Source of the DNA: Draconibacterium mangrovi
Lineage (GTDB): Bacteria; Bacteroidota; Bacteroidia; Bacteroidales; Prolixibacteraceae
DNA length: 64,000 bases
Direction: 5' to 3'
NCBI RefSeq assembly: GCF_010586825.1
Contig: NZ_JAAAGB010000003.1
Location: 186,001 to 250,000, forward strand
Shown here piece by piece: positions 1 through 64,000 of this stretch. The position numbers and the translations under genes were made by a program. Each line of letters opens with the position of its first letter. The stretch's first letter is position 1. The notes below the pieces were generated by a model. The model did no database searches, was not told where the DNA came from, and was given only the letters and a program-made list of their open reading frames with translations.

Positions 1-99
1 AAGAGTAAAATCATTTTCGACGGGCGAAACATTTACGATCCCGAAGAACTGGCAGAACTTGGGTTTGAATATTTTGCGATCGGTAGAAAAACAAAATAA
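1..99 (+). CDS. UDP-glucose 6-dehydrogenase, C-terminal end (partial)
   Basis: The reading frame is open from the first base to a TAA at 97-99 and gives the last 32 residues of a protein. The tail contains FDGRNIYDP followed by GFEYFAIGR, which matches the C-terminal NAD-binding end of UDP-glucose/GDP-mannose dehydrogenases. The enzyme oxidises UDP-glucose to UDP-glucuronate in the cytoplasm. Only 5 bases separate its stop from the next ATG, and that next enzyme consumes UDP-glucuronate, so the two form a two-step UDP-xylose pathway operon. The 5' part of the gene lies outside the window. Confidence 0.85.
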
Positions 100-104
100 A
101 CGAT

Positions 105-1055
105 ATGAAACGAATTTTGGTAACCGGAGGAGCAGGATTTGTTGGATCTCACCTTTGCGAAAGGCTGTTAAACGATGGCAATGAGGTAATTTGCCTCGAT
201 AACTATTTTACCGGCAAAAAGCAAAAGATCATTCACTTGCTTGACAATCCATACTTCGAGCTGGTACGGCACGATATTACACAGCCTTTTTACATCGAAG
301 TGGACGAAATATACAACCTGGCTTGTCCGGCGTCACCAGTTCAGTATCAGTACAATCCCATAAAAACTATCAAAACTTCGGTGATGGGTGCTGTAAATAT
401 GCTTGGTTTGGCCAAACGTATAAAAGCCAAAATTCTGCAGGCATCAACCAGCGAAGTTTATGGAGTTCCCGATGTTCATCCTCAAAACGAAGAATATTGG
501 GGACACGTTAATCCCATCGGAGTCCGCTCGTGTTACGATGAAGGGAAACGTTGTGCCGAATCGTTGTTTGTGAATTACCATGTACAGAACGACGTTTTGA
601 TCAAGATCATACGTATTTTTAATACCTATGGCCCTAAAATGGAGCCGGATGACGGACGCGTTGTTTCGAACTTTATAGTACAAGCGCTGAAAGGTAAAGA
701 CATTACCATTTTTGGCGACGGACAACAAACCCGCAGCTTTCAGTATGTAAGCGATTTGATTGAGGGAATGATTCGAATGATGAAAACCGATGATGATTTT
801 ATCGGGCCGGTAAACATTGGTAATCCGGGCGAATTTACCATGCTCGAGCTGGCCAACGAGATTCTTGATATTACCGGATCCAAATCAAAAATCGTTCATT
901 TACCATTACCACAAGACGACCCGACACAACGTCAACCGGATATTACGTTGGCTAAAGAAAAACTGGATGGCTGGGAACCTACCATTCCGCTTCGCGAAGG
1001 TTTAATAAAAACGATTGCATATTTTGAGCAACTATTGAAAGAAGAAAACCTGTAA
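105..1055 (+). CDS. UDP-glucuronate decarboxylase (UDP-xylose synthase), SDR family
   Basis: A 316-residue extended short-chain dehydrogenase. The N-terminal nucleotide-binding motif GGAGFVGSH is at residues 8-16, and the catalytic pair is Y144/K148 in the YDEGK motif. The stretch [17 protein letters not shown] is typical of UXS enzymes rather than of generic epimerases. It decarboxylates UDP-glucuronate to UDP-xylose for surface polysaccharide. Its position directly after a UDP-glucose dehydrogenase supports this substrate. Its 3' end abuts the convergent topB gene, with one base between the two stop codons and no room for a terminator. Confidence 0.9.
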
Positions 1056-1056
1056 T

Positions 1057-3363
1057 TTAACTCTGCAAAATCTCCAGCACCAACTCCTTTGTTAGTTTGC
1101 GTCCGGCAGCTTTTTCGCGAATGGCATCGAAGGTGAATTTAAAATCGCAGCCTTCTTTCCAGTTGCTGCAACCGTAGGCCGTTTTCCCTTTTAGTATTGT
1201 TCCGCCACACTTTGGGCATTTGGGCGTTGAATCGACGGCTTTCTTTTCTGACGAAGATTTATCCACAAACTCCACATTACAATCCGACGTGAGCTGCAAT
1301 ATACCGTCCACCTTTTTATCCCCCATTTTAAAACCTTTGAGTTTAGTGGTGGCTCCTTTTTTCAGCAAACGCTCAACCTGTTTGTCGGTGAGCTTTTTCT
1401 CCATAAAAACAAATGGCAGCCTGAAATCACAACCTTCTTTCCAACGGTTACAACCATAAGCATTTTTGCCTTTCAGCACTTTTCCTTCCGAGCACTTCGG
1501 GCAGATCATTTCATCGTTACCACCGTTAACGTCCTTTTTCCCTTTTGCCTTTTGCCTTTTACCTTTCTCCTTTTTTTCCGGTTCCGGTGCGGCCAGTTTT
1601 ACCGAGCTACGATCGCGCATCACTTCAACTACCAGATCGTAAACCATACGTTTCATATCGTAAATAAACTTCGAGGCACTGTATTCACCCTGCTCAATTT
1701 CACGCAGTCGCTTCTCCCATTGGCCGGTTAGTTCGGCCGATTTCAGCAATTCATTCTGAATGGTATCAATCAACTGAATTCCCATTTTGGTTGGGTGGAT
1801 CTGCTTCTTCTGTCGCTCGATATATTTACGCCGGAATAAAGTCTCGATAATTGCTGCACGTGTAGATGGACGACCAATACCGTTGGCTTTCATCAGGTCG
1901 CGCAGTTCATCGTCATCCACATTTTTACCGGCCGTTTCCATGGCTCGCAGTAACGTTGCTTCGGTATAATAACGCGGCGGTTTGGTTTCCTTTTCAGTAA
2001 ACGACGGTTCGTGCGGACCGTGTTCTCCTTTTTCAAATGCGGGTAAAATGGTATCGCCGTCGCCGCTCTTCGAATTTTCATCCTGAAAAACCACACGCCA
2101 TCCGGGTTGCAGAATTAGTTTTCCGGTGGCTACAAATTGCACCGTATCAACTTCTGCCTTCACCTGCGTTTTGGCCACTTTACAATCGGGGTAAAACGCG
2201 GCTAAAAAACGTCGTGCTATGGCATCGTAAACCTTTTTCTCGTTACCGCCCAGCAATTTCTCTTCCCCTGTAGGAATAATGGCATGGTGATCGGTAACCT
2301 TTTTATCGTTAAAAACTTTTGTCGATTTTCGGATTTTCTTTGCCAGCAGGGGCTGCGCCAGCTCGCTATAACTTTTTAGTCCCTTTAAAATTCCGGGAAT
2401 TTTTGGGTACTGATCGTTGGGCAAAAAAGTAGTATCAACACGCGGATAGGTAACCACTTTCATTTCGTACAAACGTTGCACGGTTTTCAGCGTTTCATCT
2501 GCAGTTAATCCAAAACGGGTGTTACAATGAACCTGTAAACTGGTGAGGTCGAAAAGTTTTGGCGCATATTCCTGTCCGTCTTTCTTTTCAACGTCGGTAA
2601 TGTAAAGGTCCTTACCCAACACCTGATTCAGCAGTTTTTCACCGTCTTCTTTTTTGAAAAACTTTCCTTCGGTATTGCTAAAAACCGTATCGCGATAGGT
2701 AGTTTGCAACTCCCAGTATGGTTCCGGTTTAAAATTCTCGATTTCGTAATGGCGCGTTACCAGCATCGCAAGTGTTGGCGTTTGCACCCGCCCGATAGAC
2801 AAAACCTGCTTGTAACCACCGTATTTCATGGTGTATAAACGTGTGGCGTTCATTCCCAGCAACCAGTCGCCAATAGCCCGTGAGCTTCCGGCGTAATACA
2901 GGTTATCAAATTTTTCGGCCGGTACCAGCTTCTGAAATCCGGTTTTAATGGCTTCGTTCGTCAACGATGAAATCCACAAACGTTTCACTTCGCCTTTGTA
3001 ACCAGCCTCTTTCATCACCCAGCGCTGAATAAGTTCTCCTTCCTGGCCGGCATCACCACAGTTAATCACCTGTTCGGCTTTATCCAATAAGCTTTTAATG
3101 GTATTAAATTGTTTGGTTACTCCGCCATCGCCTGTCATCACTTTGGTTTCGAAGCGTTTCGGCAACATGGGTAGTGTCTGCAGATCCCAGCGTTTCCACT
3201 TCGCATCGTAGTCCTCGGGCGGCCACAAGGTACAAAAATGGCCAAAGGTCCAGGTTACCTGGTAACCATTTCCTTCGTAATAACCATCTCTTCGCGAACC
3301 TGCCCCAATCACCTGGGCAATTTCTTTGGCAACACTTGGTTTCTCTGCAATACAAACAATCAT
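1057..3363 (-). CDS. topB: DNA topoisomerase III
   Basis: A 768-residue type IA topoisomerase that relaxes or decatenates DNA through a 5'-phosphotyrosine intermediate. The Toprim domain starts at the N-terminus (EKPS near residue 7, DAGQEGEL at 104-111). The catalytic tyrosine is Y306 in VVTYPRVDTT. A lysine-rich linker near residue 600 leads to two C-terminal zinc-ribbon units, each beginning CPKC and containing YGCxxWKEGC. The gene is convergent with the UDP-sugar operon. On the minus strand a TATATTTG box (3372-3379) lies just upstream of the start. The start is well supported because the family begins MxVCIAEKPS. Confidence 0.95.
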   Translation of the reverse strand: MIVCIAEKPSVAKEIAQVIGAGSRRDGYYEGNGYQVTWTFGHFCTLWPPEDYDAKWKRWDLQTLPMLPKRFETKVMTGDGGVTKQFNTIKSLLDKAEQVINCGDAGQEGELIQRWVMKEAGYKGEVKRLWISSLTNEAIKTGFQKLVPAEKFDNLYYAGSSRAIGDWLLGMNATRLYTMKYGGYKQVLSIGRVQTPTLAMLVTRHYEIENFKPEPYWELQTTYRDTVFSNTEGKFFKKEDGEKLLNQVLGKDLYITDVEKKDGQEYAPKLFDLTSLQVHCNTRFGLTADETLKTVQRLYEMKVVTYPRVDTTFLPNDQYPKIPGILKGLKSYSELAQPLLAKKIRKSTKVFNDKKVTDHHAIIPTGEEKLLGGNEKKVYDAIARRFLAAFYPDCKVAKTQVKAEVDTVQFVATGKLILQPGWRVVFQDENSKSGDGDTILPAFEKGEHGPHEPSFTEKETKPPRYYTEATLLRAMETAGKNVDDDELRDLMKANGIGRPSTRAAIIETLFRRKYIERQKKQIHPTKMGIQLIDTIQNELLKSAELTGQWEKRLREIEQGEYSASKFIYDMKRMVYDLVVEVMRDRSSVKLAAPEPEKKEKGKRQKAKGKKDVNGGNDEMICPKCSEGKVLKGKNAYGCNRWKEGCDFRLPFVFMEKKLTDKQVERLLKKGATTKLKGFKMGDKKVDGILQLTSDCNVEFVDKSSSEKKAVDSTPKCPKCGGTILKGKTAYGCSNWKEGCDFKFTFDAIREKAAGRKLTKELVLEILQS

Positions 3364-3371
3364 AAGTGCTG

Positions 3372-3379
3372 CAAATATA
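3372..3379 (-). promoter_or_regulatory. Candidate -7 promoter box of topB
   Basis: Read on the minus strand this is TATATTTG, an exact match to the Bacteroidota TAnnTTTG -7 consensus, 9 bases upstream of the topB ATG. I see no clear TTG at the -33 position, so the promoter is a candidate only. Confidence 0.4.
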
Positions 3380-3415
3380 CAAGGAATGATGTGGGATGAA
3401 AAAGGGAGTTATTAA

Positions 3416-3659
3416 CAAGCTTTTAAGAAAGATTGATTTTTAGATTGATGGAGATTGAAGAAGATTGAGCACTGAGACAAGGAGATTGTGAGAACGTGAG
3501 ATAGAGAGAACTGAGAATGAAAACTGCGACTGCAACTTTTTCCTCTCTGTGAAACTCCATATCTTCTCTGTGCAACTCTGCGGTAAAATAGTTTAAAAAC
3601 TGTGACTGAAATCAACGACTGAAAACTTGTAACTCGCAGCTAGTAACTTGGAACTCTTC
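3416..3659 (-). repeat. Modular dispersed intergenic repeat, copy 1
   Basis: No gene is seen in this 244-bp gap. Read on the minus strand it holds, in order, an AGTTACTAGCTGCGAGTTAC-like box, a core of the ACCGCAGAGTTGCACAGAGA type continuing into GGAGTTTCACAGAG, CAGTCGCAGT-type repeats, and a tail of CAATCT units. The same modules recur at 33.4, 37.4 and 42.3 kb. It lies just downstream of the thioredoxin-like gene, in the same orientation. Confidence 0.75.
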
Positions 3660-4244
3660 TCACCATACCAAATCACAGGCATCAGCGGGCATCCAGTGTT
3701 TTTCTTTGCCATCCCATTTTACATTGCAACCAATCGGGTTGGTAACCGGAACAGAAATCGTTTTTCCACTGGTCAGTTCTTCCAAAGCATTCGCCAAATC
3801 GTTTACCGTAATTTTTGAGGCATCGCGCGGACTGTCAACTCCCCTTCCGGTATAAACAAGCTCGCGCTTTTCGTTAAATACATAAAAATGAGGTGTTCGC
3901 AGTGCACCGTAAGCCAATGCCACTTCCTGCGATTCATCATACAAATACTTCCACGGAAACTGGTGTTCCTTCATGCGCGCTACCATGTGGTCAAAATCAT
4001 CCTCTTCGTAGGTATTTTTGCTGTTCGCGTTAATTCCGACAAACTCAACACCCAGCGGTTTAAACCGTTCAGCTGTTTTTCGGGTTACTTCGTCGCTGTT
4101 TATTACATAAGGGCAGTGATTGCAGGTAAAAAACACCACCAGATATTTCGAATCTTTAAAACTTTCCAATGAATAGCTGTTCCCGTCGGTTGCCGGAAGA
4201 TCAAAACCGATTGCCTTTTTTCCTATTTCAAGTGTAAATGCCAT
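3660..4244 (-). CDS. Thioredoxin-like (AhpC/TSA) family protein
   Basis: A 194-residue cytoplasmic thioredoxin-fold protein with no signal peptide. The redox motif is C41-N-H-C44-P within [10 protein letters not shown], and the N-terminal segment (GFDLPATDG) is the usual AhpC/TSA-type beta strand leading into it. A later GVDSPRD and a cis-Pro-like RTPHFYVF support the thioredoxin/peroxiredoxin-like class. The CNHC active site marks the family annotated as thioredoxin family protein in Bacteroidota. The likely role is thiol-disulfide exchange or peroxide reduction; the substrate cannot be read from sequence. It is a single gene with a repeat block behind it. Confidence 0.8.
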
Positions 4245-4310
4245 AATTGTATTTCCTTTTACTACATAAAGAATTTCTACCTAAAATTGTTTAATCGCTG
4301 GATTGTTTTA

Positions 4311-4365
4311 CCCTCAACCTCTAAAGGAGAGTATGACCAAGTCCCCTTTACAGGATTTAGGGATT
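4311..4365. repeat. Degenerate CCCTAAA/TTTAGGG-type intergenic repeat
   Basis: The segment contains CCTCTAAAGGAGA and, about 15 bases later, GTCCCCTTTA followed by GGATTTAGGGAT. The two halves are partly inverted (CTAAAGGAG against CCCCTTTA). This resembles a short repeat seen between genes in many Bacteroidota, here in a decayed form. It lies upstream of the ligA promoter and is not coding. Confidence 0.45.
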
Positions 4366-4385
4366 AATCGAAATTTGGCATGTAA

Positions 4386-6464
<2,079 letters not shown>

Positions 6465-6521
6465 TTTATCTTTTTTTATGACGCAAAAATTACAATTACA
6501 GCTAAATACGCCGCTTTTAAT

Positions 6522-7097
6522 ATGACAAAAACAATTCTTCTTTTATCGATAACACTCCTCTTATCAGTCGCTGTCAGCGCTCAGAACATTATTGAGTGGT
6601 CGGCCGACTATCAACTTCAAAAAAGCGATTTTCAGGCCAAAGCGCCCAACAGCGGACAAATGCAAACAGCCTCAGGAAGTTTTTCTGTGGAATACGAAAC
6701 AGGCGGTCTGAACCTGGTAATGAACCGTAACATGAATGAAAGTGTATCGTGCCACTTTCAAAAAGACGCTTCGTACATTGACGACGGGACGGAGGAAGCA
6801 ACAGCCCGTTTATTACGTTACGAGCAACTGATTTTTAACCTTTATGAAATTCAGGCGCGAAATATCCGCAAAAAGTTTTTCGAAGAACGCAAAACGATGC
6901 TAACTAAAGGCCCCTCGGAACTGCACCTACAGGCATATGCCGAGCATGCAAAACTGCTTTCGCGGGTGGAAAGCGATACATTTAACGGTACGCTTGATTC
7001 GGAAATTGATAAGTGGATGAAGTGGTCGCTGGAAGAGCTGGATAAACTGGGTGACTTTTGCAAAACCTGTAATCCAAAAAAGAAGAATAGAAAATAA
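6522..7097 (+). CDS. Hypothetical exported protein
   Basis: A 191-residue protein with a clear signal peptide (hydrophobic residues 5-16, then SVSAQ). The mature part begins IIEWSADYQLQKSDFQAKAP, a W-x-DF pattern found in several uncharacterised exported Bacteroidota proteins. The C-terminal half is charged and helical and contains a CKTC pair before a lysine-rich end. I cannot assign a function. It lies 57 bases after ligA and 11 bases before the next gene, so it may belong to the run that leads to dapA. Confidence 0.6.
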   Translation: MTKTILLLSITLLLSVAVSAQNIIEWSADYQLQKSDFQAKAPNSGQMQTASGSFSVEYETGGLNLVMNRNMNESVSCHFQKDASYIDDGTEEATARLLRYEQLIFNLYEIQARNIRKKFFEERKTMLTKGPSELHLQAYAEHAKLLSRVESDTFNGTLDSEIDKWMKWSLEELDKLGDFCKTCNPKKKNRK

Positions 7098-7108
7098 GAC
7101 ACTGCATT

Positions 7109-7627
7109 ATGGGATTGAAAGAAAAATATGCCTATCGAAAACTCCGGAAGCTGGTGGCTGCACAGAAACGCACTCCGGTGATTCCTAATCTTGCTTTACA
7201 TTCGAAAGTAGGTGTGATTTGGCAACCATCGGAAAAACCGGCGGTGCAATACCTCCGCGATTATTTTAACCGGCATGGTGCTATTTTTCGTGATTACTGC
7301 ATATTCGACAGCGACTCGAACCCAGCCGCCGAAGCCAATTCCTTAACTGTAAACGACCTGAACTGGTGGGGAATTCCGAAACCCGAAAAAGTGGGTGACT
7401 TTATCGAAATGGAACTCGATCTTCTGCTGTGTTTGGCTGCCGAAAAAAATTATGCTGTCGATTATATAACAGCGTTATCACATGCTAAATTCAAAATTGG
7501 CAGTTCTGAAGCCGATGATTCCTACTTCGATCTGAATATTAAGATTGACCAAAATAAGGATGCAATGTTTCTGGCCAAACAACAAATTTTCTATCTTGCG
7601 CAGCTAAACAACAGTACAGATTCATGA
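7109..7627 (+). CDS. DUF6913-like hypothetical protein
   Basis: A 172-residue protein with no signal peptide. The core DLNWWGIPK and the later DLLLCLAAEKNYAVDYITALSHAKFKIG resemble the DUF6913 family of Bacteroidota, whose members often neighbour dapA or ligA. Function is unknown. Its stop overlaps the dapA start by four bases (ATGA), which indicates translational coupling with lysine/diaminopimelate synthesis. The family name is from memory of its motifs and should be treated as probable. Confidence 0.65.
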   Translation: MGLKEKYAYRKLRKLVAAQKRTPVIPNLALHSKVGVIWQPSEKPAVQYLRDYFNRHGAIFRDYCIFDSDSNPAAEANSLTVNDLNWWGIPKPEKVGDFIEMELDLLLCLAAEKNYAVDYITALSHAKFKIGSSEADDSYFDLNIKIDQNKDAMFLAKQQIFYLAQLNNSTDS

Positions 7628-8505
7628 GTCGATATTTTACAGGCGCGGGGGTAGCCTTAATAACTCCATTCACAACAAACGATCAGGTTGATTACAAAGC
7701 ACTTGAAACCATAATCGATAACCAGGTAAAAGGTGGTATGGACTATTTGGTAGCTCTTGGTACCACCGCAGAAACTGCCACACTGAGCAACGATGAAAAA
7801 GCACAGGTGGTTGAACTGGTGAAGGAAAAAGCCAATGGTTTGCCCGTTGTTGTTGGAATGGGCGGAAACGACACCCGTACCATGTGTAACCAGATCGATA
7901 ACTTTAATTTTGAAGGAATCGACGGAATTTTAGTTGTTACTCCATACTACAACAAACCTTCGCAGGAAGGAATGTACCGCCATTATCTTGAAATTGCCAA
8001 AGCCAGTCCGGTTCCGGTTATTCTTTACAATGTACCGTCGCGTACTGGTATAAATCTGGAAGCAACCACTGTAGGACGTTTGGCGGAAGCATCGGATAAA
8101 ATTGTGGCCATAAAAGAAGCGTCGGGCGAGCACTCGCAAATGACTAAGATCGGAAAATATACACCCGATGATTTTACCGTTATTTCGGGCGACGACCTGC
8201 TTGCCATTACCATTGCTGCCATTGGCGGACAAGGTGTAATTTCGGTGGCAGCAAACGCTTATCCCGAGAAAATCAGCAAAATTATGCACCTTGCTATGAA
8301 CAATGACTTTGATGGAGCAAGAAAAATTCATTTCGAACTAATTGAGATGTTCCAGCTGCTGTTCCGCGAAGGTAATCCCGGAGGAATTAAAGCGCTTATG
8401 AATATTCAGGGAACCATCGAAAATATCCTTCGTTTGCCGTTGTACAAAATCAGCGACGGACTGTACGACGAGATAAAACAGCGCCACGAACTGATAATGC
8501 GTTAA
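7624..8505 (+). CDS. dapA: 4-hydroxy-tetrahydrodipicolinate synthase
   Basis: A 293-residue TIM-barrel aldolase that condenses pyruvate with aspartate semialdehyde, the first committed step to lysine and diaminopimelate for peptidoglycan. The Schiff-base lysine is K164 (VAIKEASG), the proton relay tyrosine Y135 (ILYNVPSRTG), and the substrate-binding GTTAET motif is at 46-51. Length is normal. It overlaps the preceding gene by four bases, so the two are probably translated together. Confidence 0.95.
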   Translation: MSRYFTGAGVALITPFTTNDQVDYKALETIIDNQVKGGMDYLVALGTTAETATLSNDEKAQVVELVKEKANGLPVVVGMGGNDTRTMCNQIDNFNFEGIDGILVVTPYYNKPSQEGMYRHYLEIAKASPVPVILYNVPSRTGINLEATTVGRLAEASDKIVAIKEASGEHSQMTKIGKYTPDDFTVISGDDLLAITIAAIGGQGVISVAANAYPEKISKIMHLAMNNDFDGARKIHFELIEMFQLLFREGNPGGIKALMNIQGTIENILRLPLYKISDGLYDEIKQRHELIMR

Positions 8506-8525
8506 CAGTTTTTAAGCTCACATTT

Positions 8526-8556
8526 TTGAATCCCCTCGTAATAAATGGTACTTTTG
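8526..8556 (+). promoter_or_regulatory. Bacteroidota-type promoter (TTG, 20 bp, TACTTTTG)
   Basis: TTG at 8526-8528 and TACTTTTG at 8549-8556 are separated by exactly 20 bases, matching the two-part Bacteroidota promoter. The next ATG is 14 bases downstream of the -7 box. This is the best two-part promoter I see in the window and it separates the exported-protein gene from dapA. Confidence 0.6.
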
Positions 8557-8570
8557 CATAGCACTATATT

Positions 8571-9116
8571 ATGAAAGCTATGCGATCAGTTTTAATAGGA
8601 TTTCTATTGTTCTTTGGCCTGCAGGCTGTTGCCCAGCAAGGTTTGCAAATGGATTTTGGCGAAGTTGATTCGAGCGAAGTTCTGCTGCAACGCCAGATTG
8701 AATACTACAACCTGATTAATGGCGGGATTGATGGCAGTTACCTGATGGAGGAATTGCAACTTCCGGCTTTTGATATGAACCGGTTTTACCAAAGTCGCTA
8801 CACCCTGGCACTGGCAGCATTTCCACAATTAAATTATACCGGTTTATCGTTTCACGGATCTGATATTGTTTCCCCCTACTATTACAACGCAGAAATGCTA
8901 AGTTCTGCGGCATTCGAATTGGGCGACAAATTTGTTATTGGCGGATACAGCTACGGGGCGAACTTCATTAATTCGGCGCCACTTCCCAATCAGAATTCGA
9001 GCTATTTTGATGCCTACGGTTCTACCATGTTTATGCAATATAAGGTTTCAAAGAAATTCAAAATCGAAACCAGCATCAGCATTCAGCAAAACCGAATTGG
9101 ACCACCGGGATTTTAG
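8571..9116 (+). CDS. Hypothetical exported protein
   Basis: A 181-residue protein with a signal peptide (hydrophobic residues 6-19, cleavage probably after AVA). The mature sequence is rich in Tyr, Phe and Asn and ends in alternating beta-strand-like segments (MFMQYKVSKKFKIETSISIQ), so a small outer-membrane or surface protein is plausible. No recognisable domain. It has its own promoter and is followed by the helicase gene after 62 bases. An alternative ATG three codons later would not change the interpretation. Confidence 0.6.
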   Translation: MKAMRSVLIGFLLFFGLQAVAQQGLQMDFGEVDSSEVLLQRQIEYYNLINGGIDGSYLMEELQLPAFDMNRFYQSRYTLALAAFPQLNYTGLSFHGSDIVSPYYYNAEMLSSAAFELGDKFVIGGYSYGANFINSAPLPNQNSSYFDAYGSTMFMQYKVSKKFKIETSISIQQNRIGPPGF

Positions 9117-9178
9117 CCTTGCGTCCTCCACTCAAAATCTTATCTTTAAAAACTGAACTTTAAACTCAGATCACATAC

Positions 9179-12100
9179 ATGCTTACAGTTTACAAAGCTT
9201 CTGCCGGATCGGGAAAAACCTTTCAACTGGTGGTTGAATACCTGAAAATCATCCTGAGCAATCCGTACAACTACAAACACATTCTGGCAGTAACTTTTAC
9301 CAACAAGGCCACCAACGAAATGAAAAGCAGGATCCTTGAGCAACTGCATTTGCTGGCCATTGAGAAAGATTCTCCCTACATCGAACCACTTCAAAAAGAC
9401 AATAATTACACCGAACAATTTATCCGTCAAAGGGCTAAAGAAGTGCTCAAAAATATTCTGCACGACTACAATCGTTTTTCAATAAACACCATCGATTCGT
9501 TTACGCAGAAAGTAATCAAATCCTTTAACCGCGAGTTGGGTATATCGCCAAATTTTACGGTGGAACTCGACAACGACCTGCTTTTGCAGGAAGCTTCAGA
9601 CCGTTTGCTGGCCCGAATAAATGACGATAAAGACCTGTTAAAATGGTTGCGCGACTATAGTAAAGAAAAGATTGAAGCCAACCGTAGCCAGCGCATCGAC
9701 GACGATATACAAAATCTGGGCAAAGAGCTTTTTAAAGAATCGTTCCAGGTGTTTTTTCCTGATGAAGGAGAATCGGTTTATAACCGCGAAAACCTGAATG
9801 ATTTTGGCAAAGAACTGCGCCAGATAAAAAGACATTTTGAAAGCACGCTAAAGTCAAAAGGTGAAAATGCAGTGGCTGCCATGGAAGGACTAAATCTTGG
9901 ACCGGCAGATTTTTCAGGCGGTGCAAGCAGAAGTATCGGCAGCTTTTTTGTTAAGCTCGCCAATGGCCTTCTTCCCAACTTCACACAAACAGTGCGCAAT
10001 TGTGCTGAAGATATTGAAAAATGGAGTTCGAAAAGCAGCAAACGTCGCGATGAAATTCTGTCAGCTGCCGAAACCCGTCTGCAGCCAATGTTAATTGATA
10101 TTGTACAATATTACGATACAAACTGGACACGATACAACACCGCTCTTGCCGCTCTTAGTCAGCTTCGCATGCTCGGAATTTTAACCGATCTAAAAGTAGA
10201 AATTCAAAAAATTCAACAGGAAAAAGGTGCCTTGCAACTTTCTGACTCCAACCTTTTGCTGAGCAAAATTATCGGTCAGAGCGATTCGCCTTTTGTGTAC
10301 GAAAAAATTGGTAACTACTATAAATATTTTATGCTCGATGAGTTTCAGGACACCTCGGGCCTGCAGTGGCAGAACTTTAGGCCGCTGCTTGAAAACTCGC
10401 TGGCCGAAGGAAATGCCAACCTTATTGTGGGCGACGTAAAACAATCGATTTACCGCTGGCGTAACAGCGACTGGAGTATTTTGGCCGAGCAATTGGATGC
10501 CCAGTTTTCGCCGCAACAAAAACAGGATTTCACCCTTGAAAAAAACTGGCGAAGCGATAAAAACATCATCGCTTTTAACAATGCCATTTTTGGAGAACTA
10601 AAAACAGCTTTTGAAGATTACCTGATCGGTTCGCTTGAAAACCGGGAGGCTTACATTCAAAAGTTCGATCATATTTATTCGTCGTACCAACAGGAAGCCG
10701 GAAAATCGAATGATGAAGCAACAGGTTTCACACAAATCAATTTCCTTCCGGAAGACGACTTTGAAGAAACGGCTACCGAACAATTGGTTGAGCAGGTAAA
10801 ATACCTGCAGGATCAGGGAATCAAAGCCAAAGACATTGCCATTTTAATCCGTAAAAACAAAGAGGGCGGCCCAATTATCGAAGCCTTTTTAGCGGCTGCA
10901 AAACTCGATGAGAATAAAAAGTATAACCTTTCGGTACTGTCAAACGAATCGTTGTTTTTACATGCCTCCAAAGCAGTTTTGGTTGTGATAAGTACCATCG
11001 AGCTGTTGATCGATCCGGAAAATAAAATCACACAGGCTACCTTGTTACTCTTGTGGCAAAGCTGGCTAAAACCCGGTTTGAAAACCATGGGTATTCCGGT
11101 TCATTCAAACAATGGGCAAAGTTTGCTTGATTTTAACGATTACAGCGACTGGCACCTTCAACCCGGTTTTGACGAAGAATTCAGTGCGGAATTAGCCGGT
11201 AAACTCGAACAGGTAAAACGAAAGGTTTTGCTAACATCATTGGATGAAACAATCACGCATATTTGTTCGCTTTTTGGCTTGTTCAATTTTGAATCGGAAT
11301 TGCCATTTCTGCAAACACTGATAGATAAAGCGGGCGAATTAAAAATATCCTTATCAAACGATTTGTCGAACCTGTTGTACTGGTGGAACGAAAAAGGCAG
11401 CAACACATCAGTAAATGTAAACGAAGAAGTAAGTTCCATTCGATTGATGACCGTTCACAAATCAAAAGGGCTGGAGTTTAAAGCAGTTCTGCTCCCCTAC
11501 CTCGACTGGAAAACCAGCTGGAGTGGTACAACGGCACCTTTGCTTTGGTGCAAACCACAATCAGAACCGTTTAACAAATTTCCGTTACTACCGATCCAGG
11601 CCGGTAAACACATGGAAACATCGGAATTTGCGCCCATGTATTTCGAGGAAAAAATGAATTACTACATCGACACGCTTAATTTGGTTTATGTGGCCTTTAC
11701 GCGTGCCGCATCGGTGCTGATCGCCAATTGCCCCATGCCAAAAGAGAGCAAAAATAATTCAGGCTCGGGCAAACCAATTCATTATTTATTGCACAAAGCG
11801 CTGGCGAACCAAAGTAAGCAGGATGAATTTGCCGATTGTTTTAACGAAGAACAAGATCGTTTTGAATTTGGAAGAATTGCTAAACAGCCGCAGGAGGATG
11901 ACGAGCAGAAAGCCATTCTAATCAAAAAATACAACTTTAACGACATTTCGGATAAAATTAGTTTGCGATTGAATGGCGAAGATTTTTTAATTGAGAACGA
12001 ACAGCAACATTCAGTAAAAAACACTGGGAAAATCATTCACGATATTTTATCTGAAATTGTGTTGGCCGACGATGCCAATGCTGCTTGTTTACAGGCGCTG

Positions 12101-12442
12101 CACGATGGAAAAGTGTCGAAAACAGAGTTTGATGAAATTCAAACAAGCATACAAAACAACCTGCTGCTACCGGAGGTTGAAAAGTGGTTTGACGGCAGTT
12201 ACGAAGTACTGAACGAACGCGACCTGCTTACTTCCGACAAACTGCTGCGACCCGACCGCATAATGTTCTCGGGCGACGAAGCAATTGTTGTTGATTACAA
12301 AACCGGCGAACGACAAGACAAGTACCTGTACCAGGTGAAAGAGTATGCAAAGGTTTTGCAGAGCACCGGTTTCTCAAAGGTTAGTGGTTTTTTGTGGTAT
12401 TTGCACACCGGTGAGCTTGAAAAAGTATGTGAGTTAAAATAA
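9179..12442 (+). CDS. UvrD-like helicase with C-terminal nuclease domain (AddA type)
   Basis: A 1087-residue superfamily 1 helicase. Walker A is ASAGSGKT at residues 7-14, motif II is LDEFQDTSGLQW, motif III-like NLIVGDVKQSIYRWR follows, and motif VI region is YVAFTRA. The C-terminus carries a PD-(D/E)xK nuclease core (PDRIMF ... VVDYKTGE), as in AddA of AddAB/RexAB. Such enzymes resect double-strand ends for recombination and degrade foreign linear DNA. The usual AddB partner is normally adjacent in this phylum but is not on either side here, so it must be elsewhere or absent. Confidence 0.88.
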   Translation: MLTVYKASAGSGKTFQLVVEYLKIILSNPYNYKHILAVTFTNKATNEMKSRILEQLHLLAIEKDSPYIEPLQKDNNYTEQFIRQRAKEVLKNILHDYNRFSINTIDSFTQKVIKSFNRELGISPNFTVELDNDLLLQEASDRLLARINDDKDLLKWLRDYSKEKIEANRSQRIDDDIQNLGKELFKESFQVFFPDEGESVYNRENLNDFGKELRQIKRHFESTLKSKGENAVAAMEGLNLGPADFSGGASRSIGSFFVKLANGLLPNFTQTVRNCAEDIEKWSSKSSKRRDEILSAAETRLQPMLIDIVQYYDTNWTRYNTALAALSQLRMLGILTDLKVEIQKIQQEKGALQLSDSNLLLSKIIGQSDSPFVYEKIGNYYKYFMLDEFQDTSGLQWQNFRPLLENSLAEGNANLIVGDVKQSIYRWRNSDWSILAEQLDAQFSPQQKQDFTLEKNWRSDKNIIAFNNAIFGELKTAFEDYLIGSLENREAYIQKFDHIYSSYQQEAGKSNDEATGFTQINFLPEDDFEETATEQLVEQVKYLQDQGIKAKDIAILIRKNKEGGPIIEAFLAAAKLDENKKYNLSVLSNESLFLHASKAVLVVISTIELLIDPENKITQATLLLLWQSWLKPGLKTMGIPVHSNNGQSLLDFNDYSDWHLQPGFDEEFSAELAGKLEQVKRKVLLTSLDETITHICSLFGLFNFESELPFLQTLIDKAGELKISLSNDLSNLLYWWNEKGSNTSVNVNEEVSSIRLMTVHKSKGLEFKAVLLPYLDWKTSWSGTTAPLLWCKPQSEPFNKFPLLPIQAGKHMETSEFAPMYFEEKMNYYIDTLNLVYVAFTRAASVLIANCPMPKESKNNSGSGKPIHYLLHKALANQSKQDEFADCFNEEQDRFEFGRIAKQPQEDDEQKAILIKKYNFNDISDKISLRLNGEDFLIENEQQHSVKNTGKIIHDILSEIVLADDANAACLQALHDGKVSKTEFDEIQTSIQNNLLLPEVEKWFDGSYEVLNERDLLTSDKLLRPDRIMFSGDEAIVVDYKTGERQDKYLYQVKEYAKVLQSTGFSKVSGFLWYLHTGELEKVCELK

Positions 12443-12517
12443 ACTCCATTTTTTACTCAATCCGAACAATAAAATACATTTTGGTGTTTATACTTTCAAA
12501 CATCCAATAAATTGATC

Positions 12518-12946
12518 ATGGAAAGAAAAGAATTCATCAAAAAGTTTGCTTACGGTGGCAGCATTCTATTAACTGCTCCTGTAATTTTAAGTGCCTGCTC
12601 TAGTAGCGATGACGATTACGTGCCGAACGATCCGAATGAGCCTGGTAATGATTTAACGATCGATCTCACCAGTTCAACCTACTCAGATTTGGGAACCATT
12701 GGCGGTTATGTTTACGCAGGTAATATCATGATCTTCCGAACAGGAGAAAGCACCTACCTGGCACTTTCAAAAATATGTACACACCAGGGATGTACAGTGG
12801 CCTATAATCATGATGCTACTGAAGTACAATGCCCTTGTCATAATTCGCGTTACACAACTGCCGGAGCGGTTATTGATGGACCGGCACCTGCCAGTTTGAA
12901 AAAATATAGCGTGGTAAAAAACGGTGATATACTTACGATTAGTTAA
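12518..12946 (+). CDS. Rieske [2Fe-2S] lipoprotein
   Basis: A 142-residue protein. The N-terminus (MERKEFIKKFAYGG) followed by a hydrophobic run and SAC27 looks like a lipoprotein signal, possibly Tat-type without a twin arginine. The cluster ligands are C87-x-H89 and C105-x-x-H108, and C92/C107 could form the disulfide typical of bc1-type Rieske proteins (CTHQGC and CPCH). It probably transfers electrons at the membrane face; the partner is unknown and no cytochrome b gene is nearby. I take the ATG at 12518 instead of the TTG two codons earlier. The convergent fucosidase gene starts its 3' end 7 bases away. Confidence 0.85.
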   Translation: MERKEFIKKFAYGGSILLTAPVILSACSSSDDDYVPNDPNEPGNDLTIDLTSSTYSDLGTIGGYVYAGNIMIFRTGESTYLALSKICTHQGCTVAYNHDATEVQCPCHNSRYTTAGAVIDGPAPASLKKYSVVKNGDILTIS

Positions 12947-12953
12947 AGTATTT

Positions 12954-14279
12954 TTAGTTGCTCTCAATCACTTGGCCCTGCTCGCGGTAAAGGTCAACTT
13001 TTCCGTCGAGTAGAACGGCAATTACCGTAACCTGCTCATCAAGCACTTTTTCGGGAACATCAATGTATACAATTCCCGGAACAGCGCTCCAGTATTGTTT
13101 CATTTTCACATCCCAGTTCAACTTGGTTCCGTTGCCAACAACCCAAATCCGGTTAATCTTATTTTTTATTCCTTTCAGCACCAGCGAACCGTTTGGTTTG
13201 TGTGGCACAAATAAATAAAGAATATCTCCGGTTTTGTTCAGTGCAGTTGGTCCGTAATAATGTTCATACGGAATTCCGGCCTGCGTTCCGTAAATGGCTT
13301 CAGCATGTTTGTTGGTCCAGCGGCCCAGTTCTTTTAAAATCTTAACCTGTTCTTCAGGAATTGAGCCATCTGCTTTCGGACCAATATCAAGCAGTAAATT
13401 TCCTCCTTTGTTGATACAATCCACCAAAATACGAATAACCTGGTTGGGTGTCTTATAATTGTGATCGTTGTGCTGATACCCCCAGCTGTCATTCATCGTC
13501 ATACACAGCTCCCAATACGGTGCATCGGGCCTTGTAACAGGTAATCCCTGCTCCGGAGTGGCATAATCGCCATAGCCCTGAATCCGGCTGTTTAGAATCA
13601 CATCTTTATTCCAGCCACGTAATGCTTCGCTTAACTCCTTTGCTTTCCACTTTTCTGCTGATTGCTCCCAGTCGCCGTCAAACCAATACAAATCGGGCTT
13701 AAATTGTTTCGACAATTCTTCCAACTGGCAAAAGTTAAAGTCCACAAAATTCGCCCAGCGAAGCGAGTCATTTTCGTAACGTTTTATTTTTCGTGTTTTA
13801 TTTGGATAATCAGGGTGCGACCAGTCGAGCAACGAATAATACAAACCAACTTTTAGATCGTTTTTACGAAGTGCTTTTACAAAAGGAGCTACCAAATCTC
13901 TTCCGGCTGGTGTTTTGTCCACCACATTTAAACCGTTACAGTGGGTATCCCACAACGCCACACCATCGTGATGTTTTGTGGTAAGAACAGCGTATTTTGC
14001 TCCACTTTGGGCAATCAGTTCAGCCCATTGCTCAGGACCATAGTTATCGGCCGTAAATCCTGAAAGCTGCTTCATATAATCGTCGTACGATATGTAGTCG
14101 TTAAAAAACGACCAGCTTTCATCAATGCCGTTTACCGAATAAATTCCCCAGTGAATAAAAATGCCCAGCTTCGAGTCGCCAAACCACTGCATTCGTTTCT
14201 GCGTTTCTTTACTTATTTCCTGAGTGTTTGCACCAAGTGACAAGATGATTGCCATCCCCAAAAATAAAATCTTTCGCAT
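12954..14279 (-). CDS. Alpha-L-fucosidase, GH29
   Basis: A 441-residue exported glycoside hydrolase with signal peptide (residues 1-19). GH29 features are WFGDSKLGIFIHWGIYSV near the N-terminus, TTKHHDGVALWDTH, and the nucleophile region PDLYWFDGDWE where the Asp of WFDG is the expected nucleophile. A short beta-sandwich C-terminal domain follows. It releases fucose from glycans in the periplasm or outside the cell. No SusCD pair is adjacent, so it is not in a complete polysaccharide utilisation locus here. A sulfatase 21 kb away suggests sulfated fucose glycans as a possible diet (inference). Confidence 0.92.
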   Translation of the reverse strand: MRKILFLGMAIILSLGANTQEISKETQKRMQWFGDSKLGIFIHWGIYSVNGIDESWSFFNDYISYDDYMKQLSGFTADNYGPEQWAELIAQSGAKYAVLTTKHHDGVALWDTHCNGLNVVDKTPAGRDLVAPFVKALRKNDLKVGLYYSLLDWSHPDYPNKTRKIKRYENDSLRWANFVDFNFCQLEELSKQFKPDLYWFDGDWEQSAEKWKAKELSEALRGWNKDVILNSRIQGYGDYATPEQGLPVTRPDAPYWELCMTMNDSWGYQHNDHNYKTPNQVIRILVDCINKGGNLLLDIGPKADGSIPEEQVKILKELGRWTNKHAEAIYGTQAGIPYEHYYGPTALNKTGDILYLFVPHKPNGSLVLKGIKNKINRIWVVGNGTKLNWDVKMKQYWSAVPGIVYIDVPEKVLDEQVTVIAVLLDGKVDLYREQGQVIESN

Positions 14280-14342
14280 GAGATTTAATTCAATAGTTAG
14301 TTCGGCTGCAAACTTTGTAAATTATTTAAAAAGCAAATATGA

Positions 14343-14609
14343 TTATTCGCAGGAATAGTGCATTTCTATTTCGGACTCTACATCCCAAACACACTCGAGA
14401 CCTTTCGGAAAGGTTACAAAATCACCTGCTCGCACTGTTATAATCTCAAACTCAGTTGTTATTACCGCTTCACCCTCGACAATATAACACAACTCTGTTT
14501 CATCGTAGTACCAATCCATTTTTTCTTCATCGAGTTTACGAACCGGCCATTCAAAAACTCCCTCTTCCTGTAATTCTTCCTCGGAATAGTTGTCAACGGA
14601 AATTTTCAT
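14343..14609 (-). CDS. Small cupin-domain protein (DUF861-like)
   Basis: An 88-residue single cupin. The pattern YDETELCYIVEGEAVITTE ... VRAGDFVTFPKGLECVWDV is the two-motif beta-barrel of the cupin_3/DUF861 group. Such proteins often bind small ligands or act as (S)-ureidoglycine aminohydrolase-like enzymes; here only the fold can be claimed. I start at the internal ATG (14607-14609, MKISVDNYSEEE), because the seven upstream residues are unlike the family. The 275 bases between its start and the next gene are AT-rich, with no gene. Confidence 0.75.
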   Translation of the reverse strand: MKISVDNYSEEELQEEGVFEWPVRKLDEEKMDWYYDETELCYIVEGEAVITTEFEIITVRAGDFVTFPKGLECVWDVESEIEMHYSCE

Positions 14610-14884
14610 CAGTATTAAATTTAGTTTCACAAATTACGAACAAAAATGATAAAAATCTGTGACATTTTTCGATAAAAAATCATTCTCATATGCTTTCTGT
14701 ATAACAGGAGTTCGATTGTGATATTATAAATTACGATAATTCCTGATTGATGACGAAAAGCGGCCTGTTTTCATACAAGTTCTAGGTAGCAACCAATTAG
14801 CAGTTAAAGATTATTTAAATTATAATCAACTTTTTTTTTCGCTAATTCTGCTAAATTCACAGAATAATTTAAAAAAAAAACAAA

Positions 14885-15790
14885 ATGAAACGACTTATCT
14901 ATTTATCATTAAGCCTATTTCTGTTTTTTAGTTGCACGCAAAATTCCAACCAGCAAGCGCATTCAGAAACAGATAACTTTTCTTTTGTATTTATGACTGA
15001 TATTCATATCACGCCAGAACGAAATGCAACAGAAGGTTTTAGCCAGGCTATTGATACGATAAACAGTCTGAATCCGGATTTTGTGTTAACCGGAGGCGAC
15101 AACATAATGGATGCGCTTGGGCAGACATATGAGGTCAGCGACAGCCTTTACAAGCTATACGAAAATACGGTAGCAAAAGTGAAAGCTCCGGTTTATAACA
15201 CCATGGGAAATCATGAAGTTTTCGGACTTTACGAAAATAGCGGCGTTTCTCCGTCGCATGAAGAATACGGCAAACAGCTTTACCAAAACCGACTGGCCAA
15301 ACGATATTACTCGTTCGATTATAAAAACTGGCATTTTGTGGTTCTTGACGGAATTGGATTTACAAACGACAGACATTACTACGGACATGTTGACGAAGAA
15401 CAACTGGAGTGGCTAAAAAATGATCTGAAAACAGCAGGAGACAAACCAATAGCCGTAAGCATACATATTCCGTTGTTAAGTATAGGATCGCAGATTATGC
15501 AAGACCCTACAGAGGGGATGTCGGAGGGCTCGATTGTTACCAATGCGAACCAGGTTAGGGAGATACTCGAACAACACAATACAAAACTGGTTTTACAGGG
15601 CCATTTGCATTTCCTCGAAGATATTGAATACAATGGGATTCATTACATTACCGGGGGAGCTGTTTCTTCGCAGTGGTGGCAAGGCCAACGATTTGGCATG
15701 GAAGAAGGATTTTTAAAGATTGATGTTAAAGGAGAAAACTTTAGCTGGGAATACATCGATTATGGCTGGGATGTAAAAGAAACAAATTAA
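14885..15790 (+). CDS. Calcineurin-like metallophosphoesterase, lipoprotein
   Basis: A 301-residue protein with a lipoprotein signal (hydrophobic run then FFSC17). The metal-binding motifs are in order: MTDIHI (D-x-H), GGDNIMD, GNHE, SIHIPL and GHLH. It is therefore a two-metal phosphoesterase anchored in the periplasm or on the surface, of the purple-acid-phosphatase-like/3',5'-cyclic-nucleotide class. The substrate is unknown. A strong hairpin terminator follows, which also closes the broken yjbQ 3' half from the other side. Confidence 0.88.
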   Translation: MKRLIYLSLSLFLFFSCTQNSNQQAHSETDNFSFVFMTDIHITPERNATEGFSQAIDTINSLNPDFVLTGGDNIMDALGQTYEVSDSLYKLYENTVAKVKAPVYNTMGNHEVFGLYENSGVSPSHEEYGKQLYQNRLAKRYYSFDYKNWHFVVLDGIGFTNDRHYYGHVDEEQLEWLKNDLKTAGDKPIAVSIHIPLLSIGSQIMQDPTEGMSEGSIVTNANQVREILEQHNTKLVLQGHLHFLEDIEYNGIHYITGGAVSSQWWQGQRFGMEEGFLKIDVKGENFSWEYIDYGWDVKETN

Positions 15791-15807
15791 TACAGCACAT
15801 AAAATGA

Positions 15808-15845
15808 AGCAGAAAAACCGGGGAGTTCCCGGTTTTTCTGCTTTT
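15808..15845. terminator. Strong, probably bidirectional terminator
   Basis: A 15-bp perfect stem: AGCAGAAAAACCGGG at 15808-15822 pairs with CCCGGTTTTTCTGCT at 15828-15842 over a 5-base loop, followed by a T run. It lies between the phosphoesterase stop and the stop codon of the convergent yjbQ remnant, so it likely served both. Confidence 0.85.
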
Positions 15846-16004
15846 AGCTATATATCGTTAATACCAATCGTCGTGCACCTCCGTAATCACGGAATTCGCC
15901 AAAATATATTCCCTGCCAGGTGCCCAAATTTAAGCGATGGCGAGTAATGGGTATGGTTACTTCGGCACCAATAACCGACGATTTAAGGTGCGCAGGCATA
16001 TCAT
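15844..16004 (-). pseudogene. yjbQ: yjbQ, 3' half of the host gene cut by the element
   Basis: Read on the minus strand from 16002 this gives DMPAHLKSSVIGAEVT, then [19 protein letters not shown] and RDYGGARRLVLTIYS with a stop at 15844-15846. This is the C-terminal part of a YjbQ/UPF0047 (secondary thiamine-phosphate synthase-like) protein, from residue 85. It has no start codon of its own. Its 5' half is at 28,376-28,632 on the same strand. Joining both at the shared ATATCAT gives exactly 411 bases, that is 136 codons plus stop, without a frameshift. Confidence 0.92.
15998..16004. other. Left attachment core (attL)
   Basis: ATATCAT at the point where YjbQ homology stops. On the left is host yjbQ codon 86 (ATG on the minus strand); on the right begins element DNA. 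Outward TTAATA at 16017-16022 mirrors TATTAA at 28353-28358 when the ends are joined. Confidence 0.8.
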
Positions 16005-16024
16005 ATTAGTTGGAAATTAATACA

Positions 16025-16051
16025 TATATTTGTATTGGTTCAATTAATTGA
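16025..16051 (+). promoter_or_regulatory. Promoter box and palindrome of the serine recombinase gene
   Basis: TATATTTG at 16025-16032 matches the TAnnTTTG -7 consensus. A perfect 12-bp palindrome, TCAATTAATTGA, follows at 16040-16051, between the box and the ATG at 16060. The palindrome is well placed for a repressor or for autoregulation by the recombinase. Confidence 0.5.
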
Positions 16052-16059
16052 TATTGTGT

Positions 16060-17703
16060 ATGAAAGCAATTCTATTAGTCCGTGTTTCATCGGACACACA
16101 GGAATATGAGGAACAAAAAAACGATTTAATCAAAACTGCTATTGATAAGCAATACAGTGAACAAGATTTAATAATCGTAGAACACGAAGAATCTGCCATA
16201 AAATTAACAATTGACGAAAGACAAGGTATAATAAAATTAAAAAAGTCAATCGCAGAAGATAAATCAATAAATGCGGTCTTTGTATGGGAATTGTCAAGGT
16301 TAGCTCGGAATCAAACCGAAGGTCACTTATTAAAAGACTTTTTCTTCAAAAACAAAATACAATTCTACTGCACACACCCTGAAATACAACTGTTTAATGA
16401 TTCCATTACTGCTCCTTACGAAATTGGCGACATAACATTCTCGTTATTCCTACAAATGACAGAAAGTGAGATGCGAACAAAAAAAGCACGTTTTCATCGT
16501 TCAAAAATACGAAATGCTAAAACAGGTAAGTATAGTGGTGGTTTTATTAAATATGGTTACACCGTTGATGATAATGGTTATTACCAGATAAAAGATGATG
16601 AAGCTGAATTAATACGATATGTATTTAACAGGTATGAAGCAGGAATTAGTGTTTGGAAGCTGAATAAGGAAATTGTAGAGAGAGGTTTACACAATTCAAT
16701 ATCATTTGTAAATGAAACATTAAAATGTGAGGCATACACAGGTTTAAGTAACAAGTATGGAATGAACAGAGTTTATCCACAAATTATATCTGTGGAACAG
16801 TTTAATAGGGTTAAAGAGCTAAAAAAGAAGAATAACAAGAAGTTGGATAAAAGCAATGAAATCTACTTTGGTAAAGGTTTAATAAAGTGTAACCATTGTG
16901 GTGCAAAATATTTGGCAATGAAATCGTCAATTCAATATTTGTGTTACAATCGATTTGGTAGAGAACAAAAAATTAATCCAACATTAGCTTGTCGAGAATC
17001 AGCAAGTATTAATATTAATGTTTTAGATACAATTCTATTTGAAGCGAGTGTAATTGAAGAAACATACTTTGTTATGAACAATTCTAAGGATGCGATTAAA
17101 AATTTAGTCGAGCAGATAAATGTTAATAAACAAAAGATAGATAATCTTAGATTGACCATAGAAAAATCTGAAGCTAAGAAAGAACGAAATAATACCATGT
17201 ACTTTAATGGCGGTATTTCTGAAGAAAAATACTTAGCTAACGTTAAAAATGTAGATGCAGAAGTAAAAGAAGCTACTAATGCTATCGTTGCTACTACCAA
17301 TTTAAACACACAGTTGGAGAATAGAATTAACGATATTAATACTGAAAAACGTGATTTGTGGACTGAATACCGTAAATACGAAAATGGTGTTTATGCAATT
17401 GAAGATTTAAAAGAAAAGCAAAAAATTGTACAAAGGCATATTAAAGAAGTTGAAATAATTGATGAAATACCAAATCATACAAAAATCGTTATGATATATT
17501 TCCATATGAACCCAAAAGTACCATTGTTATATCGGGTACATTTCAAAAAGATTCCCCAATTGATAGAAATTTGCACTGATTTTTATGATGACGGACATAA
17601 CGGCTACAATAACGAATTTATTTCTGCATGGGGCAATAATATCTTGTGGCAAGAAGTAGATTTTAAAATTGAAAAAAGATTTGTAAGAAACAAAGCCAAA
17701 TAA
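16060..17703 (+). CDS. Large serine recombinase (integrase)
   Basis: A 547-residue recombinase. The N-terminal resolvase domain has the catalytic serine S10 in LLVRVSS, and FVWELSRLARN is the conserved helix motif. The recombinase domain (YTVDDNGYYQIKDDEAELIRYVFNRY) follows, then a zinc ribbon (CNHCGAKY ... CYNR ... ACRESA), a coiled coil around residues 345-440, and a C-terminal tail. It performs att-site integration and excision through a 2-bp staggered cut. Its start is 55 bases from the left core, as is usual for such integrases. I use the ATG at 16060; the TTG four codons earlier is less likely. Confidence 0.93.
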   Translation: MKAILLVRVSSDTQEYEEQKNDLIKTAIDKQYSEQDLIIVEHEESAIKLTIDERQGIIKLKKSIAEDKSINAVFVWELSRLARNQTEGHLLKDFFFKNKIQFYCTHPEIQLFNDSITAPYEIGDITFSLFLQMTESEMRTKKARFHRSKIRNAKTGKYSGGFIKYGYTVDDNGYYQIKDDEAELIRYVFNRYEAGISVWKLNKEIVERGLHNSISFVNETLKCEAYTGLSNKYGMNRVYPQIISVEQFNRVKELKKKNNKKLDKSNEIYFGKGLIKCNHCGAKYLAMKSSIQYLCYNRFGREQKINPTLACRESASININVLDTILFEASVIEETYFVMNNSKDAIKNLVEQINVNKQKIDNLRLTIEKSEAKKERNNTMYFNGGISEEKYLANVKNVDAEVKEATNAIVATTNLNTQLENRINDINTEKRDLWTEYRKYENGVYAIEDLKEKQKIVQRHIKEVEIIDEIPNHTKIVMIYFHMNPKVPLLYRVHFKKIPQLIEICTDFYDDGHNGYNNEFISAWGNNILWQEVDFKIEKRFVRNKAK

Positions 17704-18028
17704 GACCTTCCATTTTACACCCTGACCTAAATTTTTCTAAATAAAAATTCACTTTCCCATAAGAAGGTTGAACCCCTTTCTTCCAGATTATCAATTTTTT
17801 ATATTTTTTTTAAGACCTTCTTTTTTCCGAAACGAGTTTCAATTTTCAAAATAAAAAATTGATTTAAGCATTTATAGTAAAAACACAGACCTTCGATTTA
17901 GCAAAAACGAAACGTATAAAAGATTTACATACGCTGCACCTCGTTAATATAATGGGGGTATCCCGTGGGGGTAACCACGGGGGGGTACCGTGGTTCGTAC
18001 ATTATTTTTAACGGATAAAACAGCGATT
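17704..18028 (+). promoter_or_regulatory. Leader region with mutually exclusive G-rich hairpins
   Basis: 325 bases without a normal gene. AGACCTTC occurs three times (17703, 17813, 17887). At 17951-18000 CCCGTGG (17962-17968) can pair with CCACGGG (17975-17981), or AACCACGG (17973-17980) can pair with CCGTGGTT (17988-17995). The two hairpins share bases and exclude each other. The segment has three G runs of five or more. It leads into a 17-codon frame coupled to the next gene, so an attenuator-like switch is possible. Confidence 0.5.
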
Positions 18029-18082
18029 ATGACAAGTTTTGTAACTCTAATCCGTATTTATATGAAAAAAGGCACACTATGA
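18029..18082 (+). CDS. Possible 17-codon leader peptide
   Basis: ATG at 18029 opens a 17-codon frame (MTSFVTLIRIYMKKGTL) whose TGA overlaps the next gene's ATG as ATGA. The bases before it (TAAAACAGCGATTATGA) resemble those before the gene at 18423 (TAAAACAGCAATCATGA), which suggests the same start signal is used. It could couple translation to the upstream hairpins. Not proven. Confidence 0.35.
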   Translation: MTSFVTLIRIYMKKGTL

Positions 18083-18396
18083 ATACAATAGGAGAACTAA
18101 TAACCAACATGACGATTAATCCGCAAGAGTTTAACCACTTAAAAATATTCCTACACCGTGAAGACACTAAAATACAATCGGATTTCGGTGGAAAATTTCT
18201 GTTTGTTTCACCAAACTCATTTGGTCTGGTTAAGTTGAACGACCTTGTTGTAGAGAACAATAACATTCAGCTTTATCTGGAAGATGTTTTCACTGGTCAA
18301 TCGGACACATTTACAATTGACACTAACGATAAATCGTTTCAATTTCTGCTGATTGAATGGAATGATATTCAGGAATTAGTTTCCCGTGATTCGTAA
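18079..18396 (+). CDS. Hypothetical small protein of the element
   Basis: A 105-residue acidic cytoplasmic protein with no signal peptide or cysteines. It begins MNTIGELITNMTINPQEF and has beta-strand-like segments in the middle. I recognise no family. It is coupled by ATGA to the leader frame and precedes a second small gene by 26 bases. A job linked to the neighbouring defence cargo is conceivable but not shown. Both genes end at a strong terminator before the convergent res gene. Confidence 0.55.
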   Translation: MNTIGELITNMTINPQEFNHLKIFLHREDTKIQSDFGGKFLFVSPNSFGLVKLNDLVVENNNIQLYLEDVFTGQSDTFTIDTNDKSFQFLLIEWNDIQELVSRDS

Positions 18397-18422
18397 ATTA
18401 ATTAAATCGTAAAACAGCAATC

Positions 18423-18806
18423 ATGAGCAAATTACAAGACCGATTTCCATACTACGACCAGACATTACTTGGTTTAAACAATCAGTACATAGCCATTGGC
18501 AATGATTCATTTCTTATTAACTCACCAGCGGTACTTGCAGATCAGCATATAGTTGTAACGGGATGTTCCTATCTATTGGTCTGGTCTGAAAACGAAAAAA
18601 TGAATGTTCATCATGTAAAGCTAACAGATGTGTACCACGACAATGAAAAAGTAAACGTGCTCTTAAAAGAAATATCTACCAACCACGTTAAAAAACTGGA
18701 ACTATTTCTGGATATGGAGCATCAATCTACTTGGATTTTGATTGATGCAGGTTATATTAAAAATCAGGTTGATAGAATTCTTATAAAAGAATACTGCGGC
18801 TGTTAA
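18423..18806 (+). CDS. Hypothetical small protein of the element
   Basis: A 127-residue protein, mostly beta-strand-like, with hydrophobic-polar alternation and a C-terminal CGC. No known domain recognised. Its start signal copies that of the upstream leader frame. It shares overall size and a VKLxD-type segment with the preceding gene, but I cannot claim homology. It forms a two-gene unit with 18079-18396. Confidence 0.55.
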   Translation: MSKLQDRFPYYDQTLLGLNNQYIAIGNDSFLINSPAVLADQHIVVTGCSYLLVWSENEKMNVHHVKLTDVYHDNEKVNVLLKEISTNHVKKLELFLDMEHQSTWILIDAGYIKNQVDRILIKEYCGC

Positions 18807-18828
18807 AATAATTGCTATCCACAACAAA

Positions 18829-18862
18829 ATGAACCGCGGGTTTCACCCCCGGATCATTTTTT
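18829..18862. terminator. Rho-independent terminator between convergent units
   Basis: ATGAACCGCGGG (18829-18840) pairs with CCCCCGGATCAT (18846-18857) with two mismatches over a TTTCA loop, followed by six T. It ends the small-gene pair. It is near-symmetric and could also end the type III operon arriving from the right. Confidence 0.75.
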
Positions 18863-18890
18863 GCTTGCAATAGTTAACTGAAATATTCAT

Positions 18891-21548
18891 TTAACTTATC
18901 AATTGCCCAACTTTATTCACCACCTTGTAATCCAAATCTTCAAACTCATTGAAGTGTGCTTTCCCACATTTAATTTTTAACTGTTCATCAACTTTCAATT
19001 TTGATAAATCGACTTCTGGCGTTCCTGTATCTTTAGTTTCAGCAACAAAATACACTTTCATATCATCTTCAAACACGACTGCCCAATCAGGATTATAATT
19101 TCCAATTGGCGTAGGTATTTTAAACCAATTAGGTAATTTGAAATAAAACTTTATTTGGTCGCTTGTTTCACAATCCTTAGCAAACTTGTTTTCAACACCA
19201 GAATCCAATGGGATTAATTCATCATAAATGGTTTTAGAATTATCTGATACTTTAAACGTGTAATCATTTAAATAAATTTCAAGTTCTTGCGCCTCAAATA
19301 AAGCCATTTCGTAATCTATTCCACCAATGTTATGGTATTTTATCCCATCTATCATTAAGTGATATAAAGTACGTCTAATTGCCTGTGAAGCTAAGTCAAG
19401 GAATAGTTGTGGATTAATCAATATGTCACCTATTCTTCCAGATTTTTCTAATATCTCTAATATTGTCGAACGTGTTAGCTCTGTTCTACTTTGGATATAA
19501 CCTAATACATCTGGTATTTTCCATGCGTAACCATCATATGATTCAACTTTATCACCTGCATAATTCGTCCCCACACCTTCGTCTGTCATCGTTACTGAAA
19601 CTTTTGTAGAGCGTATGGATGGTGCTTTTATTTCTGGTAATTCTTTAACTGCATTACCAGCAGAAATAACTAAATCCTTCGTGTCGTAATCAACCCTGTA
19701 AGTGGTTTTCTTCTTTATTTTTTCCCATATCTCAAGAAATCTTGGGTCTGCCTCAAATCCTTTACGATATTTTATTTCGGTACGTTCACGTTTATTTTTG
19801 ATACGTCCTTTAAACTCAACACCACAATCTTCTTCAATTTCTTTTTGTAATGTTTTGGCAAAATCATCATACGATTCATTCGCAACCACTGTTAACCGAT
19901 TTATGTTTTGGTCGTAAATACGTTTACCATCTTGATTAACAGCTAAACGCAAACCTCGTCCAATTTCCTGACGTTTCTTCATGTCAGATTTGGTTTCGTT
20001 TAAAGTGCATATTTGAAATACATTAGGGTTATCCCATCCTTCTCGTAAAGCAGAATGTGAGAATATGAACCTCAAAGGATTGGTTATATCAAGTAGTTTT
20101 TCCTTGTCTTTCATTATTAAGCTGTATGTATCATCATCAGCTTTTGTTTCCCCCGATGTATCTTTCACTTTTCCTTTTTTGTCTTGGGAGAAGTAACCAT
20201 TATGGATTTTATCTACTGGAAATTTATTTAATTCTTTAAATGCTGGTTTGCTTACGTACTCTTGATATATTTCTTCAAACCATTCAGCAAATTTTCCCTG
20301 TATTGCATTCCCTGTCGTATCATACTGCCTGTAGTTAGCTACCTTATCAATAAAGAACAATGATAACACCTTGATTCCTTTGCCACTCAAACGCTTTTCC
20401 TTTTTCAGGTGTTCTTCAATGGTTTTTCTTATTTGAAACTTCATCACCTCATCAGTTAAACCACCTTGAATCTCCCCTTTGTAAAGCATATTACCATTGG
20501 ATAATGCAATACAATTATTAGCTGCATCTATTTCTTCAACGATGTAGCCATCAGCATAAATTTCACGTTCTTTAGATTTCTTATAAAGGTCATCACCTAC
20601 TTTTACTGTAATAGCCTTCTTTTTAACACCATTGTCTTCGTTAACGTTAATCGATACTTTAGCTGTAACTTTGGTTTTAGTTGCTGTAACAGATTCTAAT
20701 GCCACGAATGCATCATTAAACGAATTTTCTTCCAATATTGAATCTACTTCAATCTGCTTTACCAAACCTAAATCATATGCTTTTACAGGATTAAGACTAT
20801 ACACTAAATTGTAATGATTTCGGTGGGTTGCCGAATACCGTAAGGTGCATAATGGTTTTAGGTTATCAATTGCAGCCGAACGCTTTTCTGTCTCCATGTT
20901 TTGGGGTTCATCCACAATAACAATTGGATTTGTTGACTGTATAAATTCAATCGGATTTTGACCATTCAATTTATCATTTGGCTTATTAATTATGTTTTCA
21001 TCTTTAGCAAATGAATCAATATTAATCACCAGTACCTCGATGTTATTCCCCGAAGCAAATCCCCTTAGCGATGATGGATTAGCACTATTGTAAACCTGAA
21101 AATTGATTGGAATATTATCGTACAGATTTTGAAAGTGTTCATGTGTAATTTGAAGGTTTTTTAGAACGCCTTCACGTATTGCCACAGATGGTACAACAAT
21201 CACATATTTCTTAAATCCGTATTGCTTAAACAACTCGTAAATGGTACGCAAATACACATAGGTTTTACCTGTACCAGTTTCCATCTCTACAGAAAAATGC
21301 ATTCCATCTAATTTTTTGGACTGTGGAATTTCATTTTCAGACTGCACCGATTGAAGATTTTTAAGAACTTGGTCTTGTGAAAGTACCATCTTATTGCCAA
21401 CACCATTAATAAGATTAAGTACTCCAACATCCTTAGTAAAATCAAATTCAGCTATTGAATCTTCTAATGGTTGACCTTCAAACAATGAAGTTACCGATTT
21501 TATAGCTTCTGCTTGGTATTGAAGATTTGAATCAAACGTTAATTTCAT
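18891..21548 (-). CDS. Type III restriction enzyme, Res subunit
   Basis: An 885-residue DEAD-like translocase and nuclease. Walker A is GTGKT near residue 94 in VEMETGTGKTY, the DExx box is IVIVDEPQNMET, and motif VI includes KKRQEIGRGLRLAVN. The C-terminus has a PD-ExK nuclease core (PDWAVVFED ... VAETKDTG). With Mod it cleaves DNA carrying unmodified sites in opposed orientation. I start at the ATG at 21546-21548, two bases after the preceding stop; the earlier ATG at 21566 would overlap that gene. The gene is full length. Confidence 0.93.
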   Translation of the reverse strand: MKLTFDSNLQYQAEAIKSVTSLFEGQPLEDSIAEFDFTKDVGVLNLINGVGNKMVLSQDQVLKNLQSVQSENEIPQSKKLDGMHFSVEMETGTGKTYVYLRTIYELFKQYGFKKYVIVVPSVAIREGVLKNLQITHEHFQNLYDNIPINFQVYNSANPSSLRGFASGNNIEVLVINIDSFAKDENIINKPNDKLNGQNPIEFIQSTNPIVIVDEPQNMETEKRSAAIDNLKPLCTLRYSATHRNHYNLVYSLNPVKAYDLGLVKQIEVDSILEENSFNDAFVALESVTATKTKVTAKVSINVNEDNGVKKKAITVKVGDDLYKKSKEREIYADGYIVEEIDAANNCIALSNGNMLYKGEIQGGLTDEVMKFQIRKTIEEHLKKEKRLSGKGIKVLSLFFIDKVANYRQYDTTGNAIQGKFAEWFEEIYQEYVSKPAFKELNKFPVDKIHNGYFSQDKKGKVKDTSGETKADDDTYSLIMKDKEKLLDITNPLRFIFSHSALREGWDNPNVFQICTLNETKSDMKKRQEIGRGLRLAVNQDGKRIYDQNINRLTVVANESYDDFAKTLQKEIEEDCGVEFKGRIKNKRERTEIKYRKGFEADPRFLEIWEKIKKKTTYRVDYDTKDLVISAGNAVKELPEIKAPSIRSTKVSVTMTDEGVGTNYAGDKVESYDGYAWKIPDVLGYIQSRTELTRSTILEILEKSGRIGDILINPQLFLDLASQAIRRTLYHLMIDGIKYHNIGGIDYEMALFEAQELEIYLNDYTFKVSDNSKTIYDELIPLDSGVENKFAKDCETSDQIKFYFKLPNWFKIPTPIGNYNPDWAVVFEDDMKVYFVAETKDTGTPEVDLSKLKVDEQLKIKCGKAHFNEFEDLDYKVVNKVGQLIS

Positions 21549-21550
21549 AA

Positions 21551-21862
21551 TTACCTTAATTTCCAAAGTTCCTTAGATTCATTACCTTCCTTTGTGTTTA
21601 GCTGGATATTCGAAGAATTACTACAAACAAACCGAACCCTATCTTCAGTTAAATCATTATGGCTCGCAATCGCCCTTGTTGAACGCCATTCTTTTGCCTG
21701 ATTTGGCGTTGTATTATTTTTAAGCCACTTTTTCACTTTAATGGTATGACATTTATTCATGATACCTTTTTTTATCAAATCTGCAAGCCATATTATCAGA
21801 CCAGCAATTGCACCACCAACACCACCAATTATTATACCTTCAACAATAGTTTCTTTTGACAT
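21551..21862 (-). CDS. Small membrane protein inside the type III operon
   Basis: A 103-residue protein between mod and res, with two-base gaps on both sides. Residues 8-28 form a glycine-rich membrane segment (GIIIGGVGGAIAGLIIWLADL). The remainder resembles a small winged-helix domain: a helix with WLKNN, RSTRAIASHNDLTEDRVRFV like a turn-helix, then a short beta wing ending LWKLR. Such a mod-X-res order is unusual. It may be an operon regulator or a tether to the membrane. No family can be named. Confidence 0.65.
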   Translation of the reverse strand: MSKETIVEGIIIGGVGGAIAGLIIWLADLIKKGIMNKCHTIKVKKWLKNNTTPNQAKEWRSTRAIASHNDLTEDRVRFVCSNSSNIQLNTKEGNESKELWKLR

Positions 21863-21864
21863 AA

Positions 21865-23838
21865 CTAAATTGTTTTAAATTCAATATCTGCATCCTTCAT
21901 TTGCAATACTGTATTTGTTTTTAATTGGTCGTTTCCTTTAAACAAACGGTCTAATGCAATTACCTTTTGTGGCTTAATCTTCAAAATACTACTTACAATT
22001 TCTTGAGTAGCTTTTTCAAGCATTAACACTAATTCAGTATCATTTACACAGTAGAAATCATCACTATTATCAATTCGACAATTAATGTCTTTTCCACTCT
22101 TTAATAATAACTCATAGACCATGTTTTCAGTAGTAGCTTTTTCTGAAACAGGGTCAACAAACAACTTCATTTGTTCGGCCAACGCATCAGCATCATTTCC
22201 TTTAATTTGCTGCCATTGCTTAAAGTTACTTTCAGCTAATTTCAATACTTTAAAACCTAAATCCTGTTTTACTTCAAATTCTTTTTCATTAAAATTCAAT
22301 TCTGAATTTTTCTTTTTCTTCTCCTTGCTTAGACCGTCTTGGATTTTATATGATGCCCTTCGAATTCTTTCCTTTGCAACGTCTGCAATTGTTGCATAAC
22401 CGCTTTTATATGCTTCACTTTTTATATCACATTTCTCTGGTAATTGAATGCATATAAACTTCCGATTTTTACCGTCCTCACTATTTAATTGATAAACAGC
22501 ATGTGCTGTTGAGGCAGAACCCGAGAAGAAATCTAATACAATATCATTTTCATTTAAAAGAAATGGGAAAAATTGATTCAAAAACTGAATTGGTTTAGTA
22601 TTGTTAAATAATCTTTTTTTGTCAGGAAACAGAGATTTCATATCATAAGAACCTAACCTTCCGTCCAATTCTATAACACCAGATAGCTTTTCCTGATAAT
22701 CCTTTGCATAAACTTTTAATTCAATAATTTTATTTTCATCCTTTCCAAAAATCACCTTCTTTTGCTCCAACAATTCCAGCATAGTTTCTTCAGGAAATCG
22801 ATACCCCATTAATGGTTGTTTTGTAGGTTTTTTAGTTACAGGATGAACAACATCATACCTATATCCTTCCTTCCCTGGGTTATGAACACTCTGACTTCCC
22901 GTATAGATACCACCAAAATCGATATACTTATATCTATCCAAGGGAACAAGAAATTTCTTATTTTGCTTATACCATTTGGCATACTCATATTGTAATTGTT
23001 CTAAATCTTTAAATTGATTGATAAGATTTTGACCTACCTCTACAAGCAAATCTTTGATAACAGAAACATTACTTTTCCATACACTTTCTATCGAATTTTT
23101 GTCCTTTGCAAAAACATGAACATATTCGTGTTCGACTGCAATATTGGTGGGATTATTATCTGTTGCATTTTTCCAAACTATCGTTCCAATCCAATTTTCT
23201 TCTCCAAATACTTCATTTAACAACAAGCGTAAATTATGAACTTCATTATCATCAATCGAAACAAATATGACCCCATCAGTTTTAAGCAGATTTTTAGCCA
23301 TAAACAAACGAGGATACATCATATTCAACCAATTGCTATGATACTGCCCGTTTTCCTTGCTATTCTTCTTAAACATGCCATCTTTGGTCATATAGCCTTC
23401 TTCATCCTTATCACCAACACGTTTTTCATAATCAGCTTTTGTTTCAGAAAACTTGTCAGGATAAATAAACGAATCGCTTCCTGTATTATATGGTGGGTCG
23501 ATGTATATCATTTTCACCTTCCCGAAATAAGATTTTTGTAAAACTTTAAGTACTTCCAAATTTTCACCTTCTATGAACAGATTTTGCGTTTCACTGAAGT
23601 TTATGGATTCATCTTTAGCAGGTATTAGTGTTTTTGCCGAAGGTGCTTGCAAAACTTTAAATGCTTCGCTTTTACCTGCCCAATTCAGTACATAACGTTC
23701 GTTTGAGAAGTTAATATCATCACCCAATGTTGCTTTTAGTTTTTCAATGTCAATTTTCCCTTCACTAAATGCTTCTGGCAATATTTCTTTTAGTTGTTGT
23801 AACTTTATCTCCTGTGGAGTAAGGCTTTTACCGTCCAT
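21865..23838 (-). CDS. Type III DNA methyltransferase, Mod subunit
   Basis: A 657-residue beta-class adenine methyltransferase. The catalytic motif DPPYNTG is near residue 115 and the AdoMet motif I (DFFSGSAST) comes after it, as expected for the beta class. The variable target-recognition region lies between them. Mod methylates one strand of an asymmetric site and guides Res. I start at the ATG at 23836-23838 (MDGKSLTPQE), which fits the family N-terminus. An ATG at 23892 is open but would place a 29-bp palindrome inside the gene. Confidence 0.93.
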   Translation of the reverse strand: MDGKSLTPQEIKLQQLKEILPEAFSEGKIDIEKLKATLGDDINFSNERYVLNWAGKSEAFKVLQAPSAKTLIPAKDESINFSETQNLFIEGENLEVLKVLQKSYFGKVKMIYIDPPYNTGSDSFIYPDKFSETKADYEKRVGDKDEEGYMTKDGMFKKNSKENGQYHSNWLNMMYPRLFMAKNLLKTDGVIFVSIDDNEVHNLRLLLNEVFGEENWIGTIVWKNATDNNPTNIAVEHEYVHVFAKDKNSIESVWKSNVSVIKDLLVEVGQNLINQFKDLEQLQYEYAKWYKQNKKFLVPLDRYKYIDFGGIYTGSQSVHNPGKEGYRYDVVHPVTKKPTKQPLMGYRFPEETMLELLEQKKVIFGKDENKIIELKVYAKDYQEKLSGVIELDGRLGSYDMKSLFPDKKRLFNNTKPIQFLNQFFPFLLNENDIVLDFFSGSASTAHAVYQLNSEDGKNRKFICIQLPEKCDIKSEAYKSGYATIADVAKERIRRASYKIQDGLSKEKKKKNSELNFNEKEFEVKQDLGFKVLKLAESNFKQWQQIKGNDADALAEQMKLFVDPVSEKATTENMVYELLLKSGKDINCRIDNSDDFYCVNDTELVLMLEKATQEIVSSILKIKPQKVIALDRLFKGNDQLKTNTVLQMKDADIEFKTI

Positions 23839-23864
23839 GTTTTTGGTTGTTTTTAAAGGTATTT

Positions 23865-23893
23865 CATGATCGTGCGTTTCACGCACAATCATG
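23865..23893. promoter_or_regulatory. 29-bp palindrome upstream of mod
   Basis: Two 13-base arms, CATGATCGTGCGT and ACGCACAATCATG, with one mismatch and a TTC centre. It lies 27-55 bases upstream of the preferred mod start and includes the alternative ATG. The symmetry suggests an operator for a dimeric repressor; the modest loop could also form an mRNA hairpin that limits Mod. Confidence 0.65.
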
Positions 23894-23951
23894 AATGCAA
23901 TGTCGCAATTAAAAATTGATTTTTAAAATGGATTAATAGATAGGTTATCCC

Positions 23952-24521
23952 TTATAATGTTAAATAAGCATTTTCAATGGTCTTCTGCCGAATACCAATA
24001 TAACGTCTGGTTATTGCAATACTTGAATGCCCGAATATATCAGATAGCAACACCAAAGCATTTTCACTTTCGTTATTGTTTTCATAAATTCTTCTTCCAA
24101 AGGCTTTGCGTAAAGAGTGCGATGAAACCTGCAACTCTTTTGTATTAAATATTTGCTTTAACACTTCATTGATAGATTGTGTACGATATACAGTACCCTT
24201 TTGACTAACAAAGATGAAATCTTGCTCGTTAAACTTTATTCCATTTTCAGTAAGCATCAACTTCAACTTTGCATATGCATTAATCACATTATTGTTAAGT
24301 GTAATGGTTCTTTTTTTCTTAGTCTTTTTTTCCTCAACAATCAGTGTGTTATTGCTTGTTATATCACCATGCTTAACTCTTAATGTATCAGAAATCCGCA
24401 ATCCAGTATTAATACTAAATATCAAATAAAAACCAAGAACACACTTCTTAGGGTCTTTCAACAATAAATTAGCTTTGTAATTTACCTTATCAAATTCTAT
24501 GTAATCGCTTGCTTTATTCAT
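23952..24521 (-). CDS. Tyrosine recombinase, catalytic domain only
   Basis: A 189-residue phage-type integrase domain. All catalytic residues are visible: R42 (TGLRISD), lysines 66-70 in the beta-hairpin, H135-x-x-R138 (HSLRKAFG), H165 (FGHSSIAITRRY) and nucleophile Y174. The usual N-terminal core-binding domain is missing: the protein begins close to the catalytic fold. It may resolve dimers, invert a segment, or serve the inverted repeats immediately upstream. It lies in tandem with mod, 113 bases ahead of it. Confidence 0.85.
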   Translation of the reverse strand: MNKASDYIEFDKVNYKANLLLKDPKKCVLGFYLIFSINTGLRISDTLRVKHGDITSNNTLIVEEKKTKKKRTITLNNNVINAYAKLKLMLTENGIKFNEQDFIFVSQKGTVYRTQSINEVLKQIFNTKELQVSSHSLRKAFGRRIYENNNESENALVLLSDIFGHSSIAITRRYIGIRQKTIENAYLTL

Positions 24522-24541
24522 ACAGTAAATTTAGTAATATA

Positions 24542-24737
24542 TCTTCATTAATACAAGGATGGCTCATTAATGAAGAATAAATTTAATATATTATCACATG
24601 TCGCCACATAACCATCTAAATATGTGATAGTTGTGAAATAATCTTCAATAATGTTATTATTGAAGATTTATAAAATACGGTTTCACAGAATATAAATTCA
24701 ATTAAAAATGCACGTGTATCAGGTACATTTTTGTCAT
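24542..24737. repeat. Cluster of inverted repeats upstream of the tyrosine recombinase
   Basis: IR1: TCTTCATTAAT (24542-24552) and ATTAATGAAGA (24566-24576). IR2: AATCTTCAATAAT (24640-24652) and ATTATTGAAGATT (24656-24668), perfect 13-base arms with a 3-base centre. IR1 and IR2 share TCTTCAWTAAT. IR3: TATCACAT (24592-24599) and ATGTGATA (24622-24629). A fourth, weaker pair AAAAATG / CATTTTT is near 24711-24737. The 344-bp gap 24522-24865 has no gene. Recombinase sites or a replication origin are possible. Confidence 0.7.
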
Positions 24738-24865
24738 TTGAGAGCAAAAGATGTATAAATCACCGATACCTGAAGGATTTTCAGCACATTTAATGCTCCA
24801 AACACAATCTTAATTAAGAGTTATAGTACGTTTAAAAGCATATTAATGTGTATATAAATCGAATT

Positions 24866-26158
24866 TTAATTCCCCGTTTTTTTTACCTCGATTCTAAGTG
24901 CATCCAACTTTATTAATTGCTTGTTTGTTTTTCTGTAACTTGATGTGATTTGTTTTTTGATTTCATTTTGGCTTTTTACATGTGTAGCGTAATTCTGTGA
25001 AAGATTTAATCTTTCCAATTCGCCAACAAAATCATCAAACTGTATCGTCCCATTCACAATTTCATTTTTCTGAATAAACTCTTTTGCCCAGTATTTTTGT
25101 TTCTCTTTATAGTATTGAATCAAAGTTGGATGCAGGAATAGATGGTCGTTTATGGTCTCATTCCATTTTTTATAATTACTAATTATCTCTGGATTAAACT
25201 TTTCATCAAATTCCTCTGGCATATATAAATCAATATAAAGTGCCTGAGCCATATTGAAATATAAATTCTTTAAAGTAATCCTTTCGTTTCTGGTGGCTTG
25301 AACTACTAATGGTTTGGTTTTCGTTAATAGTTCTGTACTAAATTCATCAAATCGAATTGGTGTTACATTCCTTTTCCATTTTTTATCATGATTTGAGATT
25401 GTTTTTTCGAATTCAAAATAATTCTTACAATGGGTTGCAAGGATTGATGCAAGGTAGTTACTATCACACAATCTATTATAAATAATATTTTTAGCGTGTG
25501 TCTGCTTTAAAGTAAGTTCAAACCGTTCAACAGTTTCGCCTGTATAATTCAACCCATTATCTTGCCAACACTGATTTATATAACTTTTATCTGTCTTACA
25601 CTGCTGTAACTCATTGGTTTTGTTGTAAATTTTAATGTATTTATTAGACCTGATATTTCCCCATTTAATCATTCCGTCAATATCGGTACTAATACTCTTT
25701 CTTTGGACTTTACCCTTGTGTCTAACAGAGTACTTTTTGCGTCTTCGTGTTTGGATTAAATAATTATTAGTAAAATCTATCAACGTATGGGAAATGCAAT
25801 CCACAGCTATATCTAACAGGCTTATATATTGGTATTTAATATTGAATATTTTACACAGCTTATCAATGTAATTTGTAAAGTTAGATTGGTATAATATCTG
25901 GTTATTAAATTTGAAATATATTGGATGATTGTTTTTGTATGAATGGCGTGGAATGAACCGTATTTCGCCAATACTAATTCCGCTCATATAAACATCAGCT
26001 ATAAATTTATAATACCTATTGCCTTTACGGTAAATAATGAAACAGTCATTAGATATTTGTTGCTTTCTATTCAGGGTATAATTACCATCACTTGAAATAA
26101 CACCAGTGAATGTTATCTCCAAGCAATCAACAAATATTAGTTTTGTTACATTATTCAT
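24866..26158 (-). CDS. Probable replication initiation protein (Rep_trans-like)
   Basis: About 430 residues. Features fit rolling-circle initiators of the Rep_trans/phage Rep type: DCLEITFTGV near the start, SLLDIAVDCIS, IKIYNKTNEL, and VERFELTLKQT in the middle, then an alpha-helical tail. A catalytic tyrosine candidate is in YNK, but I cannot fix it by eye. The protein would nick the origin for replication or mobilisation of the excised circle. I start at the second ATG (26158, MNNVTKLIFVDC); the ATG at 26191 overlaps a palindrome. Other DNA-binding roles are not excluded. Confidence 0.6.
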   Translation of the reverse strand: MNNVTKLIFVDCLEITFTGVISSDGNYTLNRKQQISNDCFIIYRKGNRYYKFIADVYMSGISIGEIRFIPRHSYKNNHPIYFKFNNQILYQSNFTNYIDKLCKIFNIKYQYISLLDIAVDCISHTLIDFTNNYLIQTRRRKKYSVRHKGKVQRKSISTDIDGMIKWGNIRSNKYIKIYNKTNELQQCKTDKSYINQCWQDNGLNYTGETVERFELTLKQTHAKNIIYNRLCDSNYLASILATHCKNYFEFEKTISNHDKKWKRNVTPIRFDEFSTELLTKTKPLVVQATRNERITLKNLYFNMAQALYIDLYMPEEFDEKFNPEIISNYKKWNETINDHLFLHPTLIQYYKEKQKYWAKEFIQKNEIVNGTIQFDDFVGELERLNLSQNYATHVKSQNEIKKQITSSYRKTNKQLIKLDALRIEVKKTGN

Positions 26159-26182
26159 ATTTTTAAATTTATCGATTATAAA

Positions 26183-26204
26183 ACTACTCATTGGTTTGAG
26201 TAGT
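26183..26204. promoter_or_regulatory. Palindrome at the 5' end of the Rep-like gene
   Basis: ACTACTC (26183-26189) and GAGTAGT (26198-26204) are inverted arms separated by 8 bases. It covers the upstream alternative ATG of the Rep-like gene. The arrangement resembles that at mod and suggests operator control. Confidence 0.45.
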
Positions 26205-26376
26205 CACACCATCAAAACCACATTGAACCCCTTGTTATTCTTAGCATTCAGAAGATTTCGTTAAACCACTTGATTCATGGTTTACACATAGGATGCAACA
26301 AACTTTAAACTCAACACCTTTCGAACGTATCAGATACATTTTTTAATTAAAAAAAGTGTTCCCTTTTTAAACCAAC

Positions 26377-26401
26377 AATGACAGGTGTATAACCTGCCAT
26401 T
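26377..26401. other. Hairpin between rep and the element's yjbQ
   Basis: AATG-A-CAGGT pairs with ACCTG-C-CATT over a GTATA loop. It lies in the 378-base divergent gap between the Rep-like gene and the yjbQ copy, which has no other gene. It could be a double-strand origin hairpin or part of the regulatory region. Confidence 0.45.
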
Positions 26402-26536
26402 GACATATACTTTTATGTGAATTTTTATTTATTTCATTTTATTACTTTTCAATTTTGTGATGGTGTTTATACGCTTTCTCTTTTAAATTGTTACAAAATA
26501 TTTGGTACATTCAACAGAACAATAATTCAACTATAT

Positions 26537-26947
26537 ATGATAACACAATCAGAAATAAGATTAAATAGCTATTCTCGTGGTTTTCATTTAATAACTCACG
26601 TAATCGAACAAAAACTACCAGACTTACCCAAAAATGGATTAGTTCATTTGCTATTAAAACATACATCGGCTGGATTAACTTTAAATGAAAATGCCGACCC
26701 TTCAGTACGGTATGATTTTGAAAACTTCATCAATAAACTCATACCAGAGAACCATCCAGTGTACACTCATGTACTTGAAGGTGCTGATGATTTTCCTGCG
26801 CACGTAAAGAGTTCTCTATTTGGTGTAGAACTAACTATTCCTATCACTAATCACCGTTTGAATTTGGGTACTTGGCAGGGGATATACTTATGTGAATTTC
26901 GCAATCATGGGGGTAGTAGGAAGATTGTTCTAACTGTTCTTAGTTAG
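26537..26947 (+). CDS. yjbQ: Complete YjbQ-family protein carried by the element
   Basis: A 136-residue YjbQ/UPF0047 protein, the same length as the rebuilt host protein. It keeps the family signatures KHTSAGLTLNENADPSVR (41-58), HVLEGADD (78-85), AHVKSS (88-93) and [10 protein letters not shown]. The E. coli protein has weak thiamine-phosphate synthase activity; the physiological role is unsettled. The frame is open 40 codons upstream, but those residues are unlike the family, so I use the ATG at 26537. In place of the host's GATGATATG (codons 84-86) it has GATGATTTT, which destroys the 7-bp core. It probably replaces the gene that the element breaks. Confidence 0.9.
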   Translation: MITQSEIRLNSYSRGFHLITHVIEQKLPDLPKNGLVHLLLKHTSAGLTLNENADPSVRYDFENFINKLIPENHPVYTHVLEGADDFPAHVKSSLFGVELTIPITNHRLNLGTWQGIYLCEFRNHGGSRKIVLTVLS

Positions 26948-27078
26948 TGCCAATTTGATGGCTTCCAAATTTTTAAATGTTTTTCTAAAAGGTGCACCTT
27001 GAACAACTTTTTGAAACAAAATCCAATGTGAACCATTACTGTTGGTCTATTTTGATAATTTTATAAAAAACATATTGT

Positions 27079-27366
27079 ATGGAATTTGAATATGGATTTG
27101 AACACTTAAAAAAAGATTTTGAGAGAAGATTTAAAAATAAATTTCTTTCGTGCGAATTTAGTATTGGAGACGATGCTCTATATGGCGAAATAAAAGAATT
27201 GATTTGGTCGAACCGAGAGAAGGACTCAAACGTCTTTGTGTTAGATATTAAAATAAACCGTGATGAATTTGATACAGCAAAAGTAATGGGAATTAAACAT
27301 TTTATACTGTATTATCTTGAAGAATGCGAAAGAAACTTTCAGGAAATCTTTATTTCGATGAAATAG
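27079..27366 (+). CDS. Hypothetical small protein of the element
   Basis: A 95-residue acidic, helical protein, rich in Phe and Glu (FEHLKKDFERRFKNKF), without a signal peptide. No family recognised. It stands alone, 131 bases after yjbQ and 206 bases before the next gene. It could be cargo or a remnant. Confidence 0.45.
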   Translation: MEFEYGFEHLKKDFERRFKNKFLSCEFSIGDDALYGEIKELIWSNREKDSNVFVLDIKINRDEFDTAKVMGIKHFILYYLEECERNFQEIFISMK

Positions 27367-27572
27367 GAAATCCGAAAATAACTTTACTCAGGTATTTTGG
27401 AATGAAAAACATATTTGCTAAAACTTGCATTATCAATCAAGCTGTGAAACTTTTTGAGCCTATGAAGTCGTTGAAATTCCATTAACTTATCCATTTTAGA
27501 TTGCAAAATCCTCTTAGTAAATCCAATATTAATTATATTAGCATGCAGAGATATAAATTGTCCTGAAAAAGT

Positions 27573-28034
27573 ATGAAAATTCTGAATGACGGTATCTATT
27601 TTAAGCAGAATGACCTCAAGGAGGTAGGGTATTATACAACCGATGATGATGGAGATTTAATACATCACGAGTACAAAAAACCTACATTATGGCAACGCAA
27701 AATGTATTATGTTAGACATGGTTGTGAGATGAACTTGAATACAAAGTCAACATCGTATTTCTATTTTAGACCTGAGCAAAATAAAGTCCATTCTCAATTA
27801 GTAACAGGCGATGCGGTTTCCACGGCTAAATCGCTGAAAAAAAATGGAGTTGTAGGACAGTCTTCCATTTACAGTACACATGAGAATACTGTTAATTTTG
27901 AAAAGAATGGAATATTATATTATTTAACATTCTCTGAGGATGGACTGTCTGTCAAAGTTGAGGCAAGTAGCAAAGCAGATAACAAACATTTTAAAACAGA
28001 AACGTATAGTTATCTCGACTGGTATAATATTTAA
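27573..28034 (+). CDS. Hypothetical protein of the element
   Basis: A 153-residue protein with a beta-rich pattern (YYTTDDDGDLIHHEYKKPTLW and SYFYFRPEQNKVHSQ). No signal peptide and no recognised domain. It lies at the right end of the element, a typical spot for cargo such as toxins, antitoxins or immunity proteins, but nothing in the sequence shows such a role. Confidence 0.5.
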   Translation: MKILNDGIYFKQNDLKEVGYYTTDDDGDLIHHEYKKPTLWQRKMYYVRHGCEMNLNTKSTSYFYFRPEQNKVHSQLVTGDAVSTAKSLKKNGVVGQSSIYSTHENTVNFEKNGILYYLTFSEDGLSVKVEASSKADNKHFKTETYSYLDWYNI

Positions 28035-28092
28035 ATTAAAATCTCTCCCAAACAATGTTCTTTCTTAATTTATATAGTCTTCCATACAATAA

Positions 28093-28119
28093 GGTTCAAC
28101 CTATAAATTAAGTTGAACC
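28093..28119. repeat. GGTTCAAC inverted repeat near the right end
   Basis: GGTTCAAC (28093-28100) and GTTGAACC (28112-28119) form 8-base perfect arms over an 11-base spacer. TTGAACC also occurs at 17768, near the left end of the element. It could be a terminator stem for the preceding gene or a recombinase accessory site. Confidence 0.5.
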
Positions 28120-28151
28120 AAAATCACTATGTATTAAAATAGATTAGCTAC

Positions 28152-28310
28152 GATTTTCCTGCGAACGTAAAGAGTTCTCTATTTGGTGTAGAACTAACCA
28201 TTCCTATCACTAATCACCGTTTGAATTTGGGTACTTGGCAAGGAATTTACTTATACGAATTCAGAAATCATGGTGGCAGTAGAAATATTATTGTAAGTAT
28301 AATTAACTGA
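28152..28310 (+). pseudogene. yjbQ: yjbQ 3' fragment in reverse orientation to the host gene
   Basis: Translates as [35 protein letters not shown] and [15 protein letters not shown] then TGA. It is the C-terminal part from residue 85, starting at the same codon as the break in the host gene, but on the plus strand. The first 89 bases differ from the complete element copy at only two positions; the remaining 70 diverge strongly. There is no start codon or N-terminal half next to it. Confidence 0.85.
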
Positions 28311-28632
28311 TTAACTGATTTTTGAGTTGTTTGTTCATCAATGTGCAATATGTATTAAAATATTGTGTAAATGATATATCATCAGCTCCCTCGTAGGTAT
28401 GCACGTAAACCGGATCGTTCTCGGGGATCATTTTATTGATAAAATTCTCAAAATCGGTGCGCACAGTCGGGTCGGCGTTTTCGTTCAACGTAATACCGGC
28501 CGATGTATGTTTAACCAGTATATGCAGCAAACCTTTCTCGGGCAGGTCCGGTAATTGCTCTTCAATTAATCGGGTAATTAAATGGTATCCGCGTCGGAAT
28601 GCAGGAAGTGTTATTTCTTTCTGTTCAATCAT
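28303..28632 (-). pseudogene. yjbQ: yjbQ, 5' half of the host gene with an element-derived tail
   Basis: The first 85 codons (28632 to 28378) encode a normal YjbQ N-terminus, with KHTSAGITLNENADPTVR and TYEGADD. After the core the frame enters the element and adds 24 unrelated residues before its stop at 28303, giving a 109-residue hybrid. It lacks the C-terminal half with GTWQ, so it is probably inactive. The matching half is at 15,844. Confidence 0.92.
28376..28382. other. Right attachment core (attR)
   Basis: ATATCAT at the right break in host yjbQ, within a perfect 12-bp palindrome ATGATATATCAT (28371-28382). Bases right of it encode YjbQ residues 84 and earlier; bases left of it belong to the element. 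Confidence 0.8.
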
Positions 28633-28820
28633 AATTCTGATTTCTATTCAAAAGCTTAAAATTAAAAAGTATTTAGCAACTGTAGAAAAAATACCACTTG
28701 TTCGATGCTGAATATTTAACACTCATCTGTAATTATCGGCGTTTTACCTTTTTCACGCGGTAGAAAAACCGATGAAATAAGTAATTTCGTTTTGGTTTGA
28801 TACACATATAAAAGAAAACG

Positions 28821-29240
28821 ATGAACGCAACTCTACTCTTTGCTGGACTGGCCATTGGCATTTTACTATTATCGGTGTTGGTAATTATCCTGATCAAACA
28901 AAATAAAGCAGGAATGTACAGCGCGAATAATCAGTTGGCTTCGAAAGCAATGGGCCGGGGAATTGCCATTGGTTACGCTATTGGAATGGGGCCCGGAATT
29001 GCACTGGGGGTTGCGTTGGATAATATAGGACTTGGTATTGCGCTGGGCGCAGGAATTGGAATATCGATTGGGGTGGCACTTGGCGAGAGTTTTAAGAAGA
29101 AAGAACTGGCCAAAATAAATCAGAAAATTGACAGACAAACAATAGCTGAACAAAATGCAATGCCAAAGATTGTGATACTTTTACTCGCTTTATTTGTATT
29201 TCTATTACTGGCTTTGTATTTCTTTTTAAAAATGAATTAA
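28821..29240 (+). CDS. Small glycine-zipper membrane protein
   Basis: A 139-residue protein with membrane segments near residues 5-25 and 115-137, and between them a glycine-zipper region (GRGIAIGYAIGMGPGIALGVAL and GIALGAGIGISIGVALGESF). Such regions pack tightly in membranes and occur in proteins of unknown function. It lies 13 bases before yccF and is probably co-transcribed with it. Confidence 0.6.
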   Translation: MNATLLFAGLAIGILLLSVLVIILIKQNKAGMYSANNQLASKAMGRGIAIGYAIGMGPGIALGVALDNIGLGIALGAGIGISIGVALGESFKKKELAKINQKIDRQTIAEQNAMPKIVILLLALFVFLLLALYFFLKMN

Positions 29241-29253
29241 TAATTATAAACAG

Positions 29254-29622
29254 ATGAAAATTTTAGGAAACTTAATTTGGTTACTATTCGGTGGTTTTGC
29301 CATCTTTTTGGAATACATGCTAGCCGGCATCGCACTTTGTATAACAATCGTTGGAATCCCGTTTGGTATTCAGTCGTTTAAACTCGGCATACTCGCACTC
29401 TGGCCTTTCGGTCAAAAAATTGAATACATGGATTATGCCCCGGGCTGTCTGTCAACCATCATGAATATTATTTGGTTATTAATTGGGGGAATTTGGATTA
29501 TGCTAACTCACGTACTTTTTGGCTTACTTTTGGGAATTACGATTATCGGTATTCCGTGGGCGAAACAACATTTCAAAATGGCCTCGCTGGCACTTACCCC
29601 TTTTGGCAGAAGAATTGTATAA
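29254..29622 (+). CDS. yccF: YccF-domain inner membrane protein
   Basis: A 122-residue membrane protein made of two similar halves, each with a hydrophobic run followed by ITIVGIPFGIQSFKL or ITIIGIPWAKQHFKM, the YccF (DUF307) duplication. The family has no established function. The gene follows the glycine-zipper gene after 13 bases and is closed by a hairpin terminator at 29714. Confidence 0.85.
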   Translation: MKILGNLIWLLFGGFAIFLEYMLAGIALCITIVGIPFGIQSFKLGILALWPFGQKIEYMDYAPGCLSTIMNIIWLLIGGIWIMLTHVLFGLLLGITIIGIPWAKQHFKMASLALTPFGRRIV

Positions 29623-29713
29623 TTCGAATCATTCCGATTAATTCGTTCAGCAATCTCAAACAAAAGATATTTTCACAGGTTATATTAATACAAAATAAAA
29701 TCTATAGAAATCA

Positions 29714-29736
29714 ATCCGGCAATGCCGGATTTTTTT
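29714..29736 (+). terminator. Rho-independent terminator
   Basis: ATCCGGC (29714-29720) pairs with GCCGGAT (29724-29730) over an AAT loop, followed by six T. It ends the yccF transcript. Confidence 0.85.
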
Positions 29737-29792
29737 CAAGATATGATTTTTCGGACTAAAAAAATGATAATTTTAGTTATCAAATTCTTACT

Positions 29793-30563
29793 ATGGCTAA
29801 AGTATCAATATACGGTAGAAAGCAACTGAATCCTGGTGAAAGTGAATTAATCCACCACAGCACGTTCACGCTGGGAATTAAACGCAACGACGAAGGCTGG
29901 TACCTAAAAGCTTTTGACGATACATACGATGGACAGGAAATTGCCACCAGTGAAATTATTGACGGAACTTATTACCACTCAGGAAAATCAAATAAACTGA
30001 TACTGGCTCCTGCCCTGCCCGAAAAACCGATGGTTTTTAAGAGCAGCCGAATAATAATTTCGCCCAAACAACGCTTAACTTTTTTTGTTAAAATCCCGCT
30101 CATCCTTCAGGTGTACGCCAGTAAAAAGCAGGATGAAACCCTGCTTGCAGAGTTTCCCTTGCAACAAATATCGAACACCTGGTTTGGCGAACCGGTAAAC
30201 GGCGAAGTTGCCTTTGCTCTTGAATCGGAGCACTATCTGGATTTTAAAACAATTGAAGCTGATGAGCAATTTGCCATTTGCCCCATAACCATTTATAACA
30301 ACGACAATGCAGCTCTCGAACTCGAACGATTGATTATTCGTGTTGATCAGATGCATTTGGTGAAACACAGCAATCATTTGGTTACCAGTCAGGTGAAACT
30401 GGAATACAAAGGAAAAGATTATCTGAGCTCAGTAAACTATGGTTTCTCAAAAGCTTATCATGGCGAGAACCACGATATTGTTGCCAAACCAAGAAACCCC
30501 GAAGGCAAAAGTATGCTTAAGATTAACTTTCATTTTATTAAAAACATTTATCGTTCAGAATAA
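29793..30563 (+). CDS. DUF432-like hypothetical protein
   Basis: A 256-residue soluble protein, mostly beta, with no signal peptide. The N-terminus (VSIYGRKQLNPGESELIHHSTFTLGIKR) and the pattern PVNGEVAFALESEHYLDF ... ICPITIYNNDN fit the DUF432 family as I know it. It overlaps the MscS gene by one base (TAATG), so the pair is translated together and likely works together at the membrane. Confidence 0.65.
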   Translation: MAKVSIYGRKQLNPGESELIHHSTFTLGIKRNDEGWYLKAFDDTYDGQEIATSEIIDGTYYHSGKSNKLILAPALPEKPMVFKSSRIIISPKQRLTFFVKIPLILQVYASKKQDETLLAEFPLQQISNTWFGEPVNGEVAFALESEHYLDFKTIEADEQFAICPITIYNNDNAALELERLIIRVDQMHLVKHSNHLVTSQVKLEYKGKDYLSSVNYGFSKAYHGENHDIVAKPRNPEGKSMLKINFHFIKNIYRSE

Positions 30564-31402
30564 TGGAATTTGACTTTTCGAAATATTTTAATGCTGAGAA
30601 TCTGGAAAGATTAATGTGGGCACTGATCATCCTGGTGGTTGGTGTTGCAATTATTTATGCGCTGGCATTCATTGTAAAAAAACTGCTGCCTAAGTCCCTG
30701 TCGCAGCAGCGAAAAATGATCATCCAGCGCCTGGTGTACTACTCCGGATTTCTGTTGCTTACATTCATTATTATTGCCCAGTTGAAAATAAACCTTGCTC
30801 CATTTTTTGGTGCTGCGGGTGTTATCGGGCTGGTAATTGGTGTGGCCTCGCAAACCAGTATTGGTAATATTGTAAGCGGATTTTTCCTGGTAGGAGAAAA
30901 GTCATTCGAGATTGGTGATGTGATTAAAGTTGGCGATAAAGCTGGTGCAGTATTTAGCATCGATTTGCTATCCATTAAAATACGAACTTTTGATAACCAG
31001 CTGTTGCGAATTCCAAATCAGACCATTATTTCAACCGAGCTGATAAATGTTACACGTTTCCCTATCAGGCGCCTGGATTTTAACGTAAGTGTAGCCTACA
31101 AAGAAGATCTGGCGAAAGTAAAAACCTTGCTGGAAGAAGTTGCAAAAGCAAATCCACTGAGTTTAGACGAGCCGGAGCCATTAATCGTTTTCAAAGATTT
31201 TGGAGCAAGCGGAATTGATATTCTGTTGGGAATCTGGTTCGAGAAACAAAACTACCTGAAAGTAAAAAATTCTATTTTCCAGGAGATAAAAGCCCGTTTT
31301 GATGCCGAAGGAATCGAGATCCCGTTCCCACACGTTACGTTGTACACCGGCGAAGCCACCAAACCTTTTCCGGTTATGAACACAACAACAGGCAAAAAAT
31401 AA
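30563..31402 (+). CDS. MscS-family mechanosensitive channel
   Basis: A 279-residue small-conductance channel with three membrane segments in the first 110 residues. The pore helix contains GAAGVIGLVIGVASQTSIGNIVSGFFLVGEKSFEIGD, the classic MscS TM3 and beta domain. The C-terminal cytoplasmic domain ends with EIPFPHVTLYTG. It releases solutes on osmotic downshock. The DUF432-like gene is directly coupled upstream. Confidence 0.92.
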   Translation: MEFDFSKYFNAENLERLMWALIILVVGVAIIYALAFIVKKLLPKSLSQQRKMIIQRLVYYSGFLLLTFIIIAQLKINLAPFFGAAGVIGLVIGVASQTSIGNIVSGFFLVGEKSFEIGDVIKVGDKAGAVFSIDLLSIKIRTFDNQLLRIPNQTIISTELINVTRFPIRRLDFNVSVAYKEDLAKVKTLLEEVAKANPLSLDEPEPLIVFKDFGASGIDILLGIWFEKQNYLKVKNSIFQEIKARFDAEGIEIPFPHVTLYTGEATKPFPVMNTTTGKK

Positions 31403-31404
31403 AC

Positions 31405-31971
31405 CTACAATTTATAAAGAATTCGGGTTAAAATGTTTCGGTGAATACCAAGATATGAAGCAATGTGCTGACGTTGTAACTTTTGAGCAAGCTCAGGGTA
31501 TTCCACAAAAAACTTACGGATGCGCTGCTCCGCGTTCAGCGACTGGAACGAGTGAATACGGTCCATTGCCTGAATATAACTTTCTTCGGCAAGAATACGC
31601 ACCGTACGCTCAAACTTGTGATTCTCATCGAGTAAAGTTTTAAACTCATCCTTCTCAATAAAAATCAAACGCGAGTCTTCGTAAGCACGAATGGCTTCGG
31701 TTGAATCTTTACCCAGCACAAATCCGCGGTGATTGCTAACAATAAAGTTATTGGGAGGGAAGAAAAAACGCGACACCCATTCAGTACCGCTGTCGGACAG
31801 ATAAGAAGCATAAAGTAAACCATCAAGCAAAATCCCCAGCTTTTTGTTCTTTTCGCCGTAGTCAATAAATAATTCGCCCTTTTTGAGCACCACCGGTTCG
31901 TTATGCAAATCGAAAGTATCAATCAGGCTCAGGGTATGCTCAAATCGCGATATTATCTTTTGTCTATCCAT
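31405..31971 (-). CDS. Crp/Fnr-family transcriptional regulator
   Basis: A 188-residue protein with an N-terminal cyclic-nucleotide-binding-like beta barrel (LKKGELFIDYGEKNKKLGILLDGLLYASY) and a short C-terminal helix-turn-helix (RQHIASYLGIHRNILTRILYKL). It lacks a cysteine cluster, so it is not an FNR oxygen sensor. The targets are unknown. It converges on the MscS gene with two bases between stops. Confidence 0.85.
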   Translation of the reverse strand: MDRQKIISRFEHTLSLIDTFDLHNEPVVLKKGELFIDYGEKNKKLGILLDGLLYASYLSDSGTEWVSRFFFPPNNFIVSNHRGFVLGKDSTEAIRAYEDSRLIFIEKDEFKTLLDENHKFERTVRILAEESYIQAMDRIHSFQSLNAEQRIRKFFVEYPELAQKLQRQHIASYLGIHRNILTRILYKL

Positions 31972-32070
31972 TTCGCTCTAATCTTCTTCTGCAATTTCGG
32001 GAAGAAACGGAGAGAAATCTATTTCTAAACAGATTTCTCTCTCGCTACTCGCATTAAAAATGCAAAAAGT

Positions 32071-33384
32071 TTATTTTGAAAAATTCTCGTTAAACAATTT
32101 CAGGCGCTCTTCGAGGTCGCCAAACTGATGCGGCAGCACAAACGATACACAAGCCCGAATGCCTTCTTCATCACTACCGGTATTATCAAGTGCTATGGCA
32201 CTAATTCCATAGAAAAGCAAGTTGGCAACCAACTCGTTTCCTGTCATTCCCGGATAGCCAATAGTGAAATAGAAACCATCGGCAATGGGTACGCCCAAAT
32301 CGTTTTCGTAAACTACTTTAAAGCCGTTTTCAAGGAAAAGGCGTTTCATTTCTTTGGCACGTTCGCCATAGGCTTTTACGCCCTCCACAAAATTGAACTC
32401 GCCAGCGTTTGCAGCTTTAAACATGGCTGTCAGTGCCCACTGTGCCGAATGACTTGTACCCGACGAAAGCGAATACAGCAAACGCAAAGTTATAGTAGCA
32501 CCAAAGGTTGTTCCTTTAAAACGCTCCTGCAAATCGGGATAATCGCGGCTAAACAATTTATCAGAAATAGCCATTATGCCGATACGCTGACCGGCATAGG
32601 AAAATATTTTTGAGCTGCTGACAAACAGCACATAATTATCGGTGTAATGAGCAACCGACGGAGGAAATGGCGCTTCACCCGGCTTCGAGAAATCGGTTCG
32701 GAAATCCATACCAAAATACGCCAGGTCTTCCATTACAATCACATCGTATTTATTGGCCAGTTCACCAATTATCTGAAGCTCCTCATCGTTAAAGCAGATC
32801 CAGGCCGGGTTGTTTGGATTGGAATAAACAATTGAATTGATATTTCCTTTTGCAAGAAACGATTCCAGTTTTTCCTTCAGTTTGTCGCCGCGGTAATTAA
32901 ATACATCGAAAGTTTCGTATTTCTGGCCCAGCACCATCATTTGTTGTTTCTGCACCGGAAATCCCGGGTCGATAAACAAAACGGTATCTTTATTTTTATC
33001 GCAATTACCGGCCGCCATAAAAGCGGCGTAGGTTCCCTGCATCGATCCGGTAGTTGGAATACAACCCGCAGGTGCCACATCAACATTCAGAAAGTTTTTA
33101 ATGAATTTCGATGATTCTTCCTTCAGTGGTTTTATTCCGTCAACCATTGGATAAATAGCCGAAACACCGCGGTCGAGTGCATCCTTTTCGGCTTCAACAC
33201 CAACTTTTGCAGGCGGTAAACCGGGCACACCCATTTCCATTCGGATGTATTTAAAATCGCTGGCTTCTTCAACAAGGTTTACCAACGCAACAATTTCGCG
33301 AATGGATGCTTTGCCAATATCGGGAATGCGCAATTGCGCTATCTTATCTTCAACAAGTTTTTTGTCGAGAGGTGAATTGTTCAT
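32071..33384 (-). CDS. PLP-dependent aminotransferase, class I/II
   Basis: A 437-residue fold-type I aminotransferase. The substrate and cofactor motifs are SNPNNPAWICF, EDLAYFGMD and the PLP lysine in SSSKIFSYAGQRIGIM. It is larger than typical AspAT and belongs to a Bacteroidota group near flavodoxin and prephenate dehydratase. With pheA 700 bases away, a phenylalanine or aromatic transamination role is likely but not proven. Confidence 0.85.
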   Translation of the reverse strand: MNNSPLDKKLVEDKIAQLRIPDIGKASIREIVALVNLVEEASDFKYIRMEMGVPGLPPAKVGVEAEKDALDRGVSAIYPMVDGIKPLKEESSKFIKNFLNVDVAPAGCIPTTGSMQGTYAAFMAAGNCDKNKDTVLFIDPGFPVQKQQMMVLGQKYETFDVFNYRGDKLKEKLESFLAKGNINSIVYSNPNNPAWICFNDEELQIIGELANKYDVIVMEDLAYFGMDFRTDFSKPGEAPFPPSVAHYTDNYVLFVSSSKIFSYAGQRIGIMAISDKLFSRDYPDLQERFKGTTFGATITLRLLYSLSSGTSHSAQWALTAMFKAANAGEFNFVEGVKAYGERAKEMKRLFLENGFKVVYENDLGVPIADGFYFTIGYPGMTGNELVANLLFYGISAIALDNTGSDEEGIRACVSFVLPHQFGDLEERLKLFNENFSK

Positions 33385-33399
33385 GCTTTAAAATTCAAG

Positions 33400-33530
33400 G
33401 TTTCGAGTTCAGCGTTCAGTCTATACCACAGAGCATCGCAGAGAAGTCACGGAGTTGCACAGAGACTAACAGTCTCAGTCGCAGTTTTCAGTCTCAATAA
33501 CTCACAGTCCTCAGTCTCTGTAATCAAGGT
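33400..33530 (+). repeat. Modular dispersed intergenic repeat, copy 2
   Basis: The core ACCACAGAGCATCGCAGAGA continues into CACGGAGTTGCACAGAGA, followed by AGTCTCAGTCGCAGTTT-type units. Modules and their order match the copies at 3.4, 37.4 and 42.3 kb. It fills the gap between the flavodoxin stop and the aminotransferase start. Confidence 0.75.
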
Positions 33531-33532
33531 GT

Positions 33533-34057
33533 TTAGAATCCGAAGTCAGGTTTAATTTGCTCCACCCAGGCTGCTACACGTTCGTCAGTCATCTCAGGTT
33601 CAAAATCTTCGTCAAGCGGTAAACCAATAAATTTACCATCAACCACTGCGTCAGATTCTTCGAACTCGTAACCTTCGGTATCAACCGGTCCAACTAAAAC
33701 AGCATCGTTTTTCATCAGCTCTTTACCCAGCAAACCAATATGATCAACAAAAGCATGCGAGTAGGTTACATGATCGCCCAAACCAAAAATAGCTACTGTT
33801 TTATCGCTGTAATCCACTTTTGAAATTTCAGGTAAAAATTTTCCCCAGTCGTTGTTTGAAAAACTCGAATCCCAGGTGTCTTTTCCAACAGTTGAAAGAC
33901 CAAAAATTATCTTATCATATTTCTCCAGGTCGGCAGCCGAAGCATTTTTAACTGCTACCATCTCCACTTTATCTTCGCCAATTAGTTCTTTTATTTTATC
34001 TGCCACGCGGTTTACCGATCCACCTTCAGGACCGTAAAAAATTGCTATTTTACTCAT
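33533..34057 (-). CDS. Flavodoxin
   Basis: A 174-residue FMN-binding electron carrier. The phosphate loop is the variant YGPEGGSVNRVA, and later GLSTVGKDTW and GLGDHVTYSHAF (the 90s loop) are typical of bacterial flavodoxins. It can replace ferredoxin under low iron. It lies 17 bases after the prephenate dehydratase gene on the same strand, which suggests co-transcription. Confidence 0.88.
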   Translation of the reverse strand: MSKIAIFYGPEGGSVNRVADKIKELIGEDKVEMVAVKNASAADLEKYDKIIFGLSTVGKDTWDSSFSNNDWGKFLPEISKVDYSDKTVAIFGLGDHVTYSHAFVDHIGLLGKELMKNDAVLVGPVDTEGYEFEESDAVVDGKFIGLPLDEDFEPEMTDERVAAWVEQIKPDFGF

Positions 34058-34074
34058 ATCGTATTGTTTTAGTT

Positions 34075-34905
34075 TTATTCATTATGCAGGTTTCCTTTTT
34101 GATATTCGCCTAAAATCGACAGGCTCGATGCACATTTCAGCACCTGGTGAATGGCGTGATCGTAATTTTCAGGTTTTTCCCACTCAATATCAACGTGGAA
34201 CATATATTCATTGGGTTTACCGATTTTTGGTACCGACTGAATTTTGGTGAGGTTAATCTCATTCTTGGCAAAGGTATTTAACACCGCAGCCAACGATCCG
34301 TAAAAATGTCCAACTTCAAAACAAACCGATGCTTTATTGCTTCCCTCGGTTGGGTTGCCATGTTTCGACAAAACCCAAAAGCGGGTGTAATTTTTCTTGT
34401 TGGTTTCAATTCCGGTATCCAGCACACTCAATCCATACAACTCGGCCGAGCGCAGGTTTGCTATCGATGCCGCATCTTTTAGTTTTTTATCGGCAACCAG
34501 TTTCGACGATGCCGCCGTATCCAGCTTTTCGTGCAACTGGGCGTTCGGATAATTGTGCTCGATGTATTCCATACACTGGCGCAACGCAATGGGGTGCGAG
34601 TGGATATCTGTAATATCCTCCGGTTTCACTCCTTCATTCACCAGTAAATTCATTTGAATATGAATATAAATCTCGCCAATAATGCGCAAGTGATAATCGC
34701 GAATCAACTGGTAATTATTCAACAAACTACCGGCAATGGAGTTTTCAATGGCCATCACGGCATAATCCACCTGGTCGTTATCAATCATCTCGCATACGGT
34801 AGTAAATGTCTTACACTCAACCACCTCAATATCTTCATCAAAATATCGTCGGGCCGCATCTTCGTGAAAAGAGCCGGCTATTCCTTGAATTGCTATCCGT
34901 TTCAT
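34075..34905 (-). CDS. pheA: Prephenate dehydratase
   Basis: A 276-residue enzyme that converts prephenate to phenylpyruvate. The N-terminal substrate-binding halves contain IQGIAGSFHEDAA and IENSIAGSLL, the catalytic TRF motif appears as NYTRFWVL, and a C-terminal ACT domain (FEVGHFYGSLAAVLNTF) would bind phenylalanine for feedback inhibition. No chorismate mutase domain is fused. A TATATTTG box lies 19 bases upstream. Confidence 0.92.
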   Translation of the reverse strand: MKRIAIQGIAGSFHEDAARRYFDEDIEVVECKTFTTVCEMIDNDQVDYAVMAIENSIAGSLLNNYQLIRDYHLRIIGEIYIHIQMNLLVNEGVKPEDITDIHSHPIALRQCMEYIEHNYPNAQLHEKLDTAASSKLVADKKLKDAASIANLRSAELYGLSVLDTGIETNKKNYTRFWVLSKHGNPTEGSNKASVCFEVGHFYGSLAAVLNTFAKNEINLTKIQSVPKIGKPNEYMFHVDIEWEKPENYDHAIHQVLKCASSLSILGEYQKGNLHNE

Positions 34906-34924
34906 TAATTTCTTTTAAGCAGAC

Positions 34925-34932
34925 CAAATATA
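34925..34932 (-). promoter_or_regulatory. Candidate -7 promoter box of pheA
   Basis: TATATTTG on the minus strand, matching TAnnTTTG, 19 bases before the pheA ATG. The 285-base gap up to the sulfatase gene has no other gene. Confidence 0.5.
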
Positions 34933-35148
34933 CGAATTATGCGCTAAGTGAAAGGGTTTCGGCACAGAATGCCTTTAAAAATTAAAGAACAATCGTCATA
35001 ATTCCTGAAATTATTTTTGCAACACTTTGTGAATCTGACATTCGGCATTTAAGGGGAATCTGAATCAAGGGTTGGTTTTACGCTTCCCAATACTTTCTAA
35101 AAAACATTCAAAAAATGGTCCGATCAGGAATTTATTTCACGAACCTTT

Positions 35149-35156
35149 TATCTTTG
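35149..35156 (+). promoter_or_regulatory. Candidate -7 promoter box of the sulfatase gene
   Basis: TATCTTTG matches TAnnTTTG, 34 bases upstream of the ATG at 35191. Confidence 0.45.
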
Positions 35157-35190
35157 TGTCAACACTAACAACTGAAATTAAACTAAACCA

Positions 35191-36756
35191 ATGAAGAACT
35201 TATTCCTACCAATTTATCTTGTCGCAGTACTTTTTTTAAGTGCATGTTCAACAAAAACCAACGAGCAAAAACATCCGAACATCATTTATATTTTAGCCGA
35301 CGACATGGGCTACGGCGATGTATCGGCTTTTAACGAGCAAGGGAAAATACACACTCCGAATATCGACAAACTGGCTACTGATGGCATACGTTTTACCGAT
35401 GCACACACCACTTCGGCTGTTTGCACTCCCACCCGCTATGGCATTTTAACAGGCCGTTACAATTGGCGAAGCACATTAAAATCGGGTGTGCTTACCGGCA
35501 AATCAAAAGCACTTATTCCGCAGAGCAGGAAGACTGTGGCTAAAATGCTACAGGAAAACAACTATACAACGGCATTTATCGGAAAATGGCACCTGGGCTG
35601 GGACTGGGCCATAAAAGATGAAGCAGGTAACGGTGGAGAAGGCTGGGATCCGGATGATTTCGATAATGTTGATTTTTCGAAACCGGTGAAAAATGGTCCG
35701 AATGAATTGGGTTTTGACTATTCGTACGGGCACAGCGCCTCACTGGATATGGCTCCCTATGTTTATGTAGAGAACGGCATGCCCACACAAGTTCCCGATT
35801 CGGTGACTGTAAATACGGGCAAATACTCGTGGTGGCGCGAAGGGCCTACATCGGCCGATTTTGTTCACGAAGATGTGACGCCTAATTTTTTCCGTAAATC
35901 GTTTTCGTACATAAAACAAATATCGAAGCAGGAGAAACCGTTCTTTTTGTACCTGGCGCTGCCCTCACCTCACACACCCATTTTACCAACCGAGGAATGG
36001 CAGGATAAAAGTGGTTTAAATCCCTATGCCGATTTTGTGATGATGGTTGATGACTATGTTGGACAGCTGCAACAAATAATAAAAGAAGCAGGAATTGAAG
36101 AAAATACCATTGTGATTTTTACCAGCGATAATGGTTGTGCTCCGGCTGCAAAAATTGAGGAGATGACCGCAAAAGGCCACTATCCCAGTTACATATTCCG
36201 GGGACACAAAGCCGACATTTTTGAGGGAGGCCACCGTGTTCCGTTTATCGTAAAATGGCCGGGGAAAATTACTCCGGGATCATCGTCAGACCATACCATC
36301 TGCACCACCGACCTGATGGCAACATGCGCCGAAATTATTGGCTACCAACTGGCAGACAACGAAGGAGAAGACAGTTTCAGTTTGTTACCACTGATAGGCG
36401 AATCCACTCACAACCAGCCCATTCGTGAGGCAACCGTACACCATTCTGTTAACGGAAGTTTTGCCATTCGTAAAGGTCCGTGGAAATTGAATTTGTGCCC
36501 GGGCTCGGGCGGCTGGAGTTATCCGCGTCCGGGAAATAAGGAAGTTATTGATACACTTCCGAAATACCAGTTGTATAACCTGGAAACCGATCCGGGCGAA
36601 ACCAACAATCTCTACCTAACAAATCCGGGAAAGGCTGATGAACTAAAGTCGCTGTTGACGAAATACATCGTTGACGGACGAAGTACTCCGGGAGTACCGC
36701 AACAAAACGATCCGATCGATTTCGAATGGCAGCAGGTAGATTTTATGAATGAATAA
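35191..36756 (+). CDS. Sulfatase (formylglycine type), lipoprotein
   Basis: A 521-residue arylsulfatase-like hydrolase with a lipoprotein signal (LSAC19). Metal ligands D37-D38 lie in ADDMGYGD, and the C78-T-P-T-R motif provides the cysteine that must be oxidised to formylglycine. GKWHLGW and FTSDNGC complete the alkaline-phosphatase-superfamily site. It removes sulfate esters from polysaccharide in the periplasm or on the surface. An anaerobic or aerobic maturase is needed but is not in the window. Confidence 0.92.
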   Translation: MKNLFLPIYLVAVLFLSACSTKTNEQKHPNIIYILADDMGYGDVSAFNEQGKIHTPNIDKLATDGIRFTDAHTTSAVCTPTRYGILTGRYNWRSTLKSGVLTGKSKALIPQSRKTVAKMLQENNYTTAFIGKWHLGWDWAIKDEAGNGGEGWDPDDFDNVDFSKPVKNGPNELGFDYSYGHSASLDMAPYVYVENGMPTQVPDSVTVNTGKYSWWREGPTSADFVHEDVTPNFFRKSFSYIKQISKQEKPFFLYLALPSPHTPILPTEEWQDKSGLNPYADFVMMVDDYVGQLQQIIKEAGIEENTIVIFTSDNGCAPAAKIEEMTAKGHYPSYIFRGHKADIFEGGHRVPFIVKWPGKITPGSSSDHTICTTDLMATCAEIIGYQLADNEGEDSFSLLPLIGESTHNQPIREATVHHSVNGSFAIRKGPWKLNLCPGSGGWSYPRPGNKEVIDTLPKYQLYNLETDPGETNNLYLTNPGKADELKSLLTKYIVDGRSTPGVPQQNDPIDFEWQQVDFMNE

Positions 36757-36822
36757 AAGCAGTTAATAGCTTTCACCAGCAACAAAAAAAATATTACTAA
36801 CTGATTTTAAAGGCTCCCCATC

Positions 36823-37410
36823 CACCATTTTGAAGCCGTCGCAGGCCGACGACAGCATTTTTTTGACCATTTTGGGACCGGCGTAGGAATACGAAAGCAT
36901 TTTTTTCTCCATTTTGAAGCCGTCGTATGCCTACGACATCACTTTTTTCACCGTTTTGGATCTAGCGTAGTCATACGACAAGACTTTATTCACCTTTTTG
37001 GGACCGGCGTAGGAATACGAAAGCATTTTTTTCTCCATTTTGAAACCGTCGTATGCCTACGACATCACTTTTTTCACCGTTTTGGTGCCAGCGTAGTCAT
37101 ACGACAAGACTTTATTCACCGTTTTGGAGCTTGCGTACCAATACGAAAGCACTTTTCCCACCATTTTGAAGCTTTCGTAGGCGTACGACATCACTTTTTT
37201 CATCATTTTAGTGCTAGCGTAGTCATACGACAAGACTTTATTCACCATTTTGGAGCTAGTGTAGCAATACGAAAGCACTTTTCCCACCATTTTGAAGCCG
37301 TCGTATGCCTACGACATCACTTTTTTCATCATTTTAGTGCTAGCGTAGAGCTACGAAAGTACCTTGCTCACCAACGAGAAGCTTTCGCAGGTATACAACA
37401 GCATATTGGT
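36823..37410. repeat. 42-bp tandem repeat array, 14 units, with 126-bp higher order
   Basis: 14 consecutive 42-bp units, most starting CACCRTTTTGG/A. Units repeat in threes: 2-5-8-11 are alike (GGCGTAGGAATACGAAAGCA type), 3-6-9-12 alike (TCGTATGCCTACGACATCAC) and 4-7-10-13 alike (GCGTAGTCATACGACAAGAC), so the true period is 126 bp. Each unit has a short inverted repeat around CGTA/TACG. Read on the minus strand a 14-residue repeat (KVLSYDYASTKMVN type) appears, but in-frame TAG stops occur in several units. It fills the gap after the sulfatase. Confidence 0.9.
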
Positions 37411-37423
37411 TATCTTTTATTTT

Positions 37424-37708
37424 CTACCACAGAGTTGCGCAGAGAATTCTCGGAGTTTCAACAAGGGAAAAAGTCGCAGTCGCAGTTGGCAGTCGCAGAT
37501 TGCAATTTTACAATTGGATTTTACCACAGAGTTGCGCAGAGAAGTCATGGAGTTTCACAGAGAATGAAAGTCGCAGTCGCAGTTGGCAGTCGCAGATTGC
37601 AATTTAACAGTTTTACAATTTAACAATCTGCTTCAATCTGCTTCAATCTCACCGTCTCAGTGCTCATCGTCTCACAGTCTCAAATCTCAGTGCTCAATCT
37701 TCTTCAAT
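37424..37708 (+). repeat. Modular dispersed intergenic repeat, copy 3 (double core)
   Basis: Two cores of ACCACAGAGTTGCGCAGAGA type (37431 and 37524 region), each followed by GTCGCAGTCGCAGTTGGCAG and AGATTGCAATTT units, then a run of CAATCTGCTT and CAGTGCTCA elements. Same module order as the other copies. It lies between the tandem array and the convergent oxidoreductase gene. No coding potential. Confidence 0.8.
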
Positions 37709-38659
37709 CTAAAACTCAAATCGTCCCTGCCCCGCAGCTTTTTGGGCAGCTTCATAGGAAGCAATAATATCCTTCATGATTTCTGCGACTGGTCTGATCT
37801 GATTTAGCTGAGCAGAAACCTGTCCAATTTCCAGTTCACCTTCGTTCAGGTCGCCTTCAAACATTCCCTTTTTTGCGCGGCCACGACCAAGTAATTCGGC
37901 CATAGCCTCAGCTGTTTGTCCGGCTTTTTCGGCTTCATCAACCCGGTTAAAAAAGCTGTTCTTTACCAACCGTACCGGTGCCAGTTTTTTTAGGGCCAGT
38001 TTTGTACCGCCTTCGCCGAGTTCGGTTACCAATCGTTTAAATTCGGGGTGTGCCGACGATTCTTCCGACACGGCAAATGCCGATCCTATTTGAACACCAT
38101 CAGCCCCTAAAACCATTGCAGCCAACATCGCTTCTCCCGATCCGATTCCTCCGGCTGCCAACAAGGGTAAACTGGTAGCTTTTCGCACCGATGGAATCAA
38201 TGTCATCGTAGTGGTTTCTTCGCGTCCGTTGTGGCCACCGGCTTCGAAACCTTCGGCAACAATAGCGTCAACACCGGCTGCCTCGCATTTACCGGCAAAA
38301 AACGAGCTCGACACCACATGGGCCACTGTAATTCCTTTGTCTTTTAACCAGCCGGTCCACTTTTTAGGACTTCCGGCCGATGTAAAAACCACCGGCACTT
38401 CGTGTGCGGCAATAATATCCATTACACGTTCGGTTTCGGGGTACATCAAAGGCACATTCACTCCAAAAGGTTTGTCGGTTGCCGCCTTCATTTTTATGAT
38501 ATGCTCCTCCAGCGTTTCGGGGTGCATCGATCCGGCGCCAATCAGTCCCAGTCCTCCGCTGTTACTCACTGCCGAGGCCAGTTTCCATCCCGAACACCAA
38601 ACCATTCCCCCTTGAATTACGGGGTATTTTATATTGAATAGATTACAAATACGGTTCAT
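37709..38659 (-). CDS. FMN-dependent nitronate monooxygenase / FabK-like oxidoreductase
   Basis: A 316-residue TIM-barrel flavoprotein. Conserved stretches are YPVIQGGMVW at the N-terminus, SNSGGLGLIGAGS, AEGFEAGGHNGREE and AAGGIGSGEAMLAAMVLGADGVQIGSAF for FMN phosphate binding. Members are either nitronate monooxygenases or enoyl-ACP reductase II (FabK); sequence alone does not separate them. The SSSFFAGKCEAAGVDAIVAEG arrangement is shared by both. It stands alone with repeats downstream. Confidence 0.85.
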   Translation of the reverse strand: MNRICNLFNIKYPVIQGGMVWCSGWKLASAVSNSGGLGLIGAGSMHPETLEEHIIKMKAATDKPFGVNVPLMYPETERVMDIIAAHEVPVVFTSAGSPKKWTGWLKDKGITVAHVVSSSFFAGKCEAAGVDAIVAEGFEAGGHNGREETTTMTLIPSVRKATSLPLLAAGGIGSGEAMLAAMVLGADGVQIGSAFAVSEESSAHPEFKRLVTELGEGGTKLALKKLAPVRLVKNSFFNRVDEAEKAGQTAEAMAELLGRGRAKKGMFEGDLNEGELEIGQVSAQLNQIRPVAEIMKDIIASYEAAQKAAGQGRFEF

Positions 38660-38787
38660 ACTTTCTTTTCAAAACAATAAACTATTGAAATAACAAATAA
38701 ACACCATGCTGAACGATTGAACGATAGCAGAGGTTCAAAAAAAATAATGCTTATAAGAATCAGGAGTGATGCGTCTGTTCTCTGAAA

Positions 38788-39597
38788 CTACTTTTTATGA
38801 CCGGCAGACTCATCATCCTCAATGATATTTTCTTCCAGAATTTGCACCAGCGTTTCTTTTGACAAGCGGCGTTTAATTTCACCTTTTTGTGCAACAGAAA
38901 TTGATCCTCGTTCTTCCGAAACGACAATACACAGTGCATCGGTATTTTCTGTCATGCCAACAGCTGCACGGTGGCGAAGCCCCAGCGCTTTATCCAGTTC
39001 CTTTTGTGTTAGCGGAAGAATACATCCTGCAGCAACAATACGGTTTCCTTTAATAATTATAGCTCCGTCGTGCAGCGGCGAGTTTTTGAAAAATATAGTG
39101 CGTATAAGCGCCGACGATATTTTTGCATTGATCCTTTCTCCGGTATTGATCTGGTCGTTTAATTCGTTTTCATCCGCAATAACAATCAGCGCACCGGTTT
39201 TTGTTTTCCCCATCGACTGGCAGGCGTCAACAATACTGTCAATCTGCTGCTGATTAATGCTCTTTGGTTTCCCCTGTCCAAACAACTTGTCGAGCATCAA
39301 TATCTTATTCACATTATAATTGGTACCGATAAACAGCAGGAATTTTCTAATTTCGGGGTGAAAAACGATAATAAGCGCAATAGCACCCACACCAATAAAA
39401 TAACCCATTATCGATCCCAGCAGCTCCATGTTCAGCGCTTTCACCGTAAGCCAAACCAGGTACAGCGAAAACAGCCCGATAACAATATTAAAAGCTACCG
39501 TTCCTTTTATCAGGCGGTAAAGCTGGTAAAGCAAAAAAGCCACCAGCAGAATATCGAGAATATCAAGAAATCGTATGGTTATAAATGCCAGCATCAA
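38788..39597 (-). CDS. cdaA: Diadenylate cyclase CdaA
   Basis: A 269-residue membrane c-di-AMP synthase. Three hydrophobic segments fill residues 5-85, followed by the DAC domain with FFKNSPLHDGAIII (DGA) and GLRHRAAVGMTE (RHR), the ATP-binding signatures. c-di-AMP controls potassium and turgor. Its start overlaps the folP stop by four bases, an order known in Bacteroidota. An MscS channel earlier in the window is a separate osmotic component. Confidence 0.93.
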   Translation of the reverse strand: MMLAFITIRFLDILDILLVAFLLYQLYRLIKGTVAFNIVIGLFSLYLVWLTVKALNMELLGSIMGYFIGVGAIALIIVFHPEIRKFLLFIGTNYNVNKILMLDKLFGQGKPKSINQQQIDSIVDACQSMGKTKTGALIVIADENELNDQINTGERINAKISSALIRTIFFKNSPLHDGAIIIKGNRIVAAGCILPLTQKELDKALGLRHRAAVGMTENTDALCIVVSEERGSISVAQKGEIKRRLSKETLVQILEENIIEDDESAGHKK

Positions 39598-40472
39598 ATG
39601 ATTGTTGCTTTAATTTCACAAAATATTTTTACGGCCTCAACCGCTTCTTTTACGTCGTGTACACGCAAAATGTCGGCCCCGCCCATTAATGCCAGGGTGT
39701 TGGCCACCGAAGTGCCGTTAAGTGCTGTTTCGGGCTGGGCATCCAATGCTTTCCAGATCATCGATTTACGGCTTAATCCCACCATCACCGGAAGCTGGTA
39801 CACTTTAAATGCATCGAGTTTATTTAATAACTCGTAATTATGGTCGAGTGTTTTTCCAAATCCAAAACCGGGATCGAGAATCACTTCTTTTACACCCAGT
39901 TTATTGAGCTTTTTTACGCGCTCGGCAAAATACTGTGCCACTTCCCGGATCAGGTCGTCGTACTGCGGATCTTCCTGCATATTTAACGGCGTTCCTTTTA
40001 TATGCGACAGAATGTATGGAACCTGCAATTTCCCAACGGTTTCAAACATATTGCTATCGAGCGATCCTCCCGAAATATCGTTAATGATGATTGGCCCCAC
40101 CTCATCGATTACACGAACTGCTACCCACGAGCGAAAAGTATCAACCGAAAGCGCCACATCGGGAAAAGCCTTATGGATTGCCTTTACTGCCGGTAACAGA
40201 CGCGCCAGTTCTTCTTTTGTTGAAACCGTTTTTGATCCCGGACGTGTGGAAACCGCTCCCACATCAATAATTCCGGCGCCATCGGCAACCATTTGCTCAA
40301 CGGCCTTTAACATGGTGGTTTCGTCTTCCATTTTTCCACCATCGAAAAACGAATCGGGCGTAATATTTATAATTCCGGCAACCACCGGAATGGATAAATC
40401 AACTTCTTTTTCGCCAAGATGTAATGTACTGTTTCGTTTAAGGAACTTACCCGCAGACTGCGTAATCAACAT
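39594..40472 (-). CDS. folP: Dihydropteroate synthase
   Basis: A 292-residue TIM-barrel enzyme joining pABA to dihydropterin pyrophosphate in folate synthesis. Signatures are GIINITPDSFFDGG, DVGAVSTRPGS, ILDPGFGFGKT and VGLSRKSMI. This is the target of sulfonamides. It is translationally coupled to cdaA by a four-base overlap. A TACATTTG box lies upstream at 40531-40538. Confidence 0.95.
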   Translation of the reverse strand: MLITQSAGKFLKRNSTLHLGEKEVDLSIPVVAGIINITPDSFFDGGKMEDETTMLKAVEQMVADGAGIIDVGAVSTRPGSKTVSTKEELARLLPAVKAIHKAFPDVALSVDTFRSWVAVRVIDEVGPIIINDISGGSLDSNMFETVGKLQVPYILSHIKGTPLNMQEDPQYDDLIREVAQYFAERVKKLNKLGVKEVILDPGFGFGKTLDHNYELLNKLDAFKVYQLPVMVGLSRKSMIWKALDAQPETALNGTSVANTLALMGGADILRVHDVKEAVEAVKIFCEIKATII

Positions 40473-40530
40473 AAGAACTGGGCTTTTTTGTTTAACAAAT
40501 CATTAACTATCTATTAATTGTCGTTAACTA

Positions 40531-40538
40531 CAAATGTA
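40531..40538 (-). promoter_or_regulatory. Candidate -7 promoter box of folP-cdaA
   Basis: TACATTTG on the minus strand, 58 bases before the folP start, fits TAnnTTTG. The 192-base divergent gap to the DUF1599 gene holds no gene. Confidence 0.4.
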
Positions 40539-40664
40539 GAATAAAACAGGCCAAATTTGCCATTTTTTCATACTTTTATCCGGCAATTTTAGCATACAAA
40601 AATATACAGAACTTAACGAATTGAGCACAATTGGCTCAAGAAGAAGAAAAAAAGACACATAATA

Positions 40665-41210
40665 ATGGACAGAACAAACCAGCAATACGACCAGGTAATT
40701 TCAATATGCCGTAATATATTTTCGAAGAAAATGACCGATTACGGAACAGCATGGCGAATATTGCGTCCTACCTCTCTTACCGACCAGATTTACATTAAAG
40801 CACAGCGCATACGAAGCATTGAAGAAAAAGGTGTTACAAAAGTTGACGAAGGCGTAAAACCTGAATTCATTGGTATTATTAATTACTGTATTATGGGCTT
40901 AATTCAGCTGGAATTAGGAACATCTGACCAGGAAGTACCCCATGAAAAAATTCAGGAGCTTTACGACAAATATTTTAACGAGGCCAAAACGCTTATGATG
41001 GATAAAAACCACGATTATGGCGAGGCCTGGCGAAATATGCGCATCAGTTCGTACACCGATCTGATTTTAATGAAAATACAACGCACAAAACAAATAGAAG
41101 ATAATCAAGGGAAAACACTTATATCGGAAGGAATTGATGCCAATTATATGGACATGATCAATTACTCTGTGTTTGCCATGATTAAAATTGAATTTGAAAA
41201 CAAAGAATAA
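40665..41210 (+). CDS. DUF1599-domain protein
   Basis: A 181-residue soluble protein of two similar halves, each with KMTDYGTAWRILRPTSLTDQIYIKAQRI or KNHDYGEAWRNMRISSYTDLILMKIQRT. This duplication defines DUF1599. Its function is unknown; the DYGxAWR motifs resemble nucleotide-binding or NTP-pyrophosphohydrolase-like helices. It precedes the DoxX gene by 8 bases in an order common in Bacteroidota, next to tpiA and folP. Confidence 0.88.
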   Translation: MDRTNQQYDQVISICRNIFSKKMTDYGTAWRILRPTSLTDQIYIKAQRIRSIEEKGVTKVDEGVKPEFIGIINYCIMGLIQLELGTSDQEVPHEKIQELYDKYFNEAKTLMMDKNHDYGEAWRNMRISSYTDLILMKIQRTKQIEDNQGKTLISEGIDANYMDMINYSVFAMIKIEFENKE

Positions 41211-41218
41211 ACTCGCCT

Positions 41219-42343
41219 ATGAATATTGTTAAGCAACTCGCACGAATTCTTTTTGGTATTGTTTTTATTTTCTCCGGATTTGTAAAAGGAGTCGATCCGT
41301 GGGGATCGGCCTATAAATTTACCGACTACTTTAATGCCATGGGGCTCGACTGGTTGCTTTGGGCAGCCTTTCCGCTGGGAGTTTTGCTGGCATTTGCCGA
41401 GTTTGCCATTGGGGTGGCTTTTTTATTTAACTGGCGAATGCGTTTGTTTTCGTGGCTGGGTTTATTATTTATGGCCTTTTTTACACCTTTAACACTTTGG
41501 ATTGCACTAAAGAATCCGGTTACCGACTGCGGTTGTTTTGGCGATGCACTGGTGATTTCAAACTGGGAAACATTTTATAAAAACCTTGTATTTATTACAC
41601 TGGCAATTATTGTTGTGGTGAATCGAAAATGGTATGCTGAGAAAGTAAAAAGTATAGTTCCGGGCATACTTAGTATCGGTGTTTTTATCGTGTACTTCGG
41701 CATTGTTTACCACTCATACAACCACTTGCCGGTTTTCGATTTCAGACCGTACAAAGTGGGCACCAATATTCCGGAAGCCATGAGCATTCCCGATGATGCA
41801 CCACAGGAAATCTACGAGAATATATTTTATTACAAGAACAAAAATAACGGTGAAGTGAAAGAATTCACCGAAGAAAATTATCCCTGGCAGGACACCACCA
41901 ACTGGGAATACCACGACATGGAATCGAATTTGGTGCAGGAAGGTTACGAACCGCCAATTCATGATTTCACAATCGAATCGCCCGAAGGAGATGACATAAA
42001 AGACTTCTTTATTTACGATGAGAACTATGTGTTTATGCTCGTAGCTTACGACCTGCATAAAACCAGTACTAAGTCGCAGGAAGAGATTAACACATTAGCG
42101 CATTGGGCCATGGATAAAGGATATTCGTTTGTTTGCCTCACCTCTACTCTACAGGAAGAAGCAATGGAATTTGCCGAGCAAAACGACGCGCCTTACGAGT
42201 TCTTTAATTGCGACGAAATTACCTTAAAAACGATGATTCGCTCGAACCCGGGATTGATCGTAATGAAAGACGGAACCATTCTGGATAAATGGCATTACAA
42301 CGACATTCCATTACCGGAAGCGGTTGAGGCTGAATTTGAGTAG
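41219..42343 (+). CDS. DoxX-type membrane protein (BT_3928-like)
   Basis: A 374-residue protein. About four membrane segments in the first 165 residues form a DoxX/MauE-like core (RILFGIVFIFSGFVKGVDPWGSAYKF) with C103-G-C105 region TDCGCFG. The C-terminal half is periplasmic and thioredoxin-like without a CxxC, ending IVMKDGTILDKWHYNDIPLP. The family is uncharacterised; a thiol-redox membrane role is an inference. It forms a pair with DUF1599. Confidence 0.8.
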   Translation: MNIVKQLARILFGIVFIFSGFVKGVDPWGSAYKFTDYFNAMGLDWLLWAAFPLGVLLAFAEFAIGVAFLFNWRMRLFSWLGLLFMAFFTPLTLWIALKNPVTDCGCFGDALVISNWETFYKNLVFITLAIIVVVNRKWYAEKVKSIVPGILSIGVFIVYFGIVYHSYNHLPVFDFRPYKVGTNIPEAMSIPDDAPQEIYENIFYYKNKNNGEVKEFTEENYPWQDTTNWEYHDMESNLVQEGYEPPIHDFTIESPEGDDIKDFFIYDENYVFMLVAYDLHKTSTKSQEEINTLAHWAMDKGYSFVCLTSTLQEEAMEFAEQNDAPYEFFNCDEITLKTMIRSNPGLIVMKDGTILDKWHYNDIPLPEAVEAEFE

Positions 42344-42600
42344 AGAGTTGCGAGTTACTAGCTGCGAGCTGCGAGTTAGAAGTTAACAGTCGCAGTTATC
42401 AGTCGCAGTTATCAGTTGTTTTTACCGCAGAGTTACGCGGAGAAATCACGGAGTTTCGCAGAGAAAATAAACAGCAGACTGCGGAGAATTACAATTTATC
42501 AGTTTTACAATTTAACAATGCCGAGGTTCAAGAATCCAGCATCAAGAATCCAGAATCCAGTATCTAGCATCCAGTATCCAGCTTCTCATTCCTCCAATTT
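42344..42600 (+). repeat. Modular dispersed intergenic repeat, copy 4
   Basis: Starts with GAGTTACTAGCTGCGAGCTG units, then AACAGTCGCAGTTATCAGTC, then the core ACCGCAGAGTTACGCGGAGA with CACGGAGTTTCGCAGAGA, and ends with ATCCAG(C/T)AT-type simple repeats. Module order parallels copy 1 read on the minus strand. Together with the following promoter it fills the 372-base gap before tpiA. Confidence 0.8.
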
Positions 42601-42667
42601 TAAATAAACAAATAGTTAATAATATTTAAGCATTATATTCAATACCCCGCGAATCAATAATTTCGGT

Positions 42668-42675
42668 TAAATTTG
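42668..42675 (+). promoter_or_regulatory. Candidate -7 promoter box of tpiA
   Basis: TAAATTTG, matching TAnnTTTG, 40 bases upstream of the tpiA ATG. Confidence 0.5.
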
Positions 42676-42715
42676 TGGTCGATTTTGAAAATCTAATAAA
42701 CTAAAATTCAATAAT

Positions 42716-43474
42716 ATGAGACAAAAGATAGTTGCAGGAAACTGGAAATGTAACACAACCTTACAAGAAGGTGTTGAGTTGGCAAAAGCTGTTGACGCGA
42801 TTGTAGCAAGCGAAGGTGCTGACGATGTTGTTGTTGTATTGGGAACACCATTTACACACATTACAAAAGTAGTTGAATCGGTAAATACCGACAGAATTGG
42901 CGTTGCTGCACAAAACTGTGCTGCCGAAGCTAAAGGAGCTTTCACTGGTGAAGTTTCTGCTGAGATGGTAAAATCAACAGGTGCTGAGTACGTAATTTTA
43001 GGTCACTCTGAGCGTCGTGAATACTACGGTGAAACCAGCGAGATCCTGAACAAAAAAGTTGCACTTGCATTAGAGAACGGATTAACTCCGATTTACTGCT
43101 GTGGTGAAGCTTTGGATATTCGCGAAGCCGGTACACACAACGAATATGTTGTTAATCAATTGGAAGAAACAGTTTTCCAACTGTCAGCCGAAGATTTCAA
43201 AAAAATCGTTATTGCTTACGAACCAATCTGGGCAATCGGAACTGGTGTAACAGCAAGCTCAGACCAGGCACAGGATATGCACGCTAACATTCGCGCTGCT
43301 ATTGCTGCTAAATTTGGTGAAGAAGTTGCTGAAGAAACTTCAATCCTTTACGGTGGTAGCTGTAAAGCAAGTAACGCAAACGAATTATTCGCCAACAAAG
43401 ATGTTGACGGAGGTTTGATTGGTGGTGCTTCGTTAAAAGCTGAAGACTTCATCGGAATCATCAACGGTTTCTAG
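42716..43474 (+). CDS. tpiA: Triosephosphate isomerase
   Basis: A 252-residue TIM barrel interconverting glyceraldehyde-3-phosphate and dihydroxyacetone phosphate. K11 (NWKCN), H97 (ILGHSERR) and E169 ([11 protein letters not shown]) are the catalytic residues, with YGGS binding phosphate. Codon use is strongly biased to few codons, as for a highly expressed gene. A perfect hairpin terminator follows. Confidence 0.97.
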
Positions 43475-43500
43475 AAAACAATCATATTGCAAAATATTTT

Positions 43501-43537
43501 AAAGCCATTTTCTGCACAGTCAGAAAATGGCTTTTTA
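43501..43537 (+). terminator. Terminator after tpiA
   Basis: Perfect 14-bp stem: AAAGCCATTTTCTG (43501-43514) with CAGAAAATGGCTTT (43521-43534), loop CACAGT, then T residues. Confidence 0.88.
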
Positions 43538-43768
43538 GCTAACAATAAGCTGTTAGTTAGCTATTTTATATAGATAATTACTACATTTATCCCCGTTCTT
43601 TCGAAACATCTGCTAGGGTCGCGTTGTTATTCAAAAAGGGCACAGGTTTATTCGTTTATGTCAAACTTTTTATTACATGAAACGAGCATGTAAACAGCAC
43701 ACGCAAGAGGGTTATAAAAACGCGTGCGAATTACATACTAAACCGCTAAAAGAAAACAATTTTATTGT

Positions 43769-44200
43769 ATGAAAAAACTGGTATTATTAGTCATTTTGTT
43801 CACCTCATTATGCATTATCAGTTGTAATTCTTCTAATAAGTCGGAAGAGATAGCCTCATACACCTACGAGGAGAAAAAAGTTGAAATGAGCAATGCCTTA
43901 CGGGTAAAAATTCCGGATTGGGTAAAAGAAGGAAAAGTTTGCTACGGATTGGTAATTCAAATTACAAAAGAAAGAAAACCGATAACCGGAAAACCTGTTA
44001 AAGCCAAAGTAGTACAAATTGATGAGAACTCGGTAAAAATGAAAGCCCTTGAAACGGTAATTCTTTACGAAGGGCCAGATCGCAACCTGAAAGGAATAAA
44101 CAAAGGCCAGGTTTGGGACGAAAAAGAAGGCGACCTTTACCTAACATTTGACGAAGCAGTTGAGGCACTTAAAAAAATGGAGATTTATAAGCCGGATTGA
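43769..44200 (+). CDS. Hypothetical lipoprotein
   Basis: A 143-residue protein with a lipoprotein signal (LCIISC19). The mature part has KVCYGLVIQITKERKPITGKPVKAKVV, suggestive of a small beta domain, and no known family. It sits alone between a terminator and a regulatory region. Function unknown. Confidence 0.6.
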   Translation: MKKLVLLVILFTSLCIISCNSSNKSEEIASYTYEEKKVEMSNALRVKIPDWVKEGKVCYGLVIQITKERKPITGKPVKAKVVQIDENSVKMKALETVILYEGPDRNLKGINKGQVWDEKEGDLYLTFDEAVEALKKMEIYKPD

Positions 44201-44410
44201 TTCTACTCTGAAATTGAAAACACTACAAAATCATTATTAAACCTGTAAAACCCGATTTTCATTCTTTTCCAATACATAACACACTGTTCGTCTGCTACGA
44301 AACATAAAAAAACAATAGATTTAGTCCAAACTACATAAAATGCTATTAAGAAATAACAGATTTCTTGTATCTTCAACCTTTCAGAATAATTGAAAATAAA
44401 TTTATTGCAT

Positions 44411-44442
44411 TTTAGGGGTATTAAAAGTGTACCCTAAATTTG
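44411..44442 (+). promoter_or_regulatory. Promoter with overlapping inverted repeat before the TonB locus
   Basis: TAAATTTG at 44435-44442 matches TAnnTTTG. An inverted repeat TTTAGGG (44411-44417) and CCCTAAA (44432-44438) overlaps it, separated by 14 bases. A regulator bound there would control the exported beta-propeller gene and probably the genes behind it. Confidence 0.5.
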
Positions 44443-44523
44443 TATGAAATTTGATAAGGTAGAATGAACAATCATTTCTACTACTTTCGGCAAAAACGAG
44501 ATGAAAAAACAAGGAATGTGTAT

Positions 44524-46881
44524 ATGAGAATTTTTACCCTTTTTATTATCCTGTCCCTCATTGCTGGTTACAGTAGTGCACAAAACCCAGTTTTCGATTG
44601 GGAAAAAGACACACTTAGCCTTGGAAACACCCTACAAAAAATGACGATAAATGGTGACCATGCCACCATTGCCGGATTCAACAATACTTTTCTTACATCG
44701 AACGACGGTGGCGAAACCTGGAACACAATTAACCTGGTAAAACCCAGCTACGATTTAATGGATATCAGTATTAAAAATTCTGTTGGCTATATTATTACCG
44801 CAAGAGAAAAATTATATGATGCCGCCCAGGACGTTTATACAAACGGTGTTATCTTTAAAACAACTGATAACGCTCAAACCTGGGTAACATTAGAACCCAT
44901 TTTTGACACCTTAAATGATCCCGCACTTAATCCGATGGCCGACCTGTGTTTTGGAATGGATTTTCAGGCAGTTGAAACCGTAAATGATACTACGGCTTAT
45001 TGTGCCGCGCGTTGGTATGAATATATACCCGGAGGAAAAGAGTCTCACTCTGCTGTTTTTAAAACCATCGATGGAGGTTATAGCTGGCAAAATATAAGTG
45101 GCGACCTTGGTGGAAGCTCAGTAAGTTGTATTGCTTTTAATGGCGAAAATGGTTTTATTGGAGGTAGCAATATTCTTCTCAAAACAACAGTTTCGGCAGA
45201 TACTGTTGTCGATATTTTTTCCGAATTCCCCGGTAGTGGCTCTGTGTATATTTATGATATCGAGAATGTAAGTGAAACAGAGGTATTTATCACTACTACA
45301 GCAGACAGTGTTTTTGTTACAACGGATTTGGGAAATTCTTATTACGCTTTTAAGGGTATTGTTGGGGCATCTGATATTTATAAAGTAAACGATTCTACCA
45401 TCGTTGTTACAAATTCAAAAGACTTTTACGTATCAACGAACTATGGTCTCTCATGGGGCAAGCATACGTTTCCTCAAGTGCAATGGGAAATAGGTGGAGT
45501 TGCCAATGATTCGTTAATACTATTAGCTGAGAGTGCGATATACAAAGGTGCCGTTCAGGATTTACTCAACGGCGACTTAAATTTTGTAACACAGAATTTA
45601 GGTGATGACAAACTTTACAAAACCGTTTTCGAGGGCGATACCTTAACTATCGTTGGAAAGGAACAGAATTTTTACCGTTCAACTGATGGAGGGGTAACCT
45701 GGGATTCAAAACAACTACCAGAAGTTCCTGCACTCGAAGAGGTATACCAAAATATTGATTTCTACGGATTAAGTGGAGTTGGAGATGAAGCTTATGCTTG
45801 TATTAACCGCCATAAGTTAATGGATTATTCTTCAAGCTCGGGCAAGGAAGATGTATATTGGTCGGGCGGATTATTTTATACCAACGACAACTGGCAAACT
45901 TATAATTCGGTTGACATTGCAAAACTGGGCGATGCAAATGAGACAGATCCTTCGGCCAATCCATATCATGATTCGTGCAACGGAGTAAACACTTCTGTTG
46001 TTCATTATATTGGCGATGAAACTGTTTTACTTTGGGTACTGTGGAATGACTATTCTAAAGGTAATATGGTGGAACATTCAAGAGTTTTCAAATCAATTGA
46101 TGCCGGGAAAAACTGGATTCCGATAACTGATGATTTGGGATACAAAAATGTACAGGATATTCAATCAAGAGGAGACTCGGTATATATTGCAGGAGAAGAG
46201 GTTCTGCTCTTCTCGGAAGATGCCGGACAAAAATCCCTTGATCCCGCCCCGGTATTCACCGATCTTTATCCTAACCTGGATAGTAACGAAGATGATGAAA
46301 TGTTTATTAATGCCATTGAACTGGGCAATGCCAATGAGTTCTTTGTGGTTACCACTCGCGATAGCTGTTTTATGACAAGCGACAACGGTGCCACCTTTAA
46401 AACAATAGGAAACCTAAAAGGAGCTTTCGATTTTTATAAGTTCGATAATAACTCCTATATCATTATGGGTGTAAGTGGATCGATATTTACAAACGATGGT
46501 GGAGCAAACTGGTTAGATTGCGATCCGGGCGAAATGATATATGAAATTGGTGGAGTTTATAACAACAGACTTTATGCACTTGCCAGGAGTTACGCCATTT
46601 CAAACAAAACAAACAATTTTGACCTGAAAACAGCAATACCTCAACTTTATACAAAAGCAGAACTAAAGGTTGCTTATGACTCTTATGCTGTTAAGCTAAC
46701 ATCTTCAGAGTATGATATCGAGGCCTGTTCCGTTTACAGTATCAATGGCACGCTGGTAAAAAAATCGATGCCCAACAACCGCATTTTTAAACTAAACAAC
46801 AATGAGTTTACACCTGGAGTTTACATTGTACATTCAGTAGTAAAAGGCAAACCATACGTGAATAAAGTTATATTGAGATAA
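44524..46881 (+). CDS. Exported beta-propeller protein with T9SS sorting tail
   Basis: A 785-residue protein. The signal peptide is residues 1-19 (MRIFTLFIILSLIAGYSSA). Repeats such as TSNDGGETWNTI, KTIDGGYSWQNIS and RSTDGGVTWDSKQ are YCF48/sialidase-type Asp-box blades, giving one or two propellers. The last 70 residues end VYSINGTLVKK ... GVYIVHSVVKGKPYVNKVILR, the type A sorting domain of the type IX secretion system. It is thus exported to the surface or medium. I start at 44524; an earlier ATG at 44464 adds 20 non-signal residues. Confidence 0.85.
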   Translation: MRIFTLFIILSLIAGYSSAQNPVFDWEKDTLSLGNTLQKMTINGDHATIAGFNNTFLTSNDGGETWNTINLVKPSYDLMDISIKNSVGYIITAREKLYDAAQDVYTNGVIFKTTDNAQTWVTLEPIFDTLNDPALNPMADLCFGMDFQAVETVNDTTAYCAARWYEYIPGGKESHSAVFKTIDGGYSWQNISGDLGGSSVSCIAFNGENGFIGGSNILLKTTVSADTVVDIFSEFPGSGSVYIYDIENVSETEVFITTTADSVFVTTDLGNSYYAFKGIVGASDIYKVNDSTIVVTNSKDFYVSTNYGLSWGKHTFPQVQWEIGGVANDSLILLAESAIYKGAVQDLLNGDLNFVTQNLGDDKLYKTVFEGDTLTIVGKEQNFYRSTDGGVTWDSKQLPEVPALEEVYQNIDFYGLSGVGDEAYACINRHKLMDYSSSSGKEDVYWSGGLFYTNDNWQTYNSVDIAKLGDANETDPSANPYHDSCNGVNTSVVHYIGDETVLLWVLWNDYSKGNMVEHSRVFKSIDAGKNWIPITDDLGYKNVQDIQSRGDSVYIAGEEVLLFSEDAGQKSLDPAPVFTDLYPNLDSNEDDEMFINAIELGNANEFFVVTTRDSCFMTSDNGATFKTIGNLKGAFDFYKFDNNSYIIMGVSGSIFTNDGGANWLDCDPGEMIYEIGGVYNNRLYALARSYAISNKTNNFDLKTAIPQLYTKAELKVAYDSYAVKLTSSEYDIEACSVYSINGTLVKKSMPNNRIFKLNNNEFTPGVYIVHSVVKGKPYVNKVILR

Positions 46882-46951
46882 AACGGCAACAATTTGGTGT
46901 GGTTCCGGGAAAAACTTCATAGCCACATTTTTTGTTGCGACCATTCCAATC

Positions 46952-49795
46952 ATGAAGAAACTGCAAAACTATATCTACGCAACTATTCTTTTACTGTTTG
47001 CCTGTATTTTCACTCTAACGGCCCAGGATAAAATAACGGTGAAAGGAATAGTTCTTGATGCTGAAACAAATAATCCCATCGTTTATGCCAACGTGGCACT
47101 GCCTCATTTGGGGCTTGGGACTACAACAAACGAGAAGGGAGAATTTACTATAAAAAATGTACCTATAGGAACAATCCAACTTGCAGTTACCTATATTGGT
47201 TATCAGAAACTTATTCAAAACTTACACATCTCAGATGATGTTGATCTTAACATTTCGCTAAATCAACAATCGCTTGGTTTGCAAGAAGTGATCGTAACAG
47301 CCGAAAGGAGTTCATCAACAACGTCGGCCGCTACCATTAACCAGGAAGCAATCGATCATATTCAGGCTACAAGTTTAAAAGAAGTTCTGCAGTTAATTCC
47401 CGGCAATCTTTCGGAAAACCCTGACCTATCAGATCCTAAAAAAATAAGCATCCGGGAAGTTGGTACTGATGTAAACAGTGCACTCGGAACTGCAATTATA
47501 ATCGATGGCATTCCTCTTTCGAATGATGGGAATATGCAACAAAGTATACAAACAGGTGGATTTGCATCTGTAGCCGGAAGCGGCACCGATTTAAGACAAC
47601 TTTCGGTTGACAACATCGAATCGATAACTGTTGATATTGGTATCCCTTCGGTTGAATATGGTAACCTCACATCAGGCGCTGTTCATATAAAAACCAAAAC
47701 CGGAGGTTCGCCCTACACTGTAAAAGCACAGGCCGATCCGCACACCAAACAGTTTGATATAGGGAAAGGCTACCTGTTGCGGAATGATCGTGGAGTAATT
47801 AATATCAACGCCGGATATGCCAAATCTTACCAGTTCATTCACAAAAACACCGACGAGTATGAGCGATTTATAGCCTCAACAAAATATTCGAATACGTTCT
47901 TTCGAAACCAAAATCCATTAAACCTTGAACTACAAGTAAACTACAACGAAACACTGGATGGTAAAAAATGGGATCCGGATATGAAAGCCGAGGAAGAGCA
48001 TTATGCCAAAGACCGAAGATTTCAATCCAAACTATCGGCATTATGGTCGTTTAATAATTCCTTTCTGAAAAGTTTATCGTTTGATGCAGGCTATAACCAA
48101 ACCCGGCAAAAAGGTTTTGAGAAAACACTGGAGGCAAGCAGTTTTGGTCCTAACGTTATTATTTCGTCGTTAATCGATGGAGAACACCAAGCACTTTACG
48201 GAGATTCAACCTACTATTCAGAAGTTACGTATGATGGGCAACCATTTGATTTGTATGCCAAACTTAAAGCCGGTTTTTCGCATAAAACCGAAAAAACCAC
48301 TGGCAATATTATTCTGGGAACCGAATGGAGAACAACGGGCAACAACGGTAATGGCCGCACCTTTGATGTAAACAATCCTCCTGCAGGAACAAGCCTGCGT
48401 CCGCGCCCGTTTACCGATATTCCCTCGTTAAATCAATTTTCAGTTTTTGCCGAAGATAAAATGGACATTGATTTAGGTGCAACGCATTTGAATGTTATGG
48501 TCGGTATTCGTATGGATAATATTCAGCCAAATGGTCTTTTCTCAAGTGACGGAAGTCTCACCTTTGATCCGCGACTAAATATCGGCTACCATATTATTGA
48601 TCGAAACAGGGATCATTTTTTTAGCCAACTCAATTTCAGATTGGGATACGGAAGGACTACAAAAGCTCCAACCCTCACCCATCTATATCCTGATATTGTA
48701 TATAACGACATCAAAAACTTCGATTACTATCCTGATTTGGTTGTGGCCACCACGCAACTATTTGAAGACACAAGAAACTACAATTTAAAAGCTTCTCGTG
48801 GGCGAAAATACGAAACCGGCATTGATTTCCAACTGGGAAGTACGACGTCGAGAATTACGGCCTTTTATGAAAAATATAGTGGCGGCTATATCCTCGACAG
48901 GAATTATTATTTAATGCCGTATCGTGACTATGAACAACCACCGGCAGATGTTCATCCGTATTTTACTGAAGGAGAAGGCATTTTTTATTCCGATCAGGCG
49001 ACAGGAGAAACTGTTGCTGTTCCGTACGAGATGGATGCAAAATGGCAAAACTACGACACGTACAGAAATGCGCAAACCAGGATAAAAAGAGGAGTTGAAT
49101 ATACTGTCGATTTTGGCAAGATTAAGGCTTTGCGCACTTCGTTTGTATTTAACGGAGCATGGCTGCAAACCGAATCACACTCAACCAATGCTCCTTACTG
49201 GAAAGAAGTTCCTTATACTGTATATGAAGGAAATTCCAGTAAACAACAAGAGTTGCTGGTCAAATTTCCAAACCGTTTGGGATACGGTACTGTAAAAGAA
49301 AGGCTGAATACCAACCTAAGCATCATTACTCATATACCTGAGATTAAAATGCTGGTAACCTTAACAACACAAATGATTTGGTACGAAAAAGACCGGCGAA
49401 AAACATACGACGAATATAAATTCTATACACTGCAAGAACTTCGCGAATATCTTGACCAGCCCGGGCTGTTTAGTTCGCACAACGAAGGTAATTTCTATTA
49501 TTACCTTCCAACTGCTTACCGAACTTACGATGACGTTGAACATGAATACTCCATCAGCGATTTTGAAAACACTTTGCACCAACAAGCTATTGATTTAAAC
49601 CAGCAATACCGTTTTGAAAAGTTAACACTGCCGTCACTTCTGCTATGTAACATTAGAATATCAAAAGAAATAGCACAACGCTTTCAACTATCGTTTTATG
49701 CCAATAACTTCCTGAACATTCGTCCTTGGGAGTTAAACGAGCGCGAGGGAAATTATATACGTAGAATAACGAGCCTTATTTTGGGGCTGCAATAA
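46952..49795 (+). CDS. TonB-dependent receptor
   Basis: A 947-residue outer-membrane receptor. Signal peptide, then a carboxypeptidase-like regulatory domain (VKGIVLDAETNNPIVYANVAL), then plug (EVIVTAERSSSTTSAATINQEAI, VEYGNLTSGAVHIKTKTGG), then a long barrel ending IRRITSLILGLQ. It imports a substrate powered by TonB. There is no SusD partner; instead DUF4876 and DUF6850 genes follow, so this is a distinct family of uptake locus. Substrate unknown. Confidence 0.9.
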   Translation: MKKLQNYIYATILLLFACIFTLTAQDKITVKGIVLDAETNNPIVYANVALPHLGLGTTTNEKGEFTIKNVPIGTIQLAVTYIGYQKLIQNLHISDDVDLNISLNQQSLGLQEVIVTAERSSSTTSAATINQEAIDHIQATSLKEVLQLIPGNLSENPDLSDPKKISIREVGTDVNSALGTAIIIDGIPLSNDGNMQQSIQTGGFASVAGSGTDLRQLSVDNIESITVDIGIPSVEYGNLTSGAVHIKTKTGGSPYTVKAQADPHTKQFDIGKGYLLRNDRGVININAGYAKSYQFIHKNTDEYERFIASTKYSNTFFRNQNPLNLELQVNYNETLDGKKWDPDMKAEEEHYAKDRRFQSKLSALWSFNNSFLKSLSFDAGYNQTRQKGFEKTLEASSFGPNVIISSLIDGEHQALYGDSTYYSEVTYDGQPFDLYAKLKAGFSHKTEKTTGNIILGTEWRTTGNNGNGRTFDVNNPPAGTSLRPRPFTDIPSLNQFSVFAEDKMDIDLGATHLNVMVGIRMDNIQPNGLFSSDGSLTFDPRLNIGYHIIDRNRDHFFSQLNFRLGYGRTTKAPTLTHLYPDIVYNDIKNFDYYPDLVVATTQLFEDTRNYNLKASRGRKYETGIDFQLGSTTSRITAFYEKYSGGYILDRNYYLMPYRDYEQPPADVHPYFTEGEGIFYSDQATGETVAVPYEMDAKWQNYDTYRNAQTRIKRGVEYTVDFGKIKALRTSFVFNGAWLQTESHSTNAPYWKEVPYTVYEGNSSKQQELLVKFPNRLGYGTVKERLNTNLSIITHIPEIKMLVTLTTQMIWYEKDRRKTYDEYKFYTLQELREYLDQPGLFSSHNEGNFYYYLPTAYRTYDDVEHEYSISDFENTLHQQAIDLNQQYRFEKLTLPSLLLCNIRISKEIAQRFQLSFYANNFLNIRPWELNEREGNYIRRITSLILGLQ

Positions 49796-49811
49796 AAATG
49801 AATATTTAAAG

Positions 49812-51014
49812 ATGAAAAAACTGATATATCTGATCATGCTGGTTTTAACCGCATGCGAAATTTATGATGAGCCTTCAACCTATCTGTGTGAAGTTTCAGC
49901 CTATTATCCGGCAATAATTGATAACGGAGGTCCCATTGCCAATCAAATTATAATCCTGAAAAACCAGCAAACCGGAAGGGAATACAAAGCGCAAACAAAC
50001 GACAACGGACAGGCAGTTTTTAATGTACGTGGCGGTAACTACGATATTTCAATTTCATTTGTAGAAGAACATGTTATCGACATTTCAGGTTTCCCAAACG
50101 AGAGAGACCTTATATTTTTTGGCAATACAGCCAACGAAATAATAACTGAAGACAATATTTCAATTTCCCTGAATACCGAATACTCAATTAAAAATGAAGG
50201 TTTTGTTATAAAAGAGCTTTATACTTCAGGAAGTTTAACTCCCGAAGGAAAGAATTACACTGCCGACCAGTTCGTAGAAATCTATAACAATACAGATCAA
50301 ATATTATATTCTGATGGTTTATGTTTCGGAGTTGTAATAAATACCACAACCTATAAACCAACTCCCTGGGTAGATGAAAACGGGAACCTGTTGCCCCGTA
50401 TTCCTTTGTGGAGTTTTGTGGCTATTGTTCCAGGTTCAGGAGAACAACATCCGGTTCAACCGGGAGAATCTATTGTCATAGCTCTATCCGGTCTAAACCA
50501 CCGCGATGATCCCAACGGGAATCCGAACTCAATTGATCTTTCTATTGCAGATTGGGAAATGGTAGTTGATGATGGCAAATACGTTGATATTCCAGAGGTT
50601 CCTAATATTTTAATGCAGAGACTGACAATTGGAAATGCAATGATTATGGATAGCCGCGGACAGCCAGTTATAATTTTCCGATTACCATCTGACGATCTGG
50701 AAGCAATGTTTACAAATCCTGATAATTTTATGATGAATCCAACGGGGAGATTCAACTGTTTTATGGTTCCAACAGAATGGGTAATCGATGGTGTAGACAA
50801 TTTACGATTGGATGATCGTGGTGCCTATAAACGCCTTCCCGGAATTATTGATGCGGGCTTCGTTCAGCACAATGCCGGACATTCAGGTGTTTCTATCCGC
50901 CGAAAAGTACAAGAAGTTGTTAACGGGCGTACCATCTACATGGACACCAATAATTCCTCAAACGATTTTCGAACCAACCAAATTCCGGCACCGGGCGTAA
51001 TTGCAACAGAATAA
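49812..51014 (+). CDS. DUF4876-family surface lipoprotein
   Basis: A 400-residue protein with a short lipoprotein signal (LVLTAC15). Residues 40-110 form a carboxypeptidase-regulatory-like domain with NQIIILKNQQTGREY, and FVIKELYTSGSLTPEGKNYTADQFVEIYNN marks DUF4876, a lamin-tail-like domain. It lies 16 bases after the TonB receptor and one base before the next gene. It probably sits at the surface next to the receptor, as SusD does for SusC (inference). Confidence 0.8.
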   Translation: MKKLIYLIMLVLTACEIYDEPSTYLCEVSAYYPAIIDNGGPIANQIIILKNQQTGREYKAQTNDNGQAVFNVRGGNYDISISFVEEHVIDISGFPNERDLIFFGNTANEIITEDNISISLNTEYSIKNEGFVIKELYTSGSLTPEGKNYTADQFVEIYNNTDQILYSDGLCFGVVINTTTYKPTPWVDENGNLLPRIPLWSFVAIVPGSGEQHPVQPGESIVIALSGLNHRDDPNGNPNSIDLSIADWEMVVDDGKYVDIPEVPNILMQRLTIGNAMIMDSRGQPVIIFRLPSDDLEAMFTNPDNFMMNPTGRFNCFMVPTEWVIDGVDNLRLDDRGAYKRLPGIIDAGFVQHNAGHSGVSIRRKVQEVVNGRTIYMDTNNSSNDFRTNQIPAPGVIATE

Positions 51015-52583
51015 ATGAGCAAAGTAAAGTACATAGCACTTTTTATTGTGGTTTGGACAGCCACTACCTATTTCGGACAAGCAATTGCCAATGAAACCGA
51101 TTCATTGCAATCTTCGCTTTCTTCCGAATCGATGTTATTGCTCAAAAGTCCATGGTCATCCTCTGAAAATGCTGCCGGATTGCAATTTATTGATATCACG
51201 CAACGACTTGGAAAAGCATCACTTTTTTACCGAAAAGACAAAGGTAATTTCCACCGTTTTCAGGAAGCTGATGAAAACCTTCAGTATGGCTTTTATACCA
51301 ACGGCTACACAACTTTTCAGCACTGGAAGTTTTATGGCGATTTTAGTTATTACAAACACCTTGAAAAAGATATTCTGTGGACTGATGTAATGCACCCCTA
51401 CAACGATAATCCATACACCATTGGCGATGATATTGGAGGAAAATACCGGAAAGAATATTTTGAAATGAATGCAAAAGCCGCCTGGCATATCAGTAACGCC
51501 CTTAATTTTGGTTCTGAAATGAATTACCAGACCGGCGTTGGTACCCGGCGGAAAGATCCGCGCCCGGTGAATAAAGAAACCAATTTTAAATTCAAACCCG
51601 GCTTGGTGTATACTTTCAATCGATTTAATCTCGGATTAAATTTGAAAATTGAAACAGCCACTGAAGACATCAATATTGAACTGGTAACCGATTCAGCATA
51701 CACGTACTATAATTTCAAAGGATTGGGTACATTTTCATCCACATTCGAACGTGATCCCAGAATACATCAATCAACAACTTTTGGCGGAAGTTTGCAATTC
51801 GGTTTCACAGGTAAGAAACTGCAGAATATGACAGAGATTGGTTTCTTTCAAAAAGAAACAGATATAAAACGAGGAGAAAGTGTTCCCCTGCAAGTAGTGC
51901 TATTGGAGAAGTTCCAAACCGATGTTAATTCGGTATTTCTAATCAATCCGAATAAACAATCAATTAATCGTTTAAAGTTCACTTTTAATGATAAGCATAT
52001 TTACGGACACGAACCTGTTATAGAGCCTAAAGTTGTTCAGGAGAATTTTCAATGGGAAACCATTACAAAATACGTATTGTACTGGCATAAAGAAAATACT
52101 GTAGGTTTAACCTACGACTATTTAAAACTGGTTGACAACAACCATTTTAACTGGGGAACAAGCTTTGGGGGAAATATTTACACAAGCGAAACGAAATACT
52201 TTTTTGTACCCGAAAAGAATAAACAGAAGCTGAATTATTATATGCTGAATGCAGCTGTAAAAAAAGAGATACTGGCTTCGTTTGCCAACATTGTAATCGA
52301 AATTAACGGTGCATACCAAAATGGTTTTAACAGTAGTTTTCAACTGGTTGAAGACGAAATATTGCAACAAAGCGTAAATACGGATTTTGTTGAAACCGAT
52401 TTCAATTATTTCAATAATGGCATGGCTGAAGCGGGACTTTCTGTTAGTGTAGGGAAAAACATAAAGCTTTACAGTAAAAACATGCAATTGTATTTGGATA
52501 CCGGCTACAAGAAGCAGTTCTCGCAAATGCCCGGAAATCCAAATCGTAGTTTTGTTGATTTGCAATTCGGAGTTAACTTTTAA
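51015..52583 (+). CDS. DUF6850-family outer-membrane beta-barrel protein
   Basis: A 522-residue exported barrel. Signal peptide at residues 1-24, then alternating strands with many aromatic residues (FQHWKFYGDFSYYKHLEK) and a C-terminal strand ending FVDLQFGVNF with terminal Phe, as expected for outer-membrane insertion. It starts right after the DUF4876 stop, so the two genes are tightly coupled. Function unknown; the pair with DUF4876 is known in Bacteroidota. Confidence 0.78.
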   Translation: MSKVKYIALFIVVWTATTYFGQAIANETDSLQSSLSSESMLLLKSPWSSSENAAGLQFIDITQRLGKASLFYRKDKGNFHRFQEADENLQYGFYTNGYTTFQHWKFYGDFSYYKHLEKDILWTDVMHPYNDNPYTIGDDIGGKYRKEYFEMNAKAAWHISNALNFGSEMNYQTGVGTRRKDPRPVNKETNFKFKPGLVYTFNRFNLGLNLKIETATEDINIELVTDSAYTYYNFKGLGTFSSTFERDPRIHQSTTFGGSLQFGFTGKKLQNMTEIGFFQKETDIKRGESVPLQVVLLEKFQTDVNSVFLINPNKQSINRLKFTFNDKHIYGHEPVIEPKVVQENFQWETITKYVLYWHKENTVGLTYDYLKLVDNNHFNWGTSFGGNIYTSETKYFFVPEKNKQKLNYYMLNAAVKKEILASFANIVIEINGAYQNGFNSSFQLVEDEILQQSVNTDFVETDFNYFNNGMAEAGLSVSVGKNIKLYSKNMQLYLDTGYKKQFSQMPGNPNRSFVDLQFGVNF

Positions 52584-52587
52584 GCTT

Positions 52588-53478
52588 ATGAGTAATTACG
52601 CAATTGAATGTAAAAACCTAACCCATTACTACGGCAAAAAGCTGGTTTTCGAAAACCTGAGTTTTAACGTAAAGGAAGGAAGTATACTCGGGCTTTTGGG
52701 CAAAAATGGTACGGGCAAAACCACTACTATTAATATATTGAATGGTTTTCTGCAACCGCAAGACGGAGAGTGCCTGATTTATGGTGAGAACTCGCAAAAC
52801 TTATCTCCGCAAAACAAGGCGCGAATTGGTTTTCTTATCGAAGGGCACATTCAGTATACTTTTATGAATATTCATCAAATCGAAAAATTTTACTCGAAGT
52901 TCTACCCTAAATGGGATAATGAACCTTATTGGCATCTGATGTCAAAGTTACAGGTTTCACCTAAACAAAAAATCTCCAACATGTCGTGCGGGCAACGTTC
53001 GCAGGTGGCACTGGGGCTTATTCTGGCGCAAGATCCCGATCTGCTTATTCTCGATGATTTTTCGATGGGACTCGATCCCGGCTATCGCCGCCTTTTTATC
53101 GATTACCTGCGCGAATATGCCAAAGAAAAGAAGAAAACCATTTTCACCACGTCACACATTATTCAGGATATGGAACGCCTGATCGACGATTTGCTGATCA
53201 TGGATTTTAACCGCGTACTGGCCCAGCGTAGTGTAAAATCGTTTATGCAGGAGTTTAAACAGTTTCACTTGGAGCTTGAAAATCCGGACATCGATATTTC
53301 GAACGAGGAGTTTGTAGTCAACTGCGAAAAAGTGAACAACAAGCTGGAATTGTATACCTACGAGTCAGAGGAAAAGGTTCTGAACTTTCTGAAAAACAAA
53401 GGAGTTGCACACAAAAACTTTCGGCAGGTGGAGATGGGTTTGGAAGATGCATTTATTGGACTAACCGGAAAATATTAG
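52588..53478 (+). CDS. ABC transporter ATP-binding protein
   Basis: A 296-residue ATPase. Walker A is GLLGKNGTGKTTT, but the signature is MSCGQ, not LSGGQ, and Walker B is LLILDDFSMGLDP, with Asp where the catalytic Glu is normal. The C-terminal 80 residues form the regulatory extension of exporters of the CcmA/GldA type. It couples with the two membrane-related genes behind it. I begin at ATG 52588 (MSNYAIECK); an earlier in-frame start adds 12 residues overlapping the barrel gene. Confidence 0.88.
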   Translation: MSNYAIECKNLTHYYGKKLVFENLSFNVKEGSILGLLGKNGTGKTTTINILNGFLQPQDGECLIYGENSQNLSPQNKARIGFLIEGHIQYTFMNIHQIEKFYSKFYPKWDNEPYWHLMSKLQVSPKQKISNMSCGQRSQVALGLILAQDPDLLILDDFSMGLDPGYRRLFIDYLREYAKEKKKTIFTTSHIIQDMERLIDDLLIMDFNRVLAQRSVKSFMQEFKQFHLELENPDIDISNEEFVVNCEKVNNKLELYTYESEEKVLNFLKNKGVAHKNFRQVEMGLEDAFIGLTGKY

Positions 53479-53482
53479 CAAA

Positions 53483-54157
53483 ATGTGGAAATCGATTATA
53501 TACAAAGAATGGCTAAAAATCAGGTGGTTTGCAATTATTTACGCAGCACTTGGTATTTTGGTTGTTGGAAATATATTTCTAAAAGGCCAGCACGATTTTG
53601 AATTCAGTCAGGAGGCTTATTATTGGTATAGTATTCTTTTCAATCAATACCGGTTTTACGAATACAGTTTGTTCAAATTTGTTCCGCTTATTGGAGCATT
53701 GGCCATTGCCTTAGCCCAGTATTTTCCCGAAACTGTAAACAAAAGAATAAAGCTCACTTTTCATTTGCCGGTTAATGAAAACAAAGCGCTGATGGTGATG
53801 ATGTTGTTCGGAGCATTTTGCCTGTTCGCCATCGCTGCAGCTCAGCTTCTGCTGTTTACAGGATTGAGCCTTGTGTATTTTCCTGCAGAGATTGTTCAAT
53901 CGGCCTTAATTTCAATTGCTCCCTGGTTTTTATGCGGTTTTGTAGTTTATTTCCTGACTGCATTAATCGTTATGGAGCCGGTATGGAAATACCGTTTTTT
54001 ATACCTTTTGGTAACTGCCACTTTTGTGCCTCTCTACCTTCAAACAGCCGCTGCGAGAGCCTACTCTCCTGCCCTTCCGCTGTTAGGTGTATTTACGGTT
54101 CTGTTGTCAGTTGCCTTGTTGTTTTCGGGATACCGGTTTAGAAAAGGAGAAATGTAA
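53483..54157 (+). CDS. ABC transporter membrane subunit
   Basis: A 224-residue integral membrane protein with about five hydrophobic segments (residues 15-30, 70-85, 105-125, 140-160 and 175-215). It starts 4 bases after the ATPase stop and ends one base before the next ATG. Its place and topology make it the permease of the ABC system; no known family signature is visible. Confidence 0.75.
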   Translation: MWKSIIYKEWLKIRWFAIIYAALGILVVGNIFLKGQHDFEFSQEAYYWYSILFNQYRFYEYSLFKFVPLIGALAIALAQYFPETVNKRIKLTFHLPVNENKALMVMMLFGAFCLFAIAAAQLLLFTGLSLVYFPAEIVQSALISIAPWFLCGFVVYFLTALIVMEPVWKYRFLYLLVTATFVPLYLQTAAARAYSPALPLLGVFTVLLSVALLFSGYRFRKGEM

Positions 54158-54158
54158 T

Positions 54159-55394
54159 ATGGTAAAAATCAGCAGATATATCTTAGTTCTTACCGCCGTT
54201 GTTGGGTTGTCGGTTGTGCTGCCTCAATTTTACCGGATGGCTTTTGAAAAACCAGGCAGAAATCCATTGATACAATACAGCTGTATCGATCATGACTTTA
54301 TCATCCTTCGACCGGATGCCGACGATAAATGGACGAACCGCGAAGGAACAAAACTAACACGTGAAGCCTACGAAAAGAAATTGCCACTAATGCACACGCG
54401 GCAATTGGTTATGGATGGAACGATGCCCGATTCGATAAATGGAGAAAAAATTAATATCCAACACGCCGGTATATTTCGATCAAACTTTAGGATAACGCCA
54501 GATGAAATTCATGCGCCGAAACCCAAACTCTATCCTTTATTCGAATCGCAATCGGGCCGTGCAAATCTGGAAATGCCCAACGACTTTTTTCGCATTACCT
54601 GGCGCATGGAATTTATCGATGCACAAACAAACAGAATTCTCGAAGACAAAAGCCGGATGTTTTCGGCCGTTTTATATAACCGGGGTTTTAAGTTCCCGGC
54701 AACATCGATAAACGGTATTCCTACCACCCGAAAATCGTGCGACGAAGGTTATCTGGTAATCGATTCTGCCAATCAGCTTTTTCATATAAAAATGGTTAAG
54801 GGAGAACCTTTTGTTCGCCAGGTTGAACTTCCAAATGGTATGAAATTCAAAACCATCCAGTGTGTTGATTTTAGCGACAAACTTTATTACGCCTATTTAT
54901 TTACCGAAAATAATGAGCTGTATGTATTGACTCCATACGATTATATGTTGGAAAAATTTGAGGTTGATGATATCAATCCTGATAAATACGAAATTCGAAT
55001 CTACGGCGATTATTTTAATTTTAATGTTATAACAATTGGCAACGGATTTATAAGAACGCAGGTTGTAGACCGCGACCATAACAAGGTTGACGAATATGCT
55101 GAAACCCGCCCAACTTATGACACGCGCCCTGAAGGAAAAATTGCACAGTTGCTGTTCCCCGCCGAATTAAAAATGACTGATGACAATTCGAGCTATGTGA
55201 ATTTCTTTCTAAAAATGAGCAAATCGTATTGGTGGCTTATTTTAAGTCTGGTGCTAATTATTGCGCAATACTTCATCATCCGGCAGCGAAAGAAAAATAT
55301 CAGAACCGAAATTATTGACCTCATGCTTATTGGACTTACCGGAATATTTGGTTTTATCGCCGTAAATATCTTTCCCAATAAATTCATTGATTAA
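54159..55394 (+). CDS. DUF4857-family membrane protein
   Basis: A 411-residue protein with one N-terminal membrane segment (residues 8-24) and two at the C-terminus (SYWWLILSLVLIIAQYFII and IGLTGIFGFIAVNIFP). The large middle part is probably periplasmic and beta-rich, with LIQYSCIDHDFIILR. It matches DUF4857, found next to ABC genes in Bacteroidota. Start chosen at 54159, directly after the permease stop. It is probably an accessory subunit of the exporter. Confidence 0.75.
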   Translation: MVKISRYILVLTAVVGLSVVLPQFYRMAFEKPGRNPLIQYSCIDHDFIILRPDADDKWTNREGTKLTREAYEKKLPLMHTRQLVMDGTMPDSINGEKINIQHAGIFRSNFRITPDEIHAPKPKLYPLFESQSGRANLEMPNDFFRITWRMEFIDAQTNRILEDKSRMFSAVLYNRGFKFPATSINGIPTTRKSCDEGYLVIDSANQLFHIKMVKGEPFVRQVELPNGMKFKTIQCVDFSDKLYYAYLFTENNELYVLTPYDYMLEKFEVDDINPDKYEIRIYGDYFNFNVITIGNGFIRTQVVDRDHNKVDEYAETRPTYDTRPEGKIAQLLFPAELKMTDDNSSYVNFFLKMSKSYWWLILSLVLIIAQYFIIRQRKKNIRTEIIDLMLIGLTGIFGFIAVNIFPNKFID

Positions 55395-55465
55395 AGAACA
55401 AGCAAACTTCCAAGAGTAAACATCAGTGGATGTTTTTTTATACCTTCGCCGCAAATACCAAACAA

Positions 55466-56308
55466 ATGGATTACCAAAAAATAAGTATACAAATCACCCC
55501 TTTTCAAGAGTGGGTACGCGATGTTTTAAATGCTCAGCTGGCCGAAATCGGTTTTGATAGTTTTGTGGAAACCGAAACCGGATTCGACGCATTTATTCCC
55601 GCAACTTCATACTCCGAAGAAAGTTTGAATGAAGTTCTGGAAGATTTCTCCGGCGATTTTTCTTTTGAAATTCAATCGGAGTTTATCGCCGATCAGAACT
55701 GGAATAAAGAGTGGGAAAAGAACTATTTCAAACCACTGATGATTGGCGGCGAATGCCTGATCCGGGCACCTTTCCATACGGAATATCCGGAGGCAAAATA
55801 CGAAATAGTAATTGAGCCCAACATGGCTTTTGGTACCGGAAACCATGAAACCACAGCGTCAATAATCGCATTGATTTTGCAGAACGACCTCACCGGAAAA
55901 ACCATTTTGGATATGGGCTGCGGTACGGGAATCCTTGGCATTTTGGCCTCGATGAAAGGTGCCAGGCAAATTACGGCTATCGACATCGACAAATGGTCGT
56001 ACGAAGGAACTCGCGAAAATGCAGCCTTAAATAATATCACCAATATCAATGCAAAACTGGGAGACGCCGGTCTGCTTGGAAACGAGAAGTTTGATTTGAT
56101 TTTTGCCAACATTCATAAAAATGTATTGCTAAACGACATGGAAGCATACTTCAATGTATTGAACGATGGCGGAACGTTGATTATGAGTGGTTTTTACACC
56201 GAAGACATCAAAGATATTAGAACAAAGGCTGAAAGCCTGGGAATGAAAGATGCCGGTTTTATGGAGAAAAATAACTGGGTAGCCCATTCGTTTATTAAAG
56301 AAGATTGA
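55466..56308 (+). CDS. prmA: Ribosomal protein L11 methyltransferase
   Basis: A 280-residue AdoMet-dependent methyltransferase. Motif I is DMGCGTGILGILA, preceded by MAFGTGNHETT and followed by NIHKNVL in place of the usual NILA. It trimethylates L11. The ATG at 55466 (MDYQKISIQI) fits the family. A TATACCTTCG stretch before it (55440) resembles a -7 box. Its stop lies in a large inverted repeat. Confidence 0.92.
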   Translation: MDYQKISIQITPFQEWVRDVLNAQLAEIGFDSFVETETGFDAFIPATSYSEESLNEVLEDFSGDFSFEIQSEFIADQNWNKEWEKNYFKPLMIGGECLIRAPFHTEYPEAKYEIVIEPNMAFGTGNHETTASIIALILQNDLTGKTILDMGCGTGILGILASMKGARQITAIDIDKWSYEGTRENAALNNITNINAKLGDAGLLGNEKFDLIFANIHKNVLLNDMEAYFNVLNDGGTLIMSGFYTEDIKDIRTKAESLGMKDAGFMEKNNWVAHSFIKED

Positions 56309-56400
56309 TGAAGATTGAAAACAGATTGATTAAAGATTGACTGATTCGTCTTTGTTCTTTAATCAATCTGCTCAATCTCATTCAATCTACTATCAATCTT
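56301..56400. repeat. 100-bp inverted repeat of GATTGA/CAATCT units
   Basis: AAGATTGAT (56301-56309) pairs with ATCAATCTT (56392-56400), and CAGATTGATTAAAGA (56322-56336) pairs perfectly with TCTTTAATCAATCTG (56356-56370). The structure covers the prmA stop codon and could end its transcript. The units are the same as the CAATCT tail of the dispersed repeats. Confidence 0.8.
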
Positions 56401-56412
56401 ATAAAACAAACC

Positions 56413-57084
56413 ATGCAAGACCTTTTTAATTACTTTGTGAAACGCTGCGATTCGTTGCATGAGAACGAAGTACCAAAATCAATTACCGGCAGGTTAAAAA
56501 GGCTCAACCGTAAAGACAGGGAGGCACTAAAAAAGCTGCTTATTGAAAAGGGAAAAGAGCTGGAATTATCCGGTCATAACCAGGTAATTTCGTGGTTGGA
56601 AACCAGCCTTAACCTAATTAATGAACATGCTTTTCACTTTAACAAAGTATTTTTCAGCCCGGGGAACGACATTAAAAATGAGATTAAAACCCTGCTCGAT
56701 CACGCCTCACAAACCGTTGACCTGTGCATTTTTACAATTACTGATAACGAACTGGCGCGTAGAATAGTTTCCTGCCATAAACGTGGAGTAAAAGTGCGGA
56801 TCATTACCGACGATGAGAAAATGGAAGATAACGGATCTGAAATTGCCAAACTAGCCGAAGCCGGAATTCCTGTAAAAATCGATCATTCGCACTACCACAT
56901 GCACAACAAATTTGGCATTATCGATAATAAAATTGCAATAACCGGCAGTTTTAACTGGACTTACACTGCCACCAAACACAACCAGGAGAACATGGTGGCT
57001 ACCACAAAATTTGAAATTGTAGAACAATACTACAACGAATTTAACCGCCTCTGGAACGAGTTATTCGATTTTAAAGGTTTATAA
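56413..57084 (+). CDS. Phospholipase D-like domain protein
   Basis: A 223-residue soluble protein. A helical N-terminal 80 residues precedes a single PLD domain, with the HKD motif H-x-K-x4-D in HMHNKFGIIDNKIAITGSFNWT. One motif implies a homodimer, as in Nuc/bfil-type nucleases. Substrate could be nucleic acid or phospholipid. It overlaps the convergent phosphoesterase gene by six bases. Confidence 0.85.
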   Translation: MQDLFNYFVKRCDSLHENEVPKSITGRLKRLNRKDREALKKLLIEKGKELELSGHNQVISWLETSLNLINEHAFHFNKVFFSPGNDIKNEIKTLLDHASQTVDLCIFTITDNELARRIVSCHKRGVKVRIITDDEKMEDNGSEIAKLAEAGIPVKIDHSHYHMHNKFGIIDNKIAITGSFNWTYTATKHNQENMVATTKFEIVEQYYNEFNRLWNELFDFKGL

Positions 57085-57591
57085 TTTCGGTACCGCTTCG
57101 TGGCGAGGTAACTCCCATATTTCAAGATCACGAATTTCTTTTCCGTCGATTACAAAACGCAGAGCGGTACAAACTTTATGAAAGCCTTTGTATCCGGCAG
57201 CTCCGGGATTCATATGCAAAAAGTTTAGCTTTTTATCATAGATCACTTTTAAAATATGTGAATGCCCGCTAATAAAAAGATCGGGCGAATTGGTATAAAT
57301 ATCCGGTTTTACATAGCGCTCGTAGCGCCCCGGATAACCGCCGATATGCGTTATCCAAACATCCACATCCTCGCATTTAAAACGCTGGTGCATCGGGTGA
57401 ACCACACGAACATCCTGTCCGTCGATATTTCCGTAAACACCACGTAAAGGTTTAAATTCAGCCAATCGATCTGCCGTTTCTATATTTCCAAAATCTCCGG
57501 CATGCCAAATCTCATCCACCTTATCGAAAAAAGTAAAAATACGCTCGTGAATAAATCCGTGAGTGTCCGATAACAGTCCAATTCGTCTCAT
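57079..57591 (-). CDS. YfcE/MJ0936-type metallophosphoesterase
   Basis: A 170-residue cytoplasmic phosphodiesterase. Motifs LLSDTHGF, HAGDFGN, YGNIDG, HIGG and SGHSH give the two-metal site. I start at 57591 (MRRIGLLSDTHG); the seven residues before it are unlike the family. Substrate unknown. Its 3' end overlaps the PLD gene. Confidence 0.87.
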   Translation of the reverse strand: MRRIGLLSDTHGFIHERIFTFFDKVDEIWHAGDFGNIETADRLAEFKPLRGVYGNIDGQDVRVVHPMHQRFKCEDVDVWITHIGGYPGRYERYVKPDIYTNSPDLFISGHSHILKVIYDKKLNFLHMNPGAAGYKGFHKVCTALRFVIDGKEIRDLEIWELPRHEAVPKL

Positions 57592-57721
57592 TAAAATTTG
57601 TCTTAATGCCACAAATTAAGTTAAATTTGTTTTAGACAACTTCTACAGCTTAATAAAAACCGGATTTAACTTTTTATAATTCCGTTTTGGCGGGGAAGAT
57701 TCACATTCTAAAATTAACACG

Positions 57722-58000
57722 ATGATTACAATTGTAGCCAAATTCATAGTACACAAAGGACAGGAATCAACATTTTTGAAACTCATTGAAGAATTGGGAG
57801 AAGCATCTCGCGCCGAGGACGGAAACATTGAGTATGTTTTGCATAAAAAAGTGGACGATCCGTCAACCTATTGCCTGATTGAAAAATGGAAAGACCAGGC
57901 AGCTATCGATTTTCACAACAATACCCCGCATTTTACCGGTACTGTTCCTAAAATTGTAGAATTGGCAGAAGTTAGCATTGACCTTTACGAACCGGTTTAA
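57722..58000 (+). CDS. Antibiotic-biosynthesis-monooxygenase-domain protein
   Basis: A 92-residue ferredoxin-like ABM protein (ITIVAKFIVHKGQE ... RAEDGNIEYVLHKKVDDPSTYCLIEKWKDQAAIDFHNNTPHF), as in YgiN quinol monooxygenases. It likely acts on quinols or related small molecules without a cofactor. A TAAATTTG box is 91 bases upstream. It is followed by the SixA-like gene after 59 bases. Confidence 0.85.
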   Translation: MITIVAKFIVHKGQESTFLKLIEELGEASRAEDGNIEYVLHKKVDDPSTYCLIEKWKDQAAIDFHNNTPHFTGTVPKIVELAEVSIDLYEPV

Positions 58001-58059
58001 AAATGGCTAACCAGACCGCTGCTCCACTCAGGTTTAGCATCGGTCTTTAATTTATATAT

Positions 58060-58554
58060 ATGAAACAAGTAGTAATCGTACGACATGGCAAAGCTGTACC
58101 TTACGGGTACGAAGATGATTTTACGCGCGACCTGCGTGAACGTGGTAAAAACGACGCCAAACTGATAAGTCAGGATCTGAAAAAACAAGGAGTAATTCCG
58201 GATACCATTATTTCAAGTCCAGCCAAACGAGCGTTTAAAACGGCCATGATATTTGCCGAAAACCTCGACTTCAAACGCCAGGACATTATTACTGTTGAAG
58301 ATATATACGACGGGCTTAGCACCGACGAATTTTTGGAGCTGATACATAAACTAACACCGAGTTCCAATACGGTATTCTTCTTCGGGCATAATCCGGGCTT
58401 TTATTACTACGTGTGCAATTTGCTCGAAGAATTTTACAGCGACATGCCAACCTCATCAACCGTTGGAATAAATTTCGATGTTGAAAGCTGGGAAGAAGTG
58501 GAAGCGCGAAGTGGGAAACTGGCTTTTCATTTGGTTCCACGTATGTTTAAATAG
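58060..58554 (+). CDS. SixA-like histidine phosphatase
   Basis: A 164-residue member of the histidine phosphatase superfamily. The catalytic RHG motif has H9 (VIVRHGKA), with SSPAKRAFKTA and FFGHNPGF as further conserved parts. SixA enzymes dephosphorylate phosphohistidine of regulatory proteins. The gene stands before cydAB with a 246-base gap that holds no gene. Confidence 0.85.
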   Translation: MKQVVIVRHGKAVPYGYEDDFTRDLRERGKNDAKLISQDLKKQGVIPDTIISSPAKRAFKTAMIFAENLDFKRQDIITVEDIYDGLSTDEFLELIHKLTPSSNTVFFFGHNPGFYYYVCNLLEEFYSDMPTSSTVGINFDVESWEEVEARSGKLAFHLVPRMFK

Positions 58555-58800
58555 CAGTTTTTATTTTCATTTTTTTTAAACTTTAGTTTACTTAAATCAT
58601 TGAAACTTCCTGTTATTACTTAATTATATTTTCTAAATTAGCACTACTGATACGAAATTTTCCTATTCTATATTCCAATTAATCAGGATATTGGATCGAA
58701 TTGCTTATGTAGAATGGAGAAATCGACAAAAAAACTCAAACTACAAGAGGAAATTGTTGTTAGGAATGGCATACAATGTAAACAGAAAATAGAATAAAAC

Positions 58801-60111
58801 ATGGATGAATTTTTGGCCGCAAGAATGCAAATGGCCGTTTCGTTAGGATTTCACATCGTATTTGCCTGCATAGGAATGGTAATGCCGTGGTTTATGTTTG
58901 TTGCCGAGTGGAAATGGCTGCGAACAAAAAATCCGGTTTATCTCGACCTGGCAAAAGCATGGGCAAAAGGTGTGGCAATATTTTTTGCCGTGGGTGCCGT
59001 TTCCGGTACCGTATTATCTTTTGAGTTAGGTATGTTATGGCCCACATTTATGCAACACGCCGGCCCCATTTTCGGGATGCCCTTTTCGTGGGAAGGAACT
59101 GCTTTCTTTGTGGAAGCTATTGCTCTAGGATTGTTTCTTTATGGCTGGAAACGACTGAACAAATGGGTTCACCTCTACACCGGAATGGTTGTGGGGATAT
59201 CAGGTGTGCTTTCAGGAATTTTTGTGGTTTCGGCCAATGCCTGGATGAATTCTCCTTCGGGTTTCGACTGGATTGACGGACAAGCTTTTAATATCGATCC
59301 GGTGAAGGCGATGTTTAACAAAGCATGGTTCTCGCAGGCGCATCACATGACCATTGCAGCCTTTTCGGCAACAGGATTTGCCGTGGCCGGAGTACATGCT
59401 GTTCTATACATGAAAAACAAGCTGGAGATTCATGCCAAAGCCATAACAATAGCACTGGCATTTGCATCAGTCGCTGCCGTTCTTCAACCCATAAGTGGTG
59501 ACCTCGCCGCCAAGAACGTTGCCAAACTGCAACCGGCAAAACTGGCTGCTTTCGAGTCGCATTTTAAAACAGAAGAAAAAGCATCGCTAATTATCGGCGG
59601 AATTCCTGACGTTGAAAACCGCGAAGTAAAATACGCGATTAAACTACCCGGATTCCTGAGTTTTCTTGCGCACGGCGATTTTAATGCTGAAGTAAAAGGT
59701 CTGGAAGAATTTCCGGAAGAAGAATGGCCACCGGTACCGATAACCCACTATTCTTTCCAGTTAATGGTTGGGATAGGAATGTTTTTAATGCTGATTGCCG
59801 CCCTGTTTTTTGCCGGAACCTACAAATGGAAACACTGGTTTGAAAAGAAATGGTGGCTGCGTTTGCTGGCCATCGCTACCCCGCTTGGGTTTATTGCAGT
59901 GGAAGCCGGCTGGGTAGTTACCGAAGTTGGTCGCCAGCCGTGGATCATTTATGGCATTATGAAAACAAAAGATTCATTAACGCCGATGCCGGGCATCCAG
60001 TACACTTTTTACACTATTACTGCGGTTTATGTCATATTAACTTTTGTAGTTACCTGGCTGTTGAGCCGGCAAATACAACTATTACAATCAAAATATCTGA
60101 AAAATGGCTGA
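58801..60111 (+). CDS. cydA: Cytochrome bd ubiquinol oxidase subunit I
   Basis: A 436-residue membrane protein. H18 in SLGFHIVFACIGM is the heme b595-type ligand, and GRQPWIIYGIMKTKDSLTPMPG is the conserved quinol-site and heme-d region. The Q-loop is short, unlike E. coli CydA. It is the catalytic subunit of a high-affinity terminal oxidase that allows microaerobic growth and oxygen protection. cydB overlaps by eight bases. Confidence 0.95.
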   Translation: MDEFLAARMQMAVSLGFHIVFACIGMVMPWFMFVAEWKWLRTKNPVYLDLAKAWAKGVAIFFAVGAVSGTVLSFELGMLWPTFMQHAGPIFGMPFSWEGTAFFVEAIALGLFLYGWKRLNKWVHLYTGMVVGISGVLSGIFVVSANAWMNSPSGFDWIDGQAFNIDPVKAMFNKAWFSQAHHMTIAAFSATGFAVAGVHAVLYMKNKLEIHAKAITIALAFASVAAVLQPISGDLAAKNVAKLQPAKLAAFESHFKTEEKASLIIGGIPDVENREVKYAIKLPGFLSFLAHGDFNAEVKGLEEFPEEEWPPVPITHYSFQLMVGIGMFLMLIAALFFAGTYKWKHWFEKKWWLRLLAIATPLGFIAVEAGWVVTEVGRQPWIIYGIMKTKDSLTPMPGIQYTFYTITAVYVILTFVVTWLLSRQIQLLQSKYLKNG

Positions 60112-61108
60112 AGCTAATCTCATTATACTTGTTATTTGTTTAATGCTTTATGTATTGCTTGGCGGCGCCGATTTTGGCGGAGGTATTCTCGAACTTTTAT
60201 CGAGAGGTAAAGCATCAAAAATTGTGTCGCGAGCCATTGCTCCGGTTTGGGAAGCCAATCACGTGTGGCTCATTTTGGTGGTGGTAATCCTGTTTGTTGG
60301 ATTCCCATCGGTCTATTCCACCGTTCTTACGGCATTGCACATTCCTGTACTGCTGGTGCTGCTTGGTATTATTGCCCGTGGATCAGCGTTTACCTTCCGC
60401 CATTACGATATCGACGAAGAACGTCCGAAAGCTATTTATTCGGCCATATTTCGCTATTCCAGTGTTTTCACCACCTTCTTTTTAGGAGTAACCGTTGGAG
60501 GACTGATCTTAGGCGAAATAACGATGGATTATCAACTTGGTTTTTACCAGGTATACATCCACCCGTGGTTAAACTGGTTTTCGGTAAGTATGGGCTTATT
60601 TATGGTATTGTTATTCGCCTTTCTGGCTGGTATTTTTACCGTTAGCGAAATTGAGGACAAAGACTACATCATCTACTTTACCCGTATGACCAAACGCCTG
60701 TTGATCTCGCTGGTGGTAATGGGAGCAATAGTTTTTGCAACAGCCAAAGTTGCCGGTCATCCACTGCTAAAAGACTTTATCAACTCGCCCATAAGCGTAG
60801 CCTGTATTGTTATCGCCACGCTGGCACTTCCGGCGTTCTGGTATTTCCTGAATAAAAACAAGGGCAACTGGCTACGATTAACTGCCGGGCTTCAAACTAC
60901 ACTGATCGTTACCGGATGGTTTGCCATTCAGTTTCCGGTGCTGGTAAAAACAAAAAGTGGTCACGATATTACCATTCAGGCAGCTAAAGCACCTGAACAA
61001 GTACAGCTATTCCTGTTAATTGCTTTGATCGTCGGTGTGTTGATCATTTTCCCGGCAATGGGATTTTTGTATAAAACATTTAAGTTTAGTGAAGAACCGG
61101 AATCGTAA
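60104..61108 (+). CDS. cydB: Cytochrome bd ubiquinol oxidase subunit II
   Basis: A 334-residue protein of about eight to nine membrane helices. The N-terminus (MLYVLLGGADFGGGILELL) and WEANHVWLILVVVILFVGFPSVY are CydB signatures. It forms the oxidase with CydA. No cydX-like short frame is evident directly after it. A terminator stem includes its last codons. Confidence 0.94.
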   Translation: MAEANLIILVICLMLYVLLGGADFGGGILELLSRGKASKIVSRAIAPVWEANHVWLILVVVILFVGFPSVYSTVLTALHIPVLLVLLGIIARGSAFTFRHYDIDEERPKAIYSAIFRYSSVFTTFFLGVTVGGLILGEITMDYQLGFYQVYIHPWLNWFSVSMGLFMVLLFAFLAGIFTVSEIEDKDYIIYFTRMTKRLLISLVVMGAIVFATAKVAGHPLLKDFINSPISVACIVIATLALPAFWYFLNKNKGNWLRLTAGLQTTLIVTGWFAIQFPVLVKTKSGHDITIQAAKAPEQVQLFLLIALIVGVLIIFPAMGFLYKTFKFSEEPES

Positions 61109-61127
61109 ATTCACCATTCCGGTTTTT
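61095..61127 (+). terminator. Terminator overlapping the cydB stop
   Basis: AACCGGAAT (61095-61103) pairs with ATTCCGGTT (61116-61124), followed by T residues. The left arm is in the last cydB codons, so translation could affect folding. Confidence 0.8.
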
Positions 61128-61169
61128 AACCACTTCGTTATTTCGAAAAAATCAGAATAACATTTTTAC

Positions 61170-61177
61170 TAACTTTG
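61170..61177 (+). promoter_or_regulatory. Candidate -7 promoter box of rsmE
   Basis: TAACTTTG matches TAnnTTTG, 23 bases before the rsmE ATG. Confidence 0.5.
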
Positions 61178-61200
61178 GCACTTGAAAAAGTTTTGAATCC

Positions 61201-61902
61201 ATGCAATTATTTTATGTCCCGACTATTTCAGGTGCCGAAGTTATTTTAGATGAAACCGAATCGAAACATGCCGTTCGTGTTCTTCGCTTAAAAGAAGGCG
61301 ACGAGATTGAGCTGGTAGATGGAAAAGGAGGATTCTACAGAGCAAGAATCACCGATGCCAATCCGAAAAAATGCCAGCTCAGCATTATTGAATCGCAAAC
61401 TGAATTTGGCAAAAAGGATTTTCATTTACACATTGCCATTGCACCGACCAAAAACATCGACCGCACAGAGTGGTTTTTGGAGAAATGCACCGAAATTGGG
61501 ATAGATGAGGTAACTCCTCTACTCACGGAACATTCGGAACGTAAAGTGATAAAACCCGAACGTTTGGAGAAAATCCTGGTTTCGGCCATGAAACAATCGG
61601 TGAAAGCTTACCTGCCAAAACTAAATGAGCTAACAAAACTTTCCGACCTTCTGACTCAAGCTACTGAAACAAAAAAATTCATCGCTCATTGTAATGAGGG
61701 CGAAAAACCTCATCTAAAAAATGTGGTAAAACCGGGTGAAGAAGTGCTTATACTGATTGGTCCTGAAGGTGACTTTAGTCCCGAGGAAGTGGAACTTGCT
61801 TTGGAAAATGGATTTGAAGCCATATCATTGGGAAATGCCCGCCTGCGAACAGAGACCGCCGGAGTGGTTGCCTGCCATATTGTAAACCTGGCAAACGACT
61901 AA
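61201..61902 (+). CDS. rsmE: 16S rRNA (uracil-1498-N3) methyltransferase
   Basis: A 233-residue SPOUT methyltransferase. N-terminal PUA-like segment (ESKHAVRVLRLKEGDEIELVDGKG), then the knot with LIGPEGDFSPEEVELALENGF and SLGNARLRTETAGV, which are diagnostic. It methylates U1498 of 16S rRNA. Single gene with its own promoter box. Confidence 0.95.
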   Translation: MQLFYVPTISGAEVILDETESKHAVRVLRLKEGDEIELVDGKGGFYRARITDANPKKCQLSIIESQTEFGKKDFHLHIAIAPTKNIDRTEWFLEKCTEIGIDEVTPLLTEHSERKVIKPERLEKILVSAMKQSVKAYLPKLNELTKLSDLLTQATETKKFIAHCNEGEKPHLKNVVKPGEEVLILIGPEGDFSPEEVELALENGFEAISLGNARLRTETAGVVACHIVNLAND

Positions 61903-61933
61903 CAGGGCAATTATCAAGATCTGAGTCTTTTAG

Positions 61934-62527
61934 CTACTGATCATTCCTGAGTTTTATATACTGCGCCGGCGTATCCATGTCTTCTAAAATATCTCCGCAC
62001 GCAATAGCTTTTACCTGATGTATATAATTCCTGAAGATCGTTTTAGCACCTTGTTTCCCGCTTAATTCTGAGAGTTCCTTAAAGTAAAACCGGTCGAATA
62101 TTACCGGAACGCCCTGCCATCCCAATTCGGCTTGCGAAACGATAATTTGCTGGTCACCCGGTTCGAAATCAGCAAGTAGCGTATTTAAATGATCAGTTGT
62201 AATCAAGGGCTGGTCAATCAAAGTTATCAGTACGGCTTTACAATCAGGAAATAATTGATCAACAAATTTAACTCCGGCAGCAATGGAAGTTCCCATTCCT
62301 TGTTCCCAGTTTTCGTTTATGGTGAATTTAACAGGCAGATCATGTAGAATTGGAATAATATTTTCAGCCTGATTGCCTAAAACCACAACTACCGGATTGC
62401 CTGTGCTCAATAACGTGTTTAACTGGTGTTCAATTAAGCTTTGTCCACCCCAGCGCAATAGTGGTTTTGACTGCCCCATTCTTAATGAAGCACCTGCTGC
62501 CAACAATACTATTGGAATATTATTCAT
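61934..62527 (-). CDS. MocA/MobA-like nucleotidyltransferase
   Basis: A 197-residue NTP transferase. LLAAGASLRMGQSKPLLRWGG is the nucleotide-binding signature; LITLIDQPLIT provides the metal-site Asp. MocA-type enzymes make molybdopterin cytosine dinucleotide for xanthine-dehydrogenase-class enzymes. The start at 62527 overlaps the xdhC end by eight bases, so both are translated together. MocA rather than MobA is inferred from the XdhC neighbour. Confidence 0.85.
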   Translation of the reverse strand: MNNIPIVLLAAGASLRMGQSKPLLRWGGQSLIEHQLNTLLSTGNPVVVVLGNQAENIIPILHDLPVKFTINENWEQGMGTSIAAGVKFVDQLFPDCKAVLITLIDQPLITTDHLNTLLADFEPGDQQIIVSQAELGWQGVPVIFDRFYFKELSELSGKQGAKTIFRNYIHQVKAIACGDILEDMDTPAQYIKLRNDQ

Positions 62528-63536
62528 GAATTGCACCCATTTTTTCGCGCAAAGCCACGGGTTTTTGCTTACGTACCACGCTTAATATTTCAGCCAAAAC
62601 AGAGATCGAAATCTCAGCAGCGTTTTCAGCGCCAATGTTTATTCCGGCCGGTCCGTGGATCTGTTCAATAAACTCAAACGAAAGATCAGGAACCTGCTCC
62701 AATAACATCGAAATAATACGTTCCCGGCGGTTTACTGAGCCCAGCAAACCAATATAAGCCGGGTTGATATCTTTTAAAGCCATTAAATACTGAACATCCT
62801 TATTAAAACTGTGTGTCATTAAAACCACCGCTGTTTGTTCATCGATGGCAGAAGTATCGATAGCATCAAACGAAGGAGTGATCAACGCTGCTGCTCCCGG
62901 AAAATAATCGCATGATTTCGATTCCTCCGGCGAAGCAACAACCGTCACCTCCCACCCCAGTAATTTTGCGGCCTGACTGAGTTGAACGGCATCATGCTCG
63001 GCGCCGAAAATAAAAAGCTGGAACAAAGGTTCGAAAGTTTGTGAGAAACACTTTTGGTTTGCAGTTTCATTTTTTTCAAATTTGGAATTCAACGAGTAGT
63101 TGACACCATTAATTTGAAGCACCGAACCGACATTATTATACTCTCCAACTTCGGTATAAAAAAACGAATCCATACGGAAAGGTTTTCTGCTTTCCAGTTG
63201 ATTTTCAAAAGCTTTTGTAAGTTCTTCCGAAAGAAAAGCGGGTTCAATCAAAACATGAATAATACCCTCGCAACCAATCCGGTACCGGCCATCGTAAGTA
63301 ATAATTTTTGGCTTATTGGTACGGAAAACACTTTGTGCCTGTCGTTCAATTTCGCTTTCCACACAACCGCCGCTAACTGCTCCGACATACTCACCATCCT
63401 CACTGATCAGCATTCGAACACCGGGCCTGCGGTATGATGAACCTTCAAGGTCGACCACAGAAACAAATACGGCTTTTTTATCAAGTAGTTGCCACGATTT
63501 TAACGTATCAAACAGTAGTTTCAGTTCGTGCGTCAT
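62520..63536 (-). CDS. XdhC-family molybdenum cofactor insertion protein
   Basis: A 338-residue protein with an N-terminal XdhC/CoxI domain (VSVVDLEGSSYRRPGVRMLI, GAVSGGCVESEIE) and a C-terminal Rossmann XdhC_C domain (LFIFGAEHDAVQLSQAAKLLGWEV, IGLLGSVNRRERI). XdhC inserts sulfurated Moco into xanthine-dehydrogenase-type enzymes. It is coupled to the mocA-like gene and is divergent from moaA, with a 225-base gap without a gene. Confidence 0.9.
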   Translation of the reverse strand: MTHELKLLFDTLKSWQLLDKKAVFVSVVDLEGSSYRRPGVRMLISEDGEYVGAVSGGCVESEIERQAQSVFRTNKPKIITYDGRYRIGCEGIIHVLIEPAFLSEELTKAFENQLESRKPFRMDSFFYTEVGEYNNVGSVLQINGVNYSLNSKFEKNETANQKCFSQTFEPLFQLFIFGAEHDAVQLSQAAKLLGWEVTVVASPEESKSCDYFPGAAALITPSFDAIDTSAIDEQTAVVLMTHSFNKDVQYLMALKDINPAYIGLLGSVNRRERIISMLLEQVPDLSFEFIEQIHGPAGINIGAENAAEISISVLAEILSVVRKQKPVALREKMGAIHE

Positions 63537-63761
63537 ATCAATATCGTTAAAGGTTAGTTTCGTTCGGCAAATTTCAATTCACCTAAATAAAAATACATCA
63601 AATATTTATAAACCAAGATTATAACAAGAAAATGATTACTACTGTTCAATAAAATACCAATCTTCGATGGATAATTTCCGACTAACTAAAAATTGTCACA
63701 ATCAAAATACCTATTAGTCTGAATTAACTGAACAAATCAGCGATTTTCAAGTTAAATAGAC

Positions 63762-64000
63762 ATGTTGAAAATTGAAGATAAACTGGGCAGAAGATTTGAA
63801 AAGCTAAGGATAAGTCTCCTGAACTCGTGTAATTTTTCATGCGTTTATTGTGTTGACAATGAGTTTGATGAAAATGCAAACCTTCAACCCGATCAAAACG
63901 GCGCTGATCAACCTATTTCAGTGGAAGAATTTACACAGTTGATTCAGGCAGTACACCGCTTAACGGACCTTAAAAGCGTTCGGTTAACCGGCGGCGAACC
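63762..64000 (+). CDS. moaA: GTP 3',8-cyclase MoaA-like radical SAM protein, N-terminal part
   Basis: The frame from ATG 63762 runs off the window after 79 complete codons. C23-x3-C27-x2-C30 (CNFSCVYC) is the radical SAM cluster site, in the MoaA-like context RRFEKLRISLLNSC, and RLTGGEP near the end is the conserved GGEP. MoaA makes the first molybdopterin intermediate from GTP. The neighbourhood with XdhC and MocA supports a molybdenum-cofactor locus. The 3' end is outside the window. Confidence 0.88.
   Translation, partial: MLKIEDKLGRRFEKLRISLLNSCNFSCVYCVDNEFDENANLQPDQNGADQPISVEEFTQLIQAVHRLTDLKSVRLTGGE

Follow-up and report, generated by a model that had tools for sequence, protein, structure and literature searches.

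The interrupted yjbQ gene and its empty site

In the window, a 64,000-nucleotide stretch of Draconibacterium mangrovi DNA, the chromosomal yjbQ gene is split between codons 85 and 86 by a 12,378-bp element (positions 15998 to 28375). The 5′ half (28376 to 28632, minus strand; 257 nt) comprises codons 1 to 85 plus the crossover AT and ends in GATGATAT; it reads on into element DNA to give a truncated frame of 109 amino acids, and its match to TIGR00149 (1.6e-16; 60.2 bits) falls below the family cutoff of 67.75, as expected of half a gene. The 3′ half (15844 to 15999, minus strand) starts at the AT of codon 86, ends with the stop codon, and matches PF01894. The host flanks hold a metallophosphoesterase gene (14885 to 15790, plus strand) and a gene named by eye as encoding a glycine-zipper membrane protein (28821 to 29240, plus strand). 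GC content per kilobase is 0.29 to 0.34 in the island and mostly 0.40 to 0.47 in the first 15 kb of the window.

A first-pass annotation had rebuilt the ancestral gene base by base, and we confirmed this reconstruction: the 257 nt at 28632 to 28376 and the 154 nt at 15997 to 15844 (minus strand) join into 411 nt, or 136 codons and a stop, with no frameshift. The empty site that it predicted is present in the closest relative, G002, where an intact 411-nt yjbQ (locus L037) has the phosphoesterase gene on one side and the glycine-zipper gene on the other. The window halves are 96.8% (5′) and 95.9% (3′) identical to that gene, and the joined window flanks agree with G002 at 744 of 759 bases, the sole gap being the AT omitted from the join. 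The 7-bp block ATATCAT, initially taken as the core, is indeed shared by both ends (15998 to 16004 and 28376 to 28382), but comparison with two other elements narrowed the exchange to the AT at 15998 to 15999 and 28376 to 28377. Judged from these alignments, host yjbQ was cut without loss or gain of a base by exchange at the AT of codon 86 (GAT-GAT-ATG-CC). Among the 32 loci of the genus that have an orthologous yjbQ (the window's is one of them), seven show a split gene or a displaced half at this same codon, which bears out the proposal that yjbQ is an attachment gene.

The recombinase, its attachment site, and the cargo

Next to one junction lies the gene for a large serine recombinase of 547 amino acids (16060 to 17703, plus strand), whose ATG is 60 bp from the AT; a TTG at 16048 is a possible upstream start. 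The protein matches PF00239 (Resolvase; 1.1e-13) and PF07508 (Recombinase; 4.1e-5), with a zinc ribbon match (0.0025) under the cutoff. R8, S10, R80, and R83 are invariant across 47 aligned recombinase sequences, and the family profile matches the integrase of phage A118 (4kis; 9.3e-13). By domain content, with resolvase and recombinase domains and a weak zinc ribbon as in A118-type enzymes, the window element is assigned to the large serine recombinase class. A118 likewise integrates into a protein-coding gene, comK. The precise split, the adjacent recombinase, and the empty site together bear out the earlier reading of a site-specific serine-recombinase insertion.

Two loci in two other species, L025 and L026, carry insertions at the same base pair as the window element. 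The L025 element measures 7,821 bp by coordinates and the L026 element about 13.4 kb. In all three, the recombinase start lies beside one junction and a complete second yjbQ, here called the spare, lies at the opposite end, both on one strand; the other cargo differs, save for a transposon pair common to L025 and L026, and the L026 element runs in the opposite direction to the other two. The recombinase is intact in the window only, L025 and L026 matching just its first 81 and 46 residues.

Comparison of the element ends shows a putative symmetric element site, attP, of the form TGTATTAA-N17-AT-N17-TTAATACA. The half site TGTATTAA-N17-AT is exact at both ends of each of the three split-gene elements (6 of 6 junctions); in the window these are 15998 to 16024 (minus strand; recombinase side, joined to the 3′ half) and 28351 to 28377 (plus strand; other end, joined to the 5′ half). 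When each 25-nt attP arm was compared with its inverted partner, 15, 16, and 17 of 25 positions matched in the three elements (P of about 0.006, 0.002, and 0.0006), against a mean of 8.4 for random arms. With the AT counted once, we found a pseudosymmetric attP of ~50 bp with a short core and no target duplication. The half site occurs 28 times in 913 kb scanned, 9 of these at yjbQ junctions; with a trailing NCC it has matches in 31 of 37 genus genomes and so is unspecific alone. It is degraded at the yjbQ loci L027 and L030, and none is visible at L029. A by-eye look for an attB zinc-domain motif shifted towards the core gave nothing convincing.

An attP of ~50 bp, 25-bp half sites that each bear a distal motif, and a swapped central dinucleotide are shared with A118-type systems, in the portions of the literature cited here (PMC3556126, PMC3783163). 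As described in the cited part of PMC3556126, the two central bases must match for A118 integrase and are the sole determinant of orientation; symmetric cores recombine in both directions. The AT core is palindromic, which would account for both element orientations. Unlike the A118 type, this element has a palindromic core, is found both ways around in nature, and carries the gene that it targets as a whole second copy. A chance insertion or assembly error, with the yjbQ copies being unrelated paralogues, is extremely improbable even though the window genome is in 27 contigs: the same base pair is hit in several species, two of them with single-contig genomes (G034 and G031), and both a symmetric attP and an exact empty site are present.

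Searches of GTDB genome contigs with the single recombinase sequence gave no match, and the family alignment found three distant relatives (31 to 33%); viral contigs gave no match at first and then, with the family alignment, three at 32 to 38%. The DNA examined for these six contains no yjbQ. One further match (27%) came from 295 genomes of the order, and none except the window's own from 395 genomes of the phylum (at 1e-60). The 37 genus genomes yielded further matches at 31% (G004), 30% (G034), and 26% (elsewhere in the window genome), with no yjbQ close by. The recombinase matched 66 phage records, all of them <60% identical and none covering 80%; all 51 plasmid records matching the spare were <60% identical, and the spare alignment found no match in viral contigs.

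The element also carries a type III restriction endonuclease subunit gene (Res; 18891 to 21548, minus strand; PF19778, 1.7e-34; PADLOC REase_III, 1038.7 bits) and a type III DNA methyltransferase gene (Mod; 21865 to 23892, minus strand; PF01555, 1.2e-29; PADLOC MTase_III, 592.6 bits), which lie side by side with a 103-amino-acid open reading frame (ORF) between them, the arrangement of a type III restriction-modification system. Further along are a short tyrosine recombinase of 189 amino acids, catalytic domain only (23952 to 24521, minus strand; PF00589, 1.1e-22), and a possible rolling-circle replication protein (24866 to 26191, minus strand; PF05144, 19.1 bits, under the cutoff of 21.7). 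Pfam found no relaxase or conjugation genes in 11 island ORFs, this Rep-like match being sub-threshold. Nine ORFs (Res and Mod left out) compared with PHROGs included no prophage structural genes and matched only integrase/invertase families and one YjbQ-like family.

The element-borne yjbQ and its crossover codon

The spare in the window (26537 to 26947, plus strand; TIGR00149, E value of 2.6e-37) is a complete yjbQ of 136 codons in which codon 86 is TTT (Phe) rather than ATG. A displaced 3′ half of spare type (28152 to 28310, plus strand) starts at the crossover, and 65 bp separate its stop codon from the AT at position 28376. Both had been missed in the first-pass annotation. A nested unit of 1,363 bp (26789 to 28151, plus strand) is marked by a 154-nt direct repeat (87%), has a tail resembling those at L027 and L028, and encodes two ORFs of no family, of 95 amino acids (27079 to 27366, plus strand) and 153 amino acids (27573 to 28034, plus strand). 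This unit is the putative source of the spare's present 3′ half, having pushed out the old one. A third attP-type half site, TGTATTAA-N17-TT (28130 to 28156, plus strand), overlaps the start of the displaced half. The distance from spare to attP is 65 bp in L025 and 53 bp in L026 and was originally 65 bp in the window.

The spares of L025 (P0139, named uncultured Draconibacterium) and L026 (P0144, Maribellus comscasis) and that of the window are 73 to 80% identical to each other in the 5′ half at the nucleotide level and at most 68.3% identical to any host gene. The 3′ half is less distinct: against the window's spare, the rebuilt gene at L028 scores 78.9% and the L025 spare 75.5%. On these divergences and dN/dS values of 0.09/1.5, 0.11/1.1, and 0.11/2.4, the spares evidently form a separate element-borne lineage under purifying selection. 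The earlier statement that the cell's own YjbQ is inactivated holds for the chromosomal copy only: because the island provides another YjbQ, complete and conserved, the activity is probably retained. A distant UPF0047 paralogue in the same cell (38% over the aligned part) could also cover some function. Thiamine synthesis was considered as a reason for the spare and rejected, the window genome having no ThiC match and, for the ThiE family, nothing above a sub-threshold hit (21.2 bits versus 27).

The crossover falls in the Met86 codon, which has changed from ATG to TTT or ATT in all three spares for which the DNA was read. In a tree that draws on the 120 best listed of 7,385 matches to the spare, a cut on which the size of the spare clade depends, only 9 of 79 spare-clade proteins keep Met, the rest having Ile, Phe, or Leu; Met86 is the sole loss among 48 columns conserved in chromosomal YjbQ, 46 of which stay at ≥97% in the clade, the exceptions being codon 86 and, more weakly, the last residue. 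Met86 is present in 28 of 28 nonspare genus genes and in that of G020, whose orthologue was examined only in the 3.3-kb L012; it is also present in 53 of 54 chromosomal genes, a set that counts the G019 gene twice (O_L084 and G_L044). Before this count we left out O_L001, a distant paralogue, and three rebuilt genes: O_L062 of G161, which has Ile, and G_L027 and G_L028, which have Met; excluding O_L062 favors the recoding reading, and excluding the other two rebuilt genes does not. By parsimony, Met/non-Met switches within the clade number only 5, with an ambiguous root, or 17 changes when all residues are counted; the unconserved neighboring positions 83 and 90 show 15 and 16 changes.

The metagenomic members of the spare clade are proteins without context, and only three lie on a contig of exactly the same size as that of a close recombinase relative. 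Such same-size pairs number 3 among 47 close relatives (0.40 expected) and 4 among 72 distant ones (0.60 expected); because distant relatives also exceed expectation, we gave weight for linkage only to two long sizes (469,481 and 31,952 bp), whose source tags are equal on both sides.

Elements commonly capture genes, and the spare might be a passenger of an ordinary serine-recombinase island, caught once by imprecise excision and kept for a metabolic effect, with codon 86 drifting under relaxed constraint. Its replacements are conservative (Ile, Phe, Leu), and Met86 is not family-wide: the alignment of the solved homologue 1vmf differs at this position, and of 98 sequences that fall outside the spare clade, 12 have no Met here. 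Against drift, the retention of 46 of 48 conserved columns in the spare clade argues that constraint was not generally relaxed, and the spare sits at the far end from the recombinase in each of the three elements though other cargo varies. We regard the passenger account as somewhat unlikely.

Rebuilt genes and a proposed break-and-replace strategy

Other loci carry inserts of 376 bp to 3.1 kb with no visible recombinase, and there yjbQ is made whole again by a 3′ half of element type. At L028 (376 bp), comparison with the sister locus L033 gave 99.6% identity for the 5′ half, 100% for the displaced 3′ half, and 81.6% for the new 3′ half; at L105, in another family, the protein is 86 to 92% identical to the spares in the 3′ half and only 59 to 61% in the 5′ half. 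Homologous recombination is an unlikely source of these two rebuilt genes, in which the switch from host type to element type sits at the core. An intact gene with a displaced half at L028, L027, L030, and L105, together with the nested event in the window's spare, is what would be expected of a classical element that restores its target by means of a partial gene, a full spare then arising from stacked insertions and a deletion. At the three split loci, however, the host gene is not rebuilt and the spare is separate and complete, with its own start. Neither window island junction restores the frame, as in rebuilding of the dusA or tDNA type; among the cases studied, only the nested unit and L027, L028, and L105 do so. 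We consider stacking distinctly unlikely as the origin of the spare.

We favor as likely an integrative element that owes its mobility to a serine recombinase of its own, splits yjbQ, and carries a replacement whose attachment core is recoded. Within this reading, site-specific integration and the presence of the spare are strongly supported by the comparisons above. The recombinase would join attP to the AT of chromosomal codon 86, and since the element holds a complete yjbQ, a single integration step would both break the host copy and deliver another. The spare may maintain host viability or fitness, and its altered crossover codon may keep the recombinase off this gene, which lies near attP and whose attack could mean self-destruction of the element. 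Some observations speak against this reading. In Ile codons, found in 36 of the 79 spare-clade members (best 120 of 7,385 matches), AT is retained and protection would depend on the next base; and the displaced half at 28152 shows that a TT-cored spare was once recombined nonetheless. The low number of Met/non-Met switches, the short recombinase matches of L025 and L026, the less distinct 3′ halves of the spares, and the lack of context for the metagenomic proteins count against it as well. The remainder of the element would be exchangeable cargo, in the window a type III restriction-modification system.

A broader proposal falls somewhat short of probable: a natural break-and-rescue element with an immune recoded copy, small recombinase-less units acting as satellites in trans, and yjbQ as a landing pad for exchangeable defense and resistance cargo across families of the order. 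The candidate satellites are small units that share the half site and have a 3′ half of spare type.

The element resembles dusA-associated islands, for which the cited part of PMC4482086 describes a protein-coding gene as shared target, mosaic cargo, and preserved gene function. Those islands, in that account, exchange no more than the 5′ end of dusA, whereas the yjbQ element brings a complete separate gene and leaves the host copy broken; the rebuilt-gene loci L027, L028, and L105 are nearer to the dusA kind. Islands in tRNA and tmRNA genes (Islander, PMC4383910) likewise have a fixed entry point and a displaced fragment marking the end, but the cited portion of that work concerns tyrosine integrases and RNA-gene fragments, and a complete copy or recoded core is not among the features it describes.

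Synthetic cleave-and-rescue drives break a target gene while supplying a recoded version that is safe from the breaker. The yjbQ element is similar in breaking its target and carrying a recoded copy, with immunity here a possibility; the drives are laboratory-made and use a nuclease, whereas this element has a natural integrase and no known drive.

Gene-resident islands are known to restore the gene that they enter; in this case the target is left broken, with a whole replacement aboard. Sequence comparison has also mapped the target, element site, and palindromic core of a Bacteroidota serine integrase, and a spare yjbQ with a non-Met codon 86 may serve as a marker for such elements in metagenomes. 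If recoding protects the spare, the element would be a natural counterpart to engineered rescue designs and would offer a testable explanation of how a conserved gene can be an affordable site for an integrase.

A split yjbQ and its empty counterpart

The first-pass annotation placed the two parts of a broken yjbQ at opposite ends of an island, and its coordinates were borne out. The 5′ part, on the minus strand, begins with the ATG at 28632 and ends in ...GATGATAT (28376); the 3′ part, also minus, starts with GCCTGCGCAC at 15997 and reaches its stop at 15844; the halves sum to 257 + 154 = 411 nt. They are separated by 12,378 bp of lower GC content (0.29 to 0.34 per kb). A serine recombinase gene (16060-17703) occupies one end of this DNA, and further genes encode the two proteins of a type III restriction-modification system, a short tyrosine recombinase, and a protein with a weak Rep-like match. 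The predicted empty site exists as well. In the closest relative (G002, locus L037), yjbQ is flanked by phosphoesterase and glycine-zipper genes, as in the window, and 744 of 759 bases of the window's joined flanks match this locus, the sole gap being the AT omitted when joining. The split of yjbQ is confirmed.

YjbQ family matches were present in 31 of 36 same-genus genomes (window's genome excluded). From these and the window's genome, 34 stretches were examined; 30 carried orthologous yjbQ or its halves, as did the window, and L031, L040, L057, and L058 did not. The orthologue of G020, in the 3.3-kb stretch L012, brought the total to 32 loci. A split gene or displaced half was found at seven: the window, L025, and L026 have a split gene plus a complete element-borne yjbQ (the spare); L027, L028, and L030 have an intact yjbQ with a displaced 3′ half; and L029 has an intact yjbQ with a degenerate displaced 5′ half. 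The other 25 had no second orthologous piece within the stretches examined, some of which are short.

Spare yjbQ copies and related elements

The first-pass annotation also held that the cell's own YjbQ is inactivated. The host gene is indeed broken, but the island supplies a complete, recoded yjbQ of 136 codons on the plus strand (26537-26947; PF01894, 2.5e-37; TIGR00149, 2.6e-37). A displaced 3′ half, from the crossover onward, follows in the direction of the spare (28152-28310, plus); over 154 nt it shares 87% identity with the corresponding part of the spare, and 65 bp separate its stop from the junction. Of the five YjbQ family matches in the window's genome, the fifth is a distant paralogue, which lies on a different contig. 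No ThiC match was found in this genome and the ThiE family match was below threshold, which makes a role of YjbQ in complete thiamine synthesis unlikely there. PHROG family 37337 (84 positions, function unknown) matches residues 57-133 of the spare (window 26540-26947), hinting that some phages may carry a yjbQ 3′ part.

L025 and L026 follow the plan of the window's element: the start of the recombinase gene lies at one junction and a full spare on the same strand at the opposite end, with 65 bp (L025) or 53 bp (L026) from the spare's stop to the AT. The recombinase remnants comprise the first 81 residues in L025 (83% identical to the window's) and the first 46 in L026 (53%), and each is followed by a transposase pair (L025, 13464-15763; L026, 13978-16277). 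The larger L025 transposase protein has rve and Mu-type domains, and the L026 pair is alike by eye; we take both pairs to be IS21-like. By eye, these istA/istB-type pairs are nearly identical, though the species differ. The elements differ in their other cargo: L026 encodes a type IIG-like restriction-methylation protein together with an HKD/SNF2 helicase and a PDC-S42 protein, and L025 encodes an AAA ATPase and a WYL protein, among others. Two of the three elements, the window's with its type III system included, clearly carry defence cargo.

Among 8,000 scored candidates, 153 proteins passed 1e-10 as matches to the window's recombinase; 46 of them, not counting the window's own, were aligned and are 41 to 65% identical, many coming from short contigs. 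Three recombinase relatives match spare-clade proteins in exact longest-contig size and source tags, and chance is negligible for two of these.

Exchange at a central AT and rebuilding of the target gene

Read in gene direction, split or displaced 5′ halves keep GATGATAT in 4 of 4 cases (the window, L025, L026, and L029) and then diverge, and chromosomal 3′ halves resume at ATGCC in six (the window, L025 to L028, and L030). Because both sides of L025 have only the AT before GCC in common, exchange would be confined to AT if that site is unmutated since. The element ends of the window, L025, and L026 read TGTATTAA-N17-AT in 6 of 6, and when paired they form a symmetric site centred on AT, the element's attP, whose arms agree with their inverted partners at 15, 16, and 17 of 25 positions. 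In the 64-kb window, the half site is present in exact form four times (0.33 expected), two of these being at the junctions. The Bacteroidota -7 box has the consensus TAnnTTTG; TATATTTG at window 16025-16032, 27 bp before the recombinase ATG, resembles it. Since this sequence adjoins the attP arm, integration may change the recombinase promoter.

The island's symmetric site resembles the attP of the phage serine integrase A118, which has 25-bp half sites with a zinc-domain motif at positions 16-24 (PMC3783163); the motif here is at positions 18-25, and a shifted motif would be expected in attB, the target site in yjbQ. For A118, exchange falls between the central two base pairs; these have to match, they alone set orientation, and symmetric cores give both orientations (PMC3556126). 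AT is palindromic, and the L026 element is inverted, its recombinase adjoining the 5′ half.

At loci with rebuilt genes, yjbQ is intact and has an element-type 3′ half, and its former 3′ half is found displaced. The cleanest case is L028, which compared with its sister L033 is 99.6% identical in the 5′ half, 100% in the displaced 3′ half, and 81.6% in the new 3′ half. Its insert is 376 bp; new sequence starts directly behind the core, and TGTATTAA-N17-AT precedes the displaced half. The same pattern is seen in another family of the order (L105, G161:C4, 6790-10281), where a spare-type 3′ half completes the rebuilt yjbQ (protein identity to spares, 86 to 92%, versus only 59 to 61% for the 5′ half), 3,086 bp of inserted DNA displace the old half, and the attP half site is as in the window's element; by eye, the insert's ArsR-, MerT-, and mercuric-reductase-like genes form a mercury-resistance-like set. 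The window's spare was itself rebuilt likewise by a nested unit (26789-28151), whose joint has TT, not AT. Tails after the new 3′ halves are alike in the window, L027, and L028. No recombinase gene was seen in the rebuilding units of the window, L027, L028, and L105, and no relative of the window's recombinase was found at 1e-8 in G036, the genome of L028. Such units may either move in trans or be leftovers of larger elements.

Other inserts were also noted, their genes being named by eye. L027 (G024:C5, 9085-11366) has a Fur-like regulator and a peroxiredoxin-like gene between the rebuilt yjbQ and the displaced 3′ half. The yjbQ-core inserts of L029 (9803-14896; displaced half, 5′) and L030 (9578-13138), from two species, are each mostly taken up by a single, very large PAS/histidine-kinase-like gene (1697 and 1186 aa, respectively). 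At L101 (G043:C20, 2588-7003), a distant YjbQ paralogue (141 aa) stands behind three copies of its own 5′ end, which break at about codon 49-50 and continue into similar arm sequences. Their spacings are 940, 1295, and 1755 bp, and the intervening DNA holds small gene pairs (a nucleotidyltransferase/HEPN-like pair, for example) and an ArsR-like gene. This looks like serial insertion, each event giving a new 5′ end, at another site and in another family member.

Recoding of codon 86 in the spare lineage

At the DNA level, the 5′ halves of the three spares share 73 to 80% identity with one another; their identity to host genes does not exceed 68.3%. Their 3′ halves are less distinct (75.5 to 83.0% mutually; the rebuilt L028 gene comes as close as 78.9%). 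The spare protein is under purifying selection, since dN is ~0.1 and dS 1.1 to 2.4. In a tree of 181 sequences (the best 120 listed matches, 31 genus genes, and 30 others), the spares fell within a clade of 79 (support, 0.94).

The first two bases of codon 86 are the exchanged AT. All 28 non-spare genus genes have Met at this codon, as do 27 of the 30 others, the exceptions being the G161 rebuilt gene (Ile), G100 (Leu), and the distant paralogue of the window's genome. Among the 79 spare-clade sequences, it is Ile in 36, Phe in 24, Leu in 10, and Met in 9, with five Met/non-Met changes by parsimony; outside the clade, Met is kept in 86 of 98. The 54 chromosomal genes, one of which was counted twice, have 48 columns conserved at ≥95%, and of these codon 86 alone is lost in the clade. 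Next in rank comes the last residue, kept in 59 of 79; the remaining 46 stand at ≥97%. Across 393 genomes of the order, with up to ten candidates scored in each, the window's own gene was alone at the top (1.4e-85), followed by the G161 rebuilt gene (2.5e-73) and G794, which has Met (4.8e-73).

Islands often rebuild the gene that they enter, according to PMC12884075, PMC4383910, and PMC4482086, and the available part of PMC3091646 mentions yjbQ for thiamine metabolism alone. In mainly open-access literature, judged by the titles and abstract openings of the papers listed, we found no description of a recombinase element with a functional, replacement, intact, or full-length target copy. The element is of a known kind, and its complete recoded yjbQ is a trait that we did not find described in the literature searched.

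We propose that a circle forms and its attP recombines with yjbQ at AT, whereupon the host copy would be lost and the spare expressed. Circularization would place the spare immediately upstream of attP and the recombinase gene, so that the element would be prone to deletion or inversion if the spare held a full-strength attB. Least in keeping with protection by recoding are the Ile codons and the nested event, whose core is TT. A change to Phe or Leu at codon 86 would eliminate the AT, and one to Ile the base that follows it, in each case for a conservative substitution, and we infer that recoding may protect the spare.
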